This document shows positions 1 to 64,000 of a stretch of 64,000 bases of DNA, one piece after another. The translations under genes and the position numbers were made by a program. This DNA is from Pseudoalteromonas sp. MM1 (GTDB taxonomy: Bacteria > Pseudomonadota > Gammaproteobacteria > Enterobacterales > Alteromonadaceae): contig NZ_AP027922.1 of assembly GCF_030296835.1 (NCBI RefSeq), forward strand, positions 2,976,001 to 3,040,000, given 5' to 3'. The notes below the pieces were generated by a model that was not told where the DNA came from, searched no databases, and saw only the letters and a program-made list of their open reading frames with translations. Within the stretch, counting starts at the first letter, position 1. Each line of letters starts with the position of its first letter.

Positions 1-457
1 TCGGAGAGAGCTTTAATATTTGCCCCTCTACATCGGCACTGCGTTTTGCTAAATCTAAATTTAAGTTAGCTAAAGTGAGGCGTTTTGCCTCGCCGCTTTT
101 GCGCTTTGCCAGCACTTGTACCCGCGCTACTAGCTCTTTCATGGCAAAAGGTTTTACTAAATAGTCGTCGCTACCGGCAGCAAAACCCTCGAGTTTGTTA
201 TCGAGGCTATCGCGTGCGGTCAACATTAATACCGGAATATCTTTACCTTGTTCACGCAATGTTTTGCACATTGTTAAGCCGTCCATTTTGGGCATGTTTA
301 CATCTAAAATAATCATTTGGTACTGATTACTTTGAATTAAATTTAGACCCATAATCCCGTTGCTTGCATGGTCACACTCAATGTCTTCTATATCGAGGTA
401 ATCTACAATTGTTGTTGCAAGGTCGATATCGTCCTCAACCAGTAGTACGCTTATCAT
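1..457 (-). CDS. OmpR-family response regulator (C-terminus outside window)
   Basis: Reading the reverse complement from the ATG at 457 gives a receiver domain with the acidic pair D9/D10, phosphoacceptor D52 in an LDVNMPKMDG context, the T/A switch residue in MLTARD and the conserved Lys in YLVKPF. The start of an OmpR/PhoB-type winged-helix domain follows before the window edge cuts the gene. Its start codon overlaps the stop of the RND pump gene (TAATG), so it is the fourth, translationally coupled member of the efflux operon. It should control the operon or an envelope stress response with a histidine kinase encoded further left. The target genes cannot be told from sequence. Confidence 0.9.
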   Translation of the reverse strand, partial: MISVLLVEDDIDLATTIVDYLDIEDIECDHASNGIMGLNLIQSNQYQMIILDVNMPKMDGLTMCKTLREQGKDIPVLMLTARDSLDNKLEGFAAGSDDYLVKPFAMKELVARVQVLAKRKSGEAKRLTLANLNLDLAKRSADVEGQILKLSP

Positions 458-3400
458 TAAGAGGCAGCTCCTTGAGTGCGTTTACCACTTAAAAAGTCTA
501 CCACATTAGCAATTAAGCGCTTAATGTCTATTTGAATCATTAATAATGCCGGTATTAGTATTAATGTAATTACGGTTGCAAATAAAATACCGTAACCAAG
601 CGATGCCGCAGCGGGGATTAAAAACTGTGCTTGCAATGATGTTTCACTTAATAACGGCACTAAGCCCGCATACGTTGTAATAGAGGTAAGCATTACTGCA
701 CGCAAACGGCTAGTACACGACTCTACAATAGCATCGTGCGTATTCATGCCCTCATCTTTTACCAGTTCGTTAAAGCGTGAAACAAGTAATAAACTGTCGT
801 TTACCACTACCCCGCTTAGCGCCAAAATACCATTTAACGAGAGTATGCTTATAGTTAAGTCGTTCCACCAGTGGCCTAAAATAGCCCCCACTATACCAAA
901 CGGAATCGCCACCATAATCAACATAGGTTGAATGTAAGATTTAAGCGGAATGGCCAGCAATACGTAAATAACTAATAACGCCGCTATAAACATAGTGCCC
1001 ATTGAGCCGGTGGTTTCGTCTTGCTCTTCAGCTTCACCAGCAAAGTGAATACTTAAGTTAGGGAACTGCTTAGTAAGCTCAGGTACTAAATCGCGGCTTA
1101 AATTATCAACCAACTCATTAGAGGCCACTACGTTTTTATCAACTTGCGCACTTAAGTAAATTGCACGTAGGCCATCAATACGCGTTATTTCATCTTGCTG
1201 GTATTCGCTGCTTATATTGGCTACGTTAACTAAAGGTACAACAGTGCCATCGGGTAATCTAATACGCGATTGCATGATATCGGCTGGTGTTTTACGGGCG
1301 TTTTCTGGGTAGCGTACGCGCACTTTTACTTCGTCTTTGTCACGTTGGTAACGCTGTACAATTGCACCACCAAACGCTTGCAAAACCTGATTAGATAACG
1401 TTGCGGTATCCATACCTAATGCGCGACCTTGTGCGTTTAAGGTAAATTTAAGCTGGGGTAAACCAGGATTTAAGTTGTCGTCTATGCCATTAACACCAGC
1501 AGTATTTTGTAAGCGCTCTTTAAACAGTGCGCCTGCGGCCATAACGGTTTCATCATCCCAGGCTTTTAGCTCTACTTTAAAATTATCCACCATTTTACGT
1601 GTAGCCAATACTTGTAGCTTTTTACTGCCCTCTGGCGTGCCAGCTAAACGTTGCCATTCTTGTGCAAACTCGCTTGCTGTAAAAGCACCTTCGTTAAGCA
1701 ACTCAATCGTAACCGTACCACTCGTATCACTGCTGCTAACAAGTTGTAAGCTGGTTATTTCGCTCTCTTGCGAGTCGTACTTATCCATTAAGTTTTGCTG
1801 TGCTTGCAGTGCACTTTGTTCAAGCGCTAACAAGTTTTTATTTGTTTGCCCATACGCTGCATCGTTTTGCATAACAAGCTCAGCGCTCACGGTATCACCG
1901 GTAATACTTGGGAAAAAACCTACTTTTACCGCACCTGTCATAGGCATACCAATAACCAATATAAAAAAGGCTACAAATGCGGCAACAACGGCGTATCTAA
2001 AACGTAATGAGTACTCTATTACACGGCTATAAATATTTAAGCTAAACCAATTTAGGCCGCTGTCGGCACCGTGCTGCACTTTTGACCACAAGCCGCTAAT
2101 GCCCGATTTCAACTGGCGTTTAGTGCTTATGTGTGCCAAATGAGATGGTAAAATAAGTTTTGATTCAACAACAGAAAGCAATAAACAAATAGTAACAACC
2201 GTTGCGAACTGGGCGTAAATTTTACCTAGGTTACCTGATACATTCGAAAGCGCCATAAACGCAGCAACAGTAGTTAACACGCCAAATATAGTGGGTACAG
2301 CCACCTTCATAGTGCCTAAAATAGTGTTATTAAGGGTATCGCCATGTTTTTTGCGGGTAGTATATATACTCTCCCCCACTACTACGGCATCGTCGACTAC
2401 TATGCCTAGTGCCATAATAAAACCAAAGGTGGTCATTTCGTTTATGGTCAGCGCGGTGTAACTGTCGGTCATAAAATACAGCGTGCCAAAAAATACAAAT
2501 GGAAGGCCACCAGCAACCCATAGTGCTACGCGTACATTTAAAAATATGGCTAAAATAACAAACACCATAATAATACCAGTAACCGCGTTTGTAGTAAGAA
2601 GCGACAGGCGCTCGGTAATTAATGTACTTTTATCGTACCAGCTCTCAAGCTCTACATTTTGAGGGAGTAAACCACGCTCATGCCAATTATCGATTACAGC
2701 TTTTGCTTGTTTAACCACCGTGGTTATATCGCTGTTTTCATCCATTAAAATTTCAATGCCTACCGCGCTTTGTTGGTTATAACGGCTTAATGAATTGGTA
2801 TCTTCAGCGAACGTGTCGGTAACGTTTGCTACATCACCTAGTTTAATTTGCGTACCGGTGTTCGTGGTTAAAAGCACAATATTTGCAAAGTCACGCTGCC
2901 AATAAGCTTGGTCGGCTGCTTTTAAACGAATAACCTTATTGCTATCGCGTAAGCTTGATGAAAGTGGGCTTGATGATTCGTTGTTAATCACCTCACTTAC
3001 ATCACTTAATGTTAAGCCGTAAGCTTGTAATTTCCCTTCATCGATTTCTATCGACATCATAGGATCTAATACGCCTGACTGCTCAACATCACTAATACCT
3101 GACTGTGCGAGTAAATCGGCTTTTAATCTTTCCCCTAAATTTTGCAACGTATGACGATCGGCATCACCAAATAGTTGCAAGGTTAATGCATGGTCTTGCC
3201 TGCGGGCTTTGTCGATCACTGGCTCTTCGGCATCCGCCGGAAAGTTGTTTATGGCATCTACTTGGTTTTTTACATCGGTCAGTAGCTCATCAAGCGAGTA
3301 ATCGGTTTTTTTCTCAATGCTTACATGGCTGCCGCTGGCATCTGATGTAGAGGTAATACGCTTAATTCCGGGAACGGTTTCAAGAGCTTCTTCTATTTTT

Positions 3401-3642
3401 AGGGCAATGCCTTCCTCAGCTTGCAGGGCATCGCCACTGTCGTAAACCACCGATACTGAAATAGTATCAGGCTCAAGGCTCGGAAATGCCTCTTTACGCA
3501 AGGTAGAAAGCGACATTATACCCATTACTATTACGCTAATTAGTAACAAATTAGCGGCTACAGAGTTATTAGCAAACCAGCTAATAATACCGTGCAAAGG
3601 GTTAGTATTATTAGGTAATTGCGGTGCTTGATGCGGACTCAT
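457..3642 (-). CDS. RND efflux pump permease subunit
   Basis: This 1061-residue protein has the AcrB/MexB-type layout: an N-terminal transmembrane helix after a short cytoplasmic tail, two large periplasmic loops and two six-helix bundles. The TM4 segment carries the proton-relay acidic pair in GIVVDDAVVVGES. At the TM10 position where AcrB has its essential Lys, I read GVVVNDSLLLV, so the Lys appears to be Asn, as in a divergent branch of the family. It would export hydrophobic or toxic compounds using the proton gradient together with the adaptor and outer-membrane factor upstream. Its ATG overlaps the adaptor stop (TAATG). The substrate is unknown. Confidence 0.93.
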   Translation of the reverse strand: MSPHQAPQLPNNTNPLHGIISWFANNSVAANLLLISVIVMGIMSLSTLRKEAFPSLEPDTISVSVVYDSGDALQAEEGIALKIEEALETVPGIKRITSTSDASGSHVSIEKKTDYSLDELLTDVKNQVDAINNFPADAEEPVIDKARRQDHALTLQLFGDADRHTLQNLGERLKADLLAQSGISDVEQSGVLDPMMSIEIDEGKLQAYGLTLSDVSEVINNESSSPLSSSLRDSNKVIRLKAADQAYWQRDFANIVLLTTNTGTQIKLGDVANVTDTFAEDTNSLSRYNQQSAVGIEILMDENSDITTVVKQAKAVIDNWHERGLLPQNVELESWYDKSTLITERLSLLTTNAVTGIIMVFVILAIFLNVRVALWVAGGLPFVFFGTLYFMTDSYTALTINEMTTFGFIMALGIVVDDAVVVGESIYTTRKKHGDTLNNTILGTMKVAVPTIFGVLTTVAAFMALSNVSGNLGKIYAQFATVVTICLLLSVVESKLILPSHLAHISTKRQLKSGISGLWSKVQHGADSGLNWFSLNIYSRVIEYSLRFRYAVVAAFVAFFILVIGMPMTGAVKVGFFPSITGDTVSAELVMQNDAAYGQTNKNLLALEQSALQAQQNLMDKYDSQESEITSLQLVSSSDTSGTVTIELLNEGAFTASEFAQEWQRLAGTPEGSKKLQVLATRKMVDNFKVELKAWDDETVMAAGALFKERLQNTAGVNGIDDNLNPGLPQLKFTLNAQGRALGMDTATLSNQVLQAFGGAIVQRYQRDKDEVKVRVRYPENARKTPADIMQSRIRLPDGTVVPLVNVANISSEYQQDEITRIDGLRAIYLSAQVDKNVVASNELVDNLSRDLVPELTKQFPNLSIHFAGEAEEQDETTGSMGTMFIAALLVIYVLLAIPLKSYIQPMLIMVAIPFGIVGAILGHWWNDLTISILSLNGILALSGVVVNDSLLLVSRFNELVKDEGMNTHDAIVESCTSRLRAVMLTSITTYAGLVPLLSETSLQAQFLIPAAASLGYGILFATVITLILIPALLMIQIDIKRLIANVVDFLSGKRTQGAAS

Positions 3643-4787
3643 TATGGCATCTCCTCAACAATTGGGTTTACTAGCATTTCGTTTAGGTAGCTCACTAGCG
3701 GGCGTGCAACAACGCGTAAATTAGCTTGCCCTTCAATAGGTGAGATATAAACGTAATCACCACGCTCAAATAACTTTTGCGCTTTAACGCTCATTAACGT
3801 GTTTTGCTCGTTCACGTACCAAATTAGTCCCTCTTGCGATACCGCAGAAGCTGGTAATTTAATTACGTTATTAAGCGCTTTACCGGCAATTTGTACCGCT
3901 AAAAAAGCACCTGGTAATAACGGTGTAGCTTGCTCAAAGGGTTTGTCTAGCGCAACCACTACACTGCGCTGACGCGAGCTGTCGTCAAGGTGTTGCTCAA
4001 AACGAGCAATGTAACCTTGCCACTGATTTTGGGTTGTTACATCACTTAAAATAACTTCACCCGACTTATCGCTTGCTAAGTTTTGCCACTGATTTAATGA
4101 AAGCGGTACAGTAATTTCTACTTTGTCGGTGCTGTTTAATGTAGCGAGCGTGTCGCCAATACTTACGTACGTACCTAGGTCTATATCGCGCGATAAAATA
4201 ACCGCATCAAACGGCGCACTAAGGCGCGTATTTTTTTCATCACGTTGCGCTGTTTGCAATGCGTATTGAGCATTATCGGCCGTCGCTTGTGCGGCTTCTA
4301 ACTGTAGCGTTCTAAATACTAATGGTGAGCTTGGCGCTTGGGTAACGCCCGAGCGCTGCCATTCGCGTTTAGCTTGGCCTCCTAAGTCTTGCTCTTCTTG
4401 TAATGCAAGCTTGGCATCGGCAAGGGTGGCTTTAGCACTTGCGACTGCTTGTAGGTATTCGGTGTTATCTATTTGTGCAAGTACTTGGTCTTTTTTAACT
4501 AAATTACCTGTGGCAAATTGCTCACTCATCTTCGTTATTTCGCCCTTAACTTGCGCTTTTAAGGTAAGTGCCCAATGTGCTTTGGCTTCACCGTGGCCGC
4601 TAACATATGCTTGATATGTACTTGGTACAGCATTAATTACCGTTACATTTGGCGCTATAGATTCAGTTGGCGCTGGCTTTGGACCATTTGCTTGCTGCGC
4701 CATTTTTTGGCCGTTATATGAAATAGCAAGCCCTATGCAAACAATGGCAACTAGGGTTACAACAACAGGTGCTGGCGAAATTTTCAT
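3642..4787 (-). CDS. RND efflux periplasmic adaptor subunit (membrane fusion protein)
   Basis: The 381-residue protein starts with a short N-terminal membrane anchor or uncleaved signal. It then has a lipoyl/barrel-sandwich half motif, a coiled-coil hairpin rich in Ala, Gln and Lys (about residues 100-190), the returning lipoyl half (LSAPFDAVILSRDIDLG) and a beta-barrel plus membrane-proximal domain. This is the HlyD/AcrA family layout. It bridges the inner-membrane pump to the outer-membrane factor. Its start overlaps the end of the outer-membrane factor gene by 4 bp (ATGA) and its end overlaps the pump start, so the three genes form a coupled unit. Confidence 0.92.
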   Translation of the reverse strand: MKISPAPVVVTLVAIVCIGLAISYNGQKMAQQANGPKPAPTESIAPNVTVINAVPSTYQAYVSGHGEAKAHWALTLKAQVKGEITKMSEQFATGNLVKKDQVLAQIDNTEYLQAVASAKATLADAKLALQEEQDLGGQAKREWQRSGVTQAPSSPLVFRTLQLEAAQATADNAQYALQTAQRDEKNTRLSAPFDAVILSRDIDLGTYVSIGDTLATLNSTDKVEITVPLSLNQWQNLASDKSGEVILSDVTTQNQWQGYIARFEQHLDDSSRQRSVVVALDKPFEQATPLLPGAFLAVQIAGKALNNVIKLPASAVSQEGLIWYVNEQNTLMSVKAQKLFERGDYVYISPIEGQANLRVVARPLVSYLNEMLVNPIVEEMP

Positions 4788-6145
4788 GACGATACTCCAA
4801 GGCCCAAGGCAAGGCCTAAATCTATACGGTTAGTTAAAAGGGTGTAATTTATTTGGCTAAGCTGAGCTTGTAGGTCGTATACCTGTTGCTGCACGGTTAG
4901 TAGGTCTAAAATATCAACCAACCCTTGCTGGTATTTGCTTTGATAGTTGCTAAAACTGCGCTTAGCACTGGCAAGCGCTTTGCTAATTTGTAGCTGCTGC
5001 TGGGTTAATGATTGCTCTTGGCCTAGCGCATTCTCTACTTCGTTTACGGCGCTTAATAAGGTGTCTTGATATTCCCAAAACGCTTGTTCGGCATTTAATT
5101 TTGCAATATCAACTTGTGCACGCAATGCTCCACCTTGAAACAATGGCGCACTTAAGCTTCCTAATAAGTTCCAAACTGGGCTGGTTAATAACGCTTGGCT
5201 TGGTGTCGTTGCTAAATCACTAAGCGATGCCGAAAGCGTAATGCTTGGCAGTAAATCTTTGTAAGCTACATCAACTAAATAACGTTTAGATTGAATATTG
5301 TAATAGGCACTTTGTAGGTCTGGGCGACGCGCTAAATCTTGCTCTGGTAATGCGCTTAATGGCTCAACAACCTCGGGGAAAACAGAGGTAGTAGGTAAGT
5401 TTTCAAGCTTATCAACGCCCACTAATAATACTAAAGCACGTTTAGCTTGTGCTATTTGCTCTTGGTAATCGGCAATAGTGGCACGGGTCGATAACGTATC
5501 GGTGCGGGCGGTATCAAGGGCTTCTAAATCGCCTAAGCCGTATTGGTAACGCTCAACAATACTTTGCTCGTTATTTTCTAAAACCGTTAAACGCTGCTGC
5601 TCTATGTTAAGCAAATCTTGCTGTAAAATAATGTTTAAATACGTGCGTATCACGCTGGCTACTAAGGTGTCTTTAGCGCTTTGGTAAGTGGCTTGATTAC
5701 TAGCTATGATCATGTCTTGCGCGGCAACGTTATCAGCAATTTTTTGCCATACGTCGGCTTCCCAGCTAACCCCTAGTGATGAGCTGTACTGTGTGCCGGT
5801 TGTTTCGTTACGCTGAGCGTCAAAATCGGCATCTACACTAAACCACTGGCTTGCTGCGGTAACATCGCGCTGCGCATAAGCAAGTTTTAGCGCTACATGC
5901 ACTTGGTTAAATGAAGGGTTATTTGCAACGGCTTGCTCAATAAGCGAATCAAGTCCCGCTATATTCACTAAATCAGTGATATAACTTACCTCGGTTGCAT
6001 CATCTTGTGTGTATTGCCAATTTGCATGCTGCTTTAGCGATTGCTCGGTGCTATTACCTGTATAGCTTGGCTGGCTACTACACGCAGCAAGCGTACAGCT
6101 AAGTGCAAGCAATAAAACCGTTGAGCGCTTTTTAAAATAAACCAT
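4784..6145 (-). CDS. TolC/NodT-type outer-membrane efflux lipoprotein
   Basis: This 453-residue protein begins with a lipoprotein signal (LLLALSCTLAACSS), so Cys22 is the likely lipidated residue. It carries two internally repeated outer-membrane efflux protein segments with long alpha-helices, typical of the NodT branch of TolC-like channels. It is the first gene of the efflux operon on the minus strand and should form the exit duct for the pump. The promoter is expected in the 150-bp spacer before the divergent gene at 6299. No operator could be recognised there. Confidence 0.9.
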   Translation of the reverse strand: MVYFKKRSTVLLLALSCTLAACSSQPSYTGNSTEQSLKQHANWQYTQDDATEVSYITDLVNIAGLDSLIEQAVANNPSFNQVHVALKLAYAQRDVTAASQWFSVDADFDAQRNETTGTQYSSSLGVSWEADVWQKIADNVAAQDMIIASNQATYQSAKDTLVASVIRTYLNIILQQDLLNIEQQRLTVLENNEQSIVERYQYGLGDLEALDTARTDTLSTRATIADYQEQIAQAKRALVLLVGVDKLENLPTTSVFPEVVEPLSALPEQDLARRPDLQSAYYNIQSKRYLVDVAYKDLLPSITLSASLSDLATTPSQALLTSPVWNLLGSLSAPLFQGGALRAQVDIAKLNAEQAFWEYQDTLLSAVNEVENALGQEQSLTQQQLQISKALASAKRSFSNYQSKYQQGLVDILDLLTVQQQVYDLQAQLSQINYTLLTNRIDLGLALGLGVSS

Positions 6146-6298
6146 TTAACTGTGCCTAATTTACATCATTACACATAGTTTATTAGGGCAAGGGTTAAGA
6201 GTGGGTTAAAAGGGGTTAACTTACTTTAGATAAATTAGTATTTGCCTCGCTTAGCCAAATTACGTAGCCTTTGGCAAAAATACTCATTCAAAATCCAC

Positions 6299-6991
6299 AT
6301 GCAAAAATTAATTTTTACTCTTTTTTTATTATTCCCAGCTTTATTACAGGCTAAAGTCACTTTAAGTGATAAAACGATTATTTATAGTGGTCAAATCAAC
6401 AAACAAAATAACAATACGGCAGCTGAGCTGTTAAAAAACAATCCCACAATTAATAACTTTACTATTACCAGCGGCGGCGGAAACATAGATTTAGGAATGG
6501 ATTTAGCCGAGCTAATTTTGGCGCATAAATTAACCGTAAATATAAAGCAGTTTTGTTTTTCATCGTGTGCTAATTATGTGTTGCTTGCTGGGCACCCTAC
6601 TACAATAGAACCTAATGCAATTATCGGCTGGCATGGCGATGCAGCCTCAGCAAAATGGTTAGACAGGGATATTGATGCCATGGTAAAGCATTTAAAGGAG
6701 CCGCAAAAAAGCCAAAAGTGGAAAGAATTACGTGCTCATTACGATGAGGTAATTAATAAAGCAAGCCTGCGCGAAAAAGCCTTTTATAAAAAGCTAAATG
6801 TAAATCACGACCTACTAACGGTAGGGCTTGGCGCAAGTTTACGCAGCGCAGCTATAAAGCAACGTGCCCGTGGCTGGACGTATTCACCTAAAATGCTTAA
6901 CTATTTTGGAATTGCCAATATTAGCTATAATAATTGGCAACCTCGCTCAGCTAAAAACTTCCCCCTTCTTATTATTAGCGATCTTAACTAG
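6299..6991 (+). CDS. Periplasmic ClpP-fold-like protein (COG3904-like)
   Basis: I chose the ATG at 6299 because it starts a clean signal peptide (MQKLIFTLFLLFPALLQA); an upstream in-frame TTG at 6242 would add a non-signal tail. The mature part contains TITSGGGNIDLGMDLAELI, then FCFSSCANYVLLAG, then IGWHGD. This resembles the crotonase/ClpP-like arrangement in predicted periplasmic proteins of the COG3904 type, where a Ser in SSCA sits at the nucleophile position. Enzymatic activity is unproven. The gene stands alone, divergent from the efflux operon, and ends before a strong terminator. Confidence 0.7.
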   Translation: MQKLIFTLFLLFPALLQAKVTLSDKTIIYSGQINKQNNNTAAELLKNNPTINNFTITSGGGNIDLGMDLAELILAHKLTVNIKQFCFSSCANYVLLAGHPTTIEPNAIIGWHGDAASAKWLDRDIDAMVKHLKEPQKSQKWKELRAHYDEVINKASLREKAFYKKLNVNHDLLTVGLGASLRSAAIKQRARGWTYSPKMLNYFGIANISYNNWQPRSAKNFPLLIISDLN

Positions 6992-7036
6992 GGTTACATC
7001 TCCCTTATTTTAACAACACAGTCTTATTTGCAAGAT

Positions 7037-7066
7037 AAACCCTGTTAAGCGCAGGGTTTTGCTTTT
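7037..7066 (+). terminator. Rho-independent terminator
   Basis: An 8-bp perfect stem (AAACCCTG at 7037-7044 with CAGGGTTT at 7052-7059), a 7-nt loop and a following T-rich run sit 45 bp after the stop of the 6299 gene. Confidence 0.8.
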
Positions 7067-7140
7067 TAGGGACATTTTCAACCTCAATTGAATACTCACT
7101 ATTTATAATACAAATACAGATTAAACTTTCAAATCTAATT

Positions 7141-7159
7141 GATATAAGTTATCATTCGC
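7141..7159 (+). promoter_or_regulatory. Possible Fur box upstream of the TonB receptor operon
   Basis: The 19-mer beginning GATATAAGTTATCATT matches about 12 of 19 positions of the classical Fur consensus by hand count and lies 30 bp before the lipoprotein start. TonB-receptor operons are often Fur-controlled, but this match is weak. Confidence 0.3.
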
Positions 7160-7188
7160 AACATCATTAACTTTCTATATTAACAATA

Positions 7189-9933
7189 ATGAACAAGCTA
7201 ATTAAGTTTACCCCAATATTATGCGCCCTTGCTTTAGCTGGCTGTGGTGGAGGCTCTGGCAACACAGCTCCGCAGTTTGCACAACCTAATTTAAGCTTTA
7301 CTGTAAACGAAGACACTTCATTTACTGCTCAAGTAACAGCCACCGACGACGATGTACTTAGCTACACATTAGCTAATGCACCCAGTAACGGCACTATAGC
7401 AGTAGAAGCAAATGGAGCGTTTACGTATACGCCTTTTAGTAATTACTATGGCGAAGATACCGCGACCATTAGCGCAAGCGATGGCAACTTAACAGCAAAT
7501 GTTGTGGTACGCTTTAGCGTAGAAAATGTTAATGATGCCCCGCAGTTACTAACCACTAACGTGTTTGTTACCTCTTCAACCACCACGCAAGGGATTATTA
7601 CTACGCAAGATTTAGATGGTGACACCGTAACTATTAGCTTAATTACACCACCGAGTAATGGCGTAATGAGCATAAATAGCACCACGGGTGAATTTACCTA
7701 TGAAGCGCAAACTTTAAGCAGCATTGATGAGCAATTTGAAATTAGTTACACAGATGGTCTAATTAGCGAGCCATTAACTGCAATTATTTCGTTAAGCCCT
7801 TCTTATGTAACTAACGAAGACAAACTTAATTATTACTACAGTTCTAGCCTATCTCATCTAAAACAAGCAGATGAGCTAAGCGCAAATATTGCTGACGAAC
7901 TGTCTCGTTACGATATATACGCAACCCAAGCTGCGGCCTATGCGCGTGCAGGATTTTTAGATACTGCTAACGACTATTTAGCGCTTATAAACGAGCAAAC
8001 GGCGCGTTCTTCAGCACTAAAAGATGTGGCACAAGCACTTGATGAAATAGGCCAAACAGAGCAAGCAAACGATTACCGCGTCCAAGCGGTAGCGGCCTAC
8101 AACCAATACTTAGCTGATAAAGGTTTCGATAACATTGCCTCATCAGACGCATCAGCACTTTACTCTTTAGTAAAAAGCTACCTAGACGCCGATCAAGTCT
8201 CGCAAGCAAGTAATTTGTTGAATACAATTTCGTTATACGCTGAGCAAGTACGCGAAGACGAATACACATCAAGCTATGGCTACTTTTTAAATAGCGTACG
8301 CTTATCAATAGATGATGCCCTACAAAGCTATGCACAAAGCTTAGATGAAAGCGATTTAACTCAAGCCAAATTACTTGCCAATAACTATGCGCAACTTGCA
8401 CTAAAAACGGGTTACAGACTAGTACGTAGCGGCGAATACGAAGGCCAACCATACGAGCAATACAAAACGTTGCACGGGGCTTGGGCTGCGCAATACCTTT
8501 ATAGAGCTGGCGAATTTGAAGCATCAAAAGATTACACTAACCAAGTCCTTGCTATGTATGGCTCTACCGGCTTCGATAGTAACTACGCCTACTCAGCGTC
8601 GCCATACAGCGCCGCTACATTAGATAACTACACTTACCCTATTCAATTTTTAGCAGGCTTAATTGAAGGCTTATACCAAAGCGACGAAAACCCAGCAATA
8701 ACGCTGTCAGACAGCGAAACCGATATAAACAACGCGCAAGAGCAAGTATATGGATTTAATATAGCTAACCGCCTACTTGCCGGTGAAGATATAACAAGTG
8801 CCGCTGCACAAGCTCGCAGCTTTTTTACTGAAAATGGCGATTACAACGAATTTTTTAGAGCACTTACCGAACTTGATAACGTCCCAGGCACAGGTCTAAT
8901 TTTAAGTGAAGCCGGCAGAAACGACTTAGCACAGCAAGTATTTACCTATGCGGGCGACTTTTTAGCCTCTGATGAATACATTAGCAAAGAGTCATCAACC
9001 ACGTTTTTAACGGGTTTTAAAGGCTGTAAGTCATTAGTAAGCTTAACAGCGCGAGTTGGTGGCGATACAGCAAATGCAGCAAATAAATGTTTAACCATAC
9101 TGAATACGCTTAATGATGGCGACATACGCACGCTAAGTAATAGCTCATCAATTACGGCGCATAATCAAGTAATAGTATCGCTTATTGAAGGCGGCTTAGC
9201 GGAGCAAGTAGCCGGTGTACACAATCAACTACTTAGCTATATTGCACTAGATGAAGATACCGAAGACAGATTTGAAGCGCGCCTAGAAACCTTAGGTTAC
9301 TTAGTTAATGCAAACCAAGCATCGCTTGCAAGCACCACTTTAAATAATGCGATTACAGAAATAACACCGGTGTTAAATGAGTTAACAAGCGATCAGTTAG
9401 AAACTATTTTAGCCGCTGTTAAAGCCGAAGTAATTGGTTTAGAAGAAGCTCAAACAGGTGAATTTTTACGTTATTCTATGCTTTCAAGTATGGGGTCAAA
9501 CGCAGCGAACATTAGCGACTTCTCAGCAAATTATAGTAATGCAAAAACGCAAGCTAGCACGCTTTTAAATACGCTTGAGCCACTTATTTTGGGCTTTGCC
9601 GATACAATTATTGCCGACAACATGGAAGACTTAGTTAACAGTTTTACGTTAATTAACGATATTAGCAAAGCACAAAGCTTAATTAGTAACGGGGTTAATG
9701 GCGAGGCTGATCAGCTTGAGCTTTACATAGGTATGACCAACTTAGTCGCCTCTCGCGATGACTTTAGAGGCATAGCGATAGCAAGCGTAGATACCGACCA
9801 CGACGGCCTACCTAACTTCTTTTTACCTAACACCAGCGATGAAGACATAGCCTTAGCAGGATTAATTGCCGACCAAGATGCCGATAACGATGGCGTCATT
9901 GATAGCGAAGACACTACCCCACTAGGTATTTAA
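7189..9933 (+). CDS. Large lipoprotein with tandem Ig-like/cadherin-like repeats
   Basis: The 914-residue protein has a lipoprotein signal (ALALAGCGGGSG; Cys19 lipidated). Two Ig-like/cadherin-like repeats follow (about residues 30-110 and 115-200), recognised by the VNEDTSFTAQVTATDDD and NGTFTYTP-type motifs. The long middle (about 215-850) is helical and TPR-like with many AxxYA patterns. The C-terminus has calcium-binding-like Asp repeats (DTDHDGLPNFF, DQDADNDGVIDSED). It is the first gene of an operon with a TonB receptor (16-bp gap) and a di-heme cytochrome. A surface or periplasmic scaffold serving the receptor is plausible, but the exact role is unknown. Confidence 0.75.
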   Translation: MNKLIKFTPILCALALAGCGGGSGNTAPQFAQPNLSFTVNEDTSFTAQVTATDDDVLSYTLANAPSNGTIAVEANGAFTYTPFSNYYGEDTATISASDGNLTANVVVRFSVENVNDAPQLLTTNVFVTSSTTTQGIITTQDLDGDTVTISLITPPSNGVMSINSTTGEFTYEAQTLSSIDEQFEISYTDGLISEPLTAIISLSPSYVTNEDKLNYYYSSSLSHLKQADELSANIADELSRYDIYATQAAAYARAGFLDTANDYLALINEQTARSSALKDVAQALDEIGQTEQANDYRVQAVAAYNQYLADKGFDNIASSDASALYSLVKSYLDADQVSQASNLLNTISLYAEQVREDEYTSSYGYFLNSVRLSIDDALQSYAQSLDESDLTQAKLLANNYAQLALKTGYRLVRSGEYEGQPYEQYKTLHGAWAAQYLYRAGEFEASKDYTNQVLAMYGSTGFDSNYAYSASPYSAATLDNYTYPIQFLAGLIEGLYQSDENPAITLSDSETDINNAQEQVYGFNIANRLLAGEDITSAAAQARSFFTENGDYNEFFRALTELDNVPGTGLILSEAGRNDLAQQVFTYAGDFLASDEYISKESSTTFLTGFKGCKSLVSLTARVGGDTANAANKCLTILNTLNDGDIRTLSNSSSITAHNQVIVSLIEGGLAEQVAGVHNQLLSYIALDEDTEDRFEARLETLGYLVNANQASLASTTLNNAITEITPVLNELTSDQLETILAAVKAEVIGLEEAQTGEFLRYSMLSSMGSNAANISDFSANYSNAKTQASTLLNTLEPLILGFADTIIADNMEDLVNSFTLINDISKAQSLISNGVNGEADQLELYIGMTNLVASRDDFRGIAIASVDTDHDGLPNFFLPNTSDEDIALAGLIADQDADNDGVIDSEDTTPLGI

Positions 9934-9949
9934 ATAAGAGCCGTAATAA

Positions 9950-12628
9950 ATGCAGACACCGACTACCCTCGCGTGTCTGCTTTTGCTTTCTCAGGGTGTA
10001 TACGCCGCAGAGCAGCAACAGCAGACCGAACCAAAGCCACAGCCATGTAACGAACTTAAAGATGAGCAAAAAGAGCGCTGTGAAGCACTTGAGCACATTG
10101 AAGTAAAAGGCCAGTACATAGGCATAGAAGTACCCGAAGTTATTGGGCGTTCTTATTTAAACCGTGATTTTATAAACGCCACACCTAAAGGCAATGGCGA
10201 TATAAATGAGCTAATTGCATTGCTCCCTGGCGTGCAGCTAAGTAACGAAGCGTACTCTATTGGTAGCTTAGCTGAGATCAGCGCGCCAGAAATATCAATC
10301 TCAGGGGCGCAGCCTTGGCAAACAGGGTTTTCGTTAGATGGGTTAAATTACAATAACCGCATAGATCCAGCAAGCAGCAGCCGATTAAGCTCTTCATCAG
10401 ACGATGTGTCGGGTGGCGTACAAAGTATGAACGTAAACTCCGATGTAGTTGAATCTATTACTGTTTATGATCATAACATACCGGCTGAATTTGGTGGTTT
10501 TTCGGGTGGTATTGTTGATAGTAAAACCAAAAGCGTATTTGCAAACGACAGCTTTAGTTTTGGCGTGCGGGGAAATCAAAGTAGCTGGGGGAGTTATCAT
10601 TTTATAGAGGCTGATCAAGACAGTTCACAGCAAAATGTTGACCAAAGCACGCTTGAAGAGCCTAAATACGAAAAAATTAGCTATAACCTGCGTGCTAATA
10701 AACAAATTAATGAGCGCCATGGCTTAATGATGAGCGTTAATTACTTAACCAGCGACATCAGCGATTTATCGCTAGGGGAAGTAAAAACCCAAAGCAGAAC
10801 AAACATAAATGCGATTGTGAAGTATGGCTACCGAAATGGCTGGGTAGATGCACTAGATTTAACACTAATGTACTCTCCATACGAAGTTGATAATTTTATA
10901 ACGGATGCCAAAGACAGTGACTTTCATTTAGAAGGCGGTGCTATTGGCGCCGTTGCGGCATTAACCGAGCATTTTGACTTTGCATCGTGGCACAGTAATC
11001 TTAATTTTAGTATGAGTGACAGCAGCCGAGAAGGCCCAGCTCACTTTTATAGCTGGCTACAAGCCAAAGGGAAAGATTGGGGGCAATACGCCGACCAAGG
11101 CGATGCGCAAACACGTTACTCTCGCCAAGGGGGGTATGGCGCCCTAGATAATACCCAATACACCACCAGCTGGAAAAACACCCTTGATTTTAAAACGCTG
11201 GAGTTTGCAGACACTGAGCACCGCATTAAGGCCGGTATTGAACTTATTCGCCAAGAAGTAGAACGCGAACGTATACAAAATAGCTACAGCTACGACTCCC
11301 CTATTATATGGTCTAGCGCGAGTACGCCACTTAACTGCAGCGGTTACACACTTGATTGCCAAGCACTTCAAACCACTATTTCTATTGATGAGTTAGCAGC
11401 GCAACTTGGTGGCGAAATTGATTTTAATAATCAAGCGCACATTACTGCCTATACAAATAATGTAACCGCTACAGCGCAGTATTTTAATGGCCGTTTAGTC
11501 ACCCCAGCCGAATACATTAACGTAACACTTAATCGTGCCTCGTTTTATGTAACCGATAGCATCACATTAGGGCAGCTAAACCTAAACTTAGGTATGCGCT
11601 ACGAATATGATGACTTTTTAGCCAATCATAATATCGCACCACGTATATCGCTCGGTTACGACGTATTTAACGACAACCGCACTATTATTAGCGCAGGCGT
11701 TAACCGCTATTACGACTCTGCCATTATTGGTTATAAAGTCAAAGAGCAGCAGCGTTTTTCATATCGAGAGTACCGCCCTATTGAAAACGGTTACCTGCAA
11801 GGGTGGCTACCTTCTAACTATACTGGCGCATTTAAGTACCGCTTTGATGATGTAAACACCCCGTACGATGATGAACTCGCATTAGGTATTGCACATTCAT
11901 TTGAAAAAGCAGGTAACGTATCGATTAAATATGTAAAACGTAAAAAGCATCAGCAATTTTCTCAGGTTACCGATGAAGAAGCAGGTAGCGATGGCTATAA
12001 ATATATTCGTATGACCAACGAAGGTGATGGTAGCTCAGAGCGCTATTCTATTTCCTGGAGCGCGCAGTTTGGTAGCCATTCATTATGGGCTAACGCCTCC
12101 TACGCTGAAAACAAAGTCTCTAACGATGACTACAATGCCACTGCTGAAAATACCCCCCTTGACGAACTCGTTTACTACGTAAATGCAAGTGGCAGCGGCG
12201 AGCTTGTAACGCTTGGACAACTTGATCAAATTCGTACAAACTTTGGCACTCCGATAACCGGTGCGCTAGGTTGGAATGTTGATTGGAGCAATTCATTAAG
12301 CACAGGGCTTAACGTAACCTTTAGTGATAGCTACACCAGTGCTGTTAGTACCGGCGCAAGCGAAAGCATAGGCCTTGAACAGAGCTGTGCAAATTGTCCT
12401 GCAGAATCAACACTTGTTGATGTATACGAAGAACAAGAAATTCGTGCCAGAACCATGCTAGGCCTTAGCCTGCGCTATAGCCACAACCTAACAAAAACCC
12501 AGTCAGTTGAAATAAGAGCAGATATTTCTAACTTGTTGAATGCACGTACTTACACAGTAAACGAAGGCGCATCGGGTATTGAGCCTGGGCGTATGTTTTG
12601 GCTAGGAGTTAGCTATAACTATGATTAG
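9950..12628 (+). CDS. TonB-dependent outer-membrane receptor
   Basis: The 892-residue protein has a signal peptide (residues 1-20), a plug domain (IEVKGQYIG ... LLPGVQLSNEAYS ... ISISGAQPWQTGFSLDGL) and a long beta-barrel ending in an aromatic-terminated strand (FWLGVSYNYD), typical of TonB-dependent receptors. Two Cys pairs (around SGYTLDCQ and SCANCPAES) may form loop disulfides. It sits between a lipoprotein gene and a di-heme cytochrome gene, and its last 8 bp overlap the latter, which implies one transcript. The ligand cannot be deduced. Metal complexes or an organic chelate are possible given the cytochrome partner. Confidence 0.88.
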   Translation: MQTPTTLACLLLLSQGVYAAEQQQQTEPKPQPCNELKDEQKERCEALEHIEVKGQYIGIEVPEVIGRSYLNRDFINATPKGNGDINELIALLPGVQLSNEAYSIGSLAEISAPEISISGAQPWQTGFSLDGLNYNNRIDPASSSRLSSSSDDVSGGVQSMNVNSDVVESITVYDHNIPAEFGGFSGGIVDSKTKSVFANDSFSFGVRGNQSSWGSYHFIEADQDSSQQNVDQSTLEEPKYEKISYNLRANKQINERHGLMMSVNYLTSDISDLSLGEVKTQSRTNINAIVKYGYRNGWVDALDLTLMYSPYEVDNFITDAKDSDFHLEGGAIGAVAALTEHFDFASWHSNLNFSMSDSSREGPAHFYSWLQAKGKDWGQYADQGDAQTRYSRQGGYGALDNTQYTTSWKNTLDFKTLEFADTEHRIKAGIELIRQEVERERIQNSYSYDSPIIWSSASTPLNCSGYTLDCQALQTTISIDELAAQLGGEIDFNNQAHITAYTNNVTATAQYFNGRLVTPAEYINVTLNRASFYVTDSITLGQLNLNLGMRYEYDDFLANHNIAPRISLGYDVFNDNRTIISAGVNRYYDSAIIGYKVKEQQRFSYREYRPIENGYLQGWLPSNYTGAFKYRFDDVNTPYDDELALGIAHSFEKAGNVSIKYVKRKKHQQFSQVTDEEAGSDGYKYIRMTNEGDGSSERYSISWSAQFGSHSLWANASYAENKVSNDDYNATAENTPLDELVYYVNASGSGELVTLGQLDQIRTNFGTPITGALGWNVDWSNSLSTGLNVTFSDSYTSAVSTGASESIGLEQSCANCPAESTLVDVYEEQEIRARTMLGLSLRYSHNLTKTQSVEIRADISNLLNARTYTVNEGASGIEPGRMFWLGVSYNYD

Positions 12629-13688
12629 GTTATTAAGCATTTTTTTTCTGTGCTCATTTAGCTTAAACGCCACACCAACAAGTAGCCACGATTTACGCTC
12701 ACTGTATAGCAAAGGCCAAGCAAACTGGCCTGCTATTCAAACCAGTGATGGCAGAAGCGTTGAGCCCATGTCGCTTTTGCCTGTAGCCTCGCCAAAACCT
12801 GAGCATGTTGCTTTAGGTGACAAGCTCTTTCATGATGTGCAGCTCTCGCGTAATAATACCGTTAGCTGCGCAACCTGCCATGAGCGCGACAAAGGCTTTC
12901 ATGATGGCCGCACAACCGCAGTGGGAATTGATGGGCAAATAGGCACGCGTAACACCCCTGCTATTTTTGGTATTGATCAGTGGCAAAGTTTTTTTTGGGA
13001 CGGCCGCGCAAGCACCCCAGAGCAACAAGCGCTAATGCCCATAGCAAACCCAATTGAAATGGACTTAGACCCTGAGATAGCCTTAGCGCGGGTAAATAAA
13101 GATAAAAGCTACCGTGTATTTAATCAAAGCGCTTTTAATAGTAATACCCTCACTTCAGAGCAAATGGCAAAAGCCTTAGTTGCGTTTGAGCGCACATTAG
13201 CCGCGCCAAATAGCCGCTATAAAACGTTTTTAACGCAGCTTAATAAAAACCCACAACAAGCAGTGAGTAGTCTAAGTGATAGTGAGTTAAATGGCCTGCA
13301 CCTATTCAGAACTAAAGCCAAATGCATGACCTGTCATAATGGTGCACTGCTCAGTGACAATCAATTTCATGGCACTGGGCTACATTATTATGGCCGCCGT
13401 TTTGAAGATAAAGGCCGCTTTGACGCAACCCAAGACCCAGAACATATTGGCCAATTTAGAACGCCATCGCTTTTAGGTTTAATGCAAACATTTCCGTGGA
13501 TGCATAACGGCTTATTTGATGATTTAGCCGGTATTGTCGCCTTATACAACCATGGTGGAGTAAGACCAAGACCACGAAAAAACCAACTAAACGACCCACA
13601 TTTCCCTAAAACCACCGACCTGCTTATAAAGCTTAATTTAACCAAGCAAGAGCAAGCAGACCTAGTGGCATTTTTACGTATATTATAA
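12621..13688 (+). CDS. Di-heme cytochrome c peroxidase / MauG-family protein
   Basis: After a short signal peptide, the 355-residue protein has two c-type heme attachment motifs: CATCH at residues 83-87 and CMTCH at 235-239. It also has the family motifs GTRNTPAIFG, FFWDGRA and FRTPSLLGL. This matches the bacterial di-heme peroxidase/MauG superfamily. It starts inside the end of the TonB-receptor gene (8-bp overlap). Such proteins reduce peroxide or oxidatively modify a partner protein. The tight coupling to a receptor and a lipoprotein suggests the second kind of role, for example modifying or activating a partner, but this is inference. Confidence 0.88.
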   Translation: MIRLLSIFFLCSFSLNATPTSSHDLRSLYSKGQANWPAIQTSDGRSVEPMSLLPVASPKPEHVALGDKLFHDVQLSRNNTVSCATCHERDKGFHDGRTTAVGIDGQIGTRNTPAIFGIDQWQSFFWDGRASTPEQQALMPIANPIEMDLDPEIALARVNKDKSYRVFNQSAFNSNTLTSEQMAKALVAFERTLAAPNSRYKTFLTQLNKNPQQAVSSLSDSELNGLHLFRTKAKCMTCHNGALLSDNQFHGTGLHYYGRRFEDKGRFDATQDPEHIGQFRTPSLLGLMQTFPWMHNGLFDDLAGIVALYNHGGVRPRPRKNQLNDPHFPKTTDLLIKLNLTKQEQADLVAFLRIL

Positions 13689-13690
13689 GC

Positions 13691-13729
13691 GCTGAGTTAC
13701 TCACTTAAAGTGCGCGTGAGTAGCTTAGC
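13691..13729. terminator. Imperfect bidirectional hairpin at convergent junction
   Basis: GCTGAGTTACTCAC at 13691-13704 pairs with GTGAGTAGCTTAGC at 13716-13729 with two mismatches. It overlaps the 3' end of the PagL-like gene and follows the di-heme gene stop. The T tract is poor, so termination is only likely. Confidence 0.45.
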
Positions 13730-14232
13730 GATATAAAATCAAGGCCTGGGTTAGGCTTTTTGATACCTGCGTTTGAATAATTAAAATACTTGAGCGACAC
13801 ACTGTGTTGCTCAGCCTCACCAAATTTCATGGCAATGCCTAGGCGATCTTCAAACTGGTAATGGGTGCTTATGTTTTTACCTGCAAATTTGGTGTCGTCT
13901 AATAGGCTTAAACCAATACCAAACTCGGCAAAAATGCGGTTCCCAGCAATACTGCCAATAGGATAAAAAATAACTGGCGAGAGCGATAAACCTAAATTAG
14001 CGTCGTAGCGTTTTGGGTCATCGTATTCAAAAAAGTTGGCATTGGCTTCTAGGTAAATCTCTAGCTCTTCAAAGCCCTCTATTTGGTAATCTAAGGCATA
14101 TTGATAAGCCACCTTAACCCCTCGCACGTCTCCTTCACCTTGGATGTAGCTCATCGAAAAGTAATCTTGCGCAGCCGTTGCAGCGCCTGCGTATAACGTT
14201 ATTGCTATTAAAAATAGTTTATAAAGTTTCAT
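13705..14232 (-). CDS. PagL-like (acyloxyacyl hydrolase family) outer-membrane barrel
   Basis: Started at the ATG at 14232, which begins a good signal peptide; the longer reading frame adds 19 non-signal residues. The 175-residue protein is an 8-strand-like small barrel ending in LDFISLSYSRAL. Its YSNAGIKKPNPG block is characteristic of lipid A 3-O-deacylase PagL relatives. In PagL the triad is His-x-Ser plus a Glu 14 residues after the His. Here the equivalent positions read N151, S153 and D165, so the catalytic His appears replaced. It may be inactive or use a different mechanism. It is transcribed alone, convergent with the di-heme gene. Confidence 0.65.
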   Translation of the reverse strand: MKLYKLFLIAITLYAGAATAAQDYFSMSYIQGEGDVRGVKVAYQYALDYQIEGFEELEIYLEANANFFEYDDPKRYDANLGLSLSPVIFYPIGSIAGNRIFAEFGIGLSLLDDTKFAGKNISTHYQFEDRLGIAMKFGEAEQHSVSLKYFNYSNAGIKKPNPGLDFISLSYSRAL

Positions 14233-14399
14233 GTTATTCACCTCAAGCAGCTCAATTTTTATTGCAATTGCTTGACCTAAACACAGCAAATTTAGCTGCT
14301 ATAGATTAAGCAATGATTCAATGAGGTGTATAATAATTGCATGCAACTATTTTGATAATTGCAATTATAGTAGAATAACTTTCTTCAATATATTGATAA

Positions 14400-15737
14400 T
14401 TAAACAGTGATGGAGCCCACGCTAACGTGTGTTGTTAACCGCTTATATTGCTGCTTAAAAAGCTGCCAACCCACAATACCCGATAAGGTATTACCGCATG
14501 CCATACCAATAAACAGCCCTGTTAAACCGTAAAAATACGAGCCTAACCAAAGTAGTGGTAAGTAACATAAAAATAGCCGCAATATAGAGATAAATAAGGC
14601 CGTGGTCGCAAAGCCCAGCGCGTTACATACCGATACCGTGATCATACAAACACCCAAAGCCGCGTAACTCAAGGGCACAAGTACAAAGTAATCTGCCAGA
14701 TTAGCAACAATTTCACTATTATTGCTAAGCGCATTCGCGAGCGGGTTAGCCACACCTAGCATAATAACCGCTAATAAAATTTGTATGCCAATAACAAAAC
14801 CACACGCAAGTTTTACTACGTTTAATATTTGCCTAAACTCGCCCCGTCCTTTTAAATTTCCAATAATGGGGGGCAGCGCCATGGTAAGCGCTAAAATTAA
14901 AATAATTGCTATATATTCAATACGGTTTGCAAGCCCCCAAGCTGCTACAGCAAACCCACCATACGCGGCAATCAGTGCCGTTACTATCATGGCTGAAATA
15001 GGCGGAATAAACTGTGAAAGTAAAGCCGGTGCCATCATTTTTGCAATGGCTTTTATTGCCTGCTCGGTGCGGTTTTTTAAAACATCAAAGGTTACAAGTT
15101 CTCGTTTAATAAGCGTGTAAAACACCACGACTAAGCCTATTGCAAAAGCAACACAGCTTGCCCATGCAGCCCCCGCTAACCCCATATTAAAGGTAAACAT
15201 AAACAATGGATCGAGCGCTATATTTAACACGCTGGTTAGCACCATAATTCGCCCAGGCAATAAGGTTTCGTTATGGGCACGGCAAATGCTGTAACCAAAA
15301 TAAAGAAGCGCTCCAAGCCAGCCGCTTATTAGCCAAGGCAACCAGTAAAGCTCGGTTAAATTAAATAACGAAGGCGTTGCACCCAGCGCTAAAATGATAG
15401 GTTGCTGAAAAAACCACAACGCCAAGCACAACAGCGTTACTATTGCGGTGCCAATAAGTACGATTAAGCTACCTAAGTAGCGTGCGTAGTTAACTTTGTT
15501 TTCCCCAAGTGCAGTAGAAATGGTCGCGGTTGCAGCAATACCTAAGCCTACTTGTACTCCCACAATTACCTGAAAAATAGCAATACTAAAGGCAACTACA
15601 GCGAGCGGATCAGCGCCTAACTTAGCAATAAAAATACTATCAACCAGCTGGCTTCCCATAATAGAAAACAAGCCAACCAACATAGGCCAAGTTTGCTTGA
15701 ATAAATACTTTAGAAGTAATGATGTATTACGGCTCAT
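14400..15737 (-). CDS. MATE family multidrug/Na+ (or H+) antiporter
   Basis: The 445-residue protein has 12 hydrophobic segments in two homologous halves. The first half has the family signature around MLVGLFSIMGSQLVDSIFIAKLG and the second half a repeat around FIPPISAMIVTALIAAYGG. Length and pattern fit MATE exporters of the NorM/DinF superfamily. It probably extrudes cationic drugs or metabolites. It is divergent from a LysR-type regulator, whose gene starts 170 bp away across a palindromic spacer, so it is the natural candidate target of that regulator. Confidence 0.9.
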   Translation of the reverse strand: MSRNTSLLLKYLFKQTWPMLVGLFSIMGSQLVDSIFIAKLGADPLAVVAFSIAIFQVIVGVQVGLGIAATATISTALGENKVNYARYLGSLIVLIGTAIVTLLCLALWFFQQPIILALGATPSLFNLTELYWLPWLISGWLGALLYFGYSICRAHNETLLPGRIMVLTSVLNIALDPLFMFTFNMGLAGAAWASCVAFAIGLVVVFYTLIKRELVTFDVLKNRTEQAIKAIAKMMAPALLSQFIPPISAMIVTALIAAYGGFAVAAWGLANRIEYIAIILILALTMALPPIIGNLKGRGEFRQILNVVKLACGFVIGIQILLAVIMLGVANPLANALSNNSEIVANLADYFVLVPLSYAALGVCMITVSVCNALGFATTALFISILRLFLCYLPLLWLGSYFYGLTGLFIGMACGNTLSGIVGWQLFKQQYKRLTTHVSVGSITV

Positions 15738-15851
15738 AAGGCAGGATCACTCTAAACTTAAAAATTTAAACGAGAAAAATACCAAAAAAAAAGGCGCTTA
15801 TAGTAAGCGCGACAGGAAAAGTCACAATGAATAAGCTGTTAGTATATTTAC

Positions 15852-15878
15852 ACAACTAAGTATTGATAATATAGTTGT
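15852..15878. promoter_or_regulatory. Inverted repeat between MATE and LysR genes (candidate LysR operator)
   Basis: ACAACTA (15852-15858) and TAGTTGT (15872-15878) form a perfect 7-bp inverted repeat with a 13-nt spacer, 32 bp before the LysR ATG. Position and symmetry fit an autoregulatory LysR site. Confidence 0.45.
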
Positions 15879-15909
15879 TTAAATAATCAGTTTATTGAAA
15901 AATTTGATA

Positions 15910-16806
15910 ATGAACATTGCCCATTTAAATCTGTTTGTCAGAATCGCAACAACACACAATATTAGCTTAGCTGGCAAGGAGTTAGGTTTGTCGGCTGCGG
16001 TTTCTAGTGCCCAAATGAATAAGCTTGAAGAAACGCTCGGCGTTAAACTTATTCATCGTACAACCCGAAAAGTATCGCTAACCGAAGAGGGCCAAGCTTT
16101 TTTACCCCACGCTGAGGAAGTTCTTGCTAATGTTGAAATGGCACGCGCTTCGGTAGGTATTGGCAGCGTAACGCCACAAGGTAAATTACGCATTACCGCC
16201 CCTGCTTCGTTCGGGCGTATGCATATTATCCCTGCATTGGCTGGATTTATTGAGCAATACCCCGACCTGACGATTGATTTACGCTTGAGCGATAGCATTA
16301 TTGATATGGTAGGCGGTGGTTTTGATATAGCAATACGCGATGCAGCCCTAAACGACTCAACCCTAATTGCTCGAAAAATTGCCCGCGATAAACGCTTAAT
16401 TTGCGCATCGCCTAATTACCTTGCAAAACACGGCACCCCAACAACACCGCAAGATTTAAAAAATCATACTTGCGTTAATTTACATGGTTTAACTACGTGG
16501 TCGTTTATTACACCCGAGGGCACACAAAACATTAAAACCAACAACGTATTACAAGCCGACAACGGTGAAGCGGTGCGCGATGCGTGCGTGCAAGGCCTAG
16601 GTATTACCTTAATGTCGAGCTGGTGTGCCTATAAAAAACTACAAAGCGGCGAGCTGGTGCAAATTTTACAAGACTACCCACTGGCATCCGACACCGCTAT
16701 TTGGAGTGTTTACCCAAGTTCGCGTTTATTAGCACCAAAAGTAAGGGCCTTCATAGACTACTTTAGCGGCTACTTTGGTGACGAACCCTACTGGGAAAAA
16801 ATATAA
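15910..16806 (+). CDS. LysR-family transcriptional regulator
   Basis: I prefer the ATG at 15910 over an in-frame TTG at 15895, because the HTH domain begins immediately (MNIAHLNLFVRIATTHN). The N-terminal winged helix-turn-helix (SLAGKELGLSAAVSSAQMNKLEETLGVKLIHRTTR) is followed by a LysR substrate-binding domain (PALAGFIEQYPDLTIDLRLSD), 298 residues in all. It resembles the DsdC/AaeR-like branch that uses small acids or aromatics as co-inducers. It is divergent from the MATE pump gene and probably controls it. Confidence 0.9.
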   Translation: MNIAHLNLFVRIATTHNISLAGKELGLSAAVSSAQMNKLEETLGVKLIHRTTRKVSLTEEGQAFLPHAEEVLANVEMARASVGIGSVTPQGKLRITAPASFGRMHIIPALAGFIEQYPDLTIDLRLSDSIIDMVGGGFDIAIRDAALNDSTLIARKIARDKRLICASPNYLAKHGTPTTPQDLKNHTCVNLHGLTTWSFITPEGTQNIKTNNVLQADNGEAVRDACVQGLGITLMSSWCAYKKLQSGELVQILQDYPLASDTAIWSVYPSSRLLAPKVRAFIDYFSGYFGDEPYWEKI

Positions 16807-16825
16807 TTATTTAACCGTAACATAC

Positions 16826-16857
16826 AAAAGCACAAACCTAGGTTTGTGCTTTTTGCG
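16826..16857. terminator. Strong terminator after LysR gene
   Basis: AAAAGCACAAACC at 16826-16838 and its exact complement at 16841-16853 form a 13-bp stem flanked by A and T runs, so it can serve both this gene and the convergent YdcH-like gene. Confidence 0.85.
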
Positions 16858-16893
16858 TTTTTAGTTTTAATCTTCAAGTTTTAAACAAAACGA

Positions 16894-17133
16894 TTATTTA
16901 TTGGTTAAACGCTTATAGATGATGTCTTTTAGTACTGCGCGATCATGCTTTAACTGATGCATTGCTTCGTCATCAATTGGCGCATTTTCAAGTTCTAACT
17001 CGCGAATTTGTGTATCCAGTGCGTTGTATTTTTCAACTTGCTGTGCAAATTCTGCATCACTTTTAATAAGCGATGTGAGTGTGTCTGTGTGCTGTGGAAA
17101 TTCGTTCGCTACTGAGTGGTTTTCGCCTAACAT
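16894..17133 (-). CDS. YdcH-like DUF465 small protein
   Basis: I start it at the ATG at 17133, preceded by GGAGAACAATT as ribosome binding site, giving 79 residues. The protein is a short, charged, helical protein with the DUF465 pattern: HTLTSLIKSDAEFAQQV-like N-terminus, NALDTQIRELE, and a C-terminal LKHDRAVLKDIIYKRL. DUF465 proteins are small antiparallel coiled coils of unknown function. It is a single gene, convergent with the LysR gene. Confidence 0.85.
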   Translation of the reverse strand: MLGENHSVANEFPQHTDTLTSLIKSDAEFAQQVEKYNALDTQIRELELENAPIDDEAMHQLKHDRAVLKDIIYKRLTNK

Positions 17134-17269
17134 AATTGTTCTCCGTTGTTTTAATAGGTAGCCCCTTGGGCATATAAAAATAGTAGCAACCAACCTTTAT
17201 TTTTATAATGCCCATTTTAGCAGAGTCACTTTATTGAATAATTTGATAATAGCTTGATATAAACTAACG

Positions 17270-19117
17270 CTACGTTGGGTTTTTAGCTTTCCAGGCGTTA
17301 TCGGTCGCTCTTAGGTTTTCGCTATCTATACTCATTACTTGCTCAAGATGCTGATGATGCTGCTTATACGCCGATATATAATTTTCTTGCTCGTTGCGAT
17401 TTTTATAAAGCTCAGGCATTACATGAGCATCTTTTTGTTTAAATAAACGTTGTAACCGGTAAGCCTCATAGGGCTCTACTCCTAACGCTTCTAAAGCGGC
17501 TTGCCCCATTTCTAGTGCACTACCAAATGTTTCTCGATGAATGCTATTAAGGCCGCTATCCATGAGGTTAAACTCGGCTTCGCGGTTGTATGCACTAATT
17601 ACTATTTTAAGCCACGGAAAATGCTTTTTAGCCAGCTCAGCCAAATGTTTGGCTCGTTCGGTATTGCTCATGGTAATGACCAGTAGTTCTGCCGATGCTG
17701 CTCCTGCTGCATGAAGTAAATCTAAACGCGTGGCATCGCCATAATACACTTCAAAGCCGAGTTTTCTCAGTAGGTTAACGTTGTTAGCATCGTTATCTAA
17801 AATAACGGGTTTAATACCTGAAGATATTAAAAAGCGGCCAAGGTCTGTGCCTAAGCGGCCAAATCCTGCCAAAATAACACGATGATTTTGCTGTGCTATG
17901 GTATCGGGCTCTGAGCTTTGTGCCGGTATTGCTTGGTTTTGTGCTAAAAACTTATCATGAAAAATAAATAACAACGGCGCTAAAAACATTGAAATAGCCA
18001 CCGCCGATATAAGCGGATCAATCACGTTATTGGCTAATACACCGTTATTTTTTGCAAACTGAAATAACACAAACGCAAACTCTCCACCTTGCGCTAAGGC
18101 AATGGCAAATAACGAGCGCGCTCCCGAGCTAATTTTAAATAACTTGCCAACAATTACTAATACCAACCACTTTATGGCAATCAAGCCTGTTGTTAAGCCA
18201 AGAATTAGTAATAGGTTATCGCCAATTAACGTAAAGTTTAAACTCGCCCCAATGGAGATAAAAAATATCCCCAGCAGCAAGCCTTTAAAGGGCTCTATGT
18301 CGCTTTCAAGCTCGTGTCTAAATTCGCTGTCGGCAAGTACCACACCAGCTAAAAATGCCCCAAGCGCCGGCGATAGCCCTACCGCAAGCATTAACAAAGA
18401 GGTACCAATAACCAAAGCAAGCGCAGCAGCAACAAACACTTCGCGAATACCGGTTTTTGCTACGGCTCTAAATATAGGCTGGCTGGCAAATTTACCAATT
18501 AAAAATACCGCAAAAATAGCCGCGAGAGTCAGTATCACTCGCAAGTAATTAGGCAGTGTTGTTATATCAAAAAGCACAGAGCTGTGGTGCGAGCGGCCCG
18601 CTATAGCAAGTGTTGCCAGTAACGGCAGTGCTGCAAGCATAGGAATAACCGCTAAATCTTGAAATAACAATACAGCAAACACACTGCGCCCTGCCTCTGT
18701 GTTCATTTGGCCTTTTTCTTGAAGGGTTTGTAGCACAATAGCCGTAGACGATAACGACACGATTAAACCAACCGCCAATGCTTGCTGCCACGGTAAAAAT
18801 ATTAGTGCAATAGCAGTAATAATAATGCTTGTAGCAATTACCTGCGAACCACCAATACCTAGAATAGGCAGCTTTAACTGCCACAGTAAAGACGGTTTAA
18901 GTTCAAGCCCAACTAAAAATAGCATCATCACTACGCCAAATTCAGTAAAGTGCATAATGGCTTCTACATCACCAATTAACGAGGCGCCAAAAGGCCCAAT
19001 AATAATACCGGCAATTAAATAACCCAGCACTGAGCCTAAGCCTAATTTTTTTGCTATGGGTACCGCAATGGCCGCAGCGGCTAAAAATATAAATACTTGA
19101 AGTAAAAAACCTTCCAT
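17270..19117 (-). CDS. KefB/KefC-type monovalent cation:proton antiporter (CPA2) with TrkA-N domain
   Basis: The 615-residue protein has about 12 transmembrane helices (residues 1-385) with the CPA2 signature [12 protein letters not shown] and the [20 protein letters not shown] block. A cytoplasmic Rossmann (TrkA-N) domain begins near residue 408 ([13 protein letters not shown]). This is the layout of glutathione-gated K+ efflux systems. Its ATG has a good ribosome site (AGGAGGGAC), 2 bp after the stop of the flavodoxin-like gene upstream, matching known Kef plus ancillary oxidoreductase pairs. It should act in protection against electrophiles and pH stress. Confidence 0.92.
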
Positions 19118-19119
19118 AG

Positions 19120-19728
19120 CTAGTCCCTCCTAATAAGTTTATTTAAATCAGAGTTTAAAAATTCACTGTGCGCCAACTGCGCTGCATCTAGCTTGCTATC
19201 TCGCAGTGCTAAAATAGCCCGGCGATATTGCTGAGCATAATTATGTACCTGCTCTGGTGCTAAACCACGGTGCACACCACTAATTACAAATGGTGGTAAG
19301 CACTGCATTTTGCATAAATTAACAGTGGCTTTAAAAGGTGAAGTGAGTTGATCTATGGTGAATTTATTTATGCCCGTAGGCGTATAGGTATCGGCATCGC
19401 CGCCAGTTGTAATGGCCTGTAGCGCCAATTTATTTTTTAATGCATCACCTTTTGAGCCGTACGCCCAATCGTGCTCAAGTACTAGGTCAAACCACTGTTT
19501 AATAATGGCTGGGCTTGAGTACCAGTAAAAAGGATGCTGAAAAACAATAATGTCGTGTGCTTCGCACAACGCTTGCTCGCGCTGCACATCAATCATCAGA
19601 TCGGGGTAATGTGCGTATAAGTCATTAACAGTAACGCCTTCAAGGTCTTCTACTGCGCTGCGTAACCCTTTATTTATATTTGAGCGTGCAGCTGCTGGGT
19701 GAGCAAAAATAATGAGTATTTTTTTCAT
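19120..19728 (-). CDS. NAD(P)H oxidoreductase, KefF/KefG-type ancillary flavoprotein
   Basis: The 202-residue protein has the flavodoxin-like fold of the NQO1/KefF family: [16 protein letters not shown] at the N-terminus, [19 protein letters not shown] in the middle and TTGGDADTY near residue 110. It is the first gene of a two-gene unit with the KefB-like antiporter, with only 2 bp between them, which identifies it as the activating partner that binds FMN and NAD(P)H. Confidence 0.9.
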
Positions 19729-19784
19729 GGTTTATCGCCTATTGCGCTGTAAAAGCAAAGCCTACAGCTGAAGTTAAATAAAAT

Positions 19785-19811
19785 AAGGCGCGCTGCTATG
19801 CACTGCGCCTT
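19785..19811 (-). terminator. Terminator downstream of enoyl-CoA hydratase-like gene
   Basis: AAGGCGC at 19785-19791 pairs with GCGCCTT at 19805-19811; on the minus strand the stem is followed by a T-rich tract. Confidence 0.7.
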
Positions 19812-19822
19812 AGTTAAAACCG

Positions 19823-20668
19823 TTATTTAACGTCTTGAATTGAAACCACCATGTCGGGCCAATTACGTTGGTTTTCCATGCTGTACTCTGCACCTTGCTC
19901 ATCGGCGTATTTAAAACGTCTTAACGCAGGTGTTTGGCTTGTCGCTTGATATAACCAATAAGCTTCAGCGCGTAGCGCTTCTTGAATAGGTAAGTCGATT
20001 GACTCATACACTGCTTGTTTGGTCGCATTAATCGATTCGCTTGGCCAAAGCGCAATGCGTTTTGCAAGCTTATCAACGTATGGGCCTATTTCGTCTGGGT
20101 TTAGTGCGCGGTTAACGGTGCCGTAAAATTCGGCTTGGTCTGCGTCAAAATCATCGGCGCTCAGTACTATTTCAAGCGCTCGGCCTAAGCCTGTTTGACG
20201 CGCCATGCGCGATGCACCACCGCCACAAGGTAAAATACCCATGCCCACTTCCATTTGCATAAACTTAGCTTTACCGCGTGCAGCAAAGCGCATATCGCAT
20301 GCGAGCGCAAACTCATGGCCGCCGCCTCGGGCAAAGCCTTCTATTTTTGCAATGGTTGCTTGCGGTAATCTACTAATGCGCTCTAGCACAACTTGAAGGT
20401 CGAGCAGTTTTACTTCATTTCGTGGAACAGCCTTATCAGACATATCCTTTAAAAAATCGGTATCGGCATGCGAAACAAATATTTCTGGGTGAGCCGATTG
20501 AAATACCACCACTTTAATTTGTTTATCGGCTTCTAACTTTTGTGCCAACATTGTTAAATCTGCAAGCATTGGTAAACCTTGAACATTTACCGGCGCGTAG
20601 TCAAAAGCAACCGTTAAAATTCCACTATCTGCAATGGTATTGAATGTAGTAAACCCTTCGTATTTCAT
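19823..20668 (-). CDS. Enoyl-CoA hydratase/isomerase (crotonase) family protein
   Basis: The 281-residue protein has the crotonase core: VVVFQSAHPEIFVSHADTDFL as first oxyanion-hole strand and ATIAKIEGFARGGGHEFALACDMRFAA as the second. The segment MEVGMGILPCGGGASRMARQTG occupies the place of the usual EVxLGLxPGxGGTQRL block. It has a good ribosome site (AAAGGAT). The exact substrate is unknown, and the family includes hydratases, isomerases, hydrolases and decarboxylases. It is monocistronic with its own terminator. Confidence 0.85.
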   Translation of the reverse strand: MKYEGFTTFNTIADSGILTVAFDYAPVNVQGLPMLADLTMLAQKLEADKQIKVVVFQSAHPEIFVSHADTDFLKDMSDKAVPRNEVKLLDLQVVLERISRLPQATIAKIEGFARGGGHEFALACDMRFAARGKAKFMQMEVGMGILPCGGGASRMARQTGLGRALEIVLSADDFDADQAEFYGTVNRALNPDEIGPYVDKLAKRIALWPSESINATKQAVYESIDLPIQEALRAEAYWLYQATSQTPALRRFKYADEQGAEYSMENQRNWPDMVVSIQDVK

Positions 20669-21015
20669 AGCGTTATCCTTTGTTATTTTAAATAAATCAA
20701 TAAACGTTAAATGTTGTTAGCAACAATCAACTGAACGATTTACATTCTAGTAACTAAAGATAAATTTGATAATATTGATATTAAACGAATTAGTTTACTG
20801 TTATTTTTGATAATAATTGGTATTACTACCATCTCATTAGTAATTAGCCCTGTATGATTTTTAAACCATTACTTTTTTACGAACTGATTTAAACCATTAA
20901 ATAATACCAATCCGTATTAATACTTAATTATGCGGATTGGTATAAAACTTTCATTTTATTTGCACAATTTATTGCCATACTAAAACCTGCGTATATAAAT
21001 CGTTTTGGGGTAAAT
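20669..21015. other. Divergent intergenic region, no gene seen
   Basis: 347 bp between an enoyl-CoA hydratase-like gene (leftward) and the YHYH-protein gene (rightward). Very A/T-rich, with several TTGATAAT-like stretches around 20755-20825 that may be promoter elements and one clear inverted repeat listed separately. Confidence 0.5.
20904..20943. repeat. Palindromic extragenic repeat (ATACCAATCCG / CGGATTGGTAT)
   Basis: The 11-bp arm at 20904-20914 is exactly complementary to 20933-20943 with an 18-nt A/T-rich loop. I recall this arm sequence as a common intergenic palindrome in marine gammaproteobacteria, but copy number here is untested. Confidence 0.6.
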
Positions 21016-22314
21016 ATGAAATCAATTAAGCGAGGTCGCTTAAAAGCGCCTAGTGGTAATACTAAAAAGGGCAAGCTCGCATTTTGTCTGCTTAGTGCCA
21101 CGCTACTTTTATCTGCATGTGGTGAACATGCCAAAAACGACAATACACCAGCAACCTCTCAAGAAAAAACGGCCAAAAACACGCTTATTAATACCGATGC
21201 ATTTAATATTAAAGCCATGGTAAAGCTGCCACAAACTGTAGAGTGCACACTTGAAAACGGCATACAAACCCAGTGTGCTCAAGTGGTTTTAAAATATCAG
21301 CCCGACAACATTGAAGTAGGTCCTTTTTGCCCAGAAACGCTCGACGACGTTGGTGGAATTTGGGATTGGGATGGCACCGATGCAGGCCTATATAGATTAG
21401 ATAAAGCGTTTTTAACCATGCTTAACGAGCAAGGTTATACCTTTTACGATGAAGACGGCAACGTACATATTGTGGATAACGCGACCATTCGCCCTACCGT
21501 TGATCATGCATGTATTAATGTATCGGTAGATAAAAGCGTAGAAATTACCGCCCTTTTACCACTGCACCCTGTTATGTCTGAGCAATCAACAGCGTTGGGC
21601 ACAGTATCTAAAGTAGGTATAGCGCTTGCGGGTGTGCCTATTTTTTCGGATGCGCCAAGCGTGCAGCATACAGGGCATTTACCAGCGCTAGATACGTGCG
21701 CAGGCCATATTGATCCAGGTGGTTGGTACCATTACCACGGTACCGCCAGTGATATAGACAGCGTATATAAACACGAACATGTAAACGCTAACTGTAATAA
21801 CTTGACGCAAAAGCCAAGCGCCCTATTTGGTTATGCCTTTGATGGCTACCCAATTTACGGAAGCCAAGAAGTTGATGGTACAACCCCCGCCGAGCTTGAT
21901 AGCTGTAATGGCCACACAGGCCCTACGGGTGAAAACGGCACAGTTACTTACCACTATCATGCCAGTAATACGTTCCCTAATTTACCAAAGTGCTTAAAAG
22001 GCGTGGTTGCACAAAACAACTTTACGACCACAGCACAAGCGGGTGTAGGTGCTAAACCGCCCGAAGGTACAAAAATAACTCGCCATGAACCACCTGGTGG
22101 CGGTGGCCCAAAAGCAGGTGGCCCTAATGGTGGTGGCATGTCACCACCTGGGTTTGCTGAGGCAGCTAACAAACTAGGCGTTAGCGAAAACGCACTTATG
22201 CAAGCAATGCAAAATGCCGGCGGCCCTAATGCCGATTTAGCAGTGGTAGCAAAAGCACTTAACGTGACACCGGAGCAATTAAAAGCCGCCTTACCCGAAA
22301 AACCAAAACGCTAA
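21016..22314 (+). CDS. YHYH-domain lipoprotein
   Basis: A basic N-terminal stretch leads into a lipoprotein signal ending in LLSACGEH, so the mature protein is a lipid-anchored periplasmic or surface protein. The YHYH domain is clear, with WYHYHGTASD near residue 236 and TYHYHASNTFP near residue 311 together with several Cys (DTCAGH, NCNN, DSCNGH, KCLKG). A Gly/Pro-rich linker follows (about residues 355-385) and a helical tail ends in KPKR. YHYH proteins have no proven biochemical role. The His and Cys pattern suggests metal binding. Confidence 0.8.
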   Translation: MKSIKRGRLKAPSGNTKKGKLAFCLLSATLLLSACGEHAKNDNTPATSQEKTAKNTLINTDAFNIKAMVKLPQTVECTLENGIQTQCAQVVLKYQPDNIEVGPFCPETLDDVGGIWDWDGTDAGLYRLDKAFLTMLNEQGYTFYDEDGNVHIVDNATIRPTVDHACINVSVDKSVEITALLPLHPVMSEQSTALGTVSKVGIALAGVPIFSDAPSVQHTGHLPALDTCAGHIDPGGWYHYHGTASDIDSVYKHEHVNANCNNLTQKPSALFGYAFDGYPIYGSQEVDGTTPAELDSCNGHTGPTGENGTVTYHYHASNTFPNLPKCLKGVVAQNNFTTTAQAGVGAKPPEGTKITRHEPPGGGGPKAGGPNGGGMSPPGFAEAANKLGVSENALMQAMQNAGGPNADLAVVAKALNVTPEQLKAALPEKPKR

Positions 22315-22324
22315 TTAATCTAAA

Positions 22325-22390
22325 CTCTGGCTAAGAGATTTACTAACATATTGAACCATGGTGATATTTAAGTTTATTTTCTAGCCAGAG
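22325..22390 (+). terminator. Long-loop hairpin after YHYH gene
   Basis: CTCTGGCTA at 22325-22333 pairs with TAGCCAGAG at 22382-22390 across a 48-nt loop, followed by ACTTTTTG; it starts 11 bp after the YHYH stop. Function as a terminator is likely but not certain. Confidence 0.45.
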
Positions 22391-22473
22391 ACTTTTTGTA
22401 AATTCAACGCAATTAGCGCTGAAAATAGCTGCTCGAGATAAATTTATTATCTAAAGTTCAGGTTAAATACAAA

Positions 22474-22504
22474 TTACGGCAAGTGTTAAAAGCACTTGCC
22501 GTAA
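22474..22504 (+). repeat. Perfect 12-bp inverted repeat
   Basis: TTACGGCAAGTG (22474-22485) and CACTTGCCGTAA (22493-22504) flank a 7-nt loop. No T tract follows, so it may be a structured RNA element or protein site and not a terminator. Confidence 0.55.
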
Positions 22505-22704
22505 CAATTAGTTACGCTACTTAAAGCCTATAAAAGTTCCTAAAATCGTCAAAAATGTGAGAAAACGTTGGCTTGTGTCAAGAACAGTAAACGTTAGTAA
22601 AAAGCTGTAAACACAGCCGTGTTATCGGTTACATGTCAGTTACCATTCAGTTTAAAGCGCTAGTATTGAACCTAGTTATGTAACAACATACACGAGGCAA
22701 TAGT

Positions 22705-23472
22705 ATGAAACTGACTCAATTACTCCCTGCTCTACTTGCCATAAGTGCAGTATCTAACGCTGCATATGCAGCGCCCAATGAGCGAGAAAACACAAAAAGT
22801 TTTAATAATGAGCGCGCAAAACGCATCGAATACAAACGAGATGAGCGCCGCGATGATAAAAAACAGCGGATAGAATATAAAAAAAACAAAAGAGAAGATC
22901 GCAAACAAGCCAAACGCGAGCACCGCAAAGAGCAAAAGCGCAAAGTTGCCCATTACAAACAACAGCAACGCACACGTAATTATTTTAAACACAATCGCCA
23001 CAAGGTAGTTACCTACAGACCTGGGCGCTACTTTAACCATTTACCGCGCAATAGTGCATCTATCAGATTTAATGGCATTACGTTTACATTTAGTGATGGT
23101 ATTTACTACAGAAAAGCGAAAAGAGGCTACCATGTTGTTAAGCCACCAAGAGGTCTAAGAATACGCTCATTACCTAGGCACTACTCGCATTTTAAGCGTC
23201 ATAATACCACTTACTATACTTACCAAAATGTATATTACGTGGCAGACAATAATGGCTACAGAGTAGTTGATGAGCCTAAAATAGTGGTTAATCAGGCTAT
23301 AAAGGTAGGCAGTGCTAAAAATTATGATTTAGGCCAAACCTACGACACCCTCCCTATTTCGGCAGAAGCTGTCACGATTAATGATCAACAATATTTTAAG
23401 TACCAAGATATTTATTTTCTACCGCAAATAAATGGTGACGAAATAAAATATTTAGCTATAAATTTAGGGTAA
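22705..23472 (+). CDS. DUF6515-like secreted protein with very basic N-terminal region
   Basis: The 255-residue protein has a signal peptide (residues 1-22). An extremely Arg/Lys/Glu-rich helical segment follows (about 27-95), then repeats of the form ITFTFSDGIYYRKAKRGYHVVKPPRG and TTYYTYQNVYYVADNNGYRVVDEP, which match the DUF6515 pattern of Tyr-rich, Gly-rich beta repeats. Function is unknown. It has a good ribosome site (GAGG) and a strong terminator after it, and stands alone. Confidence 0.72.
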   Translation: MKLTQLLPALLAISAVSNAAYAAPNERENTKSFNNERAKRIEYKRDERRDDKKQRIEYKKNKREDRKQAKREHRKEQKRKVAHYKQQQRTRNYFKHNRHKVVTYRPGRYFNHLPRNSASIRFNGITFTFSDGIYYRKAKRGYHVVKPPRGLRIRSLPRHYSHFKRHNTTYYTYQNVYYVADNNGYRVVDEPKIVVNQAIKVGSAKNYDLGQTYDTLPISAEAVTINDQQYFKYQDIYFLPQINGDEIKYLAINLG

Positions 23473-23479
23473 TAATATT

Positions 23480-23513
23480 AAAAAGACTCTGTAGGATTAC
23501 TGAGTCTTTTTTT
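23480..23513. terminator. Bidirectional terminator
   Basis: AAAAAGACTC at 23480-23489 and GAGTCTTTTT at 23502-23511 form a 10-bp stem between convergent genes, with A and T runs on both sides. Confidence 0.85.
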
Positions 23514-23525
23514 AAAGGTTTTTAA

Positions 23526-24044
23526 TTATACATTATCGATTAGCAACCTGACCGAGACAACTACTATACTTGCTAACAAAGAAATTATTAATGGTATCAC
23601 CAGCGGAAGTAACATCATCCCCCCATCCCCTTTTATAAAAGTTGTTAACAGAGAAATATAAAGACTCCAAATAGCAAGGTAGGCTATACAATGATAGATA
23701 TAATGATCAGCAAAAATTAAAATGACGGGGCAATACCCAGCTAATAAAAAAGGGGAAACAACTAAAAAGACACTAAAGATAAATGTAAAATGCTCATACA
23801 CAGAAACCTGAAACTTTTTTATAATACTTCGTTTAGCTATTTCTTCCTGATATTTATCGGCCATAATCCCTGCAAACTCTTTTGAAGACATATTCATACT
23901 TTTAGCTTCATCAGAAAATTCTTTCGACCGCGCTTTATGCTTTTTAGCTTTGTGTGAACCAATTAAAAAGCTAAATAAAGTTAACAAGATCATTGCAAAC
24001 AATGCGTAATAACCATACTCAGGCTTAAACAAAGACATAAACAT
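23526..24044 (-). CDS. Membrane protein of unknown function, paired with the helicase gene
   Basis: The 172-residue protein has an N-terminal transmembrane helix (ALFAMILLTLFSFLIG), a charged cytoplasmic stretch (about 33-75) and three further hydrophobic helices. I recognise no family. It follows the helicase gene by 11 bp with its own AAAGGA ribosome site, so the two are probably co-transcribed. Pairing of a nucleic-acid enzyme with a small membrane protein is common in bacterial defence modules, but that reading is inference. Confidence 0.6.
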   Translation of the reverse strand: MFMSLFKPEYGYYALFAMILLTLFSFLIGSHKAKKHKARSKEFSDEAKSMNMSSKEFAGIMADKYQEEIAKRSIIKKFQVSVYEHFTFIFSVFLVVSPFLLAGYCPVILIFADHYIYHCIAYLAIWSLYISLLTTFIKGDGGMMLLPLVIPLIISLLASIVVVSVRLLIDNV

Positions 24045-24055
24045 TTTAATTCCTT

Positions 24056-26752
24056 TTACATTATCGAGTACGTTTCACACACCCTAAGCTTACTAATAAT
24101 GTGTTGTACACACGTACTTTTATCTACAACCCATAATCCATAACTTATTGGCAGTATATCAATGTTAGCGCGGCTAAATAATTTATAGGTATCGAGCTCA
24201 AAAAAATCAGCCCATGGCCCAGGAAAGCCAATTAAATTAATCGCAAGATATCGACCATTATACCGACAAAGAATATCAACATCCGTTCCGGCTATCGTGT
24301 AACCAGCCCACGTTTCTATTTTTAAACTAGTTAATTCACAGATAACACTTTGCTGAAATTTATCAATATCAGAGGTTACATTGTGAGTTGCTTCAAACTG
24401 CGTTATTGAACTTATATAACATCTTAGTAAATAATGCTCTGGCAATTGCGTTTCATCTATTGATAAAAATACACATTGTTTTTGCCTCGCTCGTGTAATA
24501 CACACATTAAATACATCTGCTTTATTAATATAAGCCGCAGCTCTTTTAGCATTATTATCTAGCGCAAAAGAGATAAGCATAATGTCTCGCTCCTCGCCTT
24601 GAAAACCGAATGGAGTGGCAGATCTCAGTTTATACTTTATTATCTCAGCTTCATTAAAGTGAGTTTCTATCTCTTTGGTAATATAATCAGCTTGGTTTCT
24701 AAAAGGCGAAACAACCCCAATGCTATGGCTGATCCCTGCGCTTTTATCATCATCAATTTGTTGCTTAATCGTGTTTATAATACTATCCGCCTCAAGATGA
24801 TTAATACCTGAACTATCTCGAGTTCCATTAACGCGTTGTACCAATAAGTTACCCGTACTTGTACAAGGTCTGTGCTGCATTATTTTTAACTTTGATTGAT
24901 AAAAATGTTCGTTACTAAAATTAATTAACTCAGGCTTGCTTCTAAAATGTTCATCTAAAAATGCCAGTTGTTTATTATCGTTTAATGCATTTAAGGTCAG
25001 ATCTAGAATAGAGTTATCACGATAGCTCATAACGCCTTTATCGCTAAAGCTCACATTATTCTTAGACATAAGCTGGGCTTCTTTGTTTTTTGCCAAAAAA
25101 GAGTAATGTTTTAACTGTTTAGTATCACCGACAATAATCGCTCTCTTTGCGCGATAAAGTGCAGGTAAACAACTACTGATGTTACATTGTGTCGCTTCGT
25201 CAATAATAACTAAGTCGAACATTTCGGTTTTTAACGGTAGAACTCTATACAAGGTATTTAAACTTACGAGCCACACCGGAAAAGCCGATAATAAAGCCTC
25301 GTATTCTATATTATCAAAAAGCTCAAACTGCCTTTTAGATGTGCGACTACGAATAGCTTGGTTAAATGCGTTTAACGATTTACGCTGAGTATCAATTAGC
25401 GCTTTAAGGTTTTTATTTTTTAACGCGCTTAAATAATTACTCGCCAGTTTTTCTCTTTTAAGTTGTTGGGTATTTATTTGCTCTAACGAAGACCACTGCT
25501 TTGCTAATTGCTTAATACCACGACGAGCAAATTTAATGTATAAATTGCTAAGCCATTCGATATTCTTATCTTCAAGATTTTTGAGTCTTTTACCTCTAAT
25601 TATGGCTCGGTGGCAAAACTGACTAAAGCGCAGTTCTAATTCATTTAATGAGGTATTTAGCTTGTTTAGTTCAGACTCAATAAGCGCGGGGTTATCTTGT
25701 TCATCCGCTAAGTACCCTGCTAATAAATCGGCAATATAATCTTTTAATTTTTTTAAAAATTCTTTTTGTCCGGCGCGTATGGATACATCGCTTAGCCCAA
25801 AGTTTTCATCAAGTTTATCGGCTATTACATCCAGTGCGGGATTATTGTTTGCTACAATAAGCACCGATTCTCCTCGCGCCATATGCTCAGCTGCAATCGC
25901 TGCAATGGTGTAGCTTTTCCCCGTGCCTGGCGGTCCAGAAACACAGCCTAAATTAATATTTGCGGCAATTGAGATAACTTTCTTTTGCGAAGCTGATAAT
26001 AGCCCAGGCAAATAATCGTACTTCAGGTTTTTATTTTTAATTGAAGGCTTCAAAGTGTCAATTAAACCGTTAATAGGCGGTGATAGTTCATCTGATTCAA
26101 TGATTTCTTCTAGCTCATGTAGAACACCTCGGCTACTATTTGAGCGCTCAGCAAAAACCAGCATAGAAGCAGGTAAAAGTGTTGGGGTTTTACTTTTTAA
26201 GGCTTTTTTTATTTCTTCAGAATCAGCAAGTTCAGGGTAGTTTAAAAGCTCAAATAGGTTCAGCGCTATCGGGCTTTTTTTTAATAATGAGGTCCAAAAA
26301 TAAGCTGACTCAATATCAGCTGTTTCATCAATACTTGTAAGCTTGTTACCCTGTGGTATTAATAGTTGAGTTAATGATTCATTTATGTCCGGTTGAGCAT
26401 CAGTAAGAGAAAAGTAATAGTCATCCTGTTCTTTTTCTATAACAGCTTCATTAAATAAGATAGGCGAAACAACCTGTTTCAACTCCCCCCTAACCTCAAG
26501 ATTACCAACTAATATAAAGCGTGTATAAAGTAGTACCCGCTCTCGCTGATAGATCTCTACACGCTTCATCATTTGCTTAGCAAAATCTGCAGGAATTGGA
26601 AGACGCGGTAAAAACCCAGAACCTAAATCATCTCGGCCTTGAAGAACAAAGCGATCCTCTTTTTTTAGTTTATTTAAATTCCATAAATTTAAATCTGCGC
26701 TATCTTCTCTATAGCAATCTCGATAATAAGAAAGTACATTTTTACTGCTCAA
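24056..26752 (-). CDS. Superfamily 1 (Upf1/DNA2-like) helicase with degenerate nuclease-like C-terminus
   Basis: The start is a TTG at 26752; no in-frame ATG lies before residue 61. An N-terminal domain of about 250 residues is unassigned. The helicase core has Walker A GPPGTGKS (residues 273-280), Walker B DLVIIDEA (513-520), motif III GDTKQL (542-547), ERDIMLISFAL and motif VI VCITRARQ (750-757). A helical insert lies at about 330-470. The C-terminal 90 residues resemble a PD-(D/E)XK/DUF559-like fold (GTDVDILCR ... LAINLIG), but the position expected to be Glu is N839, so cleavage activity looks lost. It is the first gene of a two-gene unit. The SF1 identity is firm and the biological role unknown. 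Confidence 0.85.
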   Translation of the reverse strand: MSSKNVLSYYRDCYREDSADLNLWNLNKLKKEDRFVLQGRDDLGSGFLPRLPIPADFAKQMMKRVEIYQRERVLLYTRFILVGNLEVRGELKQVVSPILFNEAVIEKEQDDYYFSLTDAQPDINESLTQLLIPQGNKLTSIDETADIESAYFWTSLLKKSPIALNLFELLNYPELADSEEIKKALKSKTPTLLPASMLVFAERSNSSRGVLHELEEIIESDELSPPINGLIDTLKPSIKNKNLKYDYLPGLLSASQKKVISIAANINLGCVSGPPGTGKSYTIAAIAAEHMARGESVLIVANNNPALDVIADKLDENFGLSDVSIRAGQKEFLKKLKDYIADLLAGYLADEQDNPALIESELNKLNTSLNELELRFSQFCHRAIIRGKRLKNLEDKNIEWLSNLYIKFARRGIKQLAKQWSSLEQINTQQLKREKLASNYLSALKNKNLKALIDTQRKSLNAFNQAIRSRTSKRQFELFDNIEYEALLSAFPVWLVSLNTLYRVLPLKTEMFDLVIIDEATQCNISSCLPALYRAKRAIIVGDTKQLKHYSFLAKNKEAQLMSKNNVSFSDKGVMSYRDNSILDLTLNALNDNKQLAFLDEHFRSKPELINFSNEHFYQSKLKIMQHRPCTSTGNLLVQRVNGTRDSSGINHLEADSIINTIKQQIDDDKSAGISHSIGVVSPFRNQADYITKEIETHFNEAEIIKYKLRSATPFGFQGEERDIMLISFALDNNAKRAAAYINKADVFNVCITRARQKQCVFLSIDETQLPEHYLLRCYISSITQFEATHNVTSDIDKFQQSVICELTSLKIETWAGYTIAGTDVDILCRYNGRYLAINLIGFPGPWADFFELDTYKLFSRANIDILPISYGLWVVDKSTCVQHIISKLRVCETYSIM

Positions 26753-27009
26753 AATTAAAACGCCTTATTAACATAGTGTATTTACTTATTATGACCTTTA
26801 AGCGCCCCTGTAATTAAAATAACAAGCTCACGCTAATAAGCATATTATACTTTTCTAAAATAAAAAATAAGGCAAATAATTACTATCAAACTATTACACC
26901 TTTAAATAAATTTAAATTAAACAGTGTGTTACATATTTATTCTCATAAAGTATAATAAAATGATAAGCTACAAAAAATGAGCGTAATGGATTACATAAAA
27001 AGAGGAAAA

Positions 27010-28020
27010 ATGAAAAGCATAATAACTTACAATGAAGATTTAAAAGAAAATAAGTGGGATGATTTTCACTTTGATTTAATCAAAATAAATACACTGCCAG
27101 TGTTTGAAAATTTAGATAGCTTTGATGCTATGGATATTTTTAGCGAGTCTATTTTTAAAGAAATACAAAATTTAACAGCTAAGAGTACGTTAAAGTTGCT
27201 CATTATTACCCCAGATACAACGTCTGAAAAAGTGTATGGTATTGCTTTTTTACAGGACAAAGAAATTTTAACAATGGAAGTAGAAGCAACGCCTCTATTT
27301 AACCAGTGGTTTAACTTAGTTAATGACGATTCCTCAACCCCAAAAATATACTCATTCACGAGTAACAGTAGTTCAGAACGACCCTTATTTGGTAATGAAA
27401 ACGACTATATATTTAAAGAAACTGGTAAATTTATTTGCAGCCAAGTTCCAAACAGCTTTGTTGCTGAAAAGTTAAGCAAAGAAAAAGCGGACTTTTTAAC
27501 GCCATTTATTGAGCTTAATGCATGCGATGACTTTAAATTGATAGAACAACATTTTAAAGCGTTGGTAAAACAAAATAGCCTCAATGTTATTGAGCCCAAA
27601 GACAACGATGCTATTTATGCTGAGTTTAAAAACGAAGCTGGCTTTGCATTTCCTGCTATACTAAAATCGTTTTTAACACTACATAATGGTGTCGAAAATA
27701 CAGCATTTATGGATGCCCAACGCATTTTAAAAGAATGGCGAGATTGGCAATCTATTTATAATGAATGGACTCAAGAAGAGCTATTCGACACCGATAATGA
27801 AAGCAATGTAAAAACCTTACCTATGTATGTTACTCCTTATTGGGTGCCATTTTTTAATCTAGGAGGTGGGAATTTTATAGCATTGGATTTTGCGCCAAAT
27901 ACCAAAGGCACACCTGGTCAAGTAATATCATTTGGCGCAGATGAACAAAGTGCCATTTACGAGGCTAATAGGTTAAGTGAGTTCCTAAAGAGCTTTATTA
28001 CTGCAGATAGCTCTGAATAA
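27010..28020 (+). CDS. SMI1/KNR4 (SUKH)-like protein
   Basis: I start it at the ATG at 27010, which has AGAGGA just upstream, over the first in-frame start at 26977. The 336-residue protein has an unassigned N-terminal half and a C-terminal half with the SUKH pattern: EFKNEAGFAFPAILKSFLTLHNG, then WVPFFNLGGGNFIALDF, then GQVISFGAD. SUKH proteins are often immunity proteins of polymorphic toxins, but many are stand-alone. It is divergent from the helicase gene, and no toxin gene is adjacent. Confidence 0.65.
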   Translation: MKSIITYNEDLKENKWDDFHFDLIKINTLPVFENLDSFDAMDIFSESIFKEIQNLTAKSTLKLLIITPDTTSEKVYGIAFLQDKEILTMEVEATPLFNQWFNLVNDDSSTPKIYSFTSNSSSERPLFGNENDYIFKETGKFICSQVPNSFVAEKLSKEKADFLTPFIELNACDDFKLIEQHFKALVKQNSLNVIEPKDNDAIYAEFKNEAGFAFPAILKSFLTLHNGVENTAFMDAQRILKEWRDWQSIYNEWTQEELFDTDNESNVKTLPMYVTPYWVPFFNLGGGNFIALDFAPNTKGTPGQVISFGADEQSAIYEANRLSEFLKSFITADSSE

Positions 28021-28123
28021 TTCAAATAGCTAAATAGCTCTAATAATTAAAGTATTTACCATATAGCACCTCCCGCTTAAATAAACGCTCTTATAGTTAC
28101 TTTAAGTGCGTTTACTTAATTTA

Positions 28124-28822
28124 TTAGACACTTAAATTACGTTCGAAATTTACAATATCAACGCCGACTTTTACTTTGTATAACTGTGCTAAGCGACCGC
28201 CAGATTTAACTTTTTCATCTAGTGTTTCAAACATACCAGCAGCTTCAATGCGCCTTATTATACTTTTACGCTGAACAGGTTTACCTATAATGGTTTCAAT
28301 GACTGACTTAAACTGCCCTACGGTAAAATGCTCTGGCAAACAATAAACCGGCGCCATTGAGTACAATGCTTTTTGTTTTAAACGCGCTTTAGCTTGCTCA
28401 ATAATATACTTGTGATCAAAAGCCACTGGCAAATTATTTACTTCATCTATATCTATCCACTTTGCATCATCAACCGTTTCTATATGGGTTGATACTTGCG
28501 CCTCTGCAATTAAAGCAAAATAAACTAAAGTGACACTAAACCCTCTAGGATCTCGATTAATACCTGAGTATGTTTGCAACTGCTCTAAATATTGAGGCGC
28601 CACACTGGTTTTTTCTTTGAGCTTTCTAAGCGCCGTCATACTTACGCTATCGTCAATATCTACGTCAACAAACCCACCTGGCAGCCCCCACCGACCTGCA
28701 AATGGCTCGCTCGCACGCTTAACCATCAGTACTTTTAGGGCACCGTTTTTAACAGTAAATAACACACTGTCGACTGTAAATAATGGATTTTTGTATTCAG
28801 TAATATCGTAATGATTAGTCAT
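28124..28822 (-). CDS. nrtR: NrtR-type transcriptional repressor of NAD metabolism (Nudix-like + winged helix)
   Basis: Started at the ATG at 28822 (MTNHYDITEYKNP), which begins directly with the Nudix fold. The N-terminal domain contains a degenerate Nudix box (GGFVDVDIDDS, then RKLKEKTSV where active enzymes have REUxEExGU). It is followed by a winged-helix domain (FTVGQFKSVIETIIGKPVQRKSIIRRIEAAGMF). This is the NrtR design, where ADP-ribose-like ligands relieve repression. The gene is divergent from a prs-like/nadV operon, and two matching palindromes lie in the shared promoter region, which supports the assignment strongly. Confidence 0.92.
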   Translation of the reverse strand: MTNHYDITEYKNPLFTVDSVLFTVKNGALKVLMVKRASEPFAGRWGLPGGFVDVDIDDSVSMTALRKLKEKTSVAPQYLEQLQTYSGINRDPRGFSVTLVYFALIAEAQVSTHIETVDDAKWIDIDEVNNLPVAFDHKYIIEQAKARLKQKALYSMAPVYCLPEHFTVGQFKSVIETIIGKPVQRKSIIRRIEAAGMFETLDEKVKSGGRLAQLYKVKVGVDIVNFERNLSV

Positions 28823-28840
28823 TGCATGCCCATGCAAAGT

Positions 28841-28859
28841 TAATGTCTTAGTGACACAA
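28841..28859. promoter_or_regulatory. Predicted NrtR operator 1 (near nrtR start)
   Basis: TAATGTC - 5 nt - GACACAA. The right half is identical to that of operator 2 and the left half differs at two positions. It lies 19 bp before the nrtR ATG and could mediate autoregulation. Confidence 0.65.
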
Positions 28860-28971
28860 TAAATTAAACACACCTCAATTTCAACCTACCGTTAAACTAC
28901 AGACATATTATTGATTCAGTGATTTAGTTTAAAAAACAGCTTGATTACTATAGGTACATTTGATAATTTAA

Positions 28972-28990
28972 TTGTGTCGCTAGGACACAA
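28972..28990. promoter_or_regulatory. Predicted NrtR operator 2 (near prs-like start)
   Basis: TTGTGTC - GCTAG - GACACAA is a perfect 7-bp inverted repeat with a 5-nt spacer, ending 18 bp before the prs-like ATG, a good position to block transcription of prs-nadV. Confidence 0.75.
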
Positions 28991-29008
28991 ACATTAAAAG
29001 GACAAAAA

Positions 29009-29863
29009 ATGAAAATATTTAGCTATAACTCAACAGGAAGTAAATCGTTAGTTGATTATGATCACTTTACTTTTTCAGGTGGTGAAGAGCATGTCAGATT
29101 CAACACTGCTAATTTTTCAGACTCTATAAAAATAGAGATTTTTGAACGACTAACCAACTCTTCAAAAATGGTTAGATTAATGATTGCTGTTGATGCGTTA
29201 AAAAGATTAACAAATGAAAGCACGCCTATCGAACTTGTTATTCCTTATTTTCCTTATGCACGCCAAGACCGAGTATGCGTTGAAGGAGAAGCGCTAGGCG
29301 CTGCTGTTATGGCAAATTTTATTAATAGCTTAAATTTTTCAAAGGTTACTATTTGGGATGCGCATAGCGATGTATCCCCTGCTTTAATTAATAGAGTAAC
29401 TAATGTTGAGCAAATTTCGTTACTTGGACGCTGTGAAGAGCTTAGCCAACGTTTAGCAAAAGGCGAACTAACGCTTATTTCTCCTGACGCTGGAGCAAGT
29501 AAAAAAACGATTAAAATTTCAGAAAAATTCAATGGCGTACCCGAGGTTATTCAAGCTCAAAAAGTAAGAAACTTAAAAACAGGCGAAATAATAAAAACAG
29601 AAATTATTGGTGATGTTAAAGGTAAAAACGTACTTATTGCTGATGACATTTGTGATGGCGGCAGAACGTTTATTGAACTTGCAAAGGTACTAAAAAGCAA
29701 TGGTGCTGCTGAAGTTTCTCTTTTTATAACTCACGGTATTTTTTCAAAGGGGCTTGATGTTTTTGAAGGCCTAATAGAGCGCATTTATACAACTGATTCG
29801 TTTAAACCGGCTAATGAGTTTAAAAATAGTAACACCATTAGTTTACAAATAATTGAGATGTAA
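29009..29863 (+). CDS. Ribose-phosphate pyrophosphokinase (PRPP synthetase)-like
   Basis: The 284-residue protein is about 30 residues shorter than housekeeping Prs. It keeps YFPYARQDRV, the WDAHSD block and the PRPP-binding DDICDGGRTF motif (near residues 210-220). It makes PRPP from ribose 5-phosphate and ATP. It is directly followed by nadV (10-bp spacing) and under a predicted NrtR operator, so its PRPP likely feeds nicotinamide salvage. Such paralogous prs plus nadV pairs are known in proteobacteria and phages. Confidence 0.88.
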   Translation: MKIFSYNSTGSKSLVDYDHFTFSGGEEHVRFNTANFSDSIKIEIFERLTNSSKMVRLMIAVDALKRLTNESTPIELVIPYFPYARQDRVCVEGEALGAAVMANFINSLNFSKVTIWDAHSDVSPALINRVTNVEQISLLGRCEELSQRLAKGELTLISPDAGASKKTIKISEKFNGVPEVIQAQKVRNLKTGEIIKTEIIGDVKGKNVLIADDICDGGRTFIELAKVLKSNGAAEVSLFITHGIFSKGLDVFEGLIERIYTTDSFKPANEFKNSNTISLQIIEM

Positions 29864-29873
29864 GGAAAACACC

Positions 29874-31469
29874 ATGACTATTACAGCTGCAAGTATGCAA
29901 AAAGATGTTTATAAAGAATTTCATAGCCGTGCTTATCACCCAGATGTAAGTGAAGTATATGCAAACTTTACATCAAGAAGCGGAAAGCTTAGCAACATAG
30001 AAAATAACGATAAAGTTGCGTTTGTTGGTCTTCAATACTTTATTAAAAGTTATCTTTTAGAAGAATGGAATGAGTTTTTTAAACTAGATAAAGCAACTGC
30101 CGTTGCTAACCATAAACGTATAATGAGCTCAATGCTTGGCTATACAGTTGATGTAAAATACTTAGAAGACTTACATGACTTAGGTTACTTACCATTAAAA
30201 ATTAAAGCCTTACCAGAGGGAACATTGGTACCTTACTTAGTACCACCCATAACTATTGTAAACACCAAAGCGGGTTTTCAATGGTTAACAAATATGATTG
30301 AAACCGTATTAAGCTGTGAGAACTGGCCTATACAAACCAGTACAACAACCTCTGTTGCCTACTTAAAAGTGTTTAAAGAGTTTGCACAAAAAACAGGAAT
30401 GCCTATGGAGTTTGTGCCGTTTCAAGGGCATGACTTTAGCTTTAGAGGAATGTTTGGAAAACACGCAGCAGCAATGAGTGGGTTTGGTCACTTAGCATCT
30501 GGGCTTGTAGGGACTGACACTATTCCGGCGGTCTTATTTGCAGAAAAATACTATGGTGCAAATGTTGATAAAGAACTCGTGGGCTGCTCTGTAGATGCAA
30601 CTGAACATTCGGTTACCTGTTCATGGATTATGGAAGGTGAAATAGAGTTTTTTAAGTACTTAATGAAAGAGCAATCACCAAAAGGGATTTTAAGTGTTGT
30701 ATCTGACACATGGGACTTTTGGACACTTGTTACTGACTACTTGCCTCAGCTGAAAAGCGAAATAATGGCGCGCGATGGCACCTTAGTCATACGCCCCGAC
30801 TCAGGCGATCCTGTTAAAGTATTAACAGGTTACAAAGTTTCACCAGTATCTGATTACAAAGAGTTATTTGAAACACAAAAAGAAGCTGAAGCTAACGTTA
30901 TTAATAAAGGCTATGAAGCGTATCGCTTTAATGGTCAATATTATGGATTTGAAGGTAGCAATACTATTGAGCTGATGGAATGTGAAGTTAAAGGGCTTAT
31001 AGAGTGTCTATGGGATATATTTGGCGGTACAACAACTTCAAAAGGCTATAAATTGCTCGATGACCACATTGGCGCTATTTACGGCGATGCTATTACTCTT
31101 GCACGTCAGCGCCACATACTACAACGCCTAATGGATAAAGGGTTTGCTTCAAAGGTCGTACTTGGTATTGGCTCATACAGCTACCAATACGTAACACGTG
31201 ATACACATGGCTCTGCGGTAAAAGCAACGAGTGTAGTTAAAGCAGGTGAACGTTTAGCTATTTTTAAAGACCCAAAAACTGACTCAAAGAAAAAATCGGC
31301 TAAAGGGCTCTTAAAAATAGACAGAGTAAATGGCGAACTCACTTTATTTGATGACGTAACCGAGCAAGAAGAAGCGAAAGGCCTACTAGAGGTTGTTTTT
31401 GAAGATGGTAAAATAGTTAAAGAAACTACACTAAGTGAAATTAGAGCTTTAATAGATACACAAATTTAA
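29874..31469 (+). CDS. nadV: Nicotinamide phosphoribosyltransferase
   Basis: The ATG at 29874, preceded by AAGGAAA, is preferred over an in-frame TTG. The protein has 531 residues, matching the long NAMPT/NadV type. It carries GHDFSFRGM near residue 183, the phosphate-binding RPDSGDPVKVL segment and the FGGTTTSKGYKLLDDHIGAIYGD region, all typical of the family. It converts nicotinamide and PRPP to nicotinamide mononucleotide. It forms an operon with the PRPP synthetase-like gene under NrtR control. Confidence 0.93.
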   Translation: MTITAASMQKDVYKEFHSRAYHPDVSEVYANFTSRSGKLSNIENNDKVAFVGLQYFIKSYLLEEWNEFFKLDKATAVANHKRIMSSMLGYTVDVKYLEDLHDLGYLPLKIKALPEGTLVPYLVPPITIVNTKAGFQWLTNMIETVLSCENWPIQTSTTTSVAYLKVFKEFAQKTGMPMEFVPFQGHDFSFRGMFGKHAAAMSGFGHLASGLVGTDTIPAVLFAEKYYGANVDKELVGCSVDATEHSVTCSWIMEGEIEFFKYLMKEQSPKGILSVVSDTWDFWTLVTDYLPQLKSEIMARDGTLVIRPDSGDPVKVLTGYKVSPVSDYKELFETQKEAEANVINKGYEAYRFNGQYYGFEGSNTIELMECEVKGLIECLWDIFGGTTTSKGYKLLDDHIGAIYGDAITLARQRHILQRLMDKGFASKVVLGIGSYSYQYVTRDTHGSAVKATSVVKAGERLAIFKDPKTDSKKKSAKGLLKIDRVNGELTLFDDVTEQEEAKGLLEVVFEDGKIVKETTLSEIRALIDTQI

Positions 31470-31496
31470 TTGTTAAAATATTCTATTCTAACCTCC

Positions 31497-31529
31497 AAAG
31501 AGCAAGTTACTTTATGCATCTTGCTCTTT
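31497..31529 (+). terminator. Terminator after nadV
   Basis: AAAGAGCAAG at 31497-31506 pairs with CTTGCTCTTT at 31520-31529, followed by T and overlapping the 3' end of the convergent VOC gene. Confidence 0.7.
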
Positions 31530-31985
31530 TGACATTAAGTCGGCCATTCTCTTGTTAATTTCTTGCTCGCTTAAATCTTCTTTATGGGTGCCTATGGTCC
31601 AAATATGCCCGAATGGGTCTTCTAGGGTGCCGGCTCTATCACCATAAAATTGGTCGTGTACTGGGCGCACTTCTGTGGCGCCAAGTTCAATTGCCTTTTT
31701 GAATACGCTGTCTACATCTTCTACATAAAGCATTAAACTTACCGGTGTGCCACCAAGTGCATTGGGGCTTTTAAATGACTCATCTGGGCATGAGTCCGAA
31801 ATCATAATATGGGAGTCACCAATTATAATTTCAGCATGGGCTATACCGCCCTCTGGTAGCGGCATTTGCATGACTAACTGCGCATTAAATGCATCACGAT
31901 AAAAGCAAATAGCTTGCTGAGCACCTTCTATAATTAGGTACGGTGTTACTGAACTAAACCCCTTAGGAATTGCTGAAACGGCCAT
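31512..31985 (-). CDS. VOC family (glyoxalase/PhnB-like) protein
   Basis: I prefer the ATG at 31985 because GGAG lies 6 bp before it; an upstream ATG at 31997 is possible. The protein has 157 residues and the PhnB/glyoxalase-like pattern YLIIEGAQQAICFYRDAFNAQ at the start and DPFGHIWTIGTHKED near the end, with paired beta-alpha-beta-beta-beta modules. Members bind a metal ion and act on small molecules or confer resistance. The substrate is unknown. It is a single gene. Confidence 0.85.
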   Translation of the reverse strand: MAVSAIPKGFSSVTPYLIIEGAQQAICFYRDAFNAQLVMQMPLPEGGIAHAEIIIGDSHIMISDSCPDESFKSPNALGGTPVSLMLYVEDVDSVFKKAIELGATEVRPVHDQFYGDRAGTLEDPFGHIWTIGTHKEDLSEQEINKRMADLMSKEQDA

Positions 31986-32158
31986 GCCTATCTCCATAAT
32001 TTTATTGTGGGTGTAAATTTAGCGTATAGGTTAAAAACACTTCTTTCAATGTGTTATGGCATGCAAATTAGCATAATTCAACTAGCCGATTTAAGGTTAA
32101 TAACTATACTGACCATAATATATATCTTACGAATAAAAAATTAATTAGGACTTTTATA

Positions 32159-33175
32159 ATGTTAGCAAATTTAAAATTAGCTCTTCAAAAGTTTAAAAGT
32201 CTTAAATTTTTAACCTTGAGTACATTGCTTTTATTTACTCACCAAAGTGCAGCCAATGTGGTTATAGCAATTGTAGGTAAAACAAAAAATGACTCTTTTT
32301 ATCAGCAAGCTTTTAAAGGGTGTTTAAAGTTTGCAAGTGAACATCCAGAAATAATATGTAAATACGATGGCCCAAAAGACTTTCAGGATATCCGCAGCCA
32401 ATCTATGGTTATTAATAATTTAGTACAACAAGGAATTGATGGACTTATTGTTGCCACCACCGATTCTCAGCATTTAGTGACCCGCTCACTTATGGCGCTA
32501 AAAAGTAAAAACATTCCGGTCATTACCTTTGACTCAGACCTACTAGAAAAACATCAGCATCATCGACTCGCATACGTAGGCAGTAACAACTTCGACTTTG
32601 GTGTTGCCCTAGGCGAGCAAGTAAAAAAACTGACCAACAAAGCAAATAATACGCTTTGCATGCAGTCGGGGCACCATACAACCCCAAACTTAAATAAACG
32701 TATTGCAGGTGTGAGGTATGCACTTTCTAAGCAATCAACTGAGCATTTATCTGGTCAAAATGGTTGGCGCGAACACAGCCGTTGCCCATTATTTAGTTTA
32801 GGTAAGCGCGAAGAGTCACTAAAGCAGTTAATGCATTTATTAAAAATGGAGAATCCCCCCATTTTTTTAGCTGTAGCGGGGTTTGCACAGTTTAACCCTA
32901 ATTATGTAACCGCCTTAGCGCCTTTTAAACAACGCATTGCTGATAAAGGCATTATTATTGTTTCTGCCGATACAGAAGAAATACAGCTAAATGTGTTAAG
33001 TAAGGGGTTGTCTTCGGCTAACATAGGGCAAAATCCATTTGAAATGGGCCGCTTGAGCACCAAGCTAATGCATGACTACATTTTACATAATAAAAAGCCT
33101 GCTCAATCTCACTATTACACCGACTTTCACTACTGTACAAAAAGTAACGCCTCACATTGCACTGTAAATCATTAA
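32159..33175 (+). CDS. Periplasmic sugar-binding-like protein (type 1 fold), orphan
   Basis: The 338-residue protein has a signal peptide (cleavage likely after SAAN near residue 34) and the type 1 periplasmic binding fold of ribose/galactose-binding relatives: IVGKTKNDSFYQQAFKG, NNLVQQGIDGLIVATTDS, VITFDSDL, RLAYVGSNN. No ABC permease or ATPase gene lies nearby. It could serve a distant transporter or a membrane sensor such as a chemoreceptor or kinase. Good ribosome site (AGGACTTTTATA). Confidence 0.8.
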   Translation: MLANLKLALQKFKSLKFLTLSTLLLFTHQSAANVVIAIVGKTKNDSFYQQAFKGCLKFASEHPEIICKYDGPKDFQDIRSQSMVINNLVQQGIDGLIVATTDSQHLVTRSLMALKSKNIPVITFDSDLLEKHQHHRLAYVGSNNFDFGVALGEQVKKLTNKANNTLCMQSGHHTTPNLNKRIAGVRYALSKQSTEHLSGQNGWREHSRCPLFSLGKREESLKQLMHLLKMENPPIFLAVAGFAQFNPNYVTALAPFKQRIADKGIIIVSADTEEIQLNVLSKGLSSANIGQNPFEMGRLSTKLMHDYILHNKKPAQSHYYTDFHYCTKSNASHCTVNH

Positions 33176-33235
33176 AATTTTACCCAATTGAGGGGATGCC
33201 TTTTAAGTACAATACAATGCATTATAGTAAGCGTA

Positions 33236-33706
33236 TTATTGCTCTAAATTTAAACGTTGATGCCACGCTGCAATACTTTCATCCGGATACTCTTCAAATT
33301 GCTTATCACCTTTATTTATGGGTGCATTTACCCAATTTGCTTTACTACCAAGCATTAAATGAGTGCGCTCTGGCGGTATGGGTAGTTCGCTGTCTATTGA
33401 ACCGGCAAAGGGGTGAACTTGCTCAGGCCAACGTGCATCGTATAACCACAAGTTAGCGCTACAATGTTTACAAAAATGGCGTTCAGCGGGGCTGGTTTTA
33501 TCACCAATTTTGGCATGATAAACAGTTATGTGTTCACGCCCTTGCACTTCAAGCGTTTTATACTCTGCGCTTAAATTAATAACAAACCCACCACTGCCAG
33601 CGGTTTTACGACAAATAGAGCAGTAACATAAGTTATAAGGATAAGGGTGCTTTGAGTTAACCGTAAATTTCACTTTGCCACAGTGGCATGAGCCATTGAG
33701 CCTCAT
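33236..33706 (-). CDS. GFA family (CENP-V/GFA-domain) zinc protein
   Basis: The 156-residue protein has the zinc-binding Cys pattern of the GFA fold: CHCGKVKF at residues 7-14, CYCSICRKTAGSGG near 28-41 and FCKHCSANLW near 91-100. GFA proteins were named after glutathione-dependent formaldehyde activation, but most have unknown substrates. Monocistronic. Confidence 0.88.
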   Translation of the reverse strand: MRLNGSCHCGKVKFTVNSKHPYPYNLCYCSICRKTAGSGGFVINLSAEYKTLEVQGREHITVYHAKIGDKTSPAERHFCKHCSANLWLYDARWPEQVHPFAGSIDSELPIPPERTHLMLGSKANWVNAPINKGDKQFEEYPDESIAAWHQRLNLEQ

Positions 33707-33756
33707 AATAAATCCAATTGTTTATTTTGTGAGTTAATACCATAACCATTAAGCCA

Positions 33757-33787
33757 TAAAAAAACCACACCCTTTACAGGTGTGGCT
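33757..33787 (-). terminator. Terminator after katE
   Basis: CCACACC at 33765-33771 pairs with GGTGTGG at 33779-33785. Read on the minus strand, the stem is followed by a run of seven T. Confidence 0.85.
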
Positions 33788-33811
33788 TTTATGAACTAAA
33801 TGGGTCGTTTA

Positions 33812-35884
33812 TTAACGTTGCCAAAACCTTAAATTGCGTAGCACTTCAATAAACTCACCGGCTGAATGTGCTTCTAAATCTACCCAACCATCGTCGGCTT
33901 TACCATCAAGCCCTGCGGCTTCAAATAAAGGCATTGCCTCTTGCGTGTAGCCAATGTATTTCATATGAGCAAACGCATCGTTTACAAAGTCTTTAGCCTC
34001 AGGAATGCCGGCAAGTTTTTCAGCGCCCTCTTGAGTCGCCAGTATGATTACCGCATCGTACAATACCGAAGGGCCACCATTAATTACTTGGTCCGCGGCA
34101 ATATGTTTGCCTTTACTACAACATGCACCACCCACTTGAGCGGCCACAATTTCGTAGTTAGCGCCTTCAGCTTCTAAAGCATTTGTAACCGAATTGAAAA
34201 TTTCAGCGTCAAAGCCATCGCTTACTAAAATACCTAACTTTCGGCCTTTAAAGGTATTAGGCGCATTTTTTAAAATACTAAGCGCATCTGAAGTAGGTAA
34301 ATCGTCACGCGTTGGTATTGCAGCTTCTGCCGGCTCTGGCATTTCTTGCAAGCGCAAGCCTTTGGCAACCTCTTGCGCTAACGTGTTGTCTATATTAAGT
34401 AAGTGCGAAACCACACGCTCACGTATTGGTAAATGCTCAACTTTAGAAAGCTCAAATACCAGTGCGTATTGAATATGCGCTTGCTCAACGTCTGTTTGGC
34501 TTAAATAAAATTGGCGTGCTTGGCTGTAATGATCGCTGAATGTTTCAGAGCGATAACGTAATTTATCACCGCCACTTACTTCAGGCTCGCTTGAGCTTTT
34601 AAAGCCATGCACAGGGCATTCACGAGGGTTATTTTCACCACTGCTCCACGAGTTTGGTTCGTAATTTACACGTCCTTTTGGATTGTGCATTGCCATATGG
34701 CCATCTTGCTGAAAATGACGCATTGGGCATTTAGGCGCATTAACCGGAATGTGCGTAAAGTTAGGCCCACCTAAACGCTTAGTTTGCGTATCTAAGTACG
34801 AAAAGTTACGACCTTGCAGTAGCGGGTCGGGTGTAAAGTCGAGCCCTGGTACAATATTTTGAGTACAAAAGGCAACTTGTTCTGTTTCTGCAAAAAAGTT
34901 TTCTACAACGCTCTCAAGCACCATACGGCCAACAATTTGTACTGGCACTTGCTCTTCAGGAATAAGTTTAGTGGCATCAAAAACATCAAATTCAAATTCA
35001 TCAGCAAATTGCTGATCAAACACTTGCACACCTAACTCCCACTCTGGGAAGTCGCCGTTGCTAATAGATTCCCACATATCTCTGCGATGAAAATCAGGAT
35101 CGGCGCCATTAAGCTTAAGTGCTTCGTTCCATACTACCGATTGCATACCTGCTTTTGGTTTCCAGTGAAATTTAACAAATTTTTCATCGCCCTTAGCATT
35201 AATAAATTTAAAGGTATGAACGCCAAAGCCTTCCATAAAGCGTAAAGAGCGCGGAATAGCTCTATCAGACATTGCCCACATCACCATGTGCATTGACTCA
35301 GGTGACAAGCTCACAAAATCCCAAAAGTTATCATGCGCTGTTTGTGCCTGCGGAAAACCACGATCAGGCTCGGCTTTAGCGCTATGAATTAAATCAGGAA
35401 ACTTCATTGCATCCTGAATAAAAAATACAGGTATGTTGTTACCCACTAAATCCCAGTTTCCTTCTTGGGTGTAAAACTTAACCGCAAAACCGCGTACATC
35501 ACGTGCTAAATCTGGCGATCCTTTATTCCCTGCAACCGTAGAAAAGCGAGTAAATACAGGCGTTTTTTCACCTTTGCGCTGAAAAATATCTGCACAGGTT
35601 AAGTCTTCAAGCGTATCGTAAGTTTCAAAATATCCGTGTGCGCCATAGCCTCTGGCATGTACCACACGCTCAGGAATACGCTCGTGATCAAAGTGAAAGA
35701 TCTTTTCACGCATTACATGATCTTCTAATAAACCTGGACCGCGCTTGCCCGCACGTAATGAGTTTTGATCGTCGCTTACAGGGCAGCCCTGTGCGGTGGT
35801 CATGGTAGGATGTTCATCTGATGCCTTTTGATGCAATTCGCCACCATGCCCTTTATTACCTGAGTATTTAAATGATTCAGCCAT
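33812..35884 (-). CDS. katE: Large-subunit catalase (clade 2, HPII type)
   Basis: I choose the ATG at 35884 (MAESFKYSG), since GAAGGACT sits just upstream. The 690-residue protein has the catalase core with the distal His in [13 protein letters not shown], the distal Asn in [13 protein letters not shown] and the proximal Tyr in [15 protein letters not shown]-terminal flavodoxin/DJ-1-like domain ([17 protein letters not shown] onward, about residue 545) marks the large HPII class. It degrades hydrogen peroxide. Monocistronic, with a strong terminator. No OxyR site could be recognised upstream. Confidence 0.95.
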
Positions 35885-36070
35885 GTTTAGTCCTTCATAC
35901 AATTTGATTAATGGGTCGATAGTTTTTATGAACTTTAAAACTAAAAGCGACTATGCAAATGCAAAATAAAGACCAGCCACGTAATAAGGGGGGTTAGCGC
36001 AAAAGAAGCTACATAACAGGGTTTACACAATGAAAATTTTACAAACCCATGTAAGTTTGCAATATAAATG

Positions 36071-36091
36071 GGGGCATCATTGCAATGCCCC
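36071..36091 (-). terminator. Terminator after MscS-type channel gene
   Basis: GGGGCAT at 36071-36077 pairs with ATGCCCC at 36085-36091. On the minus strand the stem is followed by TTTATA. Confidence 0.7.
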
Positions 36092-36105
36092 GCTTTAACG
36101 TAAAT

Positions 36106-36939
36106 TTAAGCGTTATTCTCGTTAACTAAAATTACTTTACGATGTGGAAATGGAATTTCGATATTGTTTTCATCAAGGGCTTTTTTGATAAGCTCTGGCA
36201 CCGTGTATAAAATTTCGAAGTAGTGCTCGCCTTTACAAAATGGCCTCACTAAAAAATCTACCGAGCTATTGTTTAATGTTTCTACTTCTACAAAGGGGGC
36301 TGGGTCTTTCAAAATATGTGGGTGAGCCTCAAGCACGCTATCAATAACTTTACGAACAGCGTCGGTGTTTTCATCGTATGCCACACCAAAGTGCATATCT
36401 ACGCCGCGAATAGGATGATGCGAATGATTAATAATCTGTGCTCCCCAAATTTGGCTATTTGGGATAATAACTTGCTGATTATCGAACGTTTGCAAAATTG
36501 TAGTAAACATATCAACCTCGGTAACTTTACCAAAGCGCCCAGCGGCTTCAATAAAGTCGTTTACTTTATAAGGTCTAAATATCAGTAACATTACACCTGC
36601 AGCTAAGTTAGACATAGCACCTTGCAGCGCTAAACCAATTGCTAAACCCGCTGCACCTAATAGCGCAATAATTGAAGCCGTTTGAACACCAAAGCGGTTT
36701 AACACGGCAATAAATACAAACGCTAGAATAACATAGCGCGCCATACTGCCTAAAAAGCGAAACAGTGTGTCATCAAAGTGAGTGTATTTATGGCATAAAC
36801 TAATAATCATATTACGCACTTTTCCCGCAAGCCATAAACCAATTAGTAATATAACAATTGCCATTAGAATATTTGTTGCCCACATGATTGCTGCCGGCAA
36901 ATACTGATTTACATCAATATTATTAATTATCTCGTCCAT
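36106..36939 (-). CDS. Small-conductance mechanosensitive channel (MscS family)
   Basis: Started at the ATG at 36939, preceded by AGGAACAATAAA. The 277-residue protein has three transmembrane helices. The pore-lining TM3 is GAAGLAIGLALQGAMSNLAAGVMLLIFRPYKVNDFIEAAG with the Gly/Ala packing of MscS, and a beta domain (VIIPNSQIWGAQIINHS) and C-terminal alpha/beta domain follow. It should release solutes during hypo-osmotic shock. Monocistronic. Confidence 0.93.
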   Translation of the reverse strand: MDEIINNIDVNQYLPAAIMWATNILMAIVILLIGLWLAGKVRNMIISLCHKYTHFDDTLFRFLGSMARYVILAFVFIAVLNRFGVQTASIIALLGAAGLAIGLALQGAMSNLAAGVMLLIFRPYKVNDFIEAAGRFGKVTEVDMFTTILQTFDNQQVIIPNSQIWGAQIINHSHHPIRGVDMHFGVAYDENTDAVRKVIDSVLEAHPHILKDPAPFVEVETLNNSSVDFLVRPFCKGEHYFEILYTVPELIKKALDENNIEIPFPHRKVILVNENNA

Positions 36940-37172
36940 TTTATTGTTCCTGTTAGACTGGTAAATACAAAACAATATTAACATTACATTAACCTAAGTG
37001 GGAGTTTTAGATTGTGTTTATTATATAAAGAAGCCTTATAGCGCGTTCGATTTAAAGTAGTCCTTTAATACAAATACCTCTGGTTTTAAAAAGTAAAATT
37101 ACCGATAATTGCACCTGATAACGTCATGTGAGCAGTTAGATTACTGCTCGCTAAATTTTAAAAAGGACTATT

Positions 37173-37559
37173 ATGAAAAAACATTCTCTTTTGCTTGTCG
37201 CTTCAGCACTTACCTTCTTTGTTGGCTGTACGACGACTGTCCCAATTAAAGATTTTGAGGGCCACCCAATACCGCAACTTTCTTCAGCTAATAACGATCT
37301 ACAAAAAATTGAAAAAGGAATTGTTAAAGCCTGTATAAAACTTGGATGGGAGTGTACGGCTCAATCAGCAGGTATAATTAAAGGTGTTCTAAACATTCGA
37401 ACCCACCAACTAACAGTTGCAATTAAATTCGACGAAACGGCTTATAGTGTTAATTACGTTAACTCTAAAAACCTTAAATACAATGGTAAAAAAATTCACC
37501 GCCAGTATGTAAATTGGGTTACAAATTTAATACGTCACATCGATGCAGAGATGATCTAA
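37173..37559 (+). CDS. Small lipoprotein of unknown function
   Basis: The 128-residue protein has a clear lipoprotein signal (SALTFFVGCTTT; Cys19 lipidated) and a strong ribosome site (AAAAAGGACTATT). The mature part is a compact alpha/beta domain with two Cys (KACIKLGWECTA). I recognise no named family, though it resembles small lipoproteins that follow a KxxGW pattern. No operon partner. Confidence 0.7.
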   Translation: MKKHSLLLVASALTFFVGCTTTVPIKDFEGHPIPQLSSANNDLQKIEKGIVKACIKLGWECTAQSAGIIKGVLNIRTHQLTVAIKFDETAYSVNYVNSKNLKYNGKKIHRQYVNWVTNLIRHIDAEMI

Positions 37560-37817
37560 ATTATCACTGTCACTGTTGTAGCCTATCTATTTGGGCTACA
37601 AAATTATTGTATGTACACATAGCTAAAGCAAATTGACTACATACAAGCAATTCAAACTCATACCTATTATGGGGCCTACAAGCAAAACACTTAAAATATT
37701 GATAAAAAATAATTCATCTCAACTTATTCAATTCCCAAGTTTACTCACCCCTAATATTTGTAAATAAAGCCAATGTGTTCTAAACCTTTAAGTGACACCT
37801 TGTTAAGGAGCGTTGTT

Positions 37818-38597
37818 ATGCCAACAACAAATACGATTAATAAACACTCTGAATTTGCCCGCTGCATTGAATGCAATAAGGTAAACACATTTGCGGCTTT
37901 TCACTGGCTAGCATTGGCACTTAAAGACATGACCCGTGCGCCCATACTAAGCCTAATTTACGGGGTAATTTTTACCCTTATTCCTGTTGCTATTGTCTAT
38001 TGGGCAATGTTTACGGGTACATATTTAGTGATACTACCTGCAACCGTAGCGTTTGCATTAATAGGTCCAGCCTTTGCGGCAGGGCTATACGATGTAGCAT
38101 GGGAGCTCGAAAAAGGTCATAAACCCACACTTAGTCACTCTATAAAGTCGATGTTTAGAAACCCGGTAGGCGAATGGGGCTTTGCAATTATGCTAATGGT
38201 TATCATGATTGCTTGGATGCGTTTAGCTGCGCTTGTGCATGCTTTATATCCTAGCCATGCCAATCCCACCTTTGAAGAGTTATCGGCGTTTTTAACGTTA
38301 GGCAGCTTGATTGGAGGTGTACTACTGGTGACTGTATTTGCACTTTCTGCTTTTGCTCCACAAATAATGATGGAGCGCCGAGTAGATATTATGACCGCTG
38401 TAATAAGCTCTATGAATGCTGTAAAAACTAACTTTGCCGCTATGGTGGTATGGTCAATTTGTATATTTATACTGGTAGCTGTTGGTTTTGCTACTGGCGC
38501 TACAGGCTTTATTGTAATCATGCCATTACTTAGCTATGCCAGTTGGCATGCTTATATAGCCGTTATTAAAACCAAAAAACCTCGTGGCTACGAGTAA
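37818..38597 (+). CDS. DUF2189 integral membrane protein
   Basis: The ATG at 37818 with AAGGAG 7 bp upstream is preferred over an earlier in-frame start. The 259-residue protein has six hydrophobic helices and the DUF2189 pattern: AFHWLALALKDMTRAPILSLIYG, LIGPAFAAGLYDVAWELEKGHKPTL and VDIMTAVISSMNAVKTNFAAM. Function of the family is unknown. A location next to respiratory or cytochrome genes is usual elsewhere, but not here. Confidence 0.82.
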   Translation: MPTTNTINKHSEFARCIECNKVNTFAAFHWLALALKDMTRAPILSLIYGVIFTLIPVAIVYWAMFTGTYLVILPATVAFALIGPAFAAGLYDVAWELEKGHKPTLSHSIKSMFRNPVGEWGFAIMLMVIMIAWMRLAALVHALYPSHANPTFEELSAFLTLGSLIGGVLLVTVFALSAFAPQIMMERRVDIMTAVISSMNAVKTNFAAMVVWSICIFILVAVGFATGATGFIVIMPLLSYASWHAYIAVIKTKKPRGYE

Positions 38598-38631
38598 TAA
38601 CTGAGAATTTATAGTTCCAACCACACTGACT

Positions 38632-38661
38632 AAAAATAGCGCCAAATGGCGCTATTTTTTT
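38632..38661. terminator. Bidirectional terminator
   Basis: A 12-bp perfect stem (38632-38643 with 38648-38659) with a 4-nt loop and flanking A and T runs lies between the convergent DUF2189 and Tsx-like genes. Confidence 0.9.
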
Positions 38662-38664
38662 AAC

Positions 38665-39444
38665 TTAAAAAACCCAAATTGCATGTAAAAAGGGCTGGTT
38701 TTCAATTTTATTAGTACCTAGTTTGTTGTACCAATAACGCCACTCAACCCCAACCATTAATTGCTTGGCCTCTAAATTAAAGTTTTGACCAACATCCCAA
38801 TGCACTGCGGGCTGTGCAAGTAGCCACTCATTAACTTTATTGCCTTGTTCGTCGTCACGCCCTGAAATATATTCGACGTGGCCGGTAAAATAAAATGCTT
38901 GGCTCGCTAATTTAAAAGGTGCACCCCATGCAAGGTCTATAAAAATACTGTCATCTTGCTTCGCTAGCTGATCTTTTTTAATCCCACCGTTAGCATCAAT
39001 GTAACCTGCAAAAGTGGTAGTTAAAAAATCAAACCCAGGCGCATCCCAACTCAATTTTACACCGGGGGTGTATTTCATTAACCCCTCTTCACCGGCGTTT
39101 ATACCAAACACTAAACCCGTATCTTTTATTGCACCATAACGCACAGGAATGTCAAAAGCCTTTGATAAGCTAAGTGTTGTGTACCACTCGCCATAAATTC
39201 CCGTATCTTGAAAACCATCACTAAGGCTGTCGTTTAAAAAATCGATAAAAAAGTAGTTATCACCTAAATCGTGCTCTGATGCATGCTCTATGGTGTAGGT
39301 GCGTGTAAATGACGACTCCCCAGTAAAGGGATTTAAGGCATCGCCAAAATTTGTGTGAAGCTGTGTGACGCTCCAATTTTCTGCTAGTGCTGAGTGAGAC
39401 AAAAGCAGTATAGATGTTGTAAACAGTGTTTTTAAAAAATTCAT
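38665..39444 (-). CDS. Nucleoside-specific channel-forming (Tsx/OmpK-like) outer-membrane protein
   Basis: The 259-residue protein has a signal peptide (residues 1-21) and a beta-barrel pattern with NYFFIDFLND, GIYGEWYTTLSLSK and a terminal Phe (HAIWVF). These features match the Tsx/OmpK channel family, which imports nucleosides in enteric bacteria and serves as a phage receptor in vibrios. No nucleoside operon is adjacent. The substrate is unproven. Confidence 0.8.
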   Translation of the reverse strand: MNFLKTLFTTSILLLSHSALAENWSVTQLHTNFGDALNPFTGESSFTRTYTIEHASEHDLGDNYFFIDFLNDSLSDGFQDTGIYGEWYTTLSLSKAFDIPVRYGAIKDTGLVFGINAGEEGLMKYTPGVKLSWDAPGFDFLTTTFAGYIDANGGIKKDQLAKQDDSIFIDLAWGAPFKLASQAFYFTGHVEYISGRDDEQGNKVNEWLLAQPAVHWDVGQNFNLEAKQLMVGVEWRYWYNKLGTNKIENQPFLHAIWVF

Positions 39445-40056
39445 GATTTATTTACATAACCCCAATTAAAATGCGGCGGGAGTATATCAGTGAGCATTCA
39501 CCAACTAAAGAGGTTAAATAAGTACAAATACTGATTTTTTGAAATCTAAGTAGTAAAGCCCAGTAGCACCGTATTAAAAGAGCGGCATGAGGCCTTTATA
39601 AAACACCTAAATTGATTATTACGTAGGTAATAAATAAGCACCTTTATATTTTAAATGCCCTTGCTTAGCTTATTTACTGTGTTTTATTTAGAGGTTGTAG
39701 CGCATGCAGGCTTAAGCTGAGCTTTTAAAAGTAATATAATAACGGCGTTAATTGTATGGCTAAGCACATTAGGTAGCTGTATTACACAAGCTATGCCTTA
39801 CTAAAACATAAACAAATTTGAGTTTTGCCGATAAACAGCCACAGCTTTTTACTACTGTGCACAATTTACAAAAATAAGTGCATAAAATTCATATTCTACA
39901 TCTCTCTTTTTTTACTCTACGTACCCAAACAAAAATAAAACATTAAATATCAAACACTTAAATAAATAAGCTTGGTAGGCATAGGCTTTGCTTCATGTAT
40001 TACAAGTTAAATGGTAGCAATAGCTACATACAACAAATTACACAACGGGAGACATT
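39445..40056. other. 612-bp divergent intergenic region, no gene seen
   Basis: Lies between the Tsx-like gene (leftward) and dps (rightward). I see A/T-rich sequence with no convincing ORF, no strong hairpin and no recognisable OxyR or Fur site. The dps ribosome site (GGGAG at about 40047) is clear. Confidence 0.5.
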
Positions 40057-40572
40057 ATGAGTAACTCACAACACCCAATTGAATTTACAGCCCCAGGTAT
40101 GGATAACGAATCAGCAAAAAAAACAATTGAAACACTCGATAACCGACTCGTAGCGCTTTTAGACTTACAACTTACTTTAAAGCATATTCACTGGAATGTA
40201 GTAGGCCCAAGCTTTATTGGTGTGCATGAAATGTTAGACCCACAAGTCGATGCTATTCGCGAAATGACCGACACCATCGCAGAGCGTATTGCCACATTAG
40301 GCGGTACGCCACAAGGTACACCTAAGTCAATTGTAGATCGCCGCACATGGGAAGAATACTCATTAGGTAAAGCCTTTGTAGTAGAGCATTTAGGTGCATT
40401 AGACAAAGTATACAGTGGCGTAAACGCCGACCACCGCAAAGCCATCGGAACGCTGTCTGAATTAGACCCAGTATCTGAGGATATGATCACCAGCCAGCTT
40501 GGCGACTTAGAGCAATTTCAGTGGTTTGTACGTGCACACATTGAATCATCTGCAGGTAAACTAAATCATTAA
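40057..40572 (+). CDS. dps: Dps family DNA-protection / ferritin-like protein
   Basis: The 171-residue protein has the Dps four-helix fold with the ferroxidase residues in LTLKHIHWNVVGPSFIGVHEMLDPQVDAIREMTDTIAERI. This includes the His pair of helix A and the downstream Asp and Glu. It should form a 12-subunit shell that oxidises Fe2+ with peroxide and protects DNA. It has a long upstream region and is followed by a regularly spaced repeat tract and a strong terminator. Confidence 0.93.
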   Translation: MSNSQHPIEFTAPGMDNESAKKTIETLDNRLVALLDLQLTLKHIHWNVVGPSFIGVHEMLDPQVDAIREMTDTIAERIATLGGTPQGTPKSIVDRRTWEEYSLGKAFVVEHLGALDKVYSGVNADHRKAIGTLSELDPVSEDMITSQLGDLEQFQWFVRAHIESSAGKLNH

Positions 40573-40592
40573 TTTATTACCTACCTTGCCAT

Positions 40593-40765
40593 ACAAGGAA
40601 TGTTAATAAGCGTTAAAGGACTAATAATCTTACAAGGATACGTTAAATAAGTAGGTACAGGATGAAGTGCAAACTACAAGGACCCGTTACTTATTACATT
40701 AAGGATGTAGTAAATGCACCAAGGATGATTAAAGCTTGCTACGGATTTGGTAAATCTACAAGGAT
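40593..40765. repeat. Nine AAGGA(T)-type motifs at about 20-bp spacing downstream of dps
   Basis: The GG dinucleotides of AAGGA/ACGGA/CAGGA motifs fall at about 40597, 40618, 40636, 40660, 40680, 40703, 40723, 40743 and 40762, i.e. steps of 18-24 bp. Partial longer copies share ACAAGGAT followed by GTTAAA. The tract lies between the dps stop and its terminator, so it should be in the dps transcript 3' end. Confidence 0.6.
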
Positions 40766-40774
40766 TGTTAAAAT

Positions 40775-40815
40775 ACAAACGCCTAGCATAGCCATGCTAA
40801 GCGTTTGTGTTTTTT
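40775..40815. terminator. Strong terminator after dps
   Basis: ACAAACGC (40775-40782) pairs with GCGTTTGT (40801-40808) and TAGCAT pairs with ATGCTA inside, followed by GTTTTTT. It also faces the convergent PhoX-like gene. Confidence 0.88.
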
Positions 40816-40821
40816 ACCATT

Positions 40822-42189
40822 TTAAAGCTTAAAACTATCCCAAGGGCCAGTTATGGCAAGCGTTTTAGTTGGCATATATACGTTTACAAACAAAGTTTGC
40901 CCATCAGGTGAAAAACACGCCCCAGCGAGCTCGGTTTGTGCGTTTAGTTTAGCAAAGTTATACACCTCTCCTTTAGGTGTTACCCCGCGTAAATGGTTAT
41001 TCACCGTGTCTGTGTATTGATCCTCACATACAATTAAATGCCCGTTAGGCGCTACCGTTAAATTATCACCAAAGTTGTATAACGACTCGTTTGTACTTTC
41101 TACAAATAGTTGTATTTTTCCAGGCTCATTTTGTTCTAACTCAGTGCCTTCGTTTTTTGAAGGTGTGTACTTCATTACCTGACCTAGCTGCTTTTTGCCC
41201 CCATTAGTACAGCAAAAATAAAGCTCATTTTTACCCCAATGTATTCCCTCTCCTCGTGCAAATAAGGCTGCACCTTTTTTATAACCTTGCTTACGTAGGT
41301 CATCATTTGGGCTTTTAGGGTCTGTGAGCGTTATCCATTCAACTAAAAGGTCGCTGTGTAGTGGCATGGACGATGAGTCCCAATTGCGGCTATCAAACTG
41401 TGGTTGGTTTTTAATTACCATAGCCTGAAGCTTGCCGCCCTGGTTTAATTTACCACGCTGATTAGGAATAAATCGATAAAATAAACTATCGCCTCTATCC
41501 TCAGTTAAATAAACAATACCCGTTCTTGGGTCTATTGCTGCAGCTTCATGGTTAAAACGGCCCATCTCATATAATGGCTCTGGCTTAATTAAGCCTTTGG
41601 CGCTGGCAGGTACTTCAAAAATGTAACCGTGAGATTGCGACAACCCATCGCTTTTATCCATAACGGTTTCTTCGCAGGTTAGCCAACTGCCCCACGGCGT
41701 TACACCACCTGAGCAGTTTCTTATTGTGCCACACAGCGATAAATACTCTTGCTCGCGTTTTTGCTCTTTTAAGTTATAAATTATATGGCTAGTGCCTCCA
41801 GGCAAAGCTACACCATTTTCAAGCGAATCATAGGCTAAAGAGGTTTTGTGGTTACTAATTAAATCAGACGCGGTATCAATGTGTTTAGGTTGTAACTCAT
41901 GGTTACGTATAAGGGCTACGCGTTCGTTATCTAATGCAATACAGCCCATGCCATCGGCTCTGTCGGGTACATCTAGGCCATCATCCATTTTATCGCCAAG
42001 CTTAGATATCACCTGATATGTAAACCCTTCTGGTAAATCAAGTAATGCATCAGTATCGGCAAGTAATGGGCCGTAAGCAGGTAGTTTGGCTGTTACGTTT
42101 GGCAGTGCTACTTTACCCATTGCACTTCGCGATAAACCTAAAAATGCCAACGTACCCGCACTGAGTAAAAACTCTCTTCTAGAAACCAT
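40822..42189 (-). CDS. PhoX-family (DUF839) Tat-exported phosphatase-like protein
   Basis: The 455-residue protein begins with a Tat-type signal (SRREFLLSAGTLAFLGLS), although the double Arg is followed by Glu. It then shows PhoX/DUF839 blocks: NHELQPKHID, GGVTPWGSWLTCEET, GRFNHEAAAIDPRTGIVYLTEDRGD and FARGEGIHW. PhoX enzymes are calcium-iron alkaline phosphatases used for phosphate acquisition. This one could hydrolyse phosphomonoesters in the periplasm. Monocistronic. Confidence 0.85.
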   Translation of the reverse strand: MVSRREFLLSAGTLAFLGLSRSAMGKVALPNVTAKLPAYGPLLADTDALLDLPEGFTYQVISKLGDKMDDGLDVPDRADGMGCIALDNERVALIRNHELQPKHIDTASDLISNHKTSLAYDSLENGVALPGGTSHIIYNLKEQKREQEYLSLCGTIRNCSGGVTPWGSWLTCEETVMDKSDGLSQSHGYIFEVPASAKGLIKPEPLYEMGRFNHEAAAIDPRTGIVYLTEDRGDSLFYRFIPNQRGKLNQGGKLQAMVIKNQPQFDSRNWDSSSMPLHSDLLVEWITLTDPKSPNDDLRKQGYKKGAALFARGEGIHWGKNELYFCCTNGGKKQLGQVMKYTPSKNEGTELEQNEPGKIQLFVESTNESLYNFGDNLTVAPNGHLIVCEDQYTDTVNNHLRGVTPKGEVYNFAKLNAQTELAGACFSPDGQTLFVNVYMPTKTLAITGPWDSFKL

Positions 42190-42395
42190 TATTTTATTCC
42201 CGTGTTTTTTATTAAATCTATAGTAATGGAAATAGCCCGCTAGAAGTACGGCGCTTTGCTAAATTCATCAAAGTGTAATAATGTAACATTCCATCCGTAC
42301 CAAATATCAATTAATTCAACTTTAAATAATTGCCCTCACTGTTTAATCGTAGGATAGTAAGTTACTCAAACAACAACGGCTTAATTAGGAGTATC

Positions 42396-43544
42396 ATGAT
42401 CAAAATATTACTAGCAACCAGCTTAATTGCCTCTTCATTCGCAGCTTTAAGTAATCCACTCACCGTTGAAGAACAACGCATCAGCAAAGCACAAACAGCT
42501 ATGCCCACAGTGTTAAACGCCTTTAATAAAGAAGTAACCACCTTTGAGCAACAGTTTAAAACACTTTCAAGTTTTAAAGAGGCTAAAAACTTAGTGCAAA
42601 CCTATAGTTTTGAGCTGTGGGAAAGTGCTAAACAGCGTATTGCAAAAACTAAAAACTACGACGACCGAGCACTTTATTGGGCGCGCTTGCTTTCAAGCAA
42701 AGTAATACGTACAACCACAGCTAACGTTAAGCTATCTGACGCACAAATAAATACGCTGCTAAGCATGCTTGAAGAAGGCAGCCGAGGCCGCACCGATTTA
42801 GCTTTTTCATCAGGCAGTGATAAAAAAATTATTCTAACCGGGTTTGACCCATTTTTACTCGACAAAAATATCAACCAAAGTAATCCATCTGGTGTTGCCG
42901 CATTATTACTCGACGGCCAAGTTATTAATTACAATGGCGTTAGCGCCGAAATTAACACGGTTATGGTACCAGTACGCTACGAAGACTTTGATCAAGGCAT
43001 AATAGAATCCCTCCTTGCTCCCTACTATGCACTGAATAACGTGGACATGGTGGTAACCGTAAGCATGGGCAGAACCGAGTTTGATTTAGAGCACTTTCCA
43101 GGTAAACGCCGCAGCGTAACCGCGCCAGATAACGCCAATATTGTCTACGGCGGTACGCAAACAAGCCCTGTTATACCCAAGTTAAATGGCCGCCCACTGC
43201 CTGGTAATGAATTTGTAAAATTTAGCCTACCAGTAAGCGCCATGCAAAACGCCAAAGGCCCATATAAAGTGATCGACAACCGAGAAGTCACCACGCTAGA
43301 TCAAACCTTTAAAGCGCCTTCGTACGGCGCGCTAAGAAATAGTGTTGCAGTAAATGGCGGCGGGGGTGGTTATTTATCTAACGAAATATCGTATCGCAGC
43401 ATACGCCTACGCGATGAGCTTAACTCAAGTATACCTACGGGTCATATACATACCCCGCGTATACAACAGTTTGAACCAGAAACAGAAGCTAAAATAGTAA
43501 AACAAATTCAATCAATGCTAGAGCATAGCCTAGTTGCGCTGTAG
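42396..43544 (+). CDS. Secreted peptidase C15 (pyroglutamyl peptidase)-like protein with Cys-to-Ser at the nucleophile position
   Basis: The ATG at 42396 follows TTAGGAG and starts a signal peptide (MIKILLATSLIASSFAALS). The 382-residue protein has an N-terminal helical part and a C15-like core: ILTGFDPFLL ... NPSG, VVTVSMGRTEF, GGYLSNEISYRS and the His of TGHIHTP (H352). In active C15 enzymes the strand reads YLCN and Cys is the nucleophile. Here it is S328. It may be inactive, a binding protein or use another mechanism. Its periplasmic location is also unusual for C15. Confidence 0.72.
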   Translation: MIKILLATSLIASSFAALSNPLTVEEQRISKAQTAMPTVLNAFNKEVTTFEQQFKTLSSFKEAKNLVQTYSFELWESAKQRIAKTKNYDDRALYWARLLSSKVIRTTTANVKLSDAQINTLLSMLEEGSRGRTDLAFSSGSDKKIILTGFDPFLLDKNINQSNPSGVAALLLDGQVINYNGVSAEINTVMVPVRYEDFDQGIIESLLAPYYALNNVDMVVTVSMGRTEFDLEHFPGKRRSVTAPDNANIVYGGTQTSPVIPKLNGRPLPGNEFVKFSLPVSAMQNAKGPYKVIDNREVTTLDQTFKAPSYGALRNSVAVNGGGGGYLSNEISYRSIRLRDELNSSIPTGHIHTPRIQQFEPETEAKIVKQIQSMLEHSLVAL

Positions 43545-43569
43545 CAAAGCTAAGTAAGATACATAAAAT

Positions 43570-43597
43570 AAGGGCAAAATTAATTGCCCTTTTTTAC
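43570..43597. terminator. Bidirectional terminator
   Basis: AAGGGCAA at 43570-43577 pairs with TTGCCCTT at 43584-43591, followed by T6, between convergent C15-like and GST genes. Confidence 0.85.
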
Positions 43598-43607
43598 TTT
43601 TTAAGCG

Positions 43608-44285
43608 TTAGATTTTAGGGTAGTTAGATGGGAAAAACGCGCGTTTTGCTTCTTCATCAAACTCTTTTTTAAAGGCAATATCGCTGCCAATTTTACGTGC
43701 ACGAGCAACCGCTGGGCGGCTATCAATACTTTCAAACCAACGTTTTAAATTAGGATATGGCGCTAAGCCCTCTTCACCAAGCACTACTGGTGCTTTATCA
43801 ATCCAGCCCCAAGCAGATACATCAGCAATGGTATATTCATCACCCACAATGTAGTCGCGACCTTCAAGATGTGTATCAAGCACTTCGTAGTGGCGCTGTG
43901 CCTCACGCAGATAGCGGTTAACTGCGTAATCAAGCCCTTCTGGTGCCATGTGTCTAAAGTGTACACTTTGCCCTGAATACGGCCCAAGGCCCGATGCAAT
44001 AAACATTAACCACGAGAGCATTTCGGCGCGATTCTCTACCTTACCTGCTAACTTGCCGTGTTTTTCACTTAGGTACATTAATATAGCATTCGAATCAAAC
44101 ACACGGGTTTCACCATCAACAATGGCAGGTGCTTTAGCATTAGGATTAATGGCTTTAAACTCAGGTGTATGTTGCTCACCTTTTAAGGTATCAAGTGGCA
44201 CAAGTTCGAACGGTAAGCCTGTTTCTTCTAAAAACAAAGCAACCTTCATTGGGTTAGGTGTATGGTGAAAATAAAATTTGATCAT
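43608..44285 (-). CDS. Glutathione S-transferase family protein
   Basis: The 225-residue protein has the thioredoxin-like N-terminal GST domain (YFHHTPNPMKVALFLEETGLPFELVPLD, then FDSNAILMYLSEKHGKL). An all-helical C-terminal domain with YIVGDEYTIADVSAWGW follows, the conserved capping motif of the family. It has a strong ribosome site (AGGAGCG). Probably detoxifies electrophiles or thiol conjugates. Confidence 0.92.
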   Translation of the reverse strand: MIKFYFHHTPNPMKVALFLEETGLPFELVPLDTLKGEQHTPEFKAINPNAKAPAIVDGETRVFDSNAILMYLSEKHGKLAGKVENRAEMLSWLMFIASGLGPYSGQSVHFRHMAPEGLDYAVNRYLREAQRHYEVLDTHLEGRDYIVGDEYTIADVSAWGWIDKAPVVLGEEGLAPYPNLKRWFESIDSRPAVARARKIGSDIAFKKEFDEEAKRAFFPSNYPKI

Positions 44286-44356
44286 AAAACGCTCCTAAAA
44301 GTAGTAGCTACAATTAAACCACAACTTGAGCGGTCGTTAAAATAACAAAAAAGTAG

Positions 44357-44998
44357 TTAGCTAAAGTACTTAACTAAACAACTCACCTGCATTAATCCAG
44401 CGCCAATATAAATAAATGTAACGCGCGCCTCTTCTTGCTCCTTTTTAATAAGCGCTACCAAAAAAGTAACTACAATAATAATTACACTTAATGCCAAGCC
44501 ATATAAAAAAGAGCCACAAAAATGAGGTAAAGCAGCAAGTAAGCCCGCAATAATTACTACGCCGTTATGAGCTACAGGCATACGAACATTAAACAATATC
44601 CCAAGCAATGCAGCTGTAAACGCAGACGCATATAAAATTACAATGTGCCTAGGCCATTCATAACTGAGTGGGGCTTTAAAACTAAAATTAGCAGTACTAA
44701 CACTGGTAACAGCAGACGACGTAGCGTGTATAAAAATACTAACTAATAAAGCACCAATAAAAAATGCAGCAAATGCCGAGACTGCACCACCGCCTCTATA
44801 TCCTGCTTTCTCTTTTTCTATCACTATAACTACAACACTCAGTGCCACACTAAGCTGAAACCATTGCCAGTAATCGTTACTAAAAAGAGGGATTGCAGCA
44901 AAGCCAATTACGGGGACTAATATTTTGGCTTCTTCGTTTTTGTGTAATAAATAAAAAGCCATAATAGCTATATAAAACAGTGCCGTTATATCGGGCAT
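44357..44998 (-). CDS. Integral membrane protein of unknown function
   Basis: 213 residues with about six transmembrane helices and a Gly-rich loop GYRGGGAVSAFAAFF. I recognise no family. The start at 44998 has AAGGAAG upstream. No partner genes: the GST gene lies 70 bp downstream with its own ribosome site. Could be a permease-like or regulatory membrane protein, but nothing decides this. Confidence 0.6.
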   Translation of the reverse strand: MPDITALFYIAIMAFYLLHKNEEAKILVPVIGFAAIPLFSNDYWQWFQLSVALSVVVIVIEKEKAGYRGGGAVSAFAAFFIGALLVSIFIHATSSAVTSVSTANFSFKAPLSYEWPRHIVILYASAFTAALLGILFNVRMPVAHNGVVIIAGLLAALPHFCGSFLYGLALSVIIIVVTFLVALIKKEQEEARVTFIYIGAGLMQVSCLVKYFS

Positions 44999-45537
44999 AT
45001 AAATAACTTCCTTGTAAACATTTTATAAAAATAAATTTTAACTATTGCGCTTACTAATCAGTATTAGGCCTTAATAAATTCTTTAACTGCGCTTACTTTT
45101 TTACCGTGCAATATCAACTCACTATTAACCACAAGGTTCGCGCAGGCTTGCAAACATTGCACTTAACAAGCAAAGCGTTTTTCGTTTGGGCCTATTTCAA
45201 AAATAAGTTACTGCCGCGGCAATTATAATACTACTAGCGCAAGGTAAACTATCATCAAATGATGTCGACTTATGTGATAACAAAATACAAGTACCCACCA
45301 GCGTTGACAATACGCTTGCGTGTTTTGCCAAGTACATTATGGAATAAAAATACAATAAAACAATAACTTATACCAACTCACTTAATTGAGTGAGCTATTT
45401 TTAGGATGGAAAACATGCTGATAGCTAGGTAAAAAACGTTGCACATAGCGCAGCCTGTTATAAGAAAACAACCAAGGGCAATAATGATGAAATATTTTAG
45501 TGGGTTATCAATATCTCCCACTGAGGCGACTAAAAGT
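44999..45537. other. 540-bp intergenic region with no assigned gene
   Basis: Between the membrane protein start (leftward) and the end of the AraC gene. It contains a short in-frame tail on the minus strand near 45070-45160 that looks like a decayed C-terminus (low confidence). It also has an inverted repeat CTCACT / AGTGAG near 45376-45393 and a hairpin at 45499-45522 that may end the AraC transcript. Confidence 0.4.
45499..45522 (-). terminator. Hairpin after AraC-family gene
   Basis: AGTGGG (45499-45504) pairs with CCCACT (45517-45522). On the minus strand it is followed by AAAATATTT, so termination is only probable. Confidence 0.5.
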
Positions 45538-46365
45538 TTACTGCTGGCTCAATAGCCACTCCTTTGGCGCTTGTCCTGTTTTTTTTCTAAATACACGGGC
45601 AAGTGCTGAGCCGTTTTCGTATCCAACCTGATTAGCTACTAAGTCCATATTTTGATTTTTTAAAATAAGCTTTTTAGCAACAGATAAGCGCCAATCAGTC
45701 AAATAATCAGCTGGTGTTTGATCTATTACTCGCTTAAACGTATCTGCAAATTTTGAACGTGACATACCACACGCCTCAGCCATAGTATTAAGTGACCAAC
45801 TTTGATCTGGTGCTTGATGTATTTTTATTAAAACTTTAGCCAACTGGGGATGACTAAGCCCTGCCATCATACCGCTTTTAATTGCGCCCTCTTTTAATAC
45901 TTTACGCAAAACACTAATTAAAAATACATCGCATAAACGCTCTATAATTAAATCCTTACCGTTGATGTCTTTAAATGCTTCTTCAAAAATCCAAAAAGCG
46001 CTCTGCGCTAATAGGCCATCACCGGCTAATTCGTAATTTAAGCAAAAAGGCATCGCTTGTAATAAAGGGCTATGCCCACCGCTTTGATAACTAATTTGTG
46101 CACACACTAGATCGGCACCATCGCCATTATCCGAAAGCAAACAATGTCCTGTAGAGTGAGGAAAAAAGATAACCGAAGGTGTAGATAAAACCACTTCAAA
46201 ACCACTATTACTACGCACTCTTAAGGTACCTGAGCGTAATAAATGTAAATGCCCAACACCTTGATTGTCACTAAAGTCACTAGTACCGCACATATTCCCA
46301 GTGAAAAACACGTTGGCATTGAGTGAAAAATGACTCAGTACGCTCGAAAGTACGTCCACATACAC
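45538..46365 (-). CDS. AraC-family regulator with cupin-like N-terminal domain
   Basis: 275 residues. The N-terminal cupin_6-like domain (FFTGNMCGTSDFSDNQGVGHLHLLRSGTLRVRSN) precedes a C-terminal two-HTH AraC DNA-binding domain: SLNTMAEACGMSRSKFADTFKRVIDQTPADYLTDWRLSVAKKLI, then ANQVGYENGSALARVFRKKTGQAPKEW. The gene is divergent from the YHS protein gene, whose start is 120 bp away, and may control it. Confidence 0.9.
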   Translation of the reverse strand: MYVDVLSSVLSHFSLNANVFFTGNMCGTSDFSDNQGVGHLHLLRSGTLRVRSNSGFEVVLSTPSVIFFPHSTGHCLLSDNGDGADLVCAQISYQSGGHSPLLQAMPFCLNYELAGDGLLAQSAFWIFEEAFKDINGKDLIIERLCDVFLISVLRKVLKEGAIKSGMMAGLSHPQLAKVLIKIHQAPDQSWSLNTMAEACGMSRSKFADTFKRVIDQTPADYLTDWRLSVAKKLILKNQNMDLVANQVGYENGSALARVFRKKTGQAPKEWLLSQQ

Positions 46366-46485
46366 CTCTTTGGATTATTGGTATGAAAGAATAGACTAAT
46401 AGACGCATATTAACCAAACAATAACGATAAAGTACAGTTGAGTTTAAAATAAACACACTAATTAAATTACCCTTTGGAGATACTC

Positions 46486-46956
46486 ATGAAATTTTCGACA
46501 CTTACTAAATCAACTTTTTTTGCAGCATCGGTACTTATAAGCTCACTAAGCTTTGCAGCAGATATAGACGCAAATGCCGATGTAAACGACATTGCAATTA
46601 GTGGTTATGATACCGTTGCTTACTTTACCCAGCACAAAGCGGTCGTAGGTAGTTTTGAATATACCGCAACACATAAAAATGCCATTTATAAGTTTAGTTC
46701 AGCTAAGCATCGCGATTTATTTAGAGCTAACCCAGAAAAGTATGCACCGCAATTTGGTGGCTTTTGTGCCTTTGGTGTATCAATGGAGAAAAAATTTGAC
46801 GTAGATCCTGAAGCGTTCAAAATTGTTGAAAATAAACTTTATTTAAATCTTGATAAATCGGTTCAAAAACAATGGCTAAAAGACGTACCAGGCTTTATTA
46901 GTTCAGCCAATTCAAACTGGCTTGACATAAAAGACAAAACAGCAAAAGAACTTTAA
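46486..46956 (+). CDS. YHS-domain periplasmic protein
   Basis: I use the ATG at 46486 (GGAG 8 bp upstream); an in-frame TTG at 46474 is not needed. The 156-residue protein has a signal peptide ending at SLSFA and the YHS fold: DIAISGYDTVAYFTQHKAVVGS, KFSSAKHRDLFRANPEKYAPQFGGFCAFG. YHS domains bind metals in copper or mercury proteins. This secreted type is common in marine bacteria, with an unknown partner. Divergent from an AraC gene. Confidence 0.85.
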   Translation: MKFSTLTKSTFFAASVLISSLSFAADIDANADVNDIAISGYDTVAYFTQHKAVVGSFEYTATHKNAIYKFSSAKHRDLFRANPEKYAPQFGGFCAFGVSMEKKFDVDPEAFKIVENKLYLNLDKSVQKQWLKDVPGFISSANSNWLDIKDKTAKEL

Positions 46957-46977
46957 TAAAACCAATTTCAAGTTAAT

Positions 46978-47017
46978 TTTTGAGGTTGCTTCGGTTTATA
47001 ACCGTTCACCCTCAAAA
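46978..47017. terminator. Nested hairpin after YHS gene
   Basis: TTTTGAGG (46978-46985) pairs with CCTCAAAA (47010-47017), enclosing an inner CGGTT/AACCG stem. It lies between convergent genes. Confidence 0.6.
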
Positions 47018-47068
47018 TGCCATTTAAATTAATAGCGTTTTAGGTTTAAGCTCTTAATTTAACTAATA

Positions 47069-47410
47069 TTACTTTGATTTATTTAACAACGACTTTAAGT
47101 CTGCAAACGGAGAATGTGTTGCAGCCTCTATTTTTGGCTCTGTAGTCGATTCGCCATACATAATATATTCGTGGTATTTATTATGCTCATTGTCATGGCA
47201 ATAAATACACAATAACTCCCAATTACTGCCATCTTCTGGATTATTATTGTGGTTATGATCTATATGGTGCACCGTTAACTCACGTAAATTTGAGTGCTCA
47301 AATTCACGGGCACAACGCCCACATATCCAAGGGTACAATCTTAAGGCCTTTATTCTATAACCTTCCTCTTGCTTCTCATAAGCTTGAGGTACATGGCTAA
47401 TCTTACTCAT
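47069..47410 (-). CDS. YajD-like HNH nuclease domain protein
   Basis: Started at the ATG at 47410 (MSKISHVPQAY). The 113-residue protein has two CxxC zinc pairs (CGRCAREF and LCIYCHDNEH) and the HNH core TVHHIDHNHNNNPEDGSNWELLC. The YajD family is conserved in gammaproteobacteria; the biological role is not established. A C-terminal Ser/Lys tail follows. Single gene. Confidence 0.88.
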   Translation of the reverse strand: MSKISHVPQAYEKQEEGYRIKALRLYPWICGRCAREFEHSNLRELTVHHIDHNHNNNPEDGSNWELLCIYCHDNEHNKYHEYIMYGESTTEPKIEAATHSPFADLKSLLNKSK

Positions 47411-47620
47411 AGTATTTCTGTTAAATTGGTTATCACGGAGATAAATACTGAAAAATGCCATTACAGACAAGTCATCAAAAAGTATTTATATGTCAGCCTG
47501 TTTGTACCCAAGCGCGAAGTAAGGCCATAAGTTTTAAATTGCAGAAAGCCCAAACTTGGCTTGTAGACAAACAACAAAACCAAAAAATCAATACCTTAGT
47601 AAAGTGTTAAATAATTCGCT

Positions 47621-48220
47621 TTATGCCATTTTTTGGAGTGTTTCAAGGCTATGTTCATTTACATGCTCAATCAGTTCAGGAAAAAATGCAAAAAAAATAG
47701 CCTCCAATTCATGGTAGTTACGTGCTATATCCTCAGCAGATCCTGCAAAGTTATTAGTAAAACGAATACGTTTGGCTATGTTATCAAGCGCAAGCCCTAC
47801 TCCATTAATTGTTTCGTACTCTTTAAACCAATCGTTTTTGGTCATACTGGTTACAACCTGTTGCATGCGCGGCGGCATAACCGCTATGCGCTCATTTAAA
47901 AGTGCGTAGCTGCTGCGTTTAAAATCATGTAAAGGGTGTTTGCTAAATTGCTGCCAGTGCCTAATTAAAAAGTGATCAAACACCACATCAATCGCTACGC
48001 CTGCAAAGCGTTTTCGCTCGGATGAAAAGTACTGTTTGGCTTCTTTTACTAACGAGTGAGAGTCGGTAAATTTATCGACTAAGTAATGGTTGTTTAGCGC
48101 GTTTTTAACTGTGTTTGGCAATTGCTCTACATGCCTTTTGCCACCAAAGTCACCCAGCAAGTTTCCAAAGTGTGAGTCGGCTGTAGGCTTTGCAAAGTAA
48201 AGATGAGCTAAGTAATTCAC
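47621..48220 (-). CDS. acpH: Acyl carrier protein phosphodiesterase
   Basis: Starts at a GTG at 48220 with GAGGACTT upstream. 199 residues with the AcpH (DUF479) signature: MNYLAHLYFAKPTADSHFGNLLGDF, VDKFTDSHSLVKEA, FAGVAIDVVFDHFLIRHW. The conserved His and Asp residues form the HD-like metal site. It removes 4'-phosphopantetheine from holo-ACP. Confidence 0.88.
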   Translation of the reverse strand: MNYLAHLYFAKPTADSHFGNLLGDFGGKRHVEQLPNTVKNALNNHYLVDKFTDSHSLVKEAKQYFSSERKRFAGVAIDVVFDHFLIRHWQQFSKHPLHDFKRSSYALLNERIAVMPPRMQQVVTSMTKNDWFKEYETINGVGLALDNIAKRIRFTNNFAGSAEDIARNYHELEAIFFAFFPELIEHVNEHSLETLQKMA

Positions 48221-48480
48221 AAGTCCTCGGCTTCAGTAGTTTATACATTTTGATAGTAACTTAAATCTACATAAAATTCAGATGTCAGCTCTTAAATTAA
48301 AGCAATAAAAACAGCAAGCTCTAACAATACTTGGCCAATTACAATTGTATTTTATTAATTCAGTAAAGGGTCAGCCTTATTTTGTTATCACTATTGCTTA
48401 TTTTTGGTGCACATAAATTGTAAAACACTTTGCTGATTTCCTTTTTATATTCCCCTGCTATTTGCAGTTATAGGCCTTAC

Positions 48481-48864
48481 ATGGATTACGAAAACACCTT
48501 TTTAAATCAATCACAACAAACTGCACTGCAACAAGCACTAGTTAATAGCAAGCTTTTAAGCTGTCTTTCAGTAAAGAGTGAAGATGTGCCTTCGCTTGAG
48601 CAACAAGCTTATGGGGTTATCGCAGTTATGCTTTATCGCTTTAATTTACAAAAAATAAAATGGTCGTCATTTTTAAAAACAGCAATAAATTTAGCCACCA
48701 ATACCTGCCAATGGTTAACCACCGAACTAGCAAGATGCCAGCAAGAATACAAAGCCCAAACAAACGACGCTGTAATAGTTGAACAAAGTGCATTTTTTAA
48801 CGGCGTTTTTAGTGAAGAACTCACTTATATTAATGCATTACTAAGTACTGACACGCAAACTTAA
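48481..48864 (+). CDS. Small hypothetical protein
   Basis: The ATG at 48481 gives 127 residues; an earlier in-frame start at 48430 adds 17 unlikely residues. Mostly helical and Gln/Ala-rich (NQSQQTALQQALVNSKLL), with two Cys. I recognise no family. Weak ribosome site. Coding is likely because the frame is long, but confidence is moderate. Confidence 0.5.
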   Translation: MDYENTFLNQSQQTALQQALVNSKLLSCLSVKSEDVPSLEQQAYGVIAVMLYRFNLQKIKWSSFLKTAINLATNTCQWLTTELARCQQEYKAQTNDAVIVEQSAFFNGVFSEELTYINALLSTDTQT

Positions 48865-49019
48865 TATTATTGCAAAGCATAAGTAAAATAACTTTTTAGT
48901 TAATAGCTGTGCTTATTATCCTCAAACGTCTATCGGTACGTAAATTGCTGTTATTAATATTCTTATTTTAATAGAGAATACCTCATAGCTATGCCGCTAT
49001 TAAATAAAAGGAGAACATA

Positions 49020-49115
49020 ATGAGTAATAAACAGCTAGTAACGACACTAGGTATTGGAGCGGGCGCTGCAAGAATGGCCGTACGTTACGTACTAGACAAG
49101 CGCAAGTCAAAGTGA
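49020..49115 (+). CDS. 31-residue small ORF with strong ribosome binding site
   Basis: ATG at 49020 with AAAGGAG 7 bp upstream; TGA at 49113-49115. The predicted peptide starts MSNKQLVTTLGIGAG and ends in a basic tail (DKRKSK). It has a hydrophobic middle that could be a short amphipathic or membrane helix. A stem-loop follows at 49127-49152. No family recognised. Confidence 0.5.
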   Translation: MSNKQLVTTLGIGAGAARMAVRYVLDKRKSK

Positions 49116-49126
49116 GTCAACATTTA

Positions 49127-49152
49127 GCCTAGTGCATTTAAACACACTAGGC
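49127..49152. terminator. Hairpin between small ORF and Vgb-like gene
   Basis: GCCTAGTG (49127-49134) pairs with CACTAGGC (49145-49152). It sits between convergent genes. No long T tract follows, so it is a probable terminator only. Confidence 0.5.
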
Positions 49153-49182
49153 ACGGCAACTCAATATAACTTGCAAAAACAG

Positions 49183-50415
49183 TTACTTATACCAAGTAAT
49201 TTCGGCTAATTGATTGGTCGCTGTTTGATGAATAATGAGGCCGTTATTACCCATACGCATGTGCCTAATTAGGCCAGAGTAAACGCCTTCTTTACTGGGG
49301 ATTTGCCAGCTCTGCATGGTTTCGGTATTAAGATCAAACCTTACAAGCGTTTCAGGGCGCTTGGCCGACTCATTAAACCAAATAGCGTTATCGGCATATT
49401 CAATGGCATACGGGTGGCTGTTTTTACCACTTGGGTTATCCCACTGTGTTATTTTACCGTTTTTGGGGTTATAGCGGCCAAGTTTACCCATGCCAGAGTT
49501 TACATAAAACACCATATCATCAGGTGTAATAGCAAGGCGCCTAGTGTGGGTTTTAGCACCTGGGAGTTTTATTTCGCTAAGCGCCATGGTGTTTTTATCA
49601 ACTTTAACCAAACAATTGCTACCATTACACGACACCCACGGCGTCCCGTTTGAATCAAGCTTTATACCATAGGGCCGTGAGCCTTTAGTGGGTAAAGTAG
49701 CCAGTTTAATATCACCACTTTTTGGGTCTAACTTGCCAACCATGTTGCTGTGCTGCAGGGTAAACCAAAAAATACCTGCGTTATCAAACACGCCAGTATG
49801 CGGGTCTCGGGCGTTTTTATCAGGCATTTTATACACTTTAAATTTTTCGGTTGTTAAATCTAAATACCCAACCGTGCCATTTTTATTACCTAAAAACCAA
49901 GGGGTTTGGTTTTTATCAAGCGATACACTGTGTGCATACGTACCACTTGGCAACGTGTACTCTTTCATCTCACCGGTTTTAGGGTTTAACCTGCCTAAAA
50001 TATTGCCCCACTGGCCAACCCACCAAATAAGCCCGTTTTTACCTTGCACAGGATCGCGAGCGCGCTGCCCAAGCGTAGGCACTTGCCAGTATTTAAAGCT
50101 AAGTTTTAAATCGCCTTTAACCACCGTTGACTCGCGCTTAGTGTTAACAGGGTAATGCTTTGCCAAATACGTGCTTATATCTTTACTAAGGGCCGTGCCT
50201 TCCCCTGTATCAACCATATAGCCTATGAGTGTTTGCCAATCCGCTTGGCTATAACCCGCACTGCGCTCTAGGTTATTTAAACTATGGCAACTGGCACAAA
50301 GCTGCTCAACTAATACCCCTGGCTCATTACTCAATACAGGCAGCGGGGCAGCTAAAGCCCCTAGCGTAGCCATTACAGCAACGTGTTTATTAAATAAAAA
50401 TCGATTTTTACGCAT
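49183..50415 (-). CDS. Fusion of a c-type heme domain and a Vgb-like beta-propeller
   Basis: 410 residues. A signal peptide (about 1-29) precedes a single heme motif CASCH (residues 40-44) and a small helical region. From about residue 110 onward, streptogramin lyase (Vgb)-type blades are seen: LGRLNPKTGEMKEYTLP, VGKLDPKSGDIKLATLP, LGRYNPKNGKITQWDNP. A cytochrome plus propeller suggests a periplasmic electron-transfer or ligand-sensing protein and not an antibiotic lyase. Strong ribosome site (GGGAGGAGG). Confidence 0.82.
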   Translation of the reverse strand: MRKNRFLFNKHVAVMATLGALAAPLPVLSNEPGVLVEQLCASCHSLNNLERSAGYSQADWQTLIGYMVDTGEGTALSKDISTYLAKHYPVNTKRESTVVKGDLKLSFKYWQVPTLGQRARDPVQGKNGLIWWVGQWGNILGRLNPKTGEMKEYTLPSGTYAHSVSLDKNQTPWFLGNKNGTVGYLDLTTEKFKVYKMPDKNARDPHTGVFDNAGIFWFTLQHSNMVGKLDPKSGDIKLATLPTKGSRPYGIKLDSNGTPWVSCNGSNCLVKVDKNTMALSEIKLPGAKTHTRRLAITPDDMVFYVNSGMGKLGRYNPKNGKITQWDNPSGKNSHPYAIEYADNAIWFNESAKRPETLVRFDLNTETMQSWQIPSKEGVYSGLIRHMRMGNNGLIIHQTATNQLAEITWYK

Positions 50416-50726
50416 AACCTCCTCCCTTTTTTAATATTAAAGCATAGGGCGAAAGTGTTTACTATGTGAGCGATTAGGGAGTTTCTTAACTCAGACTGAG
50501 TGTTTGAGTTATTCTCTATGTAGTACATAAATAAATTGTTATTTAGTAAAGTGAGAGCGTACAGAGAAATTGAAATTAGCTCTATGTATATAAAGTAATG
50601 AGGCAGGCTTAAAAGCTAGGATTTGTTCAGGCTAATTATATAGCCTGAAGCTAAGTACAAAGTCAGCTAATTTCAGAAACTATTAAAGTCAAAGTATGAT
50701 TATACAAATAGAAATTATGTTATTTT
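50416..50726. other. 310-bp intergenic region with one hairpin
   Basis: Between the Vgb-like gene start (leftward promoter) and the end of tai4. It holds a perfect 8-bp hairpin (TCAGGCTA 50627-50634 / TAGCCTGA 50641-50648). The hairpin lies downstream of tai4 without a T tract. No gene seen. Confidence 0.45.
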
Positions 50727-51080
50727 TTACGATTCAATAATTTTTTGAATTTGCTTTATAAAGCTGGGATCTTTCTCAAGAAAAAAACATTTTGCTAACT
50801 GTAAATCTACCTTTTGCTTAGTTTTTATTTGTGGAGAGTAACTCTTTACTAAGAGTGCAACTCGTTGAAATTTATCTGCTGAATAACTGCTCATTTCAAC
50901 AATACCACCAGTTATTTTACTTATATCACTTGTAGGAATATCATTTTCTTTAAAATACCAAAAAAAACAATTCGCACTAGCAAATTCCATAAGCGGCTGA
51001 TTATTTTCTTCAGCCGAAGCTGTACATGAGAAATTAGCGAATGATAAAAGAGCGAGGCCAAAAACTCTAAATTTTAGCAT
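50727..51080 (-). CDS. tai4: Tai4-like immunity protein of a type VI amidase effector
   Basis: Started at the ATG at 51080, whose A overlaps the effector stop (TAATG). The 117-residue protein has a signal peptide (VFGLALLSFANFSC region), so it should reach the periplasm, as expected of a protein that blocks a peptidoglycan amidase. Size, location and the small helical fold match Tai4. I assign it mainly because it directly follows a Tae4-like gene. Confidence 0.75.
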   Translation of the reverse strand: MLKFRVFGLALLSFANFSCTASAEENNQPLMEFASANCFFWYFKENDIPTSDISKITGGIVEMSSYSADKFQRVALLVKSYSPQIKTKQKVDLQLAKCFFLEKDPSFIKQIQKIIES

Positions 51081-51565
51081 TATGTTGCTTCCCAAAATAA
51101 AACTTTATTCGATTGACTACCATAACCTTGATAGACACATTGACTCCCATCCCATAAGTCCGCGTGACCAGTAGCATCAGACCAGCCATTTACTTCATAG
51201 ATAATAATCCCTTTACGGCCACTCATTTCATGTTCATATATCGCGGGCGTGAATACCTCTGGCTTTCCATACTTCTCAGTTAAATATTTAATTAGCACCT
51301 TAACTCGAAAAATATACCAATTTTTATTCTTACCAGAAGATACTTGCCCTTCAAATTTACCATTTGGGCCAATAGACTTGTAGTAAGGGATTTTATGTGT
51401 AGAGCCAGCACTGTTTAACGCTAAAGAAATACGTGTAGCGCATGCATTATTAAAAACCCCGATGTCGTGATTGAGTTCAACTTTACCACCTATTTTTTTA
51501 AAAACAGCTGGCGCAGGGAGGGCTGGATAATTGTTTTTGAGGGTATTCCAATTAGGTAAATTCAT
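51080..51565 (-). CDS. tae4: Tae4-family type VI secretion amidase effector
   Basis: Started at the ATG at 51565 (MNLPNWNTLKNNYP), preceded by AAGGA. The 161-residue protein lacks a signal peptide, as expected for a type VI cargo. It has NNACATRISLALN with nucleophile C42 and NGWSDATGHADLWDG with His134 and acidic residues. This is the NlpC/P60-like amidase pattern of Tae4, which cleaves peptidoglycan peptide stems in neighbouring cells. No type VI structural genes are present in the window. Confidence 0.85.
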   Translation of the reverse strand: MNLPNWNTLKNNYPALPAPAVFKKIGGKVELNHDIGVFNNACATRISLALNSAGSTHKIPYYKSIGPNGKFEGQVSSGKNKNWYIFRVKVLIKYLTEKYGKPEVFTPAIYEHEMSGRKGIIIYEVNGWSDATGHADLWDGSQCVYQGYGSQSNKVLFWEAT

Positions 51566-51971
51566 AATAGTTAATTCCTTTTTAAGCTCTATTAATTTAG
51601 TACCCAATTTAAACAATTTGGATTGAAAAGTAAACTAACAACTTTAACTAAACGACTATTAGACTTAGAAATAATTAGGTAAGTGTAATAAGAATCAAAG
51701 TCCCCCATTAAGCTTAATTCTTAAAGCAGCTTTGGGGTTTATTGGTGGTAGAGGCGTATGTAGAGCATTTTTGTAAAACTTTTAGCTATTACCCAACACG
51801 CCAGCAAGCTAAGCGCCTACAGGTAATTGCATCTATATTTATTATGGTTATTACATTGGCTTTGCGTTGGATTTCGCTTCACTCAAACCTACGGTTGTTG
51901 CCTGCCTACAAGCTTGCGTATAATGCCCGCATTCTGGCTGTATGTATTAGCCGCTAATTTGGATTTTAATA
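51566..51971. other. Intergenic region with possible degraded sequence
   Basis: About 400 bp upstream of the 51972 gene and of tae4. A 71-residue frame (51742-51957, TTG start) and one overlapping frame look spurious. Around 51862-51893 there is a stretch resembling an extragenic palindrome-derived repeat (GTTGGATTTCGCTTCACTC). No convincing gene seen. Confidence 0.35.
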
Positions 51972-52280
51972 ATGAAAAAACTCTCTGCAGTGCAAGTAAA
52001 ACAACAAGCACTTGTGCTTAATGTGGCCGATAAACTCGAAGCACAAGGCCGCGAAGAAATCCCTGGTATGTTGCAGTGCTGGTTTGATGTGGAATATCAC
52101 TTATTTCCAAGTTCACTACTGCTTTGTTTTCAGTTTGAAAACGAGCAAACATTAGCAGCCGCAGAACCTGATTTATTAAAATGGCAAAAGCGTTTAAGCG
52201 GCGCAATGCTTAAAAAAGGCGTAATTTTAAAAGATATGCGTAAACACTTAGTGTTTACCTTAAAAGGGCCTGATGATTAA
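51972..52280 (+). CDS. Small conserved-looking protein
   Basis: 102 residues starting MKKLSAVQVKQQAL; the protein is acidic to neutral with KGVILKDMRKHLVFTLKGPDD at the end. I recognise no named family, but length, AAG-rich N-terminus and a terminator after it support a real gene. Ribosome site is weak (GGATTTTAATA). Confidence 0.6.
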   Translation: MKKLSAVQVKQQALVLNVADKLEAQGREEIPGMLQCWFDVEYHLFPSSLLLCFQFENEQTLAAAEPDLLKWQKRLSGAMLKKGVILKDMRKHLVFTLKGPDD

Positions 52281-52346
52281 TAAGAGGTTTTTTAAAGGGT
52301 ATAAAGCATTACGCTCGTATTACCGAAGCGCATAAAACCATAATGG

Positions 52347-52377
52347 AAAGCAGTTGCATTACTGCAACTGCTTTTTA
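52347..52377 (+). terminator. Strong terminator
   Basis: AAAGCAGTTGCA (52347-52358) pairs with TGCAACTGCTTT (52363-52374), followed by TTTATT. It ends the 51972 gene. Confidence 0.85.
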
Positions 52378-52414
52378 TTAAAACTTAAAGTAGAACCCAT
52401 AGAGGTCAAATTCG

Positions 52415-52563
52415 TCTTTTTTTATCAGCAAGTAATTGATCATTGAGCAATACGAATGTACTTCAATATTAAAACGAAGGCTTGCTTCAATGCAGTATAA
52501 AAAACACTTCAAACCCTCATCATTCAAAAAGGTGTTTTCACGCCCTTCTCAACGTTTCATTAC
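52415..52563 (-). pseudogene. Decayed N-terminal fragment of a RAYT (Y1 transposase) gene
   Basis: Minus-strand translation aligns with the intact RAYT at 54792-55766: residues matching VMNRG-GRENTFL, CFLYCIEASLRFNIEVHSYC. It carries an in-frame TGA after VMKR, at least one residue deletion, and loss of the catalytic HYH region (NYLLIKK where the intact copy has NHYHLLIK). It is a dead scar. Confidence 0.85.
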
Positions 52564-52581
52564 ACAGTTAAACGTAGCTGG

Positions 52582-53784
52582 CTAATCAACAAGCTCCCGT
52601 ATACCTTCATTATAGTAGTCAATGTTTTGTTTTCGATACTCATTAGGAATGTCGCCCACAATACTTTTAAACACGCGGTTAAAAGTGGCAAGAGAAGAAA
52701 AGCCACTCTCAAGTGCTATGCTTAAAATACTCCACTCTTTGGCCTGATCGTTTATTAATAACTTTTTTGCATATTCAACGCGGTATTGGTTAATAAATAA
52801 ATTAAAGTTAGCCGCTTTATAGTGATAGCGGATTGCTCGACTAACTTTGTACTCAGGCACCATTAACGCTTGTGCAAAATCTGAAATTTTGAGGTTAGCT
52901 TGTAAGTAAAGCTGCTGCTCATTGATAAGCTTTGTAATACCAACTATCAATTCAGGCTCTACATCTTGATTGCTGTTTTCATTTAGATTACTCGTGTCAT
53001 TGTTAATAGTGCCCATATCATCTTCTTGCTTAAGCGCTTGGTTATTTATCACTCTTGCTTGAAGGGCTATGACTACTTGCATCGCTAATGTAATTAAAAG
53101 TGCAGATGAAGTTATGATTATGGGGTTATACAGCTCTATTTCAGCCGCACTAAAAATAAATTTAGGAAAAATACTTGCATTAAACACAGCTAAAACCCAA
53201 GCGCTCCCAAAGATGACTGATTGCATTTTTTGTGACTGTGTTTTTTTACTATAACCTCTAAACGCCTCCCAAAAAGAAAGCGCAAGGATACTTGATGAGA
53301 GCAATATGGTGACCTCATTCACCCCTTGCTTTAAGCGCCACATTATATCACTGGTAGGTAAAGGCTGAGGATCAAGGCTCACTAAGTAGTGCCATGTTTG
53401 ATTAAACATGATCAAGCCGGCAATGGTTGCAGCAAAAGTCACATGCCTGCGGGAAATTGGCGCATGCTCACGAAATAACGTTCTTGCAATCAGCCATGAA
53501 ACATTACATGTTGCGCAAGTGAACAACCCAATTAGATATTGATACGCGCCAATACTTTGCGCACTGAGCTTTTGTGCTGCCACCATACAAAGGGAGCCAC
53601 AAAATATCACAAATAAATAATGAACCTGCTGCTTATCTTTTTTCAGCGTATTTAAAAACATTAACCCCATACAAACAAAAAGAAGAAGATAATAAGGGGA
53701 ATAATTTTGCATAATAGCGTGCTCTAAAAATGACGTTTTAACCAACAACGTGGCCTGAATTACATGGTACAAATTAACATGCAT
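52582..53784 (-). CDS. AraC-family regulator with membrane-spanning N-terminal region
   Basis: 400 residues. The N-terminal half has about seven hydrophobic segments (from PYYLLLFVCMGLMFLN), like membrane-bound AraC regulators. The C-terminal half is an AraC DNA-binding domain: LKISDFAQALMVPEYKVSRAIRYHYKAANFNLFINQYRVEYAKKLL, then IALESGFSSLATFNRVFKSIVGDIPNEYRKQ. The start is uncertain (53784 or an internal ATG at 53712). It is divergent from the DUF2306 gene, with a palindrome between them. Confidence 0.85.
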   Translation of the reverse strand: MHVNLYHVIQATLLVKTSFLEHAIMQNYSPYYLLLFVCMGLMFLNTLKKDKQQVHYLFVIFCGSLCMVAAQKLSAQSIGAYQYLIGLFTCATCNVSWLIARTLFREHAPISRRHVTFAATIAGLIMFNQTWHYLVSLDPQPLPTSDIMWRLKQGVNEVTILLSSSILALSFWEAFRGYSKKTQSQKMQSVIFGSAWVLAVFNASIFPKFIFSAAEIELYNPIIITSSALLITLAMQVVIALQARVINNQALKQEDDMGTINNDTSNLNENSNQDVEPELIVGITKLINEQQLYLQANLKISDFAQALMVPEYKVSRAIRYHYKAANFNLFINQYRVEYAKKLLINDQAKEWSILSIALESGFSSLATFNRVFKSIVGDIPNEYRKQNIDYYNEGIRELVD

Positions 53785-53856
53785 GTTGGCAAAAAAACTT
53801 TGTTAGTGAATGTGTCTATACCGCCCTAGCTAATTAAAAAAAATTATCAATATATC

Positions 53857-53885
53857 GTTGCTCAAATTCCGAATTTGAGAAGCAA
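53857..53885. promoter_or_regulatory. Near-perfect palindrome between AraC-type and DUF2306 genes
   Basis: CTCAAATTC (53861-53869) and GAATTTGAG (53871-53879) flank a single base, extended by TTG and AGCAA on the outside. A candidate operator for the adjacent AraC-type regulator. Confidence 0.45.
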
Positions 53886-53939
53886 TCACCATGAAAGTCT
53901 TTATATTTGGGCTATTGAAAATACTTTTTGGAAAAGCAC

Positions 53940-54749
53940 ATGTTAATGCAAACAATAAAAAAAACGCCCAATGAGCTACTTGAGATGAGCAAAAAAATGT
54001 GGTTCACGTGCCTGTTGATGGCACAAATCTGCTTTGTTATTTACCTCGCCTTGGGATACGGGCTGACGGGGGTCACTACGGGAATATCTGGCTGGGGTCG
54101 TCTAAATAGCACCGCCTATGTTGCCAGCGATCCCACTGGTAATTCAATGTACGCGCTGCATGTGTTACTCGCCATCGTGATGATAATTGGTGGTAGCTTA
54201 CAGCTAATACCTGCAATAAGAGCAAAGTATACTAAGTTTCACCGCTACAATGGTCGCGTGTTCGTAATGTTAGCCTGTACCATCTCTTTAGCAGGTATGT
54301 ACCTTATGATAGCCAGAGGAACCGTTGGCAACACCTCGATGCATGCGTTGACTATGCTTGGTGGTTGCGTGGTTATTTTAGCGAGTATATTAACCATACA
54401 AACAGCCAGAAAGCGGAATATCACTAAACATAAAATTTGGGCGATACGTTTATACCTTGCAGCAAACGGCGTTTTATTTTTTAGGCTGATGATTTTTGCC
54501 TGGTTTTTAATATTCGGCTCACTAGGAATTGATACTGCAACGTTTACAGGTCCAACCGTGCTAACTATTAGCGTATGTTCTTATATTGTGCCGCTACTTA
54601 TAGCTGAGTTAGTCAGGTATGCAGGTAAAACGTCTAATAGAGTAATAATAATCCTCACCGCTGCTTTAATGATGTTGATATCCATTGTATTTTTAGTCGG
54701 CTTATTTGGTGTAGTGTTTGCAAGTTGGTACCCAGCGATAGTTAGCTAA
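53940..54749 (+). CDS. DUF2306 integral membrane protein
   Basis: ATG at 53940 (or 53946) with GGA upstream; an in-frame TTG lies at 53928. The 269-residue protein has about seven transmembrane helices and the DUF2306 pattern: ALHVLLAIVMIIGGSLQLIPAIR ... KFHRYNGRVFVMLACTISLAGMYLM, and NITKHKIWAIRLYLA. Conserved His residues at helix ends may bind a cofactor such as heme. Function unknown. Its divergent AraC-type neighbour may control it. Confidence 0.85.
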   Translation: MLMQTIKKTPNELLEMSKKMWFTCLLMAQICFVIYLALGYGLTGVTTGISGWGRLNSTAYVASDPTGNSMYALHVLLAIVMIIGGSLQLIPAIRAKYTKFHRYNGRVFVMLACTISLAGMYLMIARGTVGNTSMHALTMLGGCVVILASILTIQTARKRNITKHKIWAIRLYLAANGVLFFRLMIFAWFLIFGSLGIDTATFTGPTVLTISVCSYIVPLLIAELVRYAGKTSNRVIIILTAALMMLISIVFLVGLFGVVFASWYPAIVS

Positions 54750-54757
54750 CGTACTTA

Positions 54758-54793
54758 AAGAACATAAATGGGGTCAAGAACATAAATGGGGTC
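54758..54793 (+). repeat. Two 18-bp tandem direct copies ending at the RAYT element edge
   Basis: AAGAACATAAATGGGGTC occurs at 54758-54775 and again at 54776-54793. The second copy runs into the left inverted repeat of the RAYT element. Confidence 0.8.
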
Positions 54794-55836
54794 AAATCTT
54801 GACTTCAGACATCAAACAATCTCGAAGTTTTTCCAATTGTAATTTAACCTTTTCATCTTCAACCATTAATTTATTCAACCTACCTACAGCTTTCGATATC
54901 GCCGAATAATGCTCAACATTAAAAACAGCTGCTAATGCCTGCAAATTTAACCCCGTTAAATCTTGGCATAATTTAATAGCAAACCAGCGTGGTAAATTTT
55001 TCTCTTTTCGCCCTTTTTTAACCGTTATAATCTCATTAACCTCAACATTAAAGTATTGAGCTAAGTAAGCTATAACTTCATCTGCTGAGCGATTTTTACT
55101 AACAAGCTTTCTTTCGCTATCAGGCTTGGCAATGTAGTCTTTTATATTTTCAATAAAGTCCTCACAACCTAAAACCGACAATAACTTTTTAGCACTATAA
55201 AAAGCGCTTATTTCTTTATTATTTTCATATTCAACAAACTGTTTGTACGCAGCATATTTACGCTTTTTTCCTTGAAGCGAAAATATAAAGTCTCGAACTA
55301 ACCATTTCGGTGTCGCCGCTTTTTTGATGAAGGCTGAGTAGCTAGACCATTTATAGTCAATGAGTTCATCGACTAGCGGTGTACTTGCTTCTATAGGGTT
55401 ACGATGTATATAACGGCTAACATGGAGTAAGTAATTATCAGCATCCACCAACACCGCTTTGTAGCGACCTCTAAACAGTGCACCATCTGTATTATGGGTT
55501 CGGTTAAAGTATTGAGTATAAAGGCCATTAATATGCTTCATGGCTCGGCCTAAATTTGCATCAGGGGTTTTGATTAGCAGGTGGTAATGATTGGTCATTA
55601 AACAATAAGAATGCACTTCAATATTAAAGCGAAGGCTTGCTTGCTCAATACAATATAAAAAGTACTTAAAGTCGTCATCGCTCAAAAAGGTATTTTCACG
55701 CCCTCTTCCCCGATTCATTACATGATAAAACGCATTCTCATACTCTATTCGCAGCGGCCTAGACATAGTAATTCACTCAATGAGTAGTAATCTATAAATC
55801 TAGACCTTTGAAGTCTGAAGTCAAGATTTGACCCCA
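54787..55836. mobile_element. RAYT element bounded by 24-bp perfect inverted repeats
   Basis: Left repeat 54787-54810 and right repeat 55813-55836 are perfect reverse complements (24 bp) and flank the transposase-like gene closely. The left repeat is immediately preceded by a tandem duplication of its outer end. This is the arrangement expected of a self-contained RAYT cassette or a Y1-transposase-mobilised unit. Confidence 0.8.
54792..55766 (-). CDS. REP-associated tyrosine transposase (RAYT) with C-terminal DnaA-like HTH
   Basis: The 324-residue protein has a Y1/HUH transposase domain: NAFYHVMNRGRGRENTF, HSYCLMTNHYHLLIKT with the HUH motif HYH, and LFRGRYKAVLVDADNYLLHVSRYIHRNPIEA with the conserved Tyr region. 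The C-terminal part (RSADEVIAYLAQYFNVEVNEI ... AAVFNVEHYSAISKAVGRL) resembles the DnaA C-terminal DNA-binding fold, a known RAYT variant. Its stop lies inside the left inverted repeat. RAYTs are linked to REP sequences and have single-strand cleavage activity. Confidence 0.93.
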   Translation of the reverse strand: MSRPLRIEYENAFYHVMNRGRGRENTFLSDDDFKYFLYCIEQASLRFNIEVHSYCLMTNHYHLLIKTPDANLGRAMKHINGLYTQYFNRTHNTDGALFRGRYKAVLVDADNYLLHVSRYIHRNPIEASTPLVDELIDYKWSSYSAFIKKAATPKWLVRDFIFSLQGKKRKYAAYKQFVEYENNKEISAFYSAKKLLSVLGCEDFIENIKDYIAKPDSERKLVSKNRSADEVIAYLAQYFNVEVNEIITVKKGRKEKNLPRWFAIKLCQDLTGLNLQALAAVFNVEHYSAISKAVGRLNKLMVEDEKVKLQLEKLRDCLMSEVKI

Positions 55837-55840
55837 ATGG

Positions 55841-55999
55841 TCCCCATTAGAGGAATTGCAAGAGGATCTGGACGAATGGATGATTTATTATAATAATGAC
55901 CGAACTCATCAAGGAAAAATATGCTGTGGCAGAACGCCATTAGAAACTTTAATAGATGGAAAATTGATCTGGGCTGAGAAAAATTTAGCTCAAATCTAA
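55841..55999 (+). pseudogene. 3' remnant of an integrase-core (DDE) IS transposase
   Basis: Plus-strand frame reads LEELQEDLDEWMIYYNNDRTHQG, then CCGRTPLETLIDGKLIWAEKNLAQI and stop at 55997-55999. This is the conserved C-terminal end of IS3/IS481-type transposases. Everything 5' is gone and replaced by the RAYT element's right end, so it is a truncated scar. Confidence 0.85.
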
Positions 56000-56000
56000 A

Positions 56001-56036
56001 CTGACAGTCACCGATTAAAAAACGGGTAACTGTCAG
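56001..56036. repeat. 8-bp inverted repeat, probable IS right-end remnant
   Basis: CTGACAGT (56001-56008) and ACTGTCAG (56029-56036) directly follow the transposase remnant and probably derive from the IS terminal region. Confidence 0.5.
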
Positions 56037-56058
56037 ATCAAGTCTGAGCTAGTACACA

Positions 56059-57570
56059 TCAGTTGTATCTTGAACCATTTCTTCTAGTCACTACTTGTGC
56101 TGTTTTATCAGGCACTTCTTTAATTCCTTCATCAGTAACTTCAAAGTGTATAATTTCAATTTTATTGATAGTCCCATCGTCCAACCTTTTGAGTTTTACT
56201 ATATTAAAACCTCGCCTTTCTCCCACTGCTCTTTTTGTCGAGTTAAGGTGACTAGATGGCGCCATGACACGTACTACTTCATTCGTTTGAAGCCTATGAG
56301 GGCGGTTATTTTCTTCGGATAGGTCTTTACTTTCACTTGGCTTCCCTAGCAAGGACTGTACTAATGTTAGTCGAGCATGTCCATGTCCATGCAACCACAT
56401 TTGAACTCGTCCAGCTTTGAATAACTGACTAACCCTTGACCAGTCTTCACTAAGATGATCTCCATTAGCATAGTCTTTTTCGGCAGGGCCATGATGAGAA
56501 ACAGCTATTGTGAAAAAGTTATTATCTTTTCTCAACTCATCTGATATCTGATTAGTAGTTATAGTATCAAGTGAAGGCACGTTGATATTACTGGTTGATA
56601 TTTGATCAGCTGTATTTAGATGAATAAAACGAAGACCAATATGGCTAAGCTTGTCATTCACCCAAGATAGATTCTCTGAGAGAATCCACTTAGGATCCGT
56701 TGTTAATTCGTAGGCAAACTTCCTAAAAAGTGCCATACCAAATACACTATTTCCACCATGAATATAGCTATTTTGAGTTACTTGGACAGAATTGTTTGTT
56801 TTATCAAATGAACTATCTAGACTTGGAACGGATGACATTCTAAAATCAACATCGTGATTCCCAGGAACCAACACTAAAGAGTTTAAGTTGTTTTGAAGTG
56901 ATGTAGCCTCTAAAAGTTTTCTTAACTCAACTTTGGCTATTTCATACTCTTCTTTCTTCCCGCTAAATGCTATGTCTCCACTGATGACCATTATATCAGG
57001 GTCATATAGATTTTCCTTTAGGTAGTCTCCAATTTGCTGCTCTAATAAAATTGACCAATCATCAGTTCCTGGATCTCCGTACTGTGGGTCTGAAATATGT
57101 AGCAAGGTTATTTCTTTGTTATTTGCCTTATCTAATAACTCTTTTGGTTGAATTAAAGCTCGCAATATTTCTGAAAAAGTATTGGCTGAAGATTTATTTA
57201 TCTCCCCTTTATCTACACCAATTGTAAGTAATCGCATATCAAAAACTTGAATAATTTTACTTTCTGGATGCGACCAGCGTCCTTCTTGCAGCTTTTTAGT
57301 TGTAAAGGATTCTTTGAAAGCAGTAGAAGTTAGAGCAATTGGCGCGCTCTCACCAATTATTTGTAGAGCTTTCTCGTAGGTAAGCTTCCATAGATCTAAG
57401 TTTATATCTAATAAAACTACGTCATAAGACTCTATAGCCGCGTTTACAAAGTCATCTGCCGTGAAACAATATTTTACTGAGAAATCAGGTGCGTTCAAAA
57501 ACGAATCAAACAGCTCCTTGTGCGCTTTAAGGTGATCATCGACAACAAGCACTTTTATTTGAGGTGACAT
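56059..57570 (-). CDS. Receiver domain fused to calcineurin-like metallophosphoesterase (probable effector)
   Basis: 503 residues; good ribosome site (AAGGAATATAAGT). The receiver domain (1-about 140) has D11/D12, a phosphoacceptor-like D55 (VVLLDINLD) and TST at 81-83, but no clear conserved Lys. The C-terminal domain is a metallophosphoesterase: SDPQYGD (D161, with Q163 where most members have His), SGDIAFSG (D199), PGNHDVDF (N238, H239, D240), SHHGP (H359/H360), HGHGH (394-398). It would hydrolyse a phosphodiester or nucleotide when signalled. Starts 2 bp after the 1534-residue gene. No classic DNA-binding output domain. Confidence 0.85.
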   Translation of the reverse strand: MSPQIKVLVVDDHLKAHKELFDSFLNAPDFSVKYCFTADDFVNAAIESYDVVLLDINLDLWKLTYEKALQIIGESAPIALTSTAFKESFTTKKLQEGRWSHPESKIIQVFDMRLLTIGVDKGEINKSSANTFSEILRALIQPKELLDKANNKEITLLHISDPQYGDPGTDDWSILLEQQIGDYLKENLYDPDIMVISGDIAFSGKKEEYEIAKVELRKLLEATSLQNNLNSLVLVPGNHDVDFRMSSVPSLDSSFDKTNNSVQVTQNSYIHGGNSVFGMALFRKFAYELTTDPKWILSENLSWVNDKLSHIGLRFIHLNTADQISTSNINVPSLDTITTNQISDELRKDNNFFTIAVSHHGPAEKDYANGDHLSEDWSRVSQLFKAGRVQMWLHGHGHARLTLVQSLLGKPSESKDLSEENNRPHRLQTNEVVRVMAPSSHLNSTKRAVGERRGFNIVKLKRLDDGTINKIEIIHFEVTDEGIKEVPDKTAQVVTRRNGSRYN

Positions 57571-57572
57571 AC

Positions 57573-60500
57573 TTATATTCCTTCTAATCCGTGTACTAAT
57601 CTTAATTTGATAATTACATTAAAACATTTGCTATCACATTCTATAAATGCTTCACCGCCTATATCCCTTATTGTGCTTAATGTTCGCTGAAACTTTGACT
57701 TATCCGACGTCGCAGATTCTACATCACTCACCGCATTTACAACACTAATCTGGTATGTGCCGTCTTCTGGTATGATTTTATGCTCACAAAGAAAATGAAC
57801 TTCATCCAATTTGGGATCAGATAACTCAAAGTCATCTTTATTGAGATATTCATTTACGCAAAGAAGCTTACCTCGCGCATGCTTAGTGATATTTCCAAAA
57901 ATGGCTTTAAGAATAAATAGAACGTTTACATCGTAATAACAATAAAGCTCTTGATATTCATTAGATATGCACCACTTATCAACTTGCGTTAAGTTGGATT
58001 TATTAATCGCCTGTTGAAACTTTATCTCTTGCCCAAAGCTACCTTTCATATCAGAAAAAGTTTGTTTGAAATAATCTCGAGTAGTATTTAATAGTCCTTT
58101 TTCAAAAAGCATTTTAGAATCAAGTGGTATTTTCACGAAGCAAACTTTGTGGAGTTCAAATAATTTAGTTTGTAACTCACCTAAAAAACACACTAGCTCA
58201 CCAATTTTCGGCCTTTGACCAAATGAGCGTGACTTCAATACTTTACTTTGAAGATGGTGTAATTGTGTACACTTAATAAGTAGTTTTTCAGCTTCTTTAC
58301 TTATCTCAATATACTTTTCTCTATCAATAACCAGCGACTCAATTATTCTTTCCCTCAGGAAGCAATCTAAAAAACTCAAAGATATATCTAACTCGTCGAT
58401 TAAATTTTTGTAAGTGACAGGTTGATTTACTATTTGAGCTATAATTGATGTATGGTGCTTGCCTCTTTCGTCCATTGATTCATTATGAAATCTCCAAAGC
58501 CAACTCATAAGGTTTTCAGGGCGATAGAGAGAACTTACAGCACGATTCAACTCATTAGCATAACTCCACTCACTTGGGTTAAAGCCGAGCCTGTTAGCAT
58601 AAGCGAGTAAAATTTTTAAGTCTCTTGTTGCCCAGCTAAATATCTGTCCGTTATTAATAGTTTTGAGCCACTGTGATAAAACTTCAAACAACTCATCTTT
58701 TGAAAGAAGTAATAGGCATAAGACAGATAGTGATGTGTATTCATCCTCTCGATTTAGACTGTGGCAACTTTCCAAAAGAGCTACAGCATATTTTATTGAA
58801 GTGTAACTCTCGAATTCACCATAAAAATAAAATAATTGACTGGTTAAAAGCTGAATCTTTACCTTATCTGTTAGTGTTTCCTCAGAAATGACTTTCAGGG
58901 CTAGATCTTCTCTTCCTGTTATAGAATGAAGCTCTGTTATCCAACTAATTAAGCCTAAGGTATTAGTAATTTTTATAGAGTTGTTTTCTGGACACTTTCC
59001 CAACTGTTCACCTGTTACAGGGTCTATGGAAAACCTTTGTATATTTTCTGTTAACTCAACGAAAAGAGGCTCAATTTCTGCATCTCCCCACTCCTTTTGT
59101 ATATCCTTAACAGACCAGCTAGAAAGCCAATCCTCAACTCTTGCAACAAACTCAGGTACAGAAATATAATTTTTAATCCTCTCAGCAACCGCAAGTACTT
59201 TGCAGAAAGAGCATGAATCTTTTTGACCTAGTATTGGTATGTCAAGTCGAGTAAAGGTCGTTGATTTTTTCAAATTTCTTGATTGTGAAAGTCTACTTCT
59301 GTTTACTAGCCAAAATGGGAGAATCCTATTGATTCCAACACCTCGCAGTGCATATTTAATATTGTTATATGTCCTTGAGGTTATGATTGCATCATCAAAT
59401 ATAACAGCGGTTATCTTTGAGCTATCTAAGGTATCATGTAAACTAATGAACCTCTCATGAGTAATTCCAGAAAGTTGAAATGCTGAATTATTTATGTTCT
59501 TTTTTGTTTTCACTACAGGGAAAATGAATTTTTGCAAATGCGCAACAAGCTCTAACGAATCAATTAAATTAAGCACGTAATTAATCATATATTGAGTATT
59601 AGAATGTTGCGGATATACCAAGATTGGGGAATTACCAACCGGTATTTTAATTAAATGATCGTTAAAACCTTCACTCTCCTTGCCTTTTCTAAAAACAGAT
59701 TTCCCATCCTCATTGAGATCTCGTAAAGTTAATTTAAAAAGCTTAAATATCGTATAACAGAAGTATGTAGCGAGATTGCTGTCATGATTAAAACCTATGT
59801 GATCTGAACCAAAGTCGAATGACTTTATTAAATTTAATCCAATAAAGTCATGGTTGCTTCCATATTTCCAGTGCCCCAGTTTAGCAATCGGTCTTGCATA
59901 ATTCTGCAGTTCCAAATATTGCTTAGCTGAATTCTGAACATATACATTCTCACCATCTTCCGTATATCTTGGGACTATAAAAGATTTCCAACCATGTCTT
60001 GCGATATGCGGCGTATTTCCTATTCTATAGAAAGAAACGTTTTCGTCTTGTGATGTTACACTCCACTCCCATGTGAACAAATGAGGTTTATTTTGTCCAC
60101 TAGAGGGATGAATAAAGAAATAAATAGCTTCATCACCTTTTGATTTGCTTTTTATCTTCGCTGTTTTACCAGAGACTAACACACTACCTAGATTTATCTT
60201 TATTGATTTATCTTGGCTATTAAATGAATCTTCATTACTTACATTTAAATCAAGTGACTCGACAAGGCTATCCATGGGGATGAATGTAATATTTTTTTTA
60301 AACCCATAAGCGAATCTCATTAATGACGCTCGCAAAACTAAATCACATTCTTTCTTACTAAAAACATCTGAGAAATTAAGAAAGCCAACAATAGTTTTGA
60401 ATTCTGACCATTTAATCTTATCGTTAATCATTAAACAATCATTAGGATGAGAGTTAACATATTCATTTAAAAATATGGAATCTATTATTCTCAACCTTCT

Positions 60501-62177
60501 AAGGTAATCATTTATTTCAATATCTTTTTTTGCGTTTGTGAAAATTCCGTCGGTATCAGCACTAAAAGAAATAGTATGTAAGGAGTTGGTTACAAGTGTT
60601 ATTTGTGTAACAGAGGACTTAATTTTAAGTTGATTAACAGCTTCTTGATAAAATATATGTTCGTGTGTAGCAATATCTGAAATTACAATTTCCTTTGTGC
60701 TTTTTGGAAGAATAGATATTGCTGACTTTACTAACTTTATAATCGAACTTCTATCTAAACTACTAGATAGAAGCAGGTAAGATTTAACTGCGTTTTCTAA
60801 AATACTCTCTCTTTTAAAAGTGGTTCTGTAATCTAAGTAACTATAAATATCTTTAGTAATTTTAGAATGTTCATCTTGATAAACAGAGTTTATATTTACA
60901 TTTGCGGCTAGAGCACTCCAATTTTTATTAAGCTCGTTGATGAATTGATTTTTGTCAGTCCATGTATATCTATAATGAACCGCATACCCAAGGGCTCTTG
61001 CATCGTTTTCGTTTATAAAAACATTTTGCTCAGCTGTTTTAGTTTTCCAAGCTGGGCTATTTAGAGGTAGATAAGAACCCCACCATTCCCCACGATCAAT
61101 AACCCTAACAAAATCACGATTGTTTGAAGCTAATTGGGCTATTAAATTCATCCCACCGTTTTTGTTCTTCCTTATAACTTTCCTACTTGCACCATCATGG
61201 AATGTATCATACATCACACTATTTAAAGTCTTTCTTTCTTTTCCATAACACAAAGAGTTTACAACTCCCTGTCCATTATCCAAAACAAACAGCTCAAAAA
61301 ACCCTGGGTTGTCTAATATGATTTTCTTACAAAGTTTTGGAAGAGGAGCGTTTCCCTCAAGATCTTCCCTTTCAGCCTCTCTTTCAATTCTTTCTCTACT
61401 TTCAGTATCGCTACCAACTAGACCATTTCTGTATCTAATATAAAAGGAAACTAAACCATTATTAGGAATACTACTATCATTTTCGGAATTGGGCAGAGAA
61501 AACCCGTGCTCAATAGAGTTGTGTAAACTCTCTCTTAATGCTGTCCTCAACTTATAAGTGACCATTGGTTGGAATTCAGAAGGAACTTCTGAATGTATGG
61601 CTCTCGATAGAATGTTTGATACGAATCTATCAATTATTGCGTCGATATTTTCCAAGACGTTTTCATGAACTTCAGTACCTAATGATTCATATTTTATTGG
61701 TTTAATTAAATGTGTATAAGGTTTGAATTTATATGAAGTTGTATAAAGCACTTTTTTTATATTTTGAATATATTCTTCTATGCTTACTTTTCTATTCTTT
61801 ACAGTCAAAAAAAGCTCACCATCAGTCGCTTTTTCACAAGTTTCAATAAAAAACTCTAAAATTCCCTCACTCACAAGGTAATTACCAAAAGAGTTGATAC
61901 CATAAGATTGACTCTTTGATAAATCAGGCAAACTCAGTTCAATTGAACATTTGTTATCAATAAGTTTAAAAAGCAAATGATTTAAAGAAAGAATTGGTAA
62001 AGGATCAATGTACTCTACCCCTACAAAGCTTATACTCCCATACCCTAACTCTTTAAACTGTTCAAATATGCTAGAAAGTTGATAAGCTCCATCTCTCCAA
62101 TCTCTATCAAACACCTCTCTCTGAATTTGTGCACGATCCCTTTTCCCTGTTTTTTCATTTCTTTCTAAAACGAACAC
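57573..62177 (-). CDS. 1534-residue STAS-like/GHKL ATPase/PRTase-like multidomain sensor protein
   Basis: Starts at a GTG at 62177 (AGGG 7 bp before). Visible parts: STAS-like N-terminus (residues about 30-85, ISFVGVEYIDPLPILSL); GHKL ATPase with N-box ESLHNSIEHG (216-225), G1 box LDNGQGV (299-305) and GGMNLIAQLA (341-350); an unassigned middle (about 400-910); a phosphoribosyltransferase-like loop ITAVIFDDAIITSRT (922-936) and CSFC (989-992); helical repeats (about 1080-1350); and a second, decayed GHKL-like end (NITKHARG 1429-1436, STIRDIGGEAF 1501-1511). No phosphoacceptor His domain is visible. Highly A/T-rich. I do not know a described family with this full layout. Confidence 0.8.
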   Translation of the reverse strand: MFVLERNEKTGKRDRAQIQREVFDRDWRDGAYQLSSIFEQFKELGYGSISFVGVEYIDPLPILSLNHLLFKLIDNKCSIELSLPDLSKSQSYGINSFGNYLVSEGILEFFIETCEKATDGELFLTVKNRKVSIEEYIQNIKKVLYTTSYKFKPYTHLIKPIKYESLGTEVHENVLENIDAIIDRFVSNILSRAIHSEVPSEFQPMVTYKLRTALRESLHNSIEHGFSLPNSENDSSIPNNGLVSFYIRYRNGLVGSDTESRERIEREAEREDLEGNAPLPKLCKKIILDNPGFFELFVLDNGQGVVNSLCYGKERKTLNSVMYDTFHDGASRKVIRKNKNGGMNLIAQLASNNRDFVRVIDRGEWWGSYLPLNSPAWKTKTAEQNVFINENDARALGYAVHYRYTWTDKNQFINELNKNWSALAANVNINSVYQDEHSKITKDIYSYLDYRTTFKRESILENAVKSYLLLSSSLDRSSIIKLVKSAISILPKSTKEIVISDIATHEHIFYQEAVNQLKIKSSVTQITLVTNSLHTISFSADTDGIFTNAKKDIEINDYLRRLRIIDSIFLNEYVNSHPNDCLMINDKIKWSEFKTIVGFLNFSDVFSKKECDLVLRASLMRFAYGFKKNITFIPMDSLVESLDLNVSNEDSFNSQDKSIKINLGSVLVSGKTAKIKSKSKGDEAIYFFIHPSSGQNKPHLFTWEWSVTSQDENVSFYRIGNTPHIARHGWKSFIVPRYTEDGENVYVQNSAKQYLELQNYARPIAKLGHWKYGSNHDFIGLNLIKSFDFGSDHIGFNHDSNLATYFCYTIFKLFKLTLRDLNEDGKSVFRKGKESEGFNDHLIKIPVGNSPILVYPQHSNTQYMINYVLNLIDSLELVAHLQKFIFPVVKTKKNINNSAFQLSGITHERFISLHDTLDSSKITAVIFDDAIITSRTYNNIKYALRGVGINRILPFWLVNRSRLSQSRNLKKSTTFTRLDIPILGQKDSCSFCKVLAVAERIKNYISVPEFVARVEDWLSSWSVKDIQKEWGDAEIEPLFVELTENIQRFSIDPVTGEQLGKCPENNSIKITNTLGLISWITELHSITGREDLALKVISEETLTDKVKIQLLTSQLFYFYGEFESYTSIKYAVALLESCHSLNREDEYTSLSVLCLLLLSKDELFEVLSQWLKTINNGQIFSWATRDLKILLAYANRLGFNPSEWSYANELNRAVSSLYRPENLMSWLWRFHNESMDERGKHHTSIIAQIVNQPVTYKNLIDELDISLSFLDCFLRERIIESLVIDREKYIEISKEAEKLLIKCTQLHHLQSKVLKSRSFGQRPKIGELVCFLGELQTKLFELHKVCFVKIPLDSKMLFEKGLLNTTRDYFKQTFSDMKGSFGQEIKFQQAINKSNLTQVDKWCISNEYQELYCYYDVNVLFILKAIFGNITKHARGKLLCVNEYLNKDDFELSDPKLDEVHFLCEHKIIPEDGTYQISVVNAVSDVESATSDKSKFQRTLSTIRDIGGEAFIECDSKCFNVIIKLRLVHGLEGI

Positions 62178-62557
62178 ATTCTTTCCCTGTTAACTTTACG
62201 TTAAATCTAATTTTTTCCAGTCTATCAACACTCTTGATCTGATCCAATAGTTTTAGACATGTCTTACTTTTTAACTTTACTCTAACAAACTTGCGCGAAA
62301 AAAATTTTACGCCTAGGGTATCGGGGTTAGCAGTAGTAATGTACGGGACTCTAACTTAAAACTTATAGCTTAAAGCTCATTTTTATTCTGACAGCTGAAA
62401 GCTGATGGCACCTTTACTCTTCCCTTTGCAACTAGCTAACTTTCTTCAAAACACAAAAAAGCCGTTGCATTGCTGCAACGGCTTTTTAAATTTTGATAAA
62501 TTCCCAAACTTTAATGGGATTTACTACCCATTAAAGTTCAAATATTAGTCTCTGCTC
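62178..62557. other. Intergenic region between the sensor gene and gcvP
   Basis: About 380 bp. Contains the promoter side of the sensor gene, a 10-bp palindrome AGACATGTCT near 62253-62262, repetitive AGCT-rich sequence around 62360-62410 and the gcvP terminator. No gene seen. Confidence 0.5.
62455..62487 (-). terminator. Strong terminator after gcvP
   Basis: GCCGTTGCA (62461-62469) pairs with TGCAACGGC (62474-62482), flanked by A6 and T5. On the minus strand it follows the gcvP stop by about 70 bp. Confidence 0.9.
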
Positions 62558-64000
62558 TTAGTCGCGGTAAGTCTCTACCGCTGGGCATGAACATACTAAG
62601 TTACGGTCGCCGTATACATCGTCTATACGTGTAACGGTTGGCCAGAACTTGTCTTTAGCTACCGAAGGCACTGGGAAGGCTGCGTAAAAACGGTCGTATG
62701 CGCGATCCCATTCGTTACCTAATACATCAGCTTGTGTATGCGGTGCAAAAACAAGTGGGTTGTTTTCGATTGACCATTCGCCTGAGATTACTTTGTCGAT
62801 TTCGCCTTTGATTGACACCATTGCTTCGATAAAGCGGTCTATCTCGCCTTTTGACTCAGACTCAGTTGGCTCAATCATCAATGTGCCCGCTACTGGGAAC
62901 GACATAGTGGGTGAATGGAAGCCGTAATCTTGTAGGCGCTTAGCTACGTCCATTTCAGTAATGCCTGACGCTTCTTTTAATGGGCGTAAGTCAACAATAC
63001 ATTCGTGCGCAACGCGGTTGTTGCGGCCACGGTATAAAATTGGGAAGTGCTGGCTTAACTCGTGTGTTAAGTAGTTAGCGTTCACAATGGCCATTTCGGT
63101 GGCTTGTTTTAAGCCCTCTGAGCCCATCATGGTAATGTAAGCCCATGAAATAGGTAAAATAGCCGCTGAGCCGTAAGGCGCTGCCGATACTGCACCGTTG
63201 TTAATGTTTGTACCTGGTACGTTAATTACGCTGTGGTTTGGCATAAATGGCGCAAGGTGCGATTTAACACCAATTGGGCCTACACCAGGGCCGCCGCCGC
63301 CGTGTGGAATACAAAACGTTTTATGCAAGTTTAAGTGCGATACGTCTGAGCCAATAAAGCCTGGGCTTGTTACGCCCACTTGTGCGTTCATGTTTGCGCC
63401 GTCCATGTAAACTTGGCCGCCGTGCTCATGAATAATGTCACAAATTTCGCGAATGGTTTCTTCGTAAACACCGTGTGTAGATGGGTATGTAATCATAATA
63501 CACGATAAGTTTTCAGACACTTCTTCAGCTTTCGCTTTAAGATCGGCCATGTCTACGTTACCGTTTTTGTCGCAGTTAACTACCACAATTTTCATGCTGG
63601 CCATTTGCGCAGATGCAGGGTTAGTACCATGCGCTGAGCTTGGAATTAAACATACGTTACGGTGCGCATCGCCACGTGACTCGTGGTATTTACGAATCGC
63701 GATTAAGCCTGCGTATTCACCTTGTGCGCCAGAGTTTGGCTGTAGTGAAACCGCATCGTAACCGGTAATGTTAACTAGCCAGTCGTGTAGCTCGTTAATC
63801 ATTATTTGGTAACCTTCTGCTTGGTCCAGCGGGCAGAATGGGTGAAGGTTTGCGAATTCAGGCCATGTAATTGGGATCATCTCAGCGGTCGCATTTAGTT
63901 TCATAGTACATGAACCTAACGAGATCATTGAGTGGTTAAGCGCTAAATCTTTGTTTTCAAGGCGCTTAATGTAGCGAAGCATGTCTGTTTCGCTGTGGTA
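62558..64000 (-). CDS. gcvP: Glycine dehydrogenase (decarboxylating), P-protein, 3' part
   Basis: The frame is open to the right window edge, so the N-terminal part is outside. The visible part includes the PLP-lysine motif in [50 protein letters not shown] and the C-terminal [44 protein letters not shown]. This is the glycine cleavage P-protein, which decarboxylates glycine and loads the lipoyl arm of the H-protein. The gcvT and gcvH genes would be expected beyond the window. Confidence 0.96.

Follow-up and report, generated by a model that had tools for sequence, protein, structure and literature searches.

A rare pair of genes in a variable part of the Pseudoalteromonas sp. MM1 chromosome, coinherited across very different bacteria, is probably an undescribed, and perhaps antiviral, switch-and-enzyme system. 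The two genes form one conserved, closely spaced unit. They were found in the window, by which we mean the whole 64,000-nucleotide stretch that was analyzed. Its open reading frames and their translations place both genes on the minus strand, where a gene for a 1534-aa protein (hereafter, the giant) is followed, after a gap of 2 bp, by a gene for a 503-aa partner, which confirms the spacing given in the original prediction. The unit and its parts, with giant or partner residue numbers where these apply, are as follows.

52412..62450, no strand assigned: variable chromosomal interval containing the unit, defined by comparison with relatives
62456..62487, minus strand: terminator-like hairpin between gcvP and the unit, from a hairpin search
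57573..62177, minus strand: giant gene, 1534 aa, GTG start; in order, STAS, GHKL ATPase, unassigned region, phosphoribosyltransferase (PRTase) core, CxxC/helical region, degenerate histidine-kinase CA domain
61785..62177, minus strand: STAS-like domain of the giant, residues 1-131
60954..61739, minus strand: first GHKL ATPase domain of the giant, residues 147-408; E216, N220, D300, G304, and G342 invariant in rows with a letter there
59148..59660, minus strand: PRTase core of the giant, residues 840-1010; PRPP-loop-like FDDAIITSRT at 927-936, D928 invariant (13/13), CxxC C989/C992 (13/13)
58452..58454, minus strand: H1242 of the giant, candidate phospho-acceptor His, invariant in the 14 of 14 rows with a letter there; role inferred
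57576..58334, minus strand: two long helices and a histidine-kinase CA-like domain of the giant, residues 1282-1534; N-box N1429 kept, G1-box Asp replaced by an invariant N1481, no G2 box seen
56059..57570, minus strand: partner gene, 503 aa; receiver fused to a calcineurin-like metallophosphoesterase
57226..57567, minus strand: receiver-like domain of the partner, residues ~2-115; D11, D12, D55, and S82 invariant (37/37), no conserved Lys
56374..57108, minus strand: metallophosphoesterase core of the partner, residues 155-399; DxQ (D161, Q163), GD (198-199), GNHD (237-240), H359, GHGH (395-398)

The strongest evidence for a single unit is that both genes occur, in the same order and on the same strand, at all 12 of the other loci found and read. 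The giant lies directly before the partner at each of them; a contig end leaves only a piece of the giant at some, and L001 and L008 retain no more than short pieces (35 and 30 bits). At 10 of the 12 loci, the genes are spaced by -8 to +19 bp. At the remaining two, again L001 and L008, the start of the partner is uncertain, and the earliest one possible would lie within the giant, with an overlap of 47 and 67 bases; L001 was kept out of the count because the start of its match is known and its start codon is not. Reading frames are split in the giant of L109 and in both genes of L112. A contig search with the partner family yielded at least eight loci (L001-L008) scoring at least 216 bits against the partner profile, and among the matches listed (80 of 338 confirmed relatives) none outside these loci exceeded 88 bits, those matching the phosphoesterase part. 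Whole-genome searches added two genomes with the partner as query (G325 and G281) and three with the giant (G517, G643, and G503, of which G503 is the same locus as L007).

The pair ranges over Gamma-, Beta-, and Zetaproteobacteria, Desulfobacterota, Nitrospirota, and Chloroflexota, the named sources being Methylococcaceae, Betaproteobacteria, Steroidobacter, Zetaproteobacteria, Desulfobacteraceae, Thermodesulfovibrionales, Nitrospirae, and Herpetosiphon. One relative of the partner is named from Clostridium estertheticum. Distances between giants track distances between partners closely (r = 0.992 over 11 pairs), a value reached in none of 5000 permutations; the comparison leaves out P0003, P0087, L001, L007, and L008 as incomplete pairs, and joins P0002 with P0005 as they share one 21,662-base contig. 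The claim of a linked two-gene system, against which a lack of conserved co-occurrence was to count, is therefore borne out by the 12 other loci and by this matched divergence, and the arrangement of adjacent sensor-kinase-like and receiver genes as a conserved pair is that of a two-component system.

The unit is rare at every level surveyed (own genome included in each count). In the genus, one of 108 genomes has it at a real score, with part-only matches at E 2.8e-9 or weaker in 37 others; the class has it in three of 369 genomes (E<=1e-20) and the phylum in four of 398 (E<=1e-8). The giant has no match among 72,556 plasmid and 50,697 phage records, and one plasmid matches 24% of the partner. 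Eight loci on viral contigs hold relatives of the phosphoesterase domain only, whose scores with the partner profile do not exceed 68 bits, and a search of Escherichia coli genomes for a near DNA match found none.

In the partner, a receiver is fused to a metallophosphoesterase, in agreement with the earlier reading of its sequence. It matches Metallophos (PF00149) at 46 bits, above the Pfam cut-off of 21.5, and carries the conserved metal motifs of calcineurin-like phosphoesterases, save that DxH has become DxQ; the receiver match is sub-threshold at 17.4 bits. Within the aligned partner sequences (37 of 83 hits, own included), 36 match Metallophos and 31 match the receiver at E<=1. The exchange of His for Gln in the first metal motif is found in all 37, and a comparison set of 84 phosphoesterase-only ORFs has His there in 78 and Gln in 2, the motif being unmatched in 4. 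As for the five-residue receiver site (DD, D, T/S, K), no conserved Lys is found at residues 103-112, its place being judged from the alignment and not from a structure. Because Lys is not conserved near the end of strand 5, the domain is a pseudo-receiver by the definition given in PMC12632262; the Asp is still kept.

Describing the giant depends on a combination of fold and profile tests, and nothing in Pfam, NCBIfam, or PADLOC matches it at E<=1. These tests recover a STAS domain, a SpoIIAB-like GHKL ATPase, a PRTase (PRPP-loop) core, helices, and a second, degenerate histidine-kinase CA domain. The domain content first proposed for the giant (STAS, GHKL, PRTase, and a long helical region) was thus right as far as it went, and incomplete in missing the C-terminal CA domain. 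By fold comparison, the N-terminal folds match an RsbV-like and SpoIIAB-like pair; the STAS fold scores a VIA-align Z of 8.8, barely over the tool's stated typical best of 7-8, and Foldseek gave no match at E<=0.001 for the N-terminal half. The first GHKL domain has the fold of SpoIIAB/RsbW kinases together with the N, G1, and G2 motifs. The C-terminal domain has the CA fold and, in the sequence alignment, keeps N1429 with Asn for the G1 Asp and no visible G2 box; by profile, the two GHKL-type domains do not match each other (2.5%).

For the PRTase core, the PF00156 profile match scores 39.9 over 41 columns, against 17.0 or less in 60 shuffles, and covers the PRPP-binding loop of type I PRTases with its strand and helix. 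It stays below the curated PF00156 cut-off (26.3 bits), the best member reaching 14.5 bits and the window giant giving no match; matches of single sequences to PRTase and GHKL models alike fall under the Pfam cut-offs. One member, P0087, has lost D929, and in the clade of the window giant Ser takes the place of the PRPP-loop Gly. We make no fold claim for residues 690 to ~980 because they are poorly modeled (pLDDT mostly <60). A profile of the giant family returned chance-level matches only among sequences of solved structures (best E 1.2). A supposed degenerate first PRTase at residues 440-700, with a GSVLVSG loop, was dropped at profile probabilities of 0.3% against PRTases and 0.4% against the real core. 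A strict PRPP-loop pattern proved too strict: among 18 family rows, which include fragments lacking the region, it matched 2.

It is scarcely credible that these are two unrelated genes that happen to adjoin, with domains over-read from weak matches. Such an account could draw on the lack of a curated model for the giant and on the sub-threshold PRTase and GHKL matches of single relatives, but it is contradicted by the pairing at 12 of 12 loci in several phyla with matched divergence, and the GHKL and CA folds and the PRTase profile all exceed controls or background. In the giant, a GHKL domain with its full set of motifs is joined to a PRTase core and to a C-terminal domain of the kinase type. 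With a receiver that has no Lys, a CA domain without the G1 Asp or a G2 box, and Gln in the metal motif, activity could be low or absent in any of these three parts.

Among known systems, the nearest NCBIfam models to the phosphoesterase domain of the partner are subunit 1 of DS-8 and of DS-9, at 63.6 and 63.2 bits, far below the equivalog cut-offs of 790 and 420 bits. The likeness is that of the metallophosphatase domain (~63 bits); neither the NACHT gene of DS-8 nor the HAD gene of DS-9 is seen in the window unit, which instead has an N-terminal receiver, a giant kinase-like partner, and the DxQ metal motif. In the DefensePredictor study (PMC13092281), mutations in phosphoesterase residues of DS-8 and DS-9 abolished phage defense. 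The Fig. 6F legend of that article lists HATPase and REC domains among predicted, untested defense systems, and, as far as the legend goes, the window unit may overlap with these. Type III retrons, for which PRTase effectors are typical (PMC12548924), resemble the unit by description in having a PRTase domain, there in a defense context; the window unit has no reverse transcriptase gene, and its PRTase is buried in the giant.

Detocs is a two-component-like defense system in which a receiver is fused to a nucleoside phosphorylase. The likeness to Detocs that had been proposed stands for the logic, a sensor-kinase-like protein with an enzyme-carrying receiver, which we liken by description and not by sequence. 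It fails for the parts: the partner has no nucleoside phosphorylase (PNP) match at E<=1 and carries a phosphoesterase in its place, and the window unit consists of two genes, the giant bearing STAS, PRTase, and two GHKL-type domains. Compared with CheA and other histidine kinases, the giant has Asn for the G1 Asp, no G2 box that we could see, and a phospho-acceptor His that is a candidate only. The combination of a receiver-phosphoesterase with a PRTase-bearing sensor was not found in the literature searched, which comprised open-licence PMC papers; the logic is known from Detocs, and the combination of parts appears new within that literature.

The N-terminal folds also raise the possibility of stress or envelope signaling by partner switching, outside defense, in which the STAS-GHKL part would sense stress in the manner of RsbV/RsbW or SpoIIAA/SpoIIAB and the receiver-phosphoesterase would tune a nucleotide second messenger. 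We regard this as rather unlikely. The RsbV-like and SpoIIAB-like folds speak for it, as do several copies among genes that look ordinary by eye. In the giant, however, the counterparts of these proteins are fused into one chain, within a protein of ~1500 aa that has a receiver partner. The phospho-Ser is not conserved in its STAS domain; the position of the SpoIIAA phospho-Ser reads DPLP here (residues 58-61). The unit has no sigma factor gene, and its presence in one of 108 genomes of the genus, within a variable interval, is unlike core stress regulators.

The interval itself was compared in six relatives in the stretch after gcvP. In five of them, the region at 51.9-52.4 kb of the window lies 5.0-8.3 kb farther on, and other genes occupy the space before it; in the sixth (L147), the stretch read did not reach the other end of the interval. 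AbiD or candidate defense genes occur in two of the six intervals: AbiD (264 bits) with PDC-M18A/B in L149, by PADLOC, and a WYL regulator with a PDC-M40B-like gene in L148. PADLOC was applied to genes of four relatives and to one gene of L147, and gave no match for the three scanned genes of L145 and L146 or for the one of L147. By eye, the L144 interval is an efflux operon. The terminator-like hairpin at the gcvP side is weak on its own, since two sites were found against 3.1 expected in shuffles, and a search of the genome for a second copy of the IS remnant near the unit found none.

Around the other copies, the Steroidobacter locus (L006) has the Wadjet genes JetD and part of JetC ~3 kb upstream, a phage-type integrase adjoins the pair in L109, and a PIN-domain gene (L108), a zeta toxin (L002), and a PDC-S02 gene 5 kb away (L005) are found near others. 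Around L001, L003, L004, and L007, most neighbors appear ordinary by eye, and a scan of a few of those in L001 and L003 gave no defense matches. We give no enrichment figure for defense genes because the scans covered chosen neighbors only. The case for defense is circumstantial and would draw on sporadic presence, the variable interval, Wadjet near one copy, and the DS-8/DS-9-like phosphoesterase. The earlier proposal of a defense role accordingly gains from the sporadic presence, the genes in two of six relatives, the nearby Wadjet genes, and DS-8 and DS-9 as nearest models, and loses from the copies among ordinary-looking genes, from the lack of any match for the giant in the plasmid and phage records, and from the scanned genes of L145, L146, and L147 that drew no PADLOC match.

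Our preferred reading, which we hold as evenly balanced, is that the variable DNA carries a two-gene sensor-effector system, most likely directed against phage, whose phosphoesterase is freed when the giant acts on the receiver. At rest, the giant would be inactive. A cue, probably from phage infection, would be sensed through its STAS/GHKL/PRTase part, in which the PRTase could read PRPP or a nucleotide or make a nucleotide signal. The giant would then act on the receiver, either by direct contact or by passing a phosphoryl group to D55, perhaps via H1242, and this would free the phosphoesterase to cut nucleic acid or a nucleotide and so stop the cell or the phage. We infer both this flow of signal and the role in defense. 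Two features complicate phosphotransfer: the receiver lacks Lys, and the ATP site of the C-terminal CA domain is not a normal one. In other conflict systems, phosphoesterases of the calcineurin type have been predicted to act as effectors (PMC7159879).

The roles could also be reversed, the PRTase of the giant being the toxic or signal-making enzyme and the receiver-phosphoesterase removing the signal or keeping the giant off. D928 kept in 13 of 13 members, the intact motifs of the first GHKL domain, a DxQ that might lower phosphoesterase activity in all 37 partners, and PRTases serving as retron effectors (PMC12548924) are consistent with such an arrangement. The loss of D929 in P0087 and the Ser in the PRPP loop of the window giant's clade argue against it, as does the need for a related phosphoesterase in DS-8 and DS-9 (PMC13092281), and we consider it distinctly unlikely. 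A bolder reading, unlikely but slightly less so, would be a new class of immune signaling machine in which the PRTase within a two-GHKL sensor reads or makes a nucleotide signal that passes through a Lys-less receiver to a DxQ phosphoesterase, joining a second-messenger and a two-component pathway in one unit.

Whichever way the signal runs, the giant, unlabeled in the libraries scanned, gains a domain map and a partner, and the invariant changes in the receiver and the metal site lead to testable claims on how the effector is switched. If the unit is a defense system, two-component-style signaling would feed a phosphoesterase of the DS-8/DS-9 kind, with a PRTase added on the sensor side.

The PRTase core of the giant protein (the 1534-aa STAS-GHKL-PRTase product) is immediately preceded, at residues 768-782, by the motif GHW-Y---HD----N, in which G768, H769, H776, D777 and N782 are invariant (12 of 12) and which is without match to any known site. 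The giant gene is split across two reading frames at two other loci that carry the two-gene unit, L109 and L112, and at L112 the gene for its partner, the receiver-phosphoesterase, is split likewise; these frames may reflect assembly error or decay. In L091, a relative within the genus (G060:C264), a 1017-aa ORF matches the phosphoesterase part of the partner only, and judged by its length it is perhaps DS-8-like.

The unit lies in the interval after gcvP (window 52412-62450), whose cargo differs from relative to relative among those read (L144-L149), and which in the window also holds two mobile-element traces:

54792-55766, open ORF of a RAYT-type Y1 transposase
55835-55996, transposase remnant (3' part), judged by eye to span 54 codons or more

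The RAYT-type ORF has a DnaA_C-like tail, scoring slightly below the cut-off, and relative L145 carries a close copy of the ORF in its own interval after gcvP (4127-5101); the remnant has only one copy in the genome. In relative L148, consecutive WYL regulator, TerB-like and PDC-M40B-like genes occupy 1521-6548, a candidate for another defence module.

Elsewhere in the window are the following genes:

24056-26752, superfamily-1 type helicase, 898 aa, with PADLOC matches
26977-28020, SUKH protein adjoining the helicase, matching PDC-M40A
29009-31469, PRPP-synthetase-like gene and adjoining nicotinate/nicotinamide phosphoribosyltransferase gene

The PRPP-synthetase-like gene and its phosphoribosyltransferase neighbour look like an NAD salvage pair. 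The helicase matches MkoC (176 bits), as well as PDC-S37 and MkoA, and together with the SUKH gene it possibly forms a second defence locus within the window.
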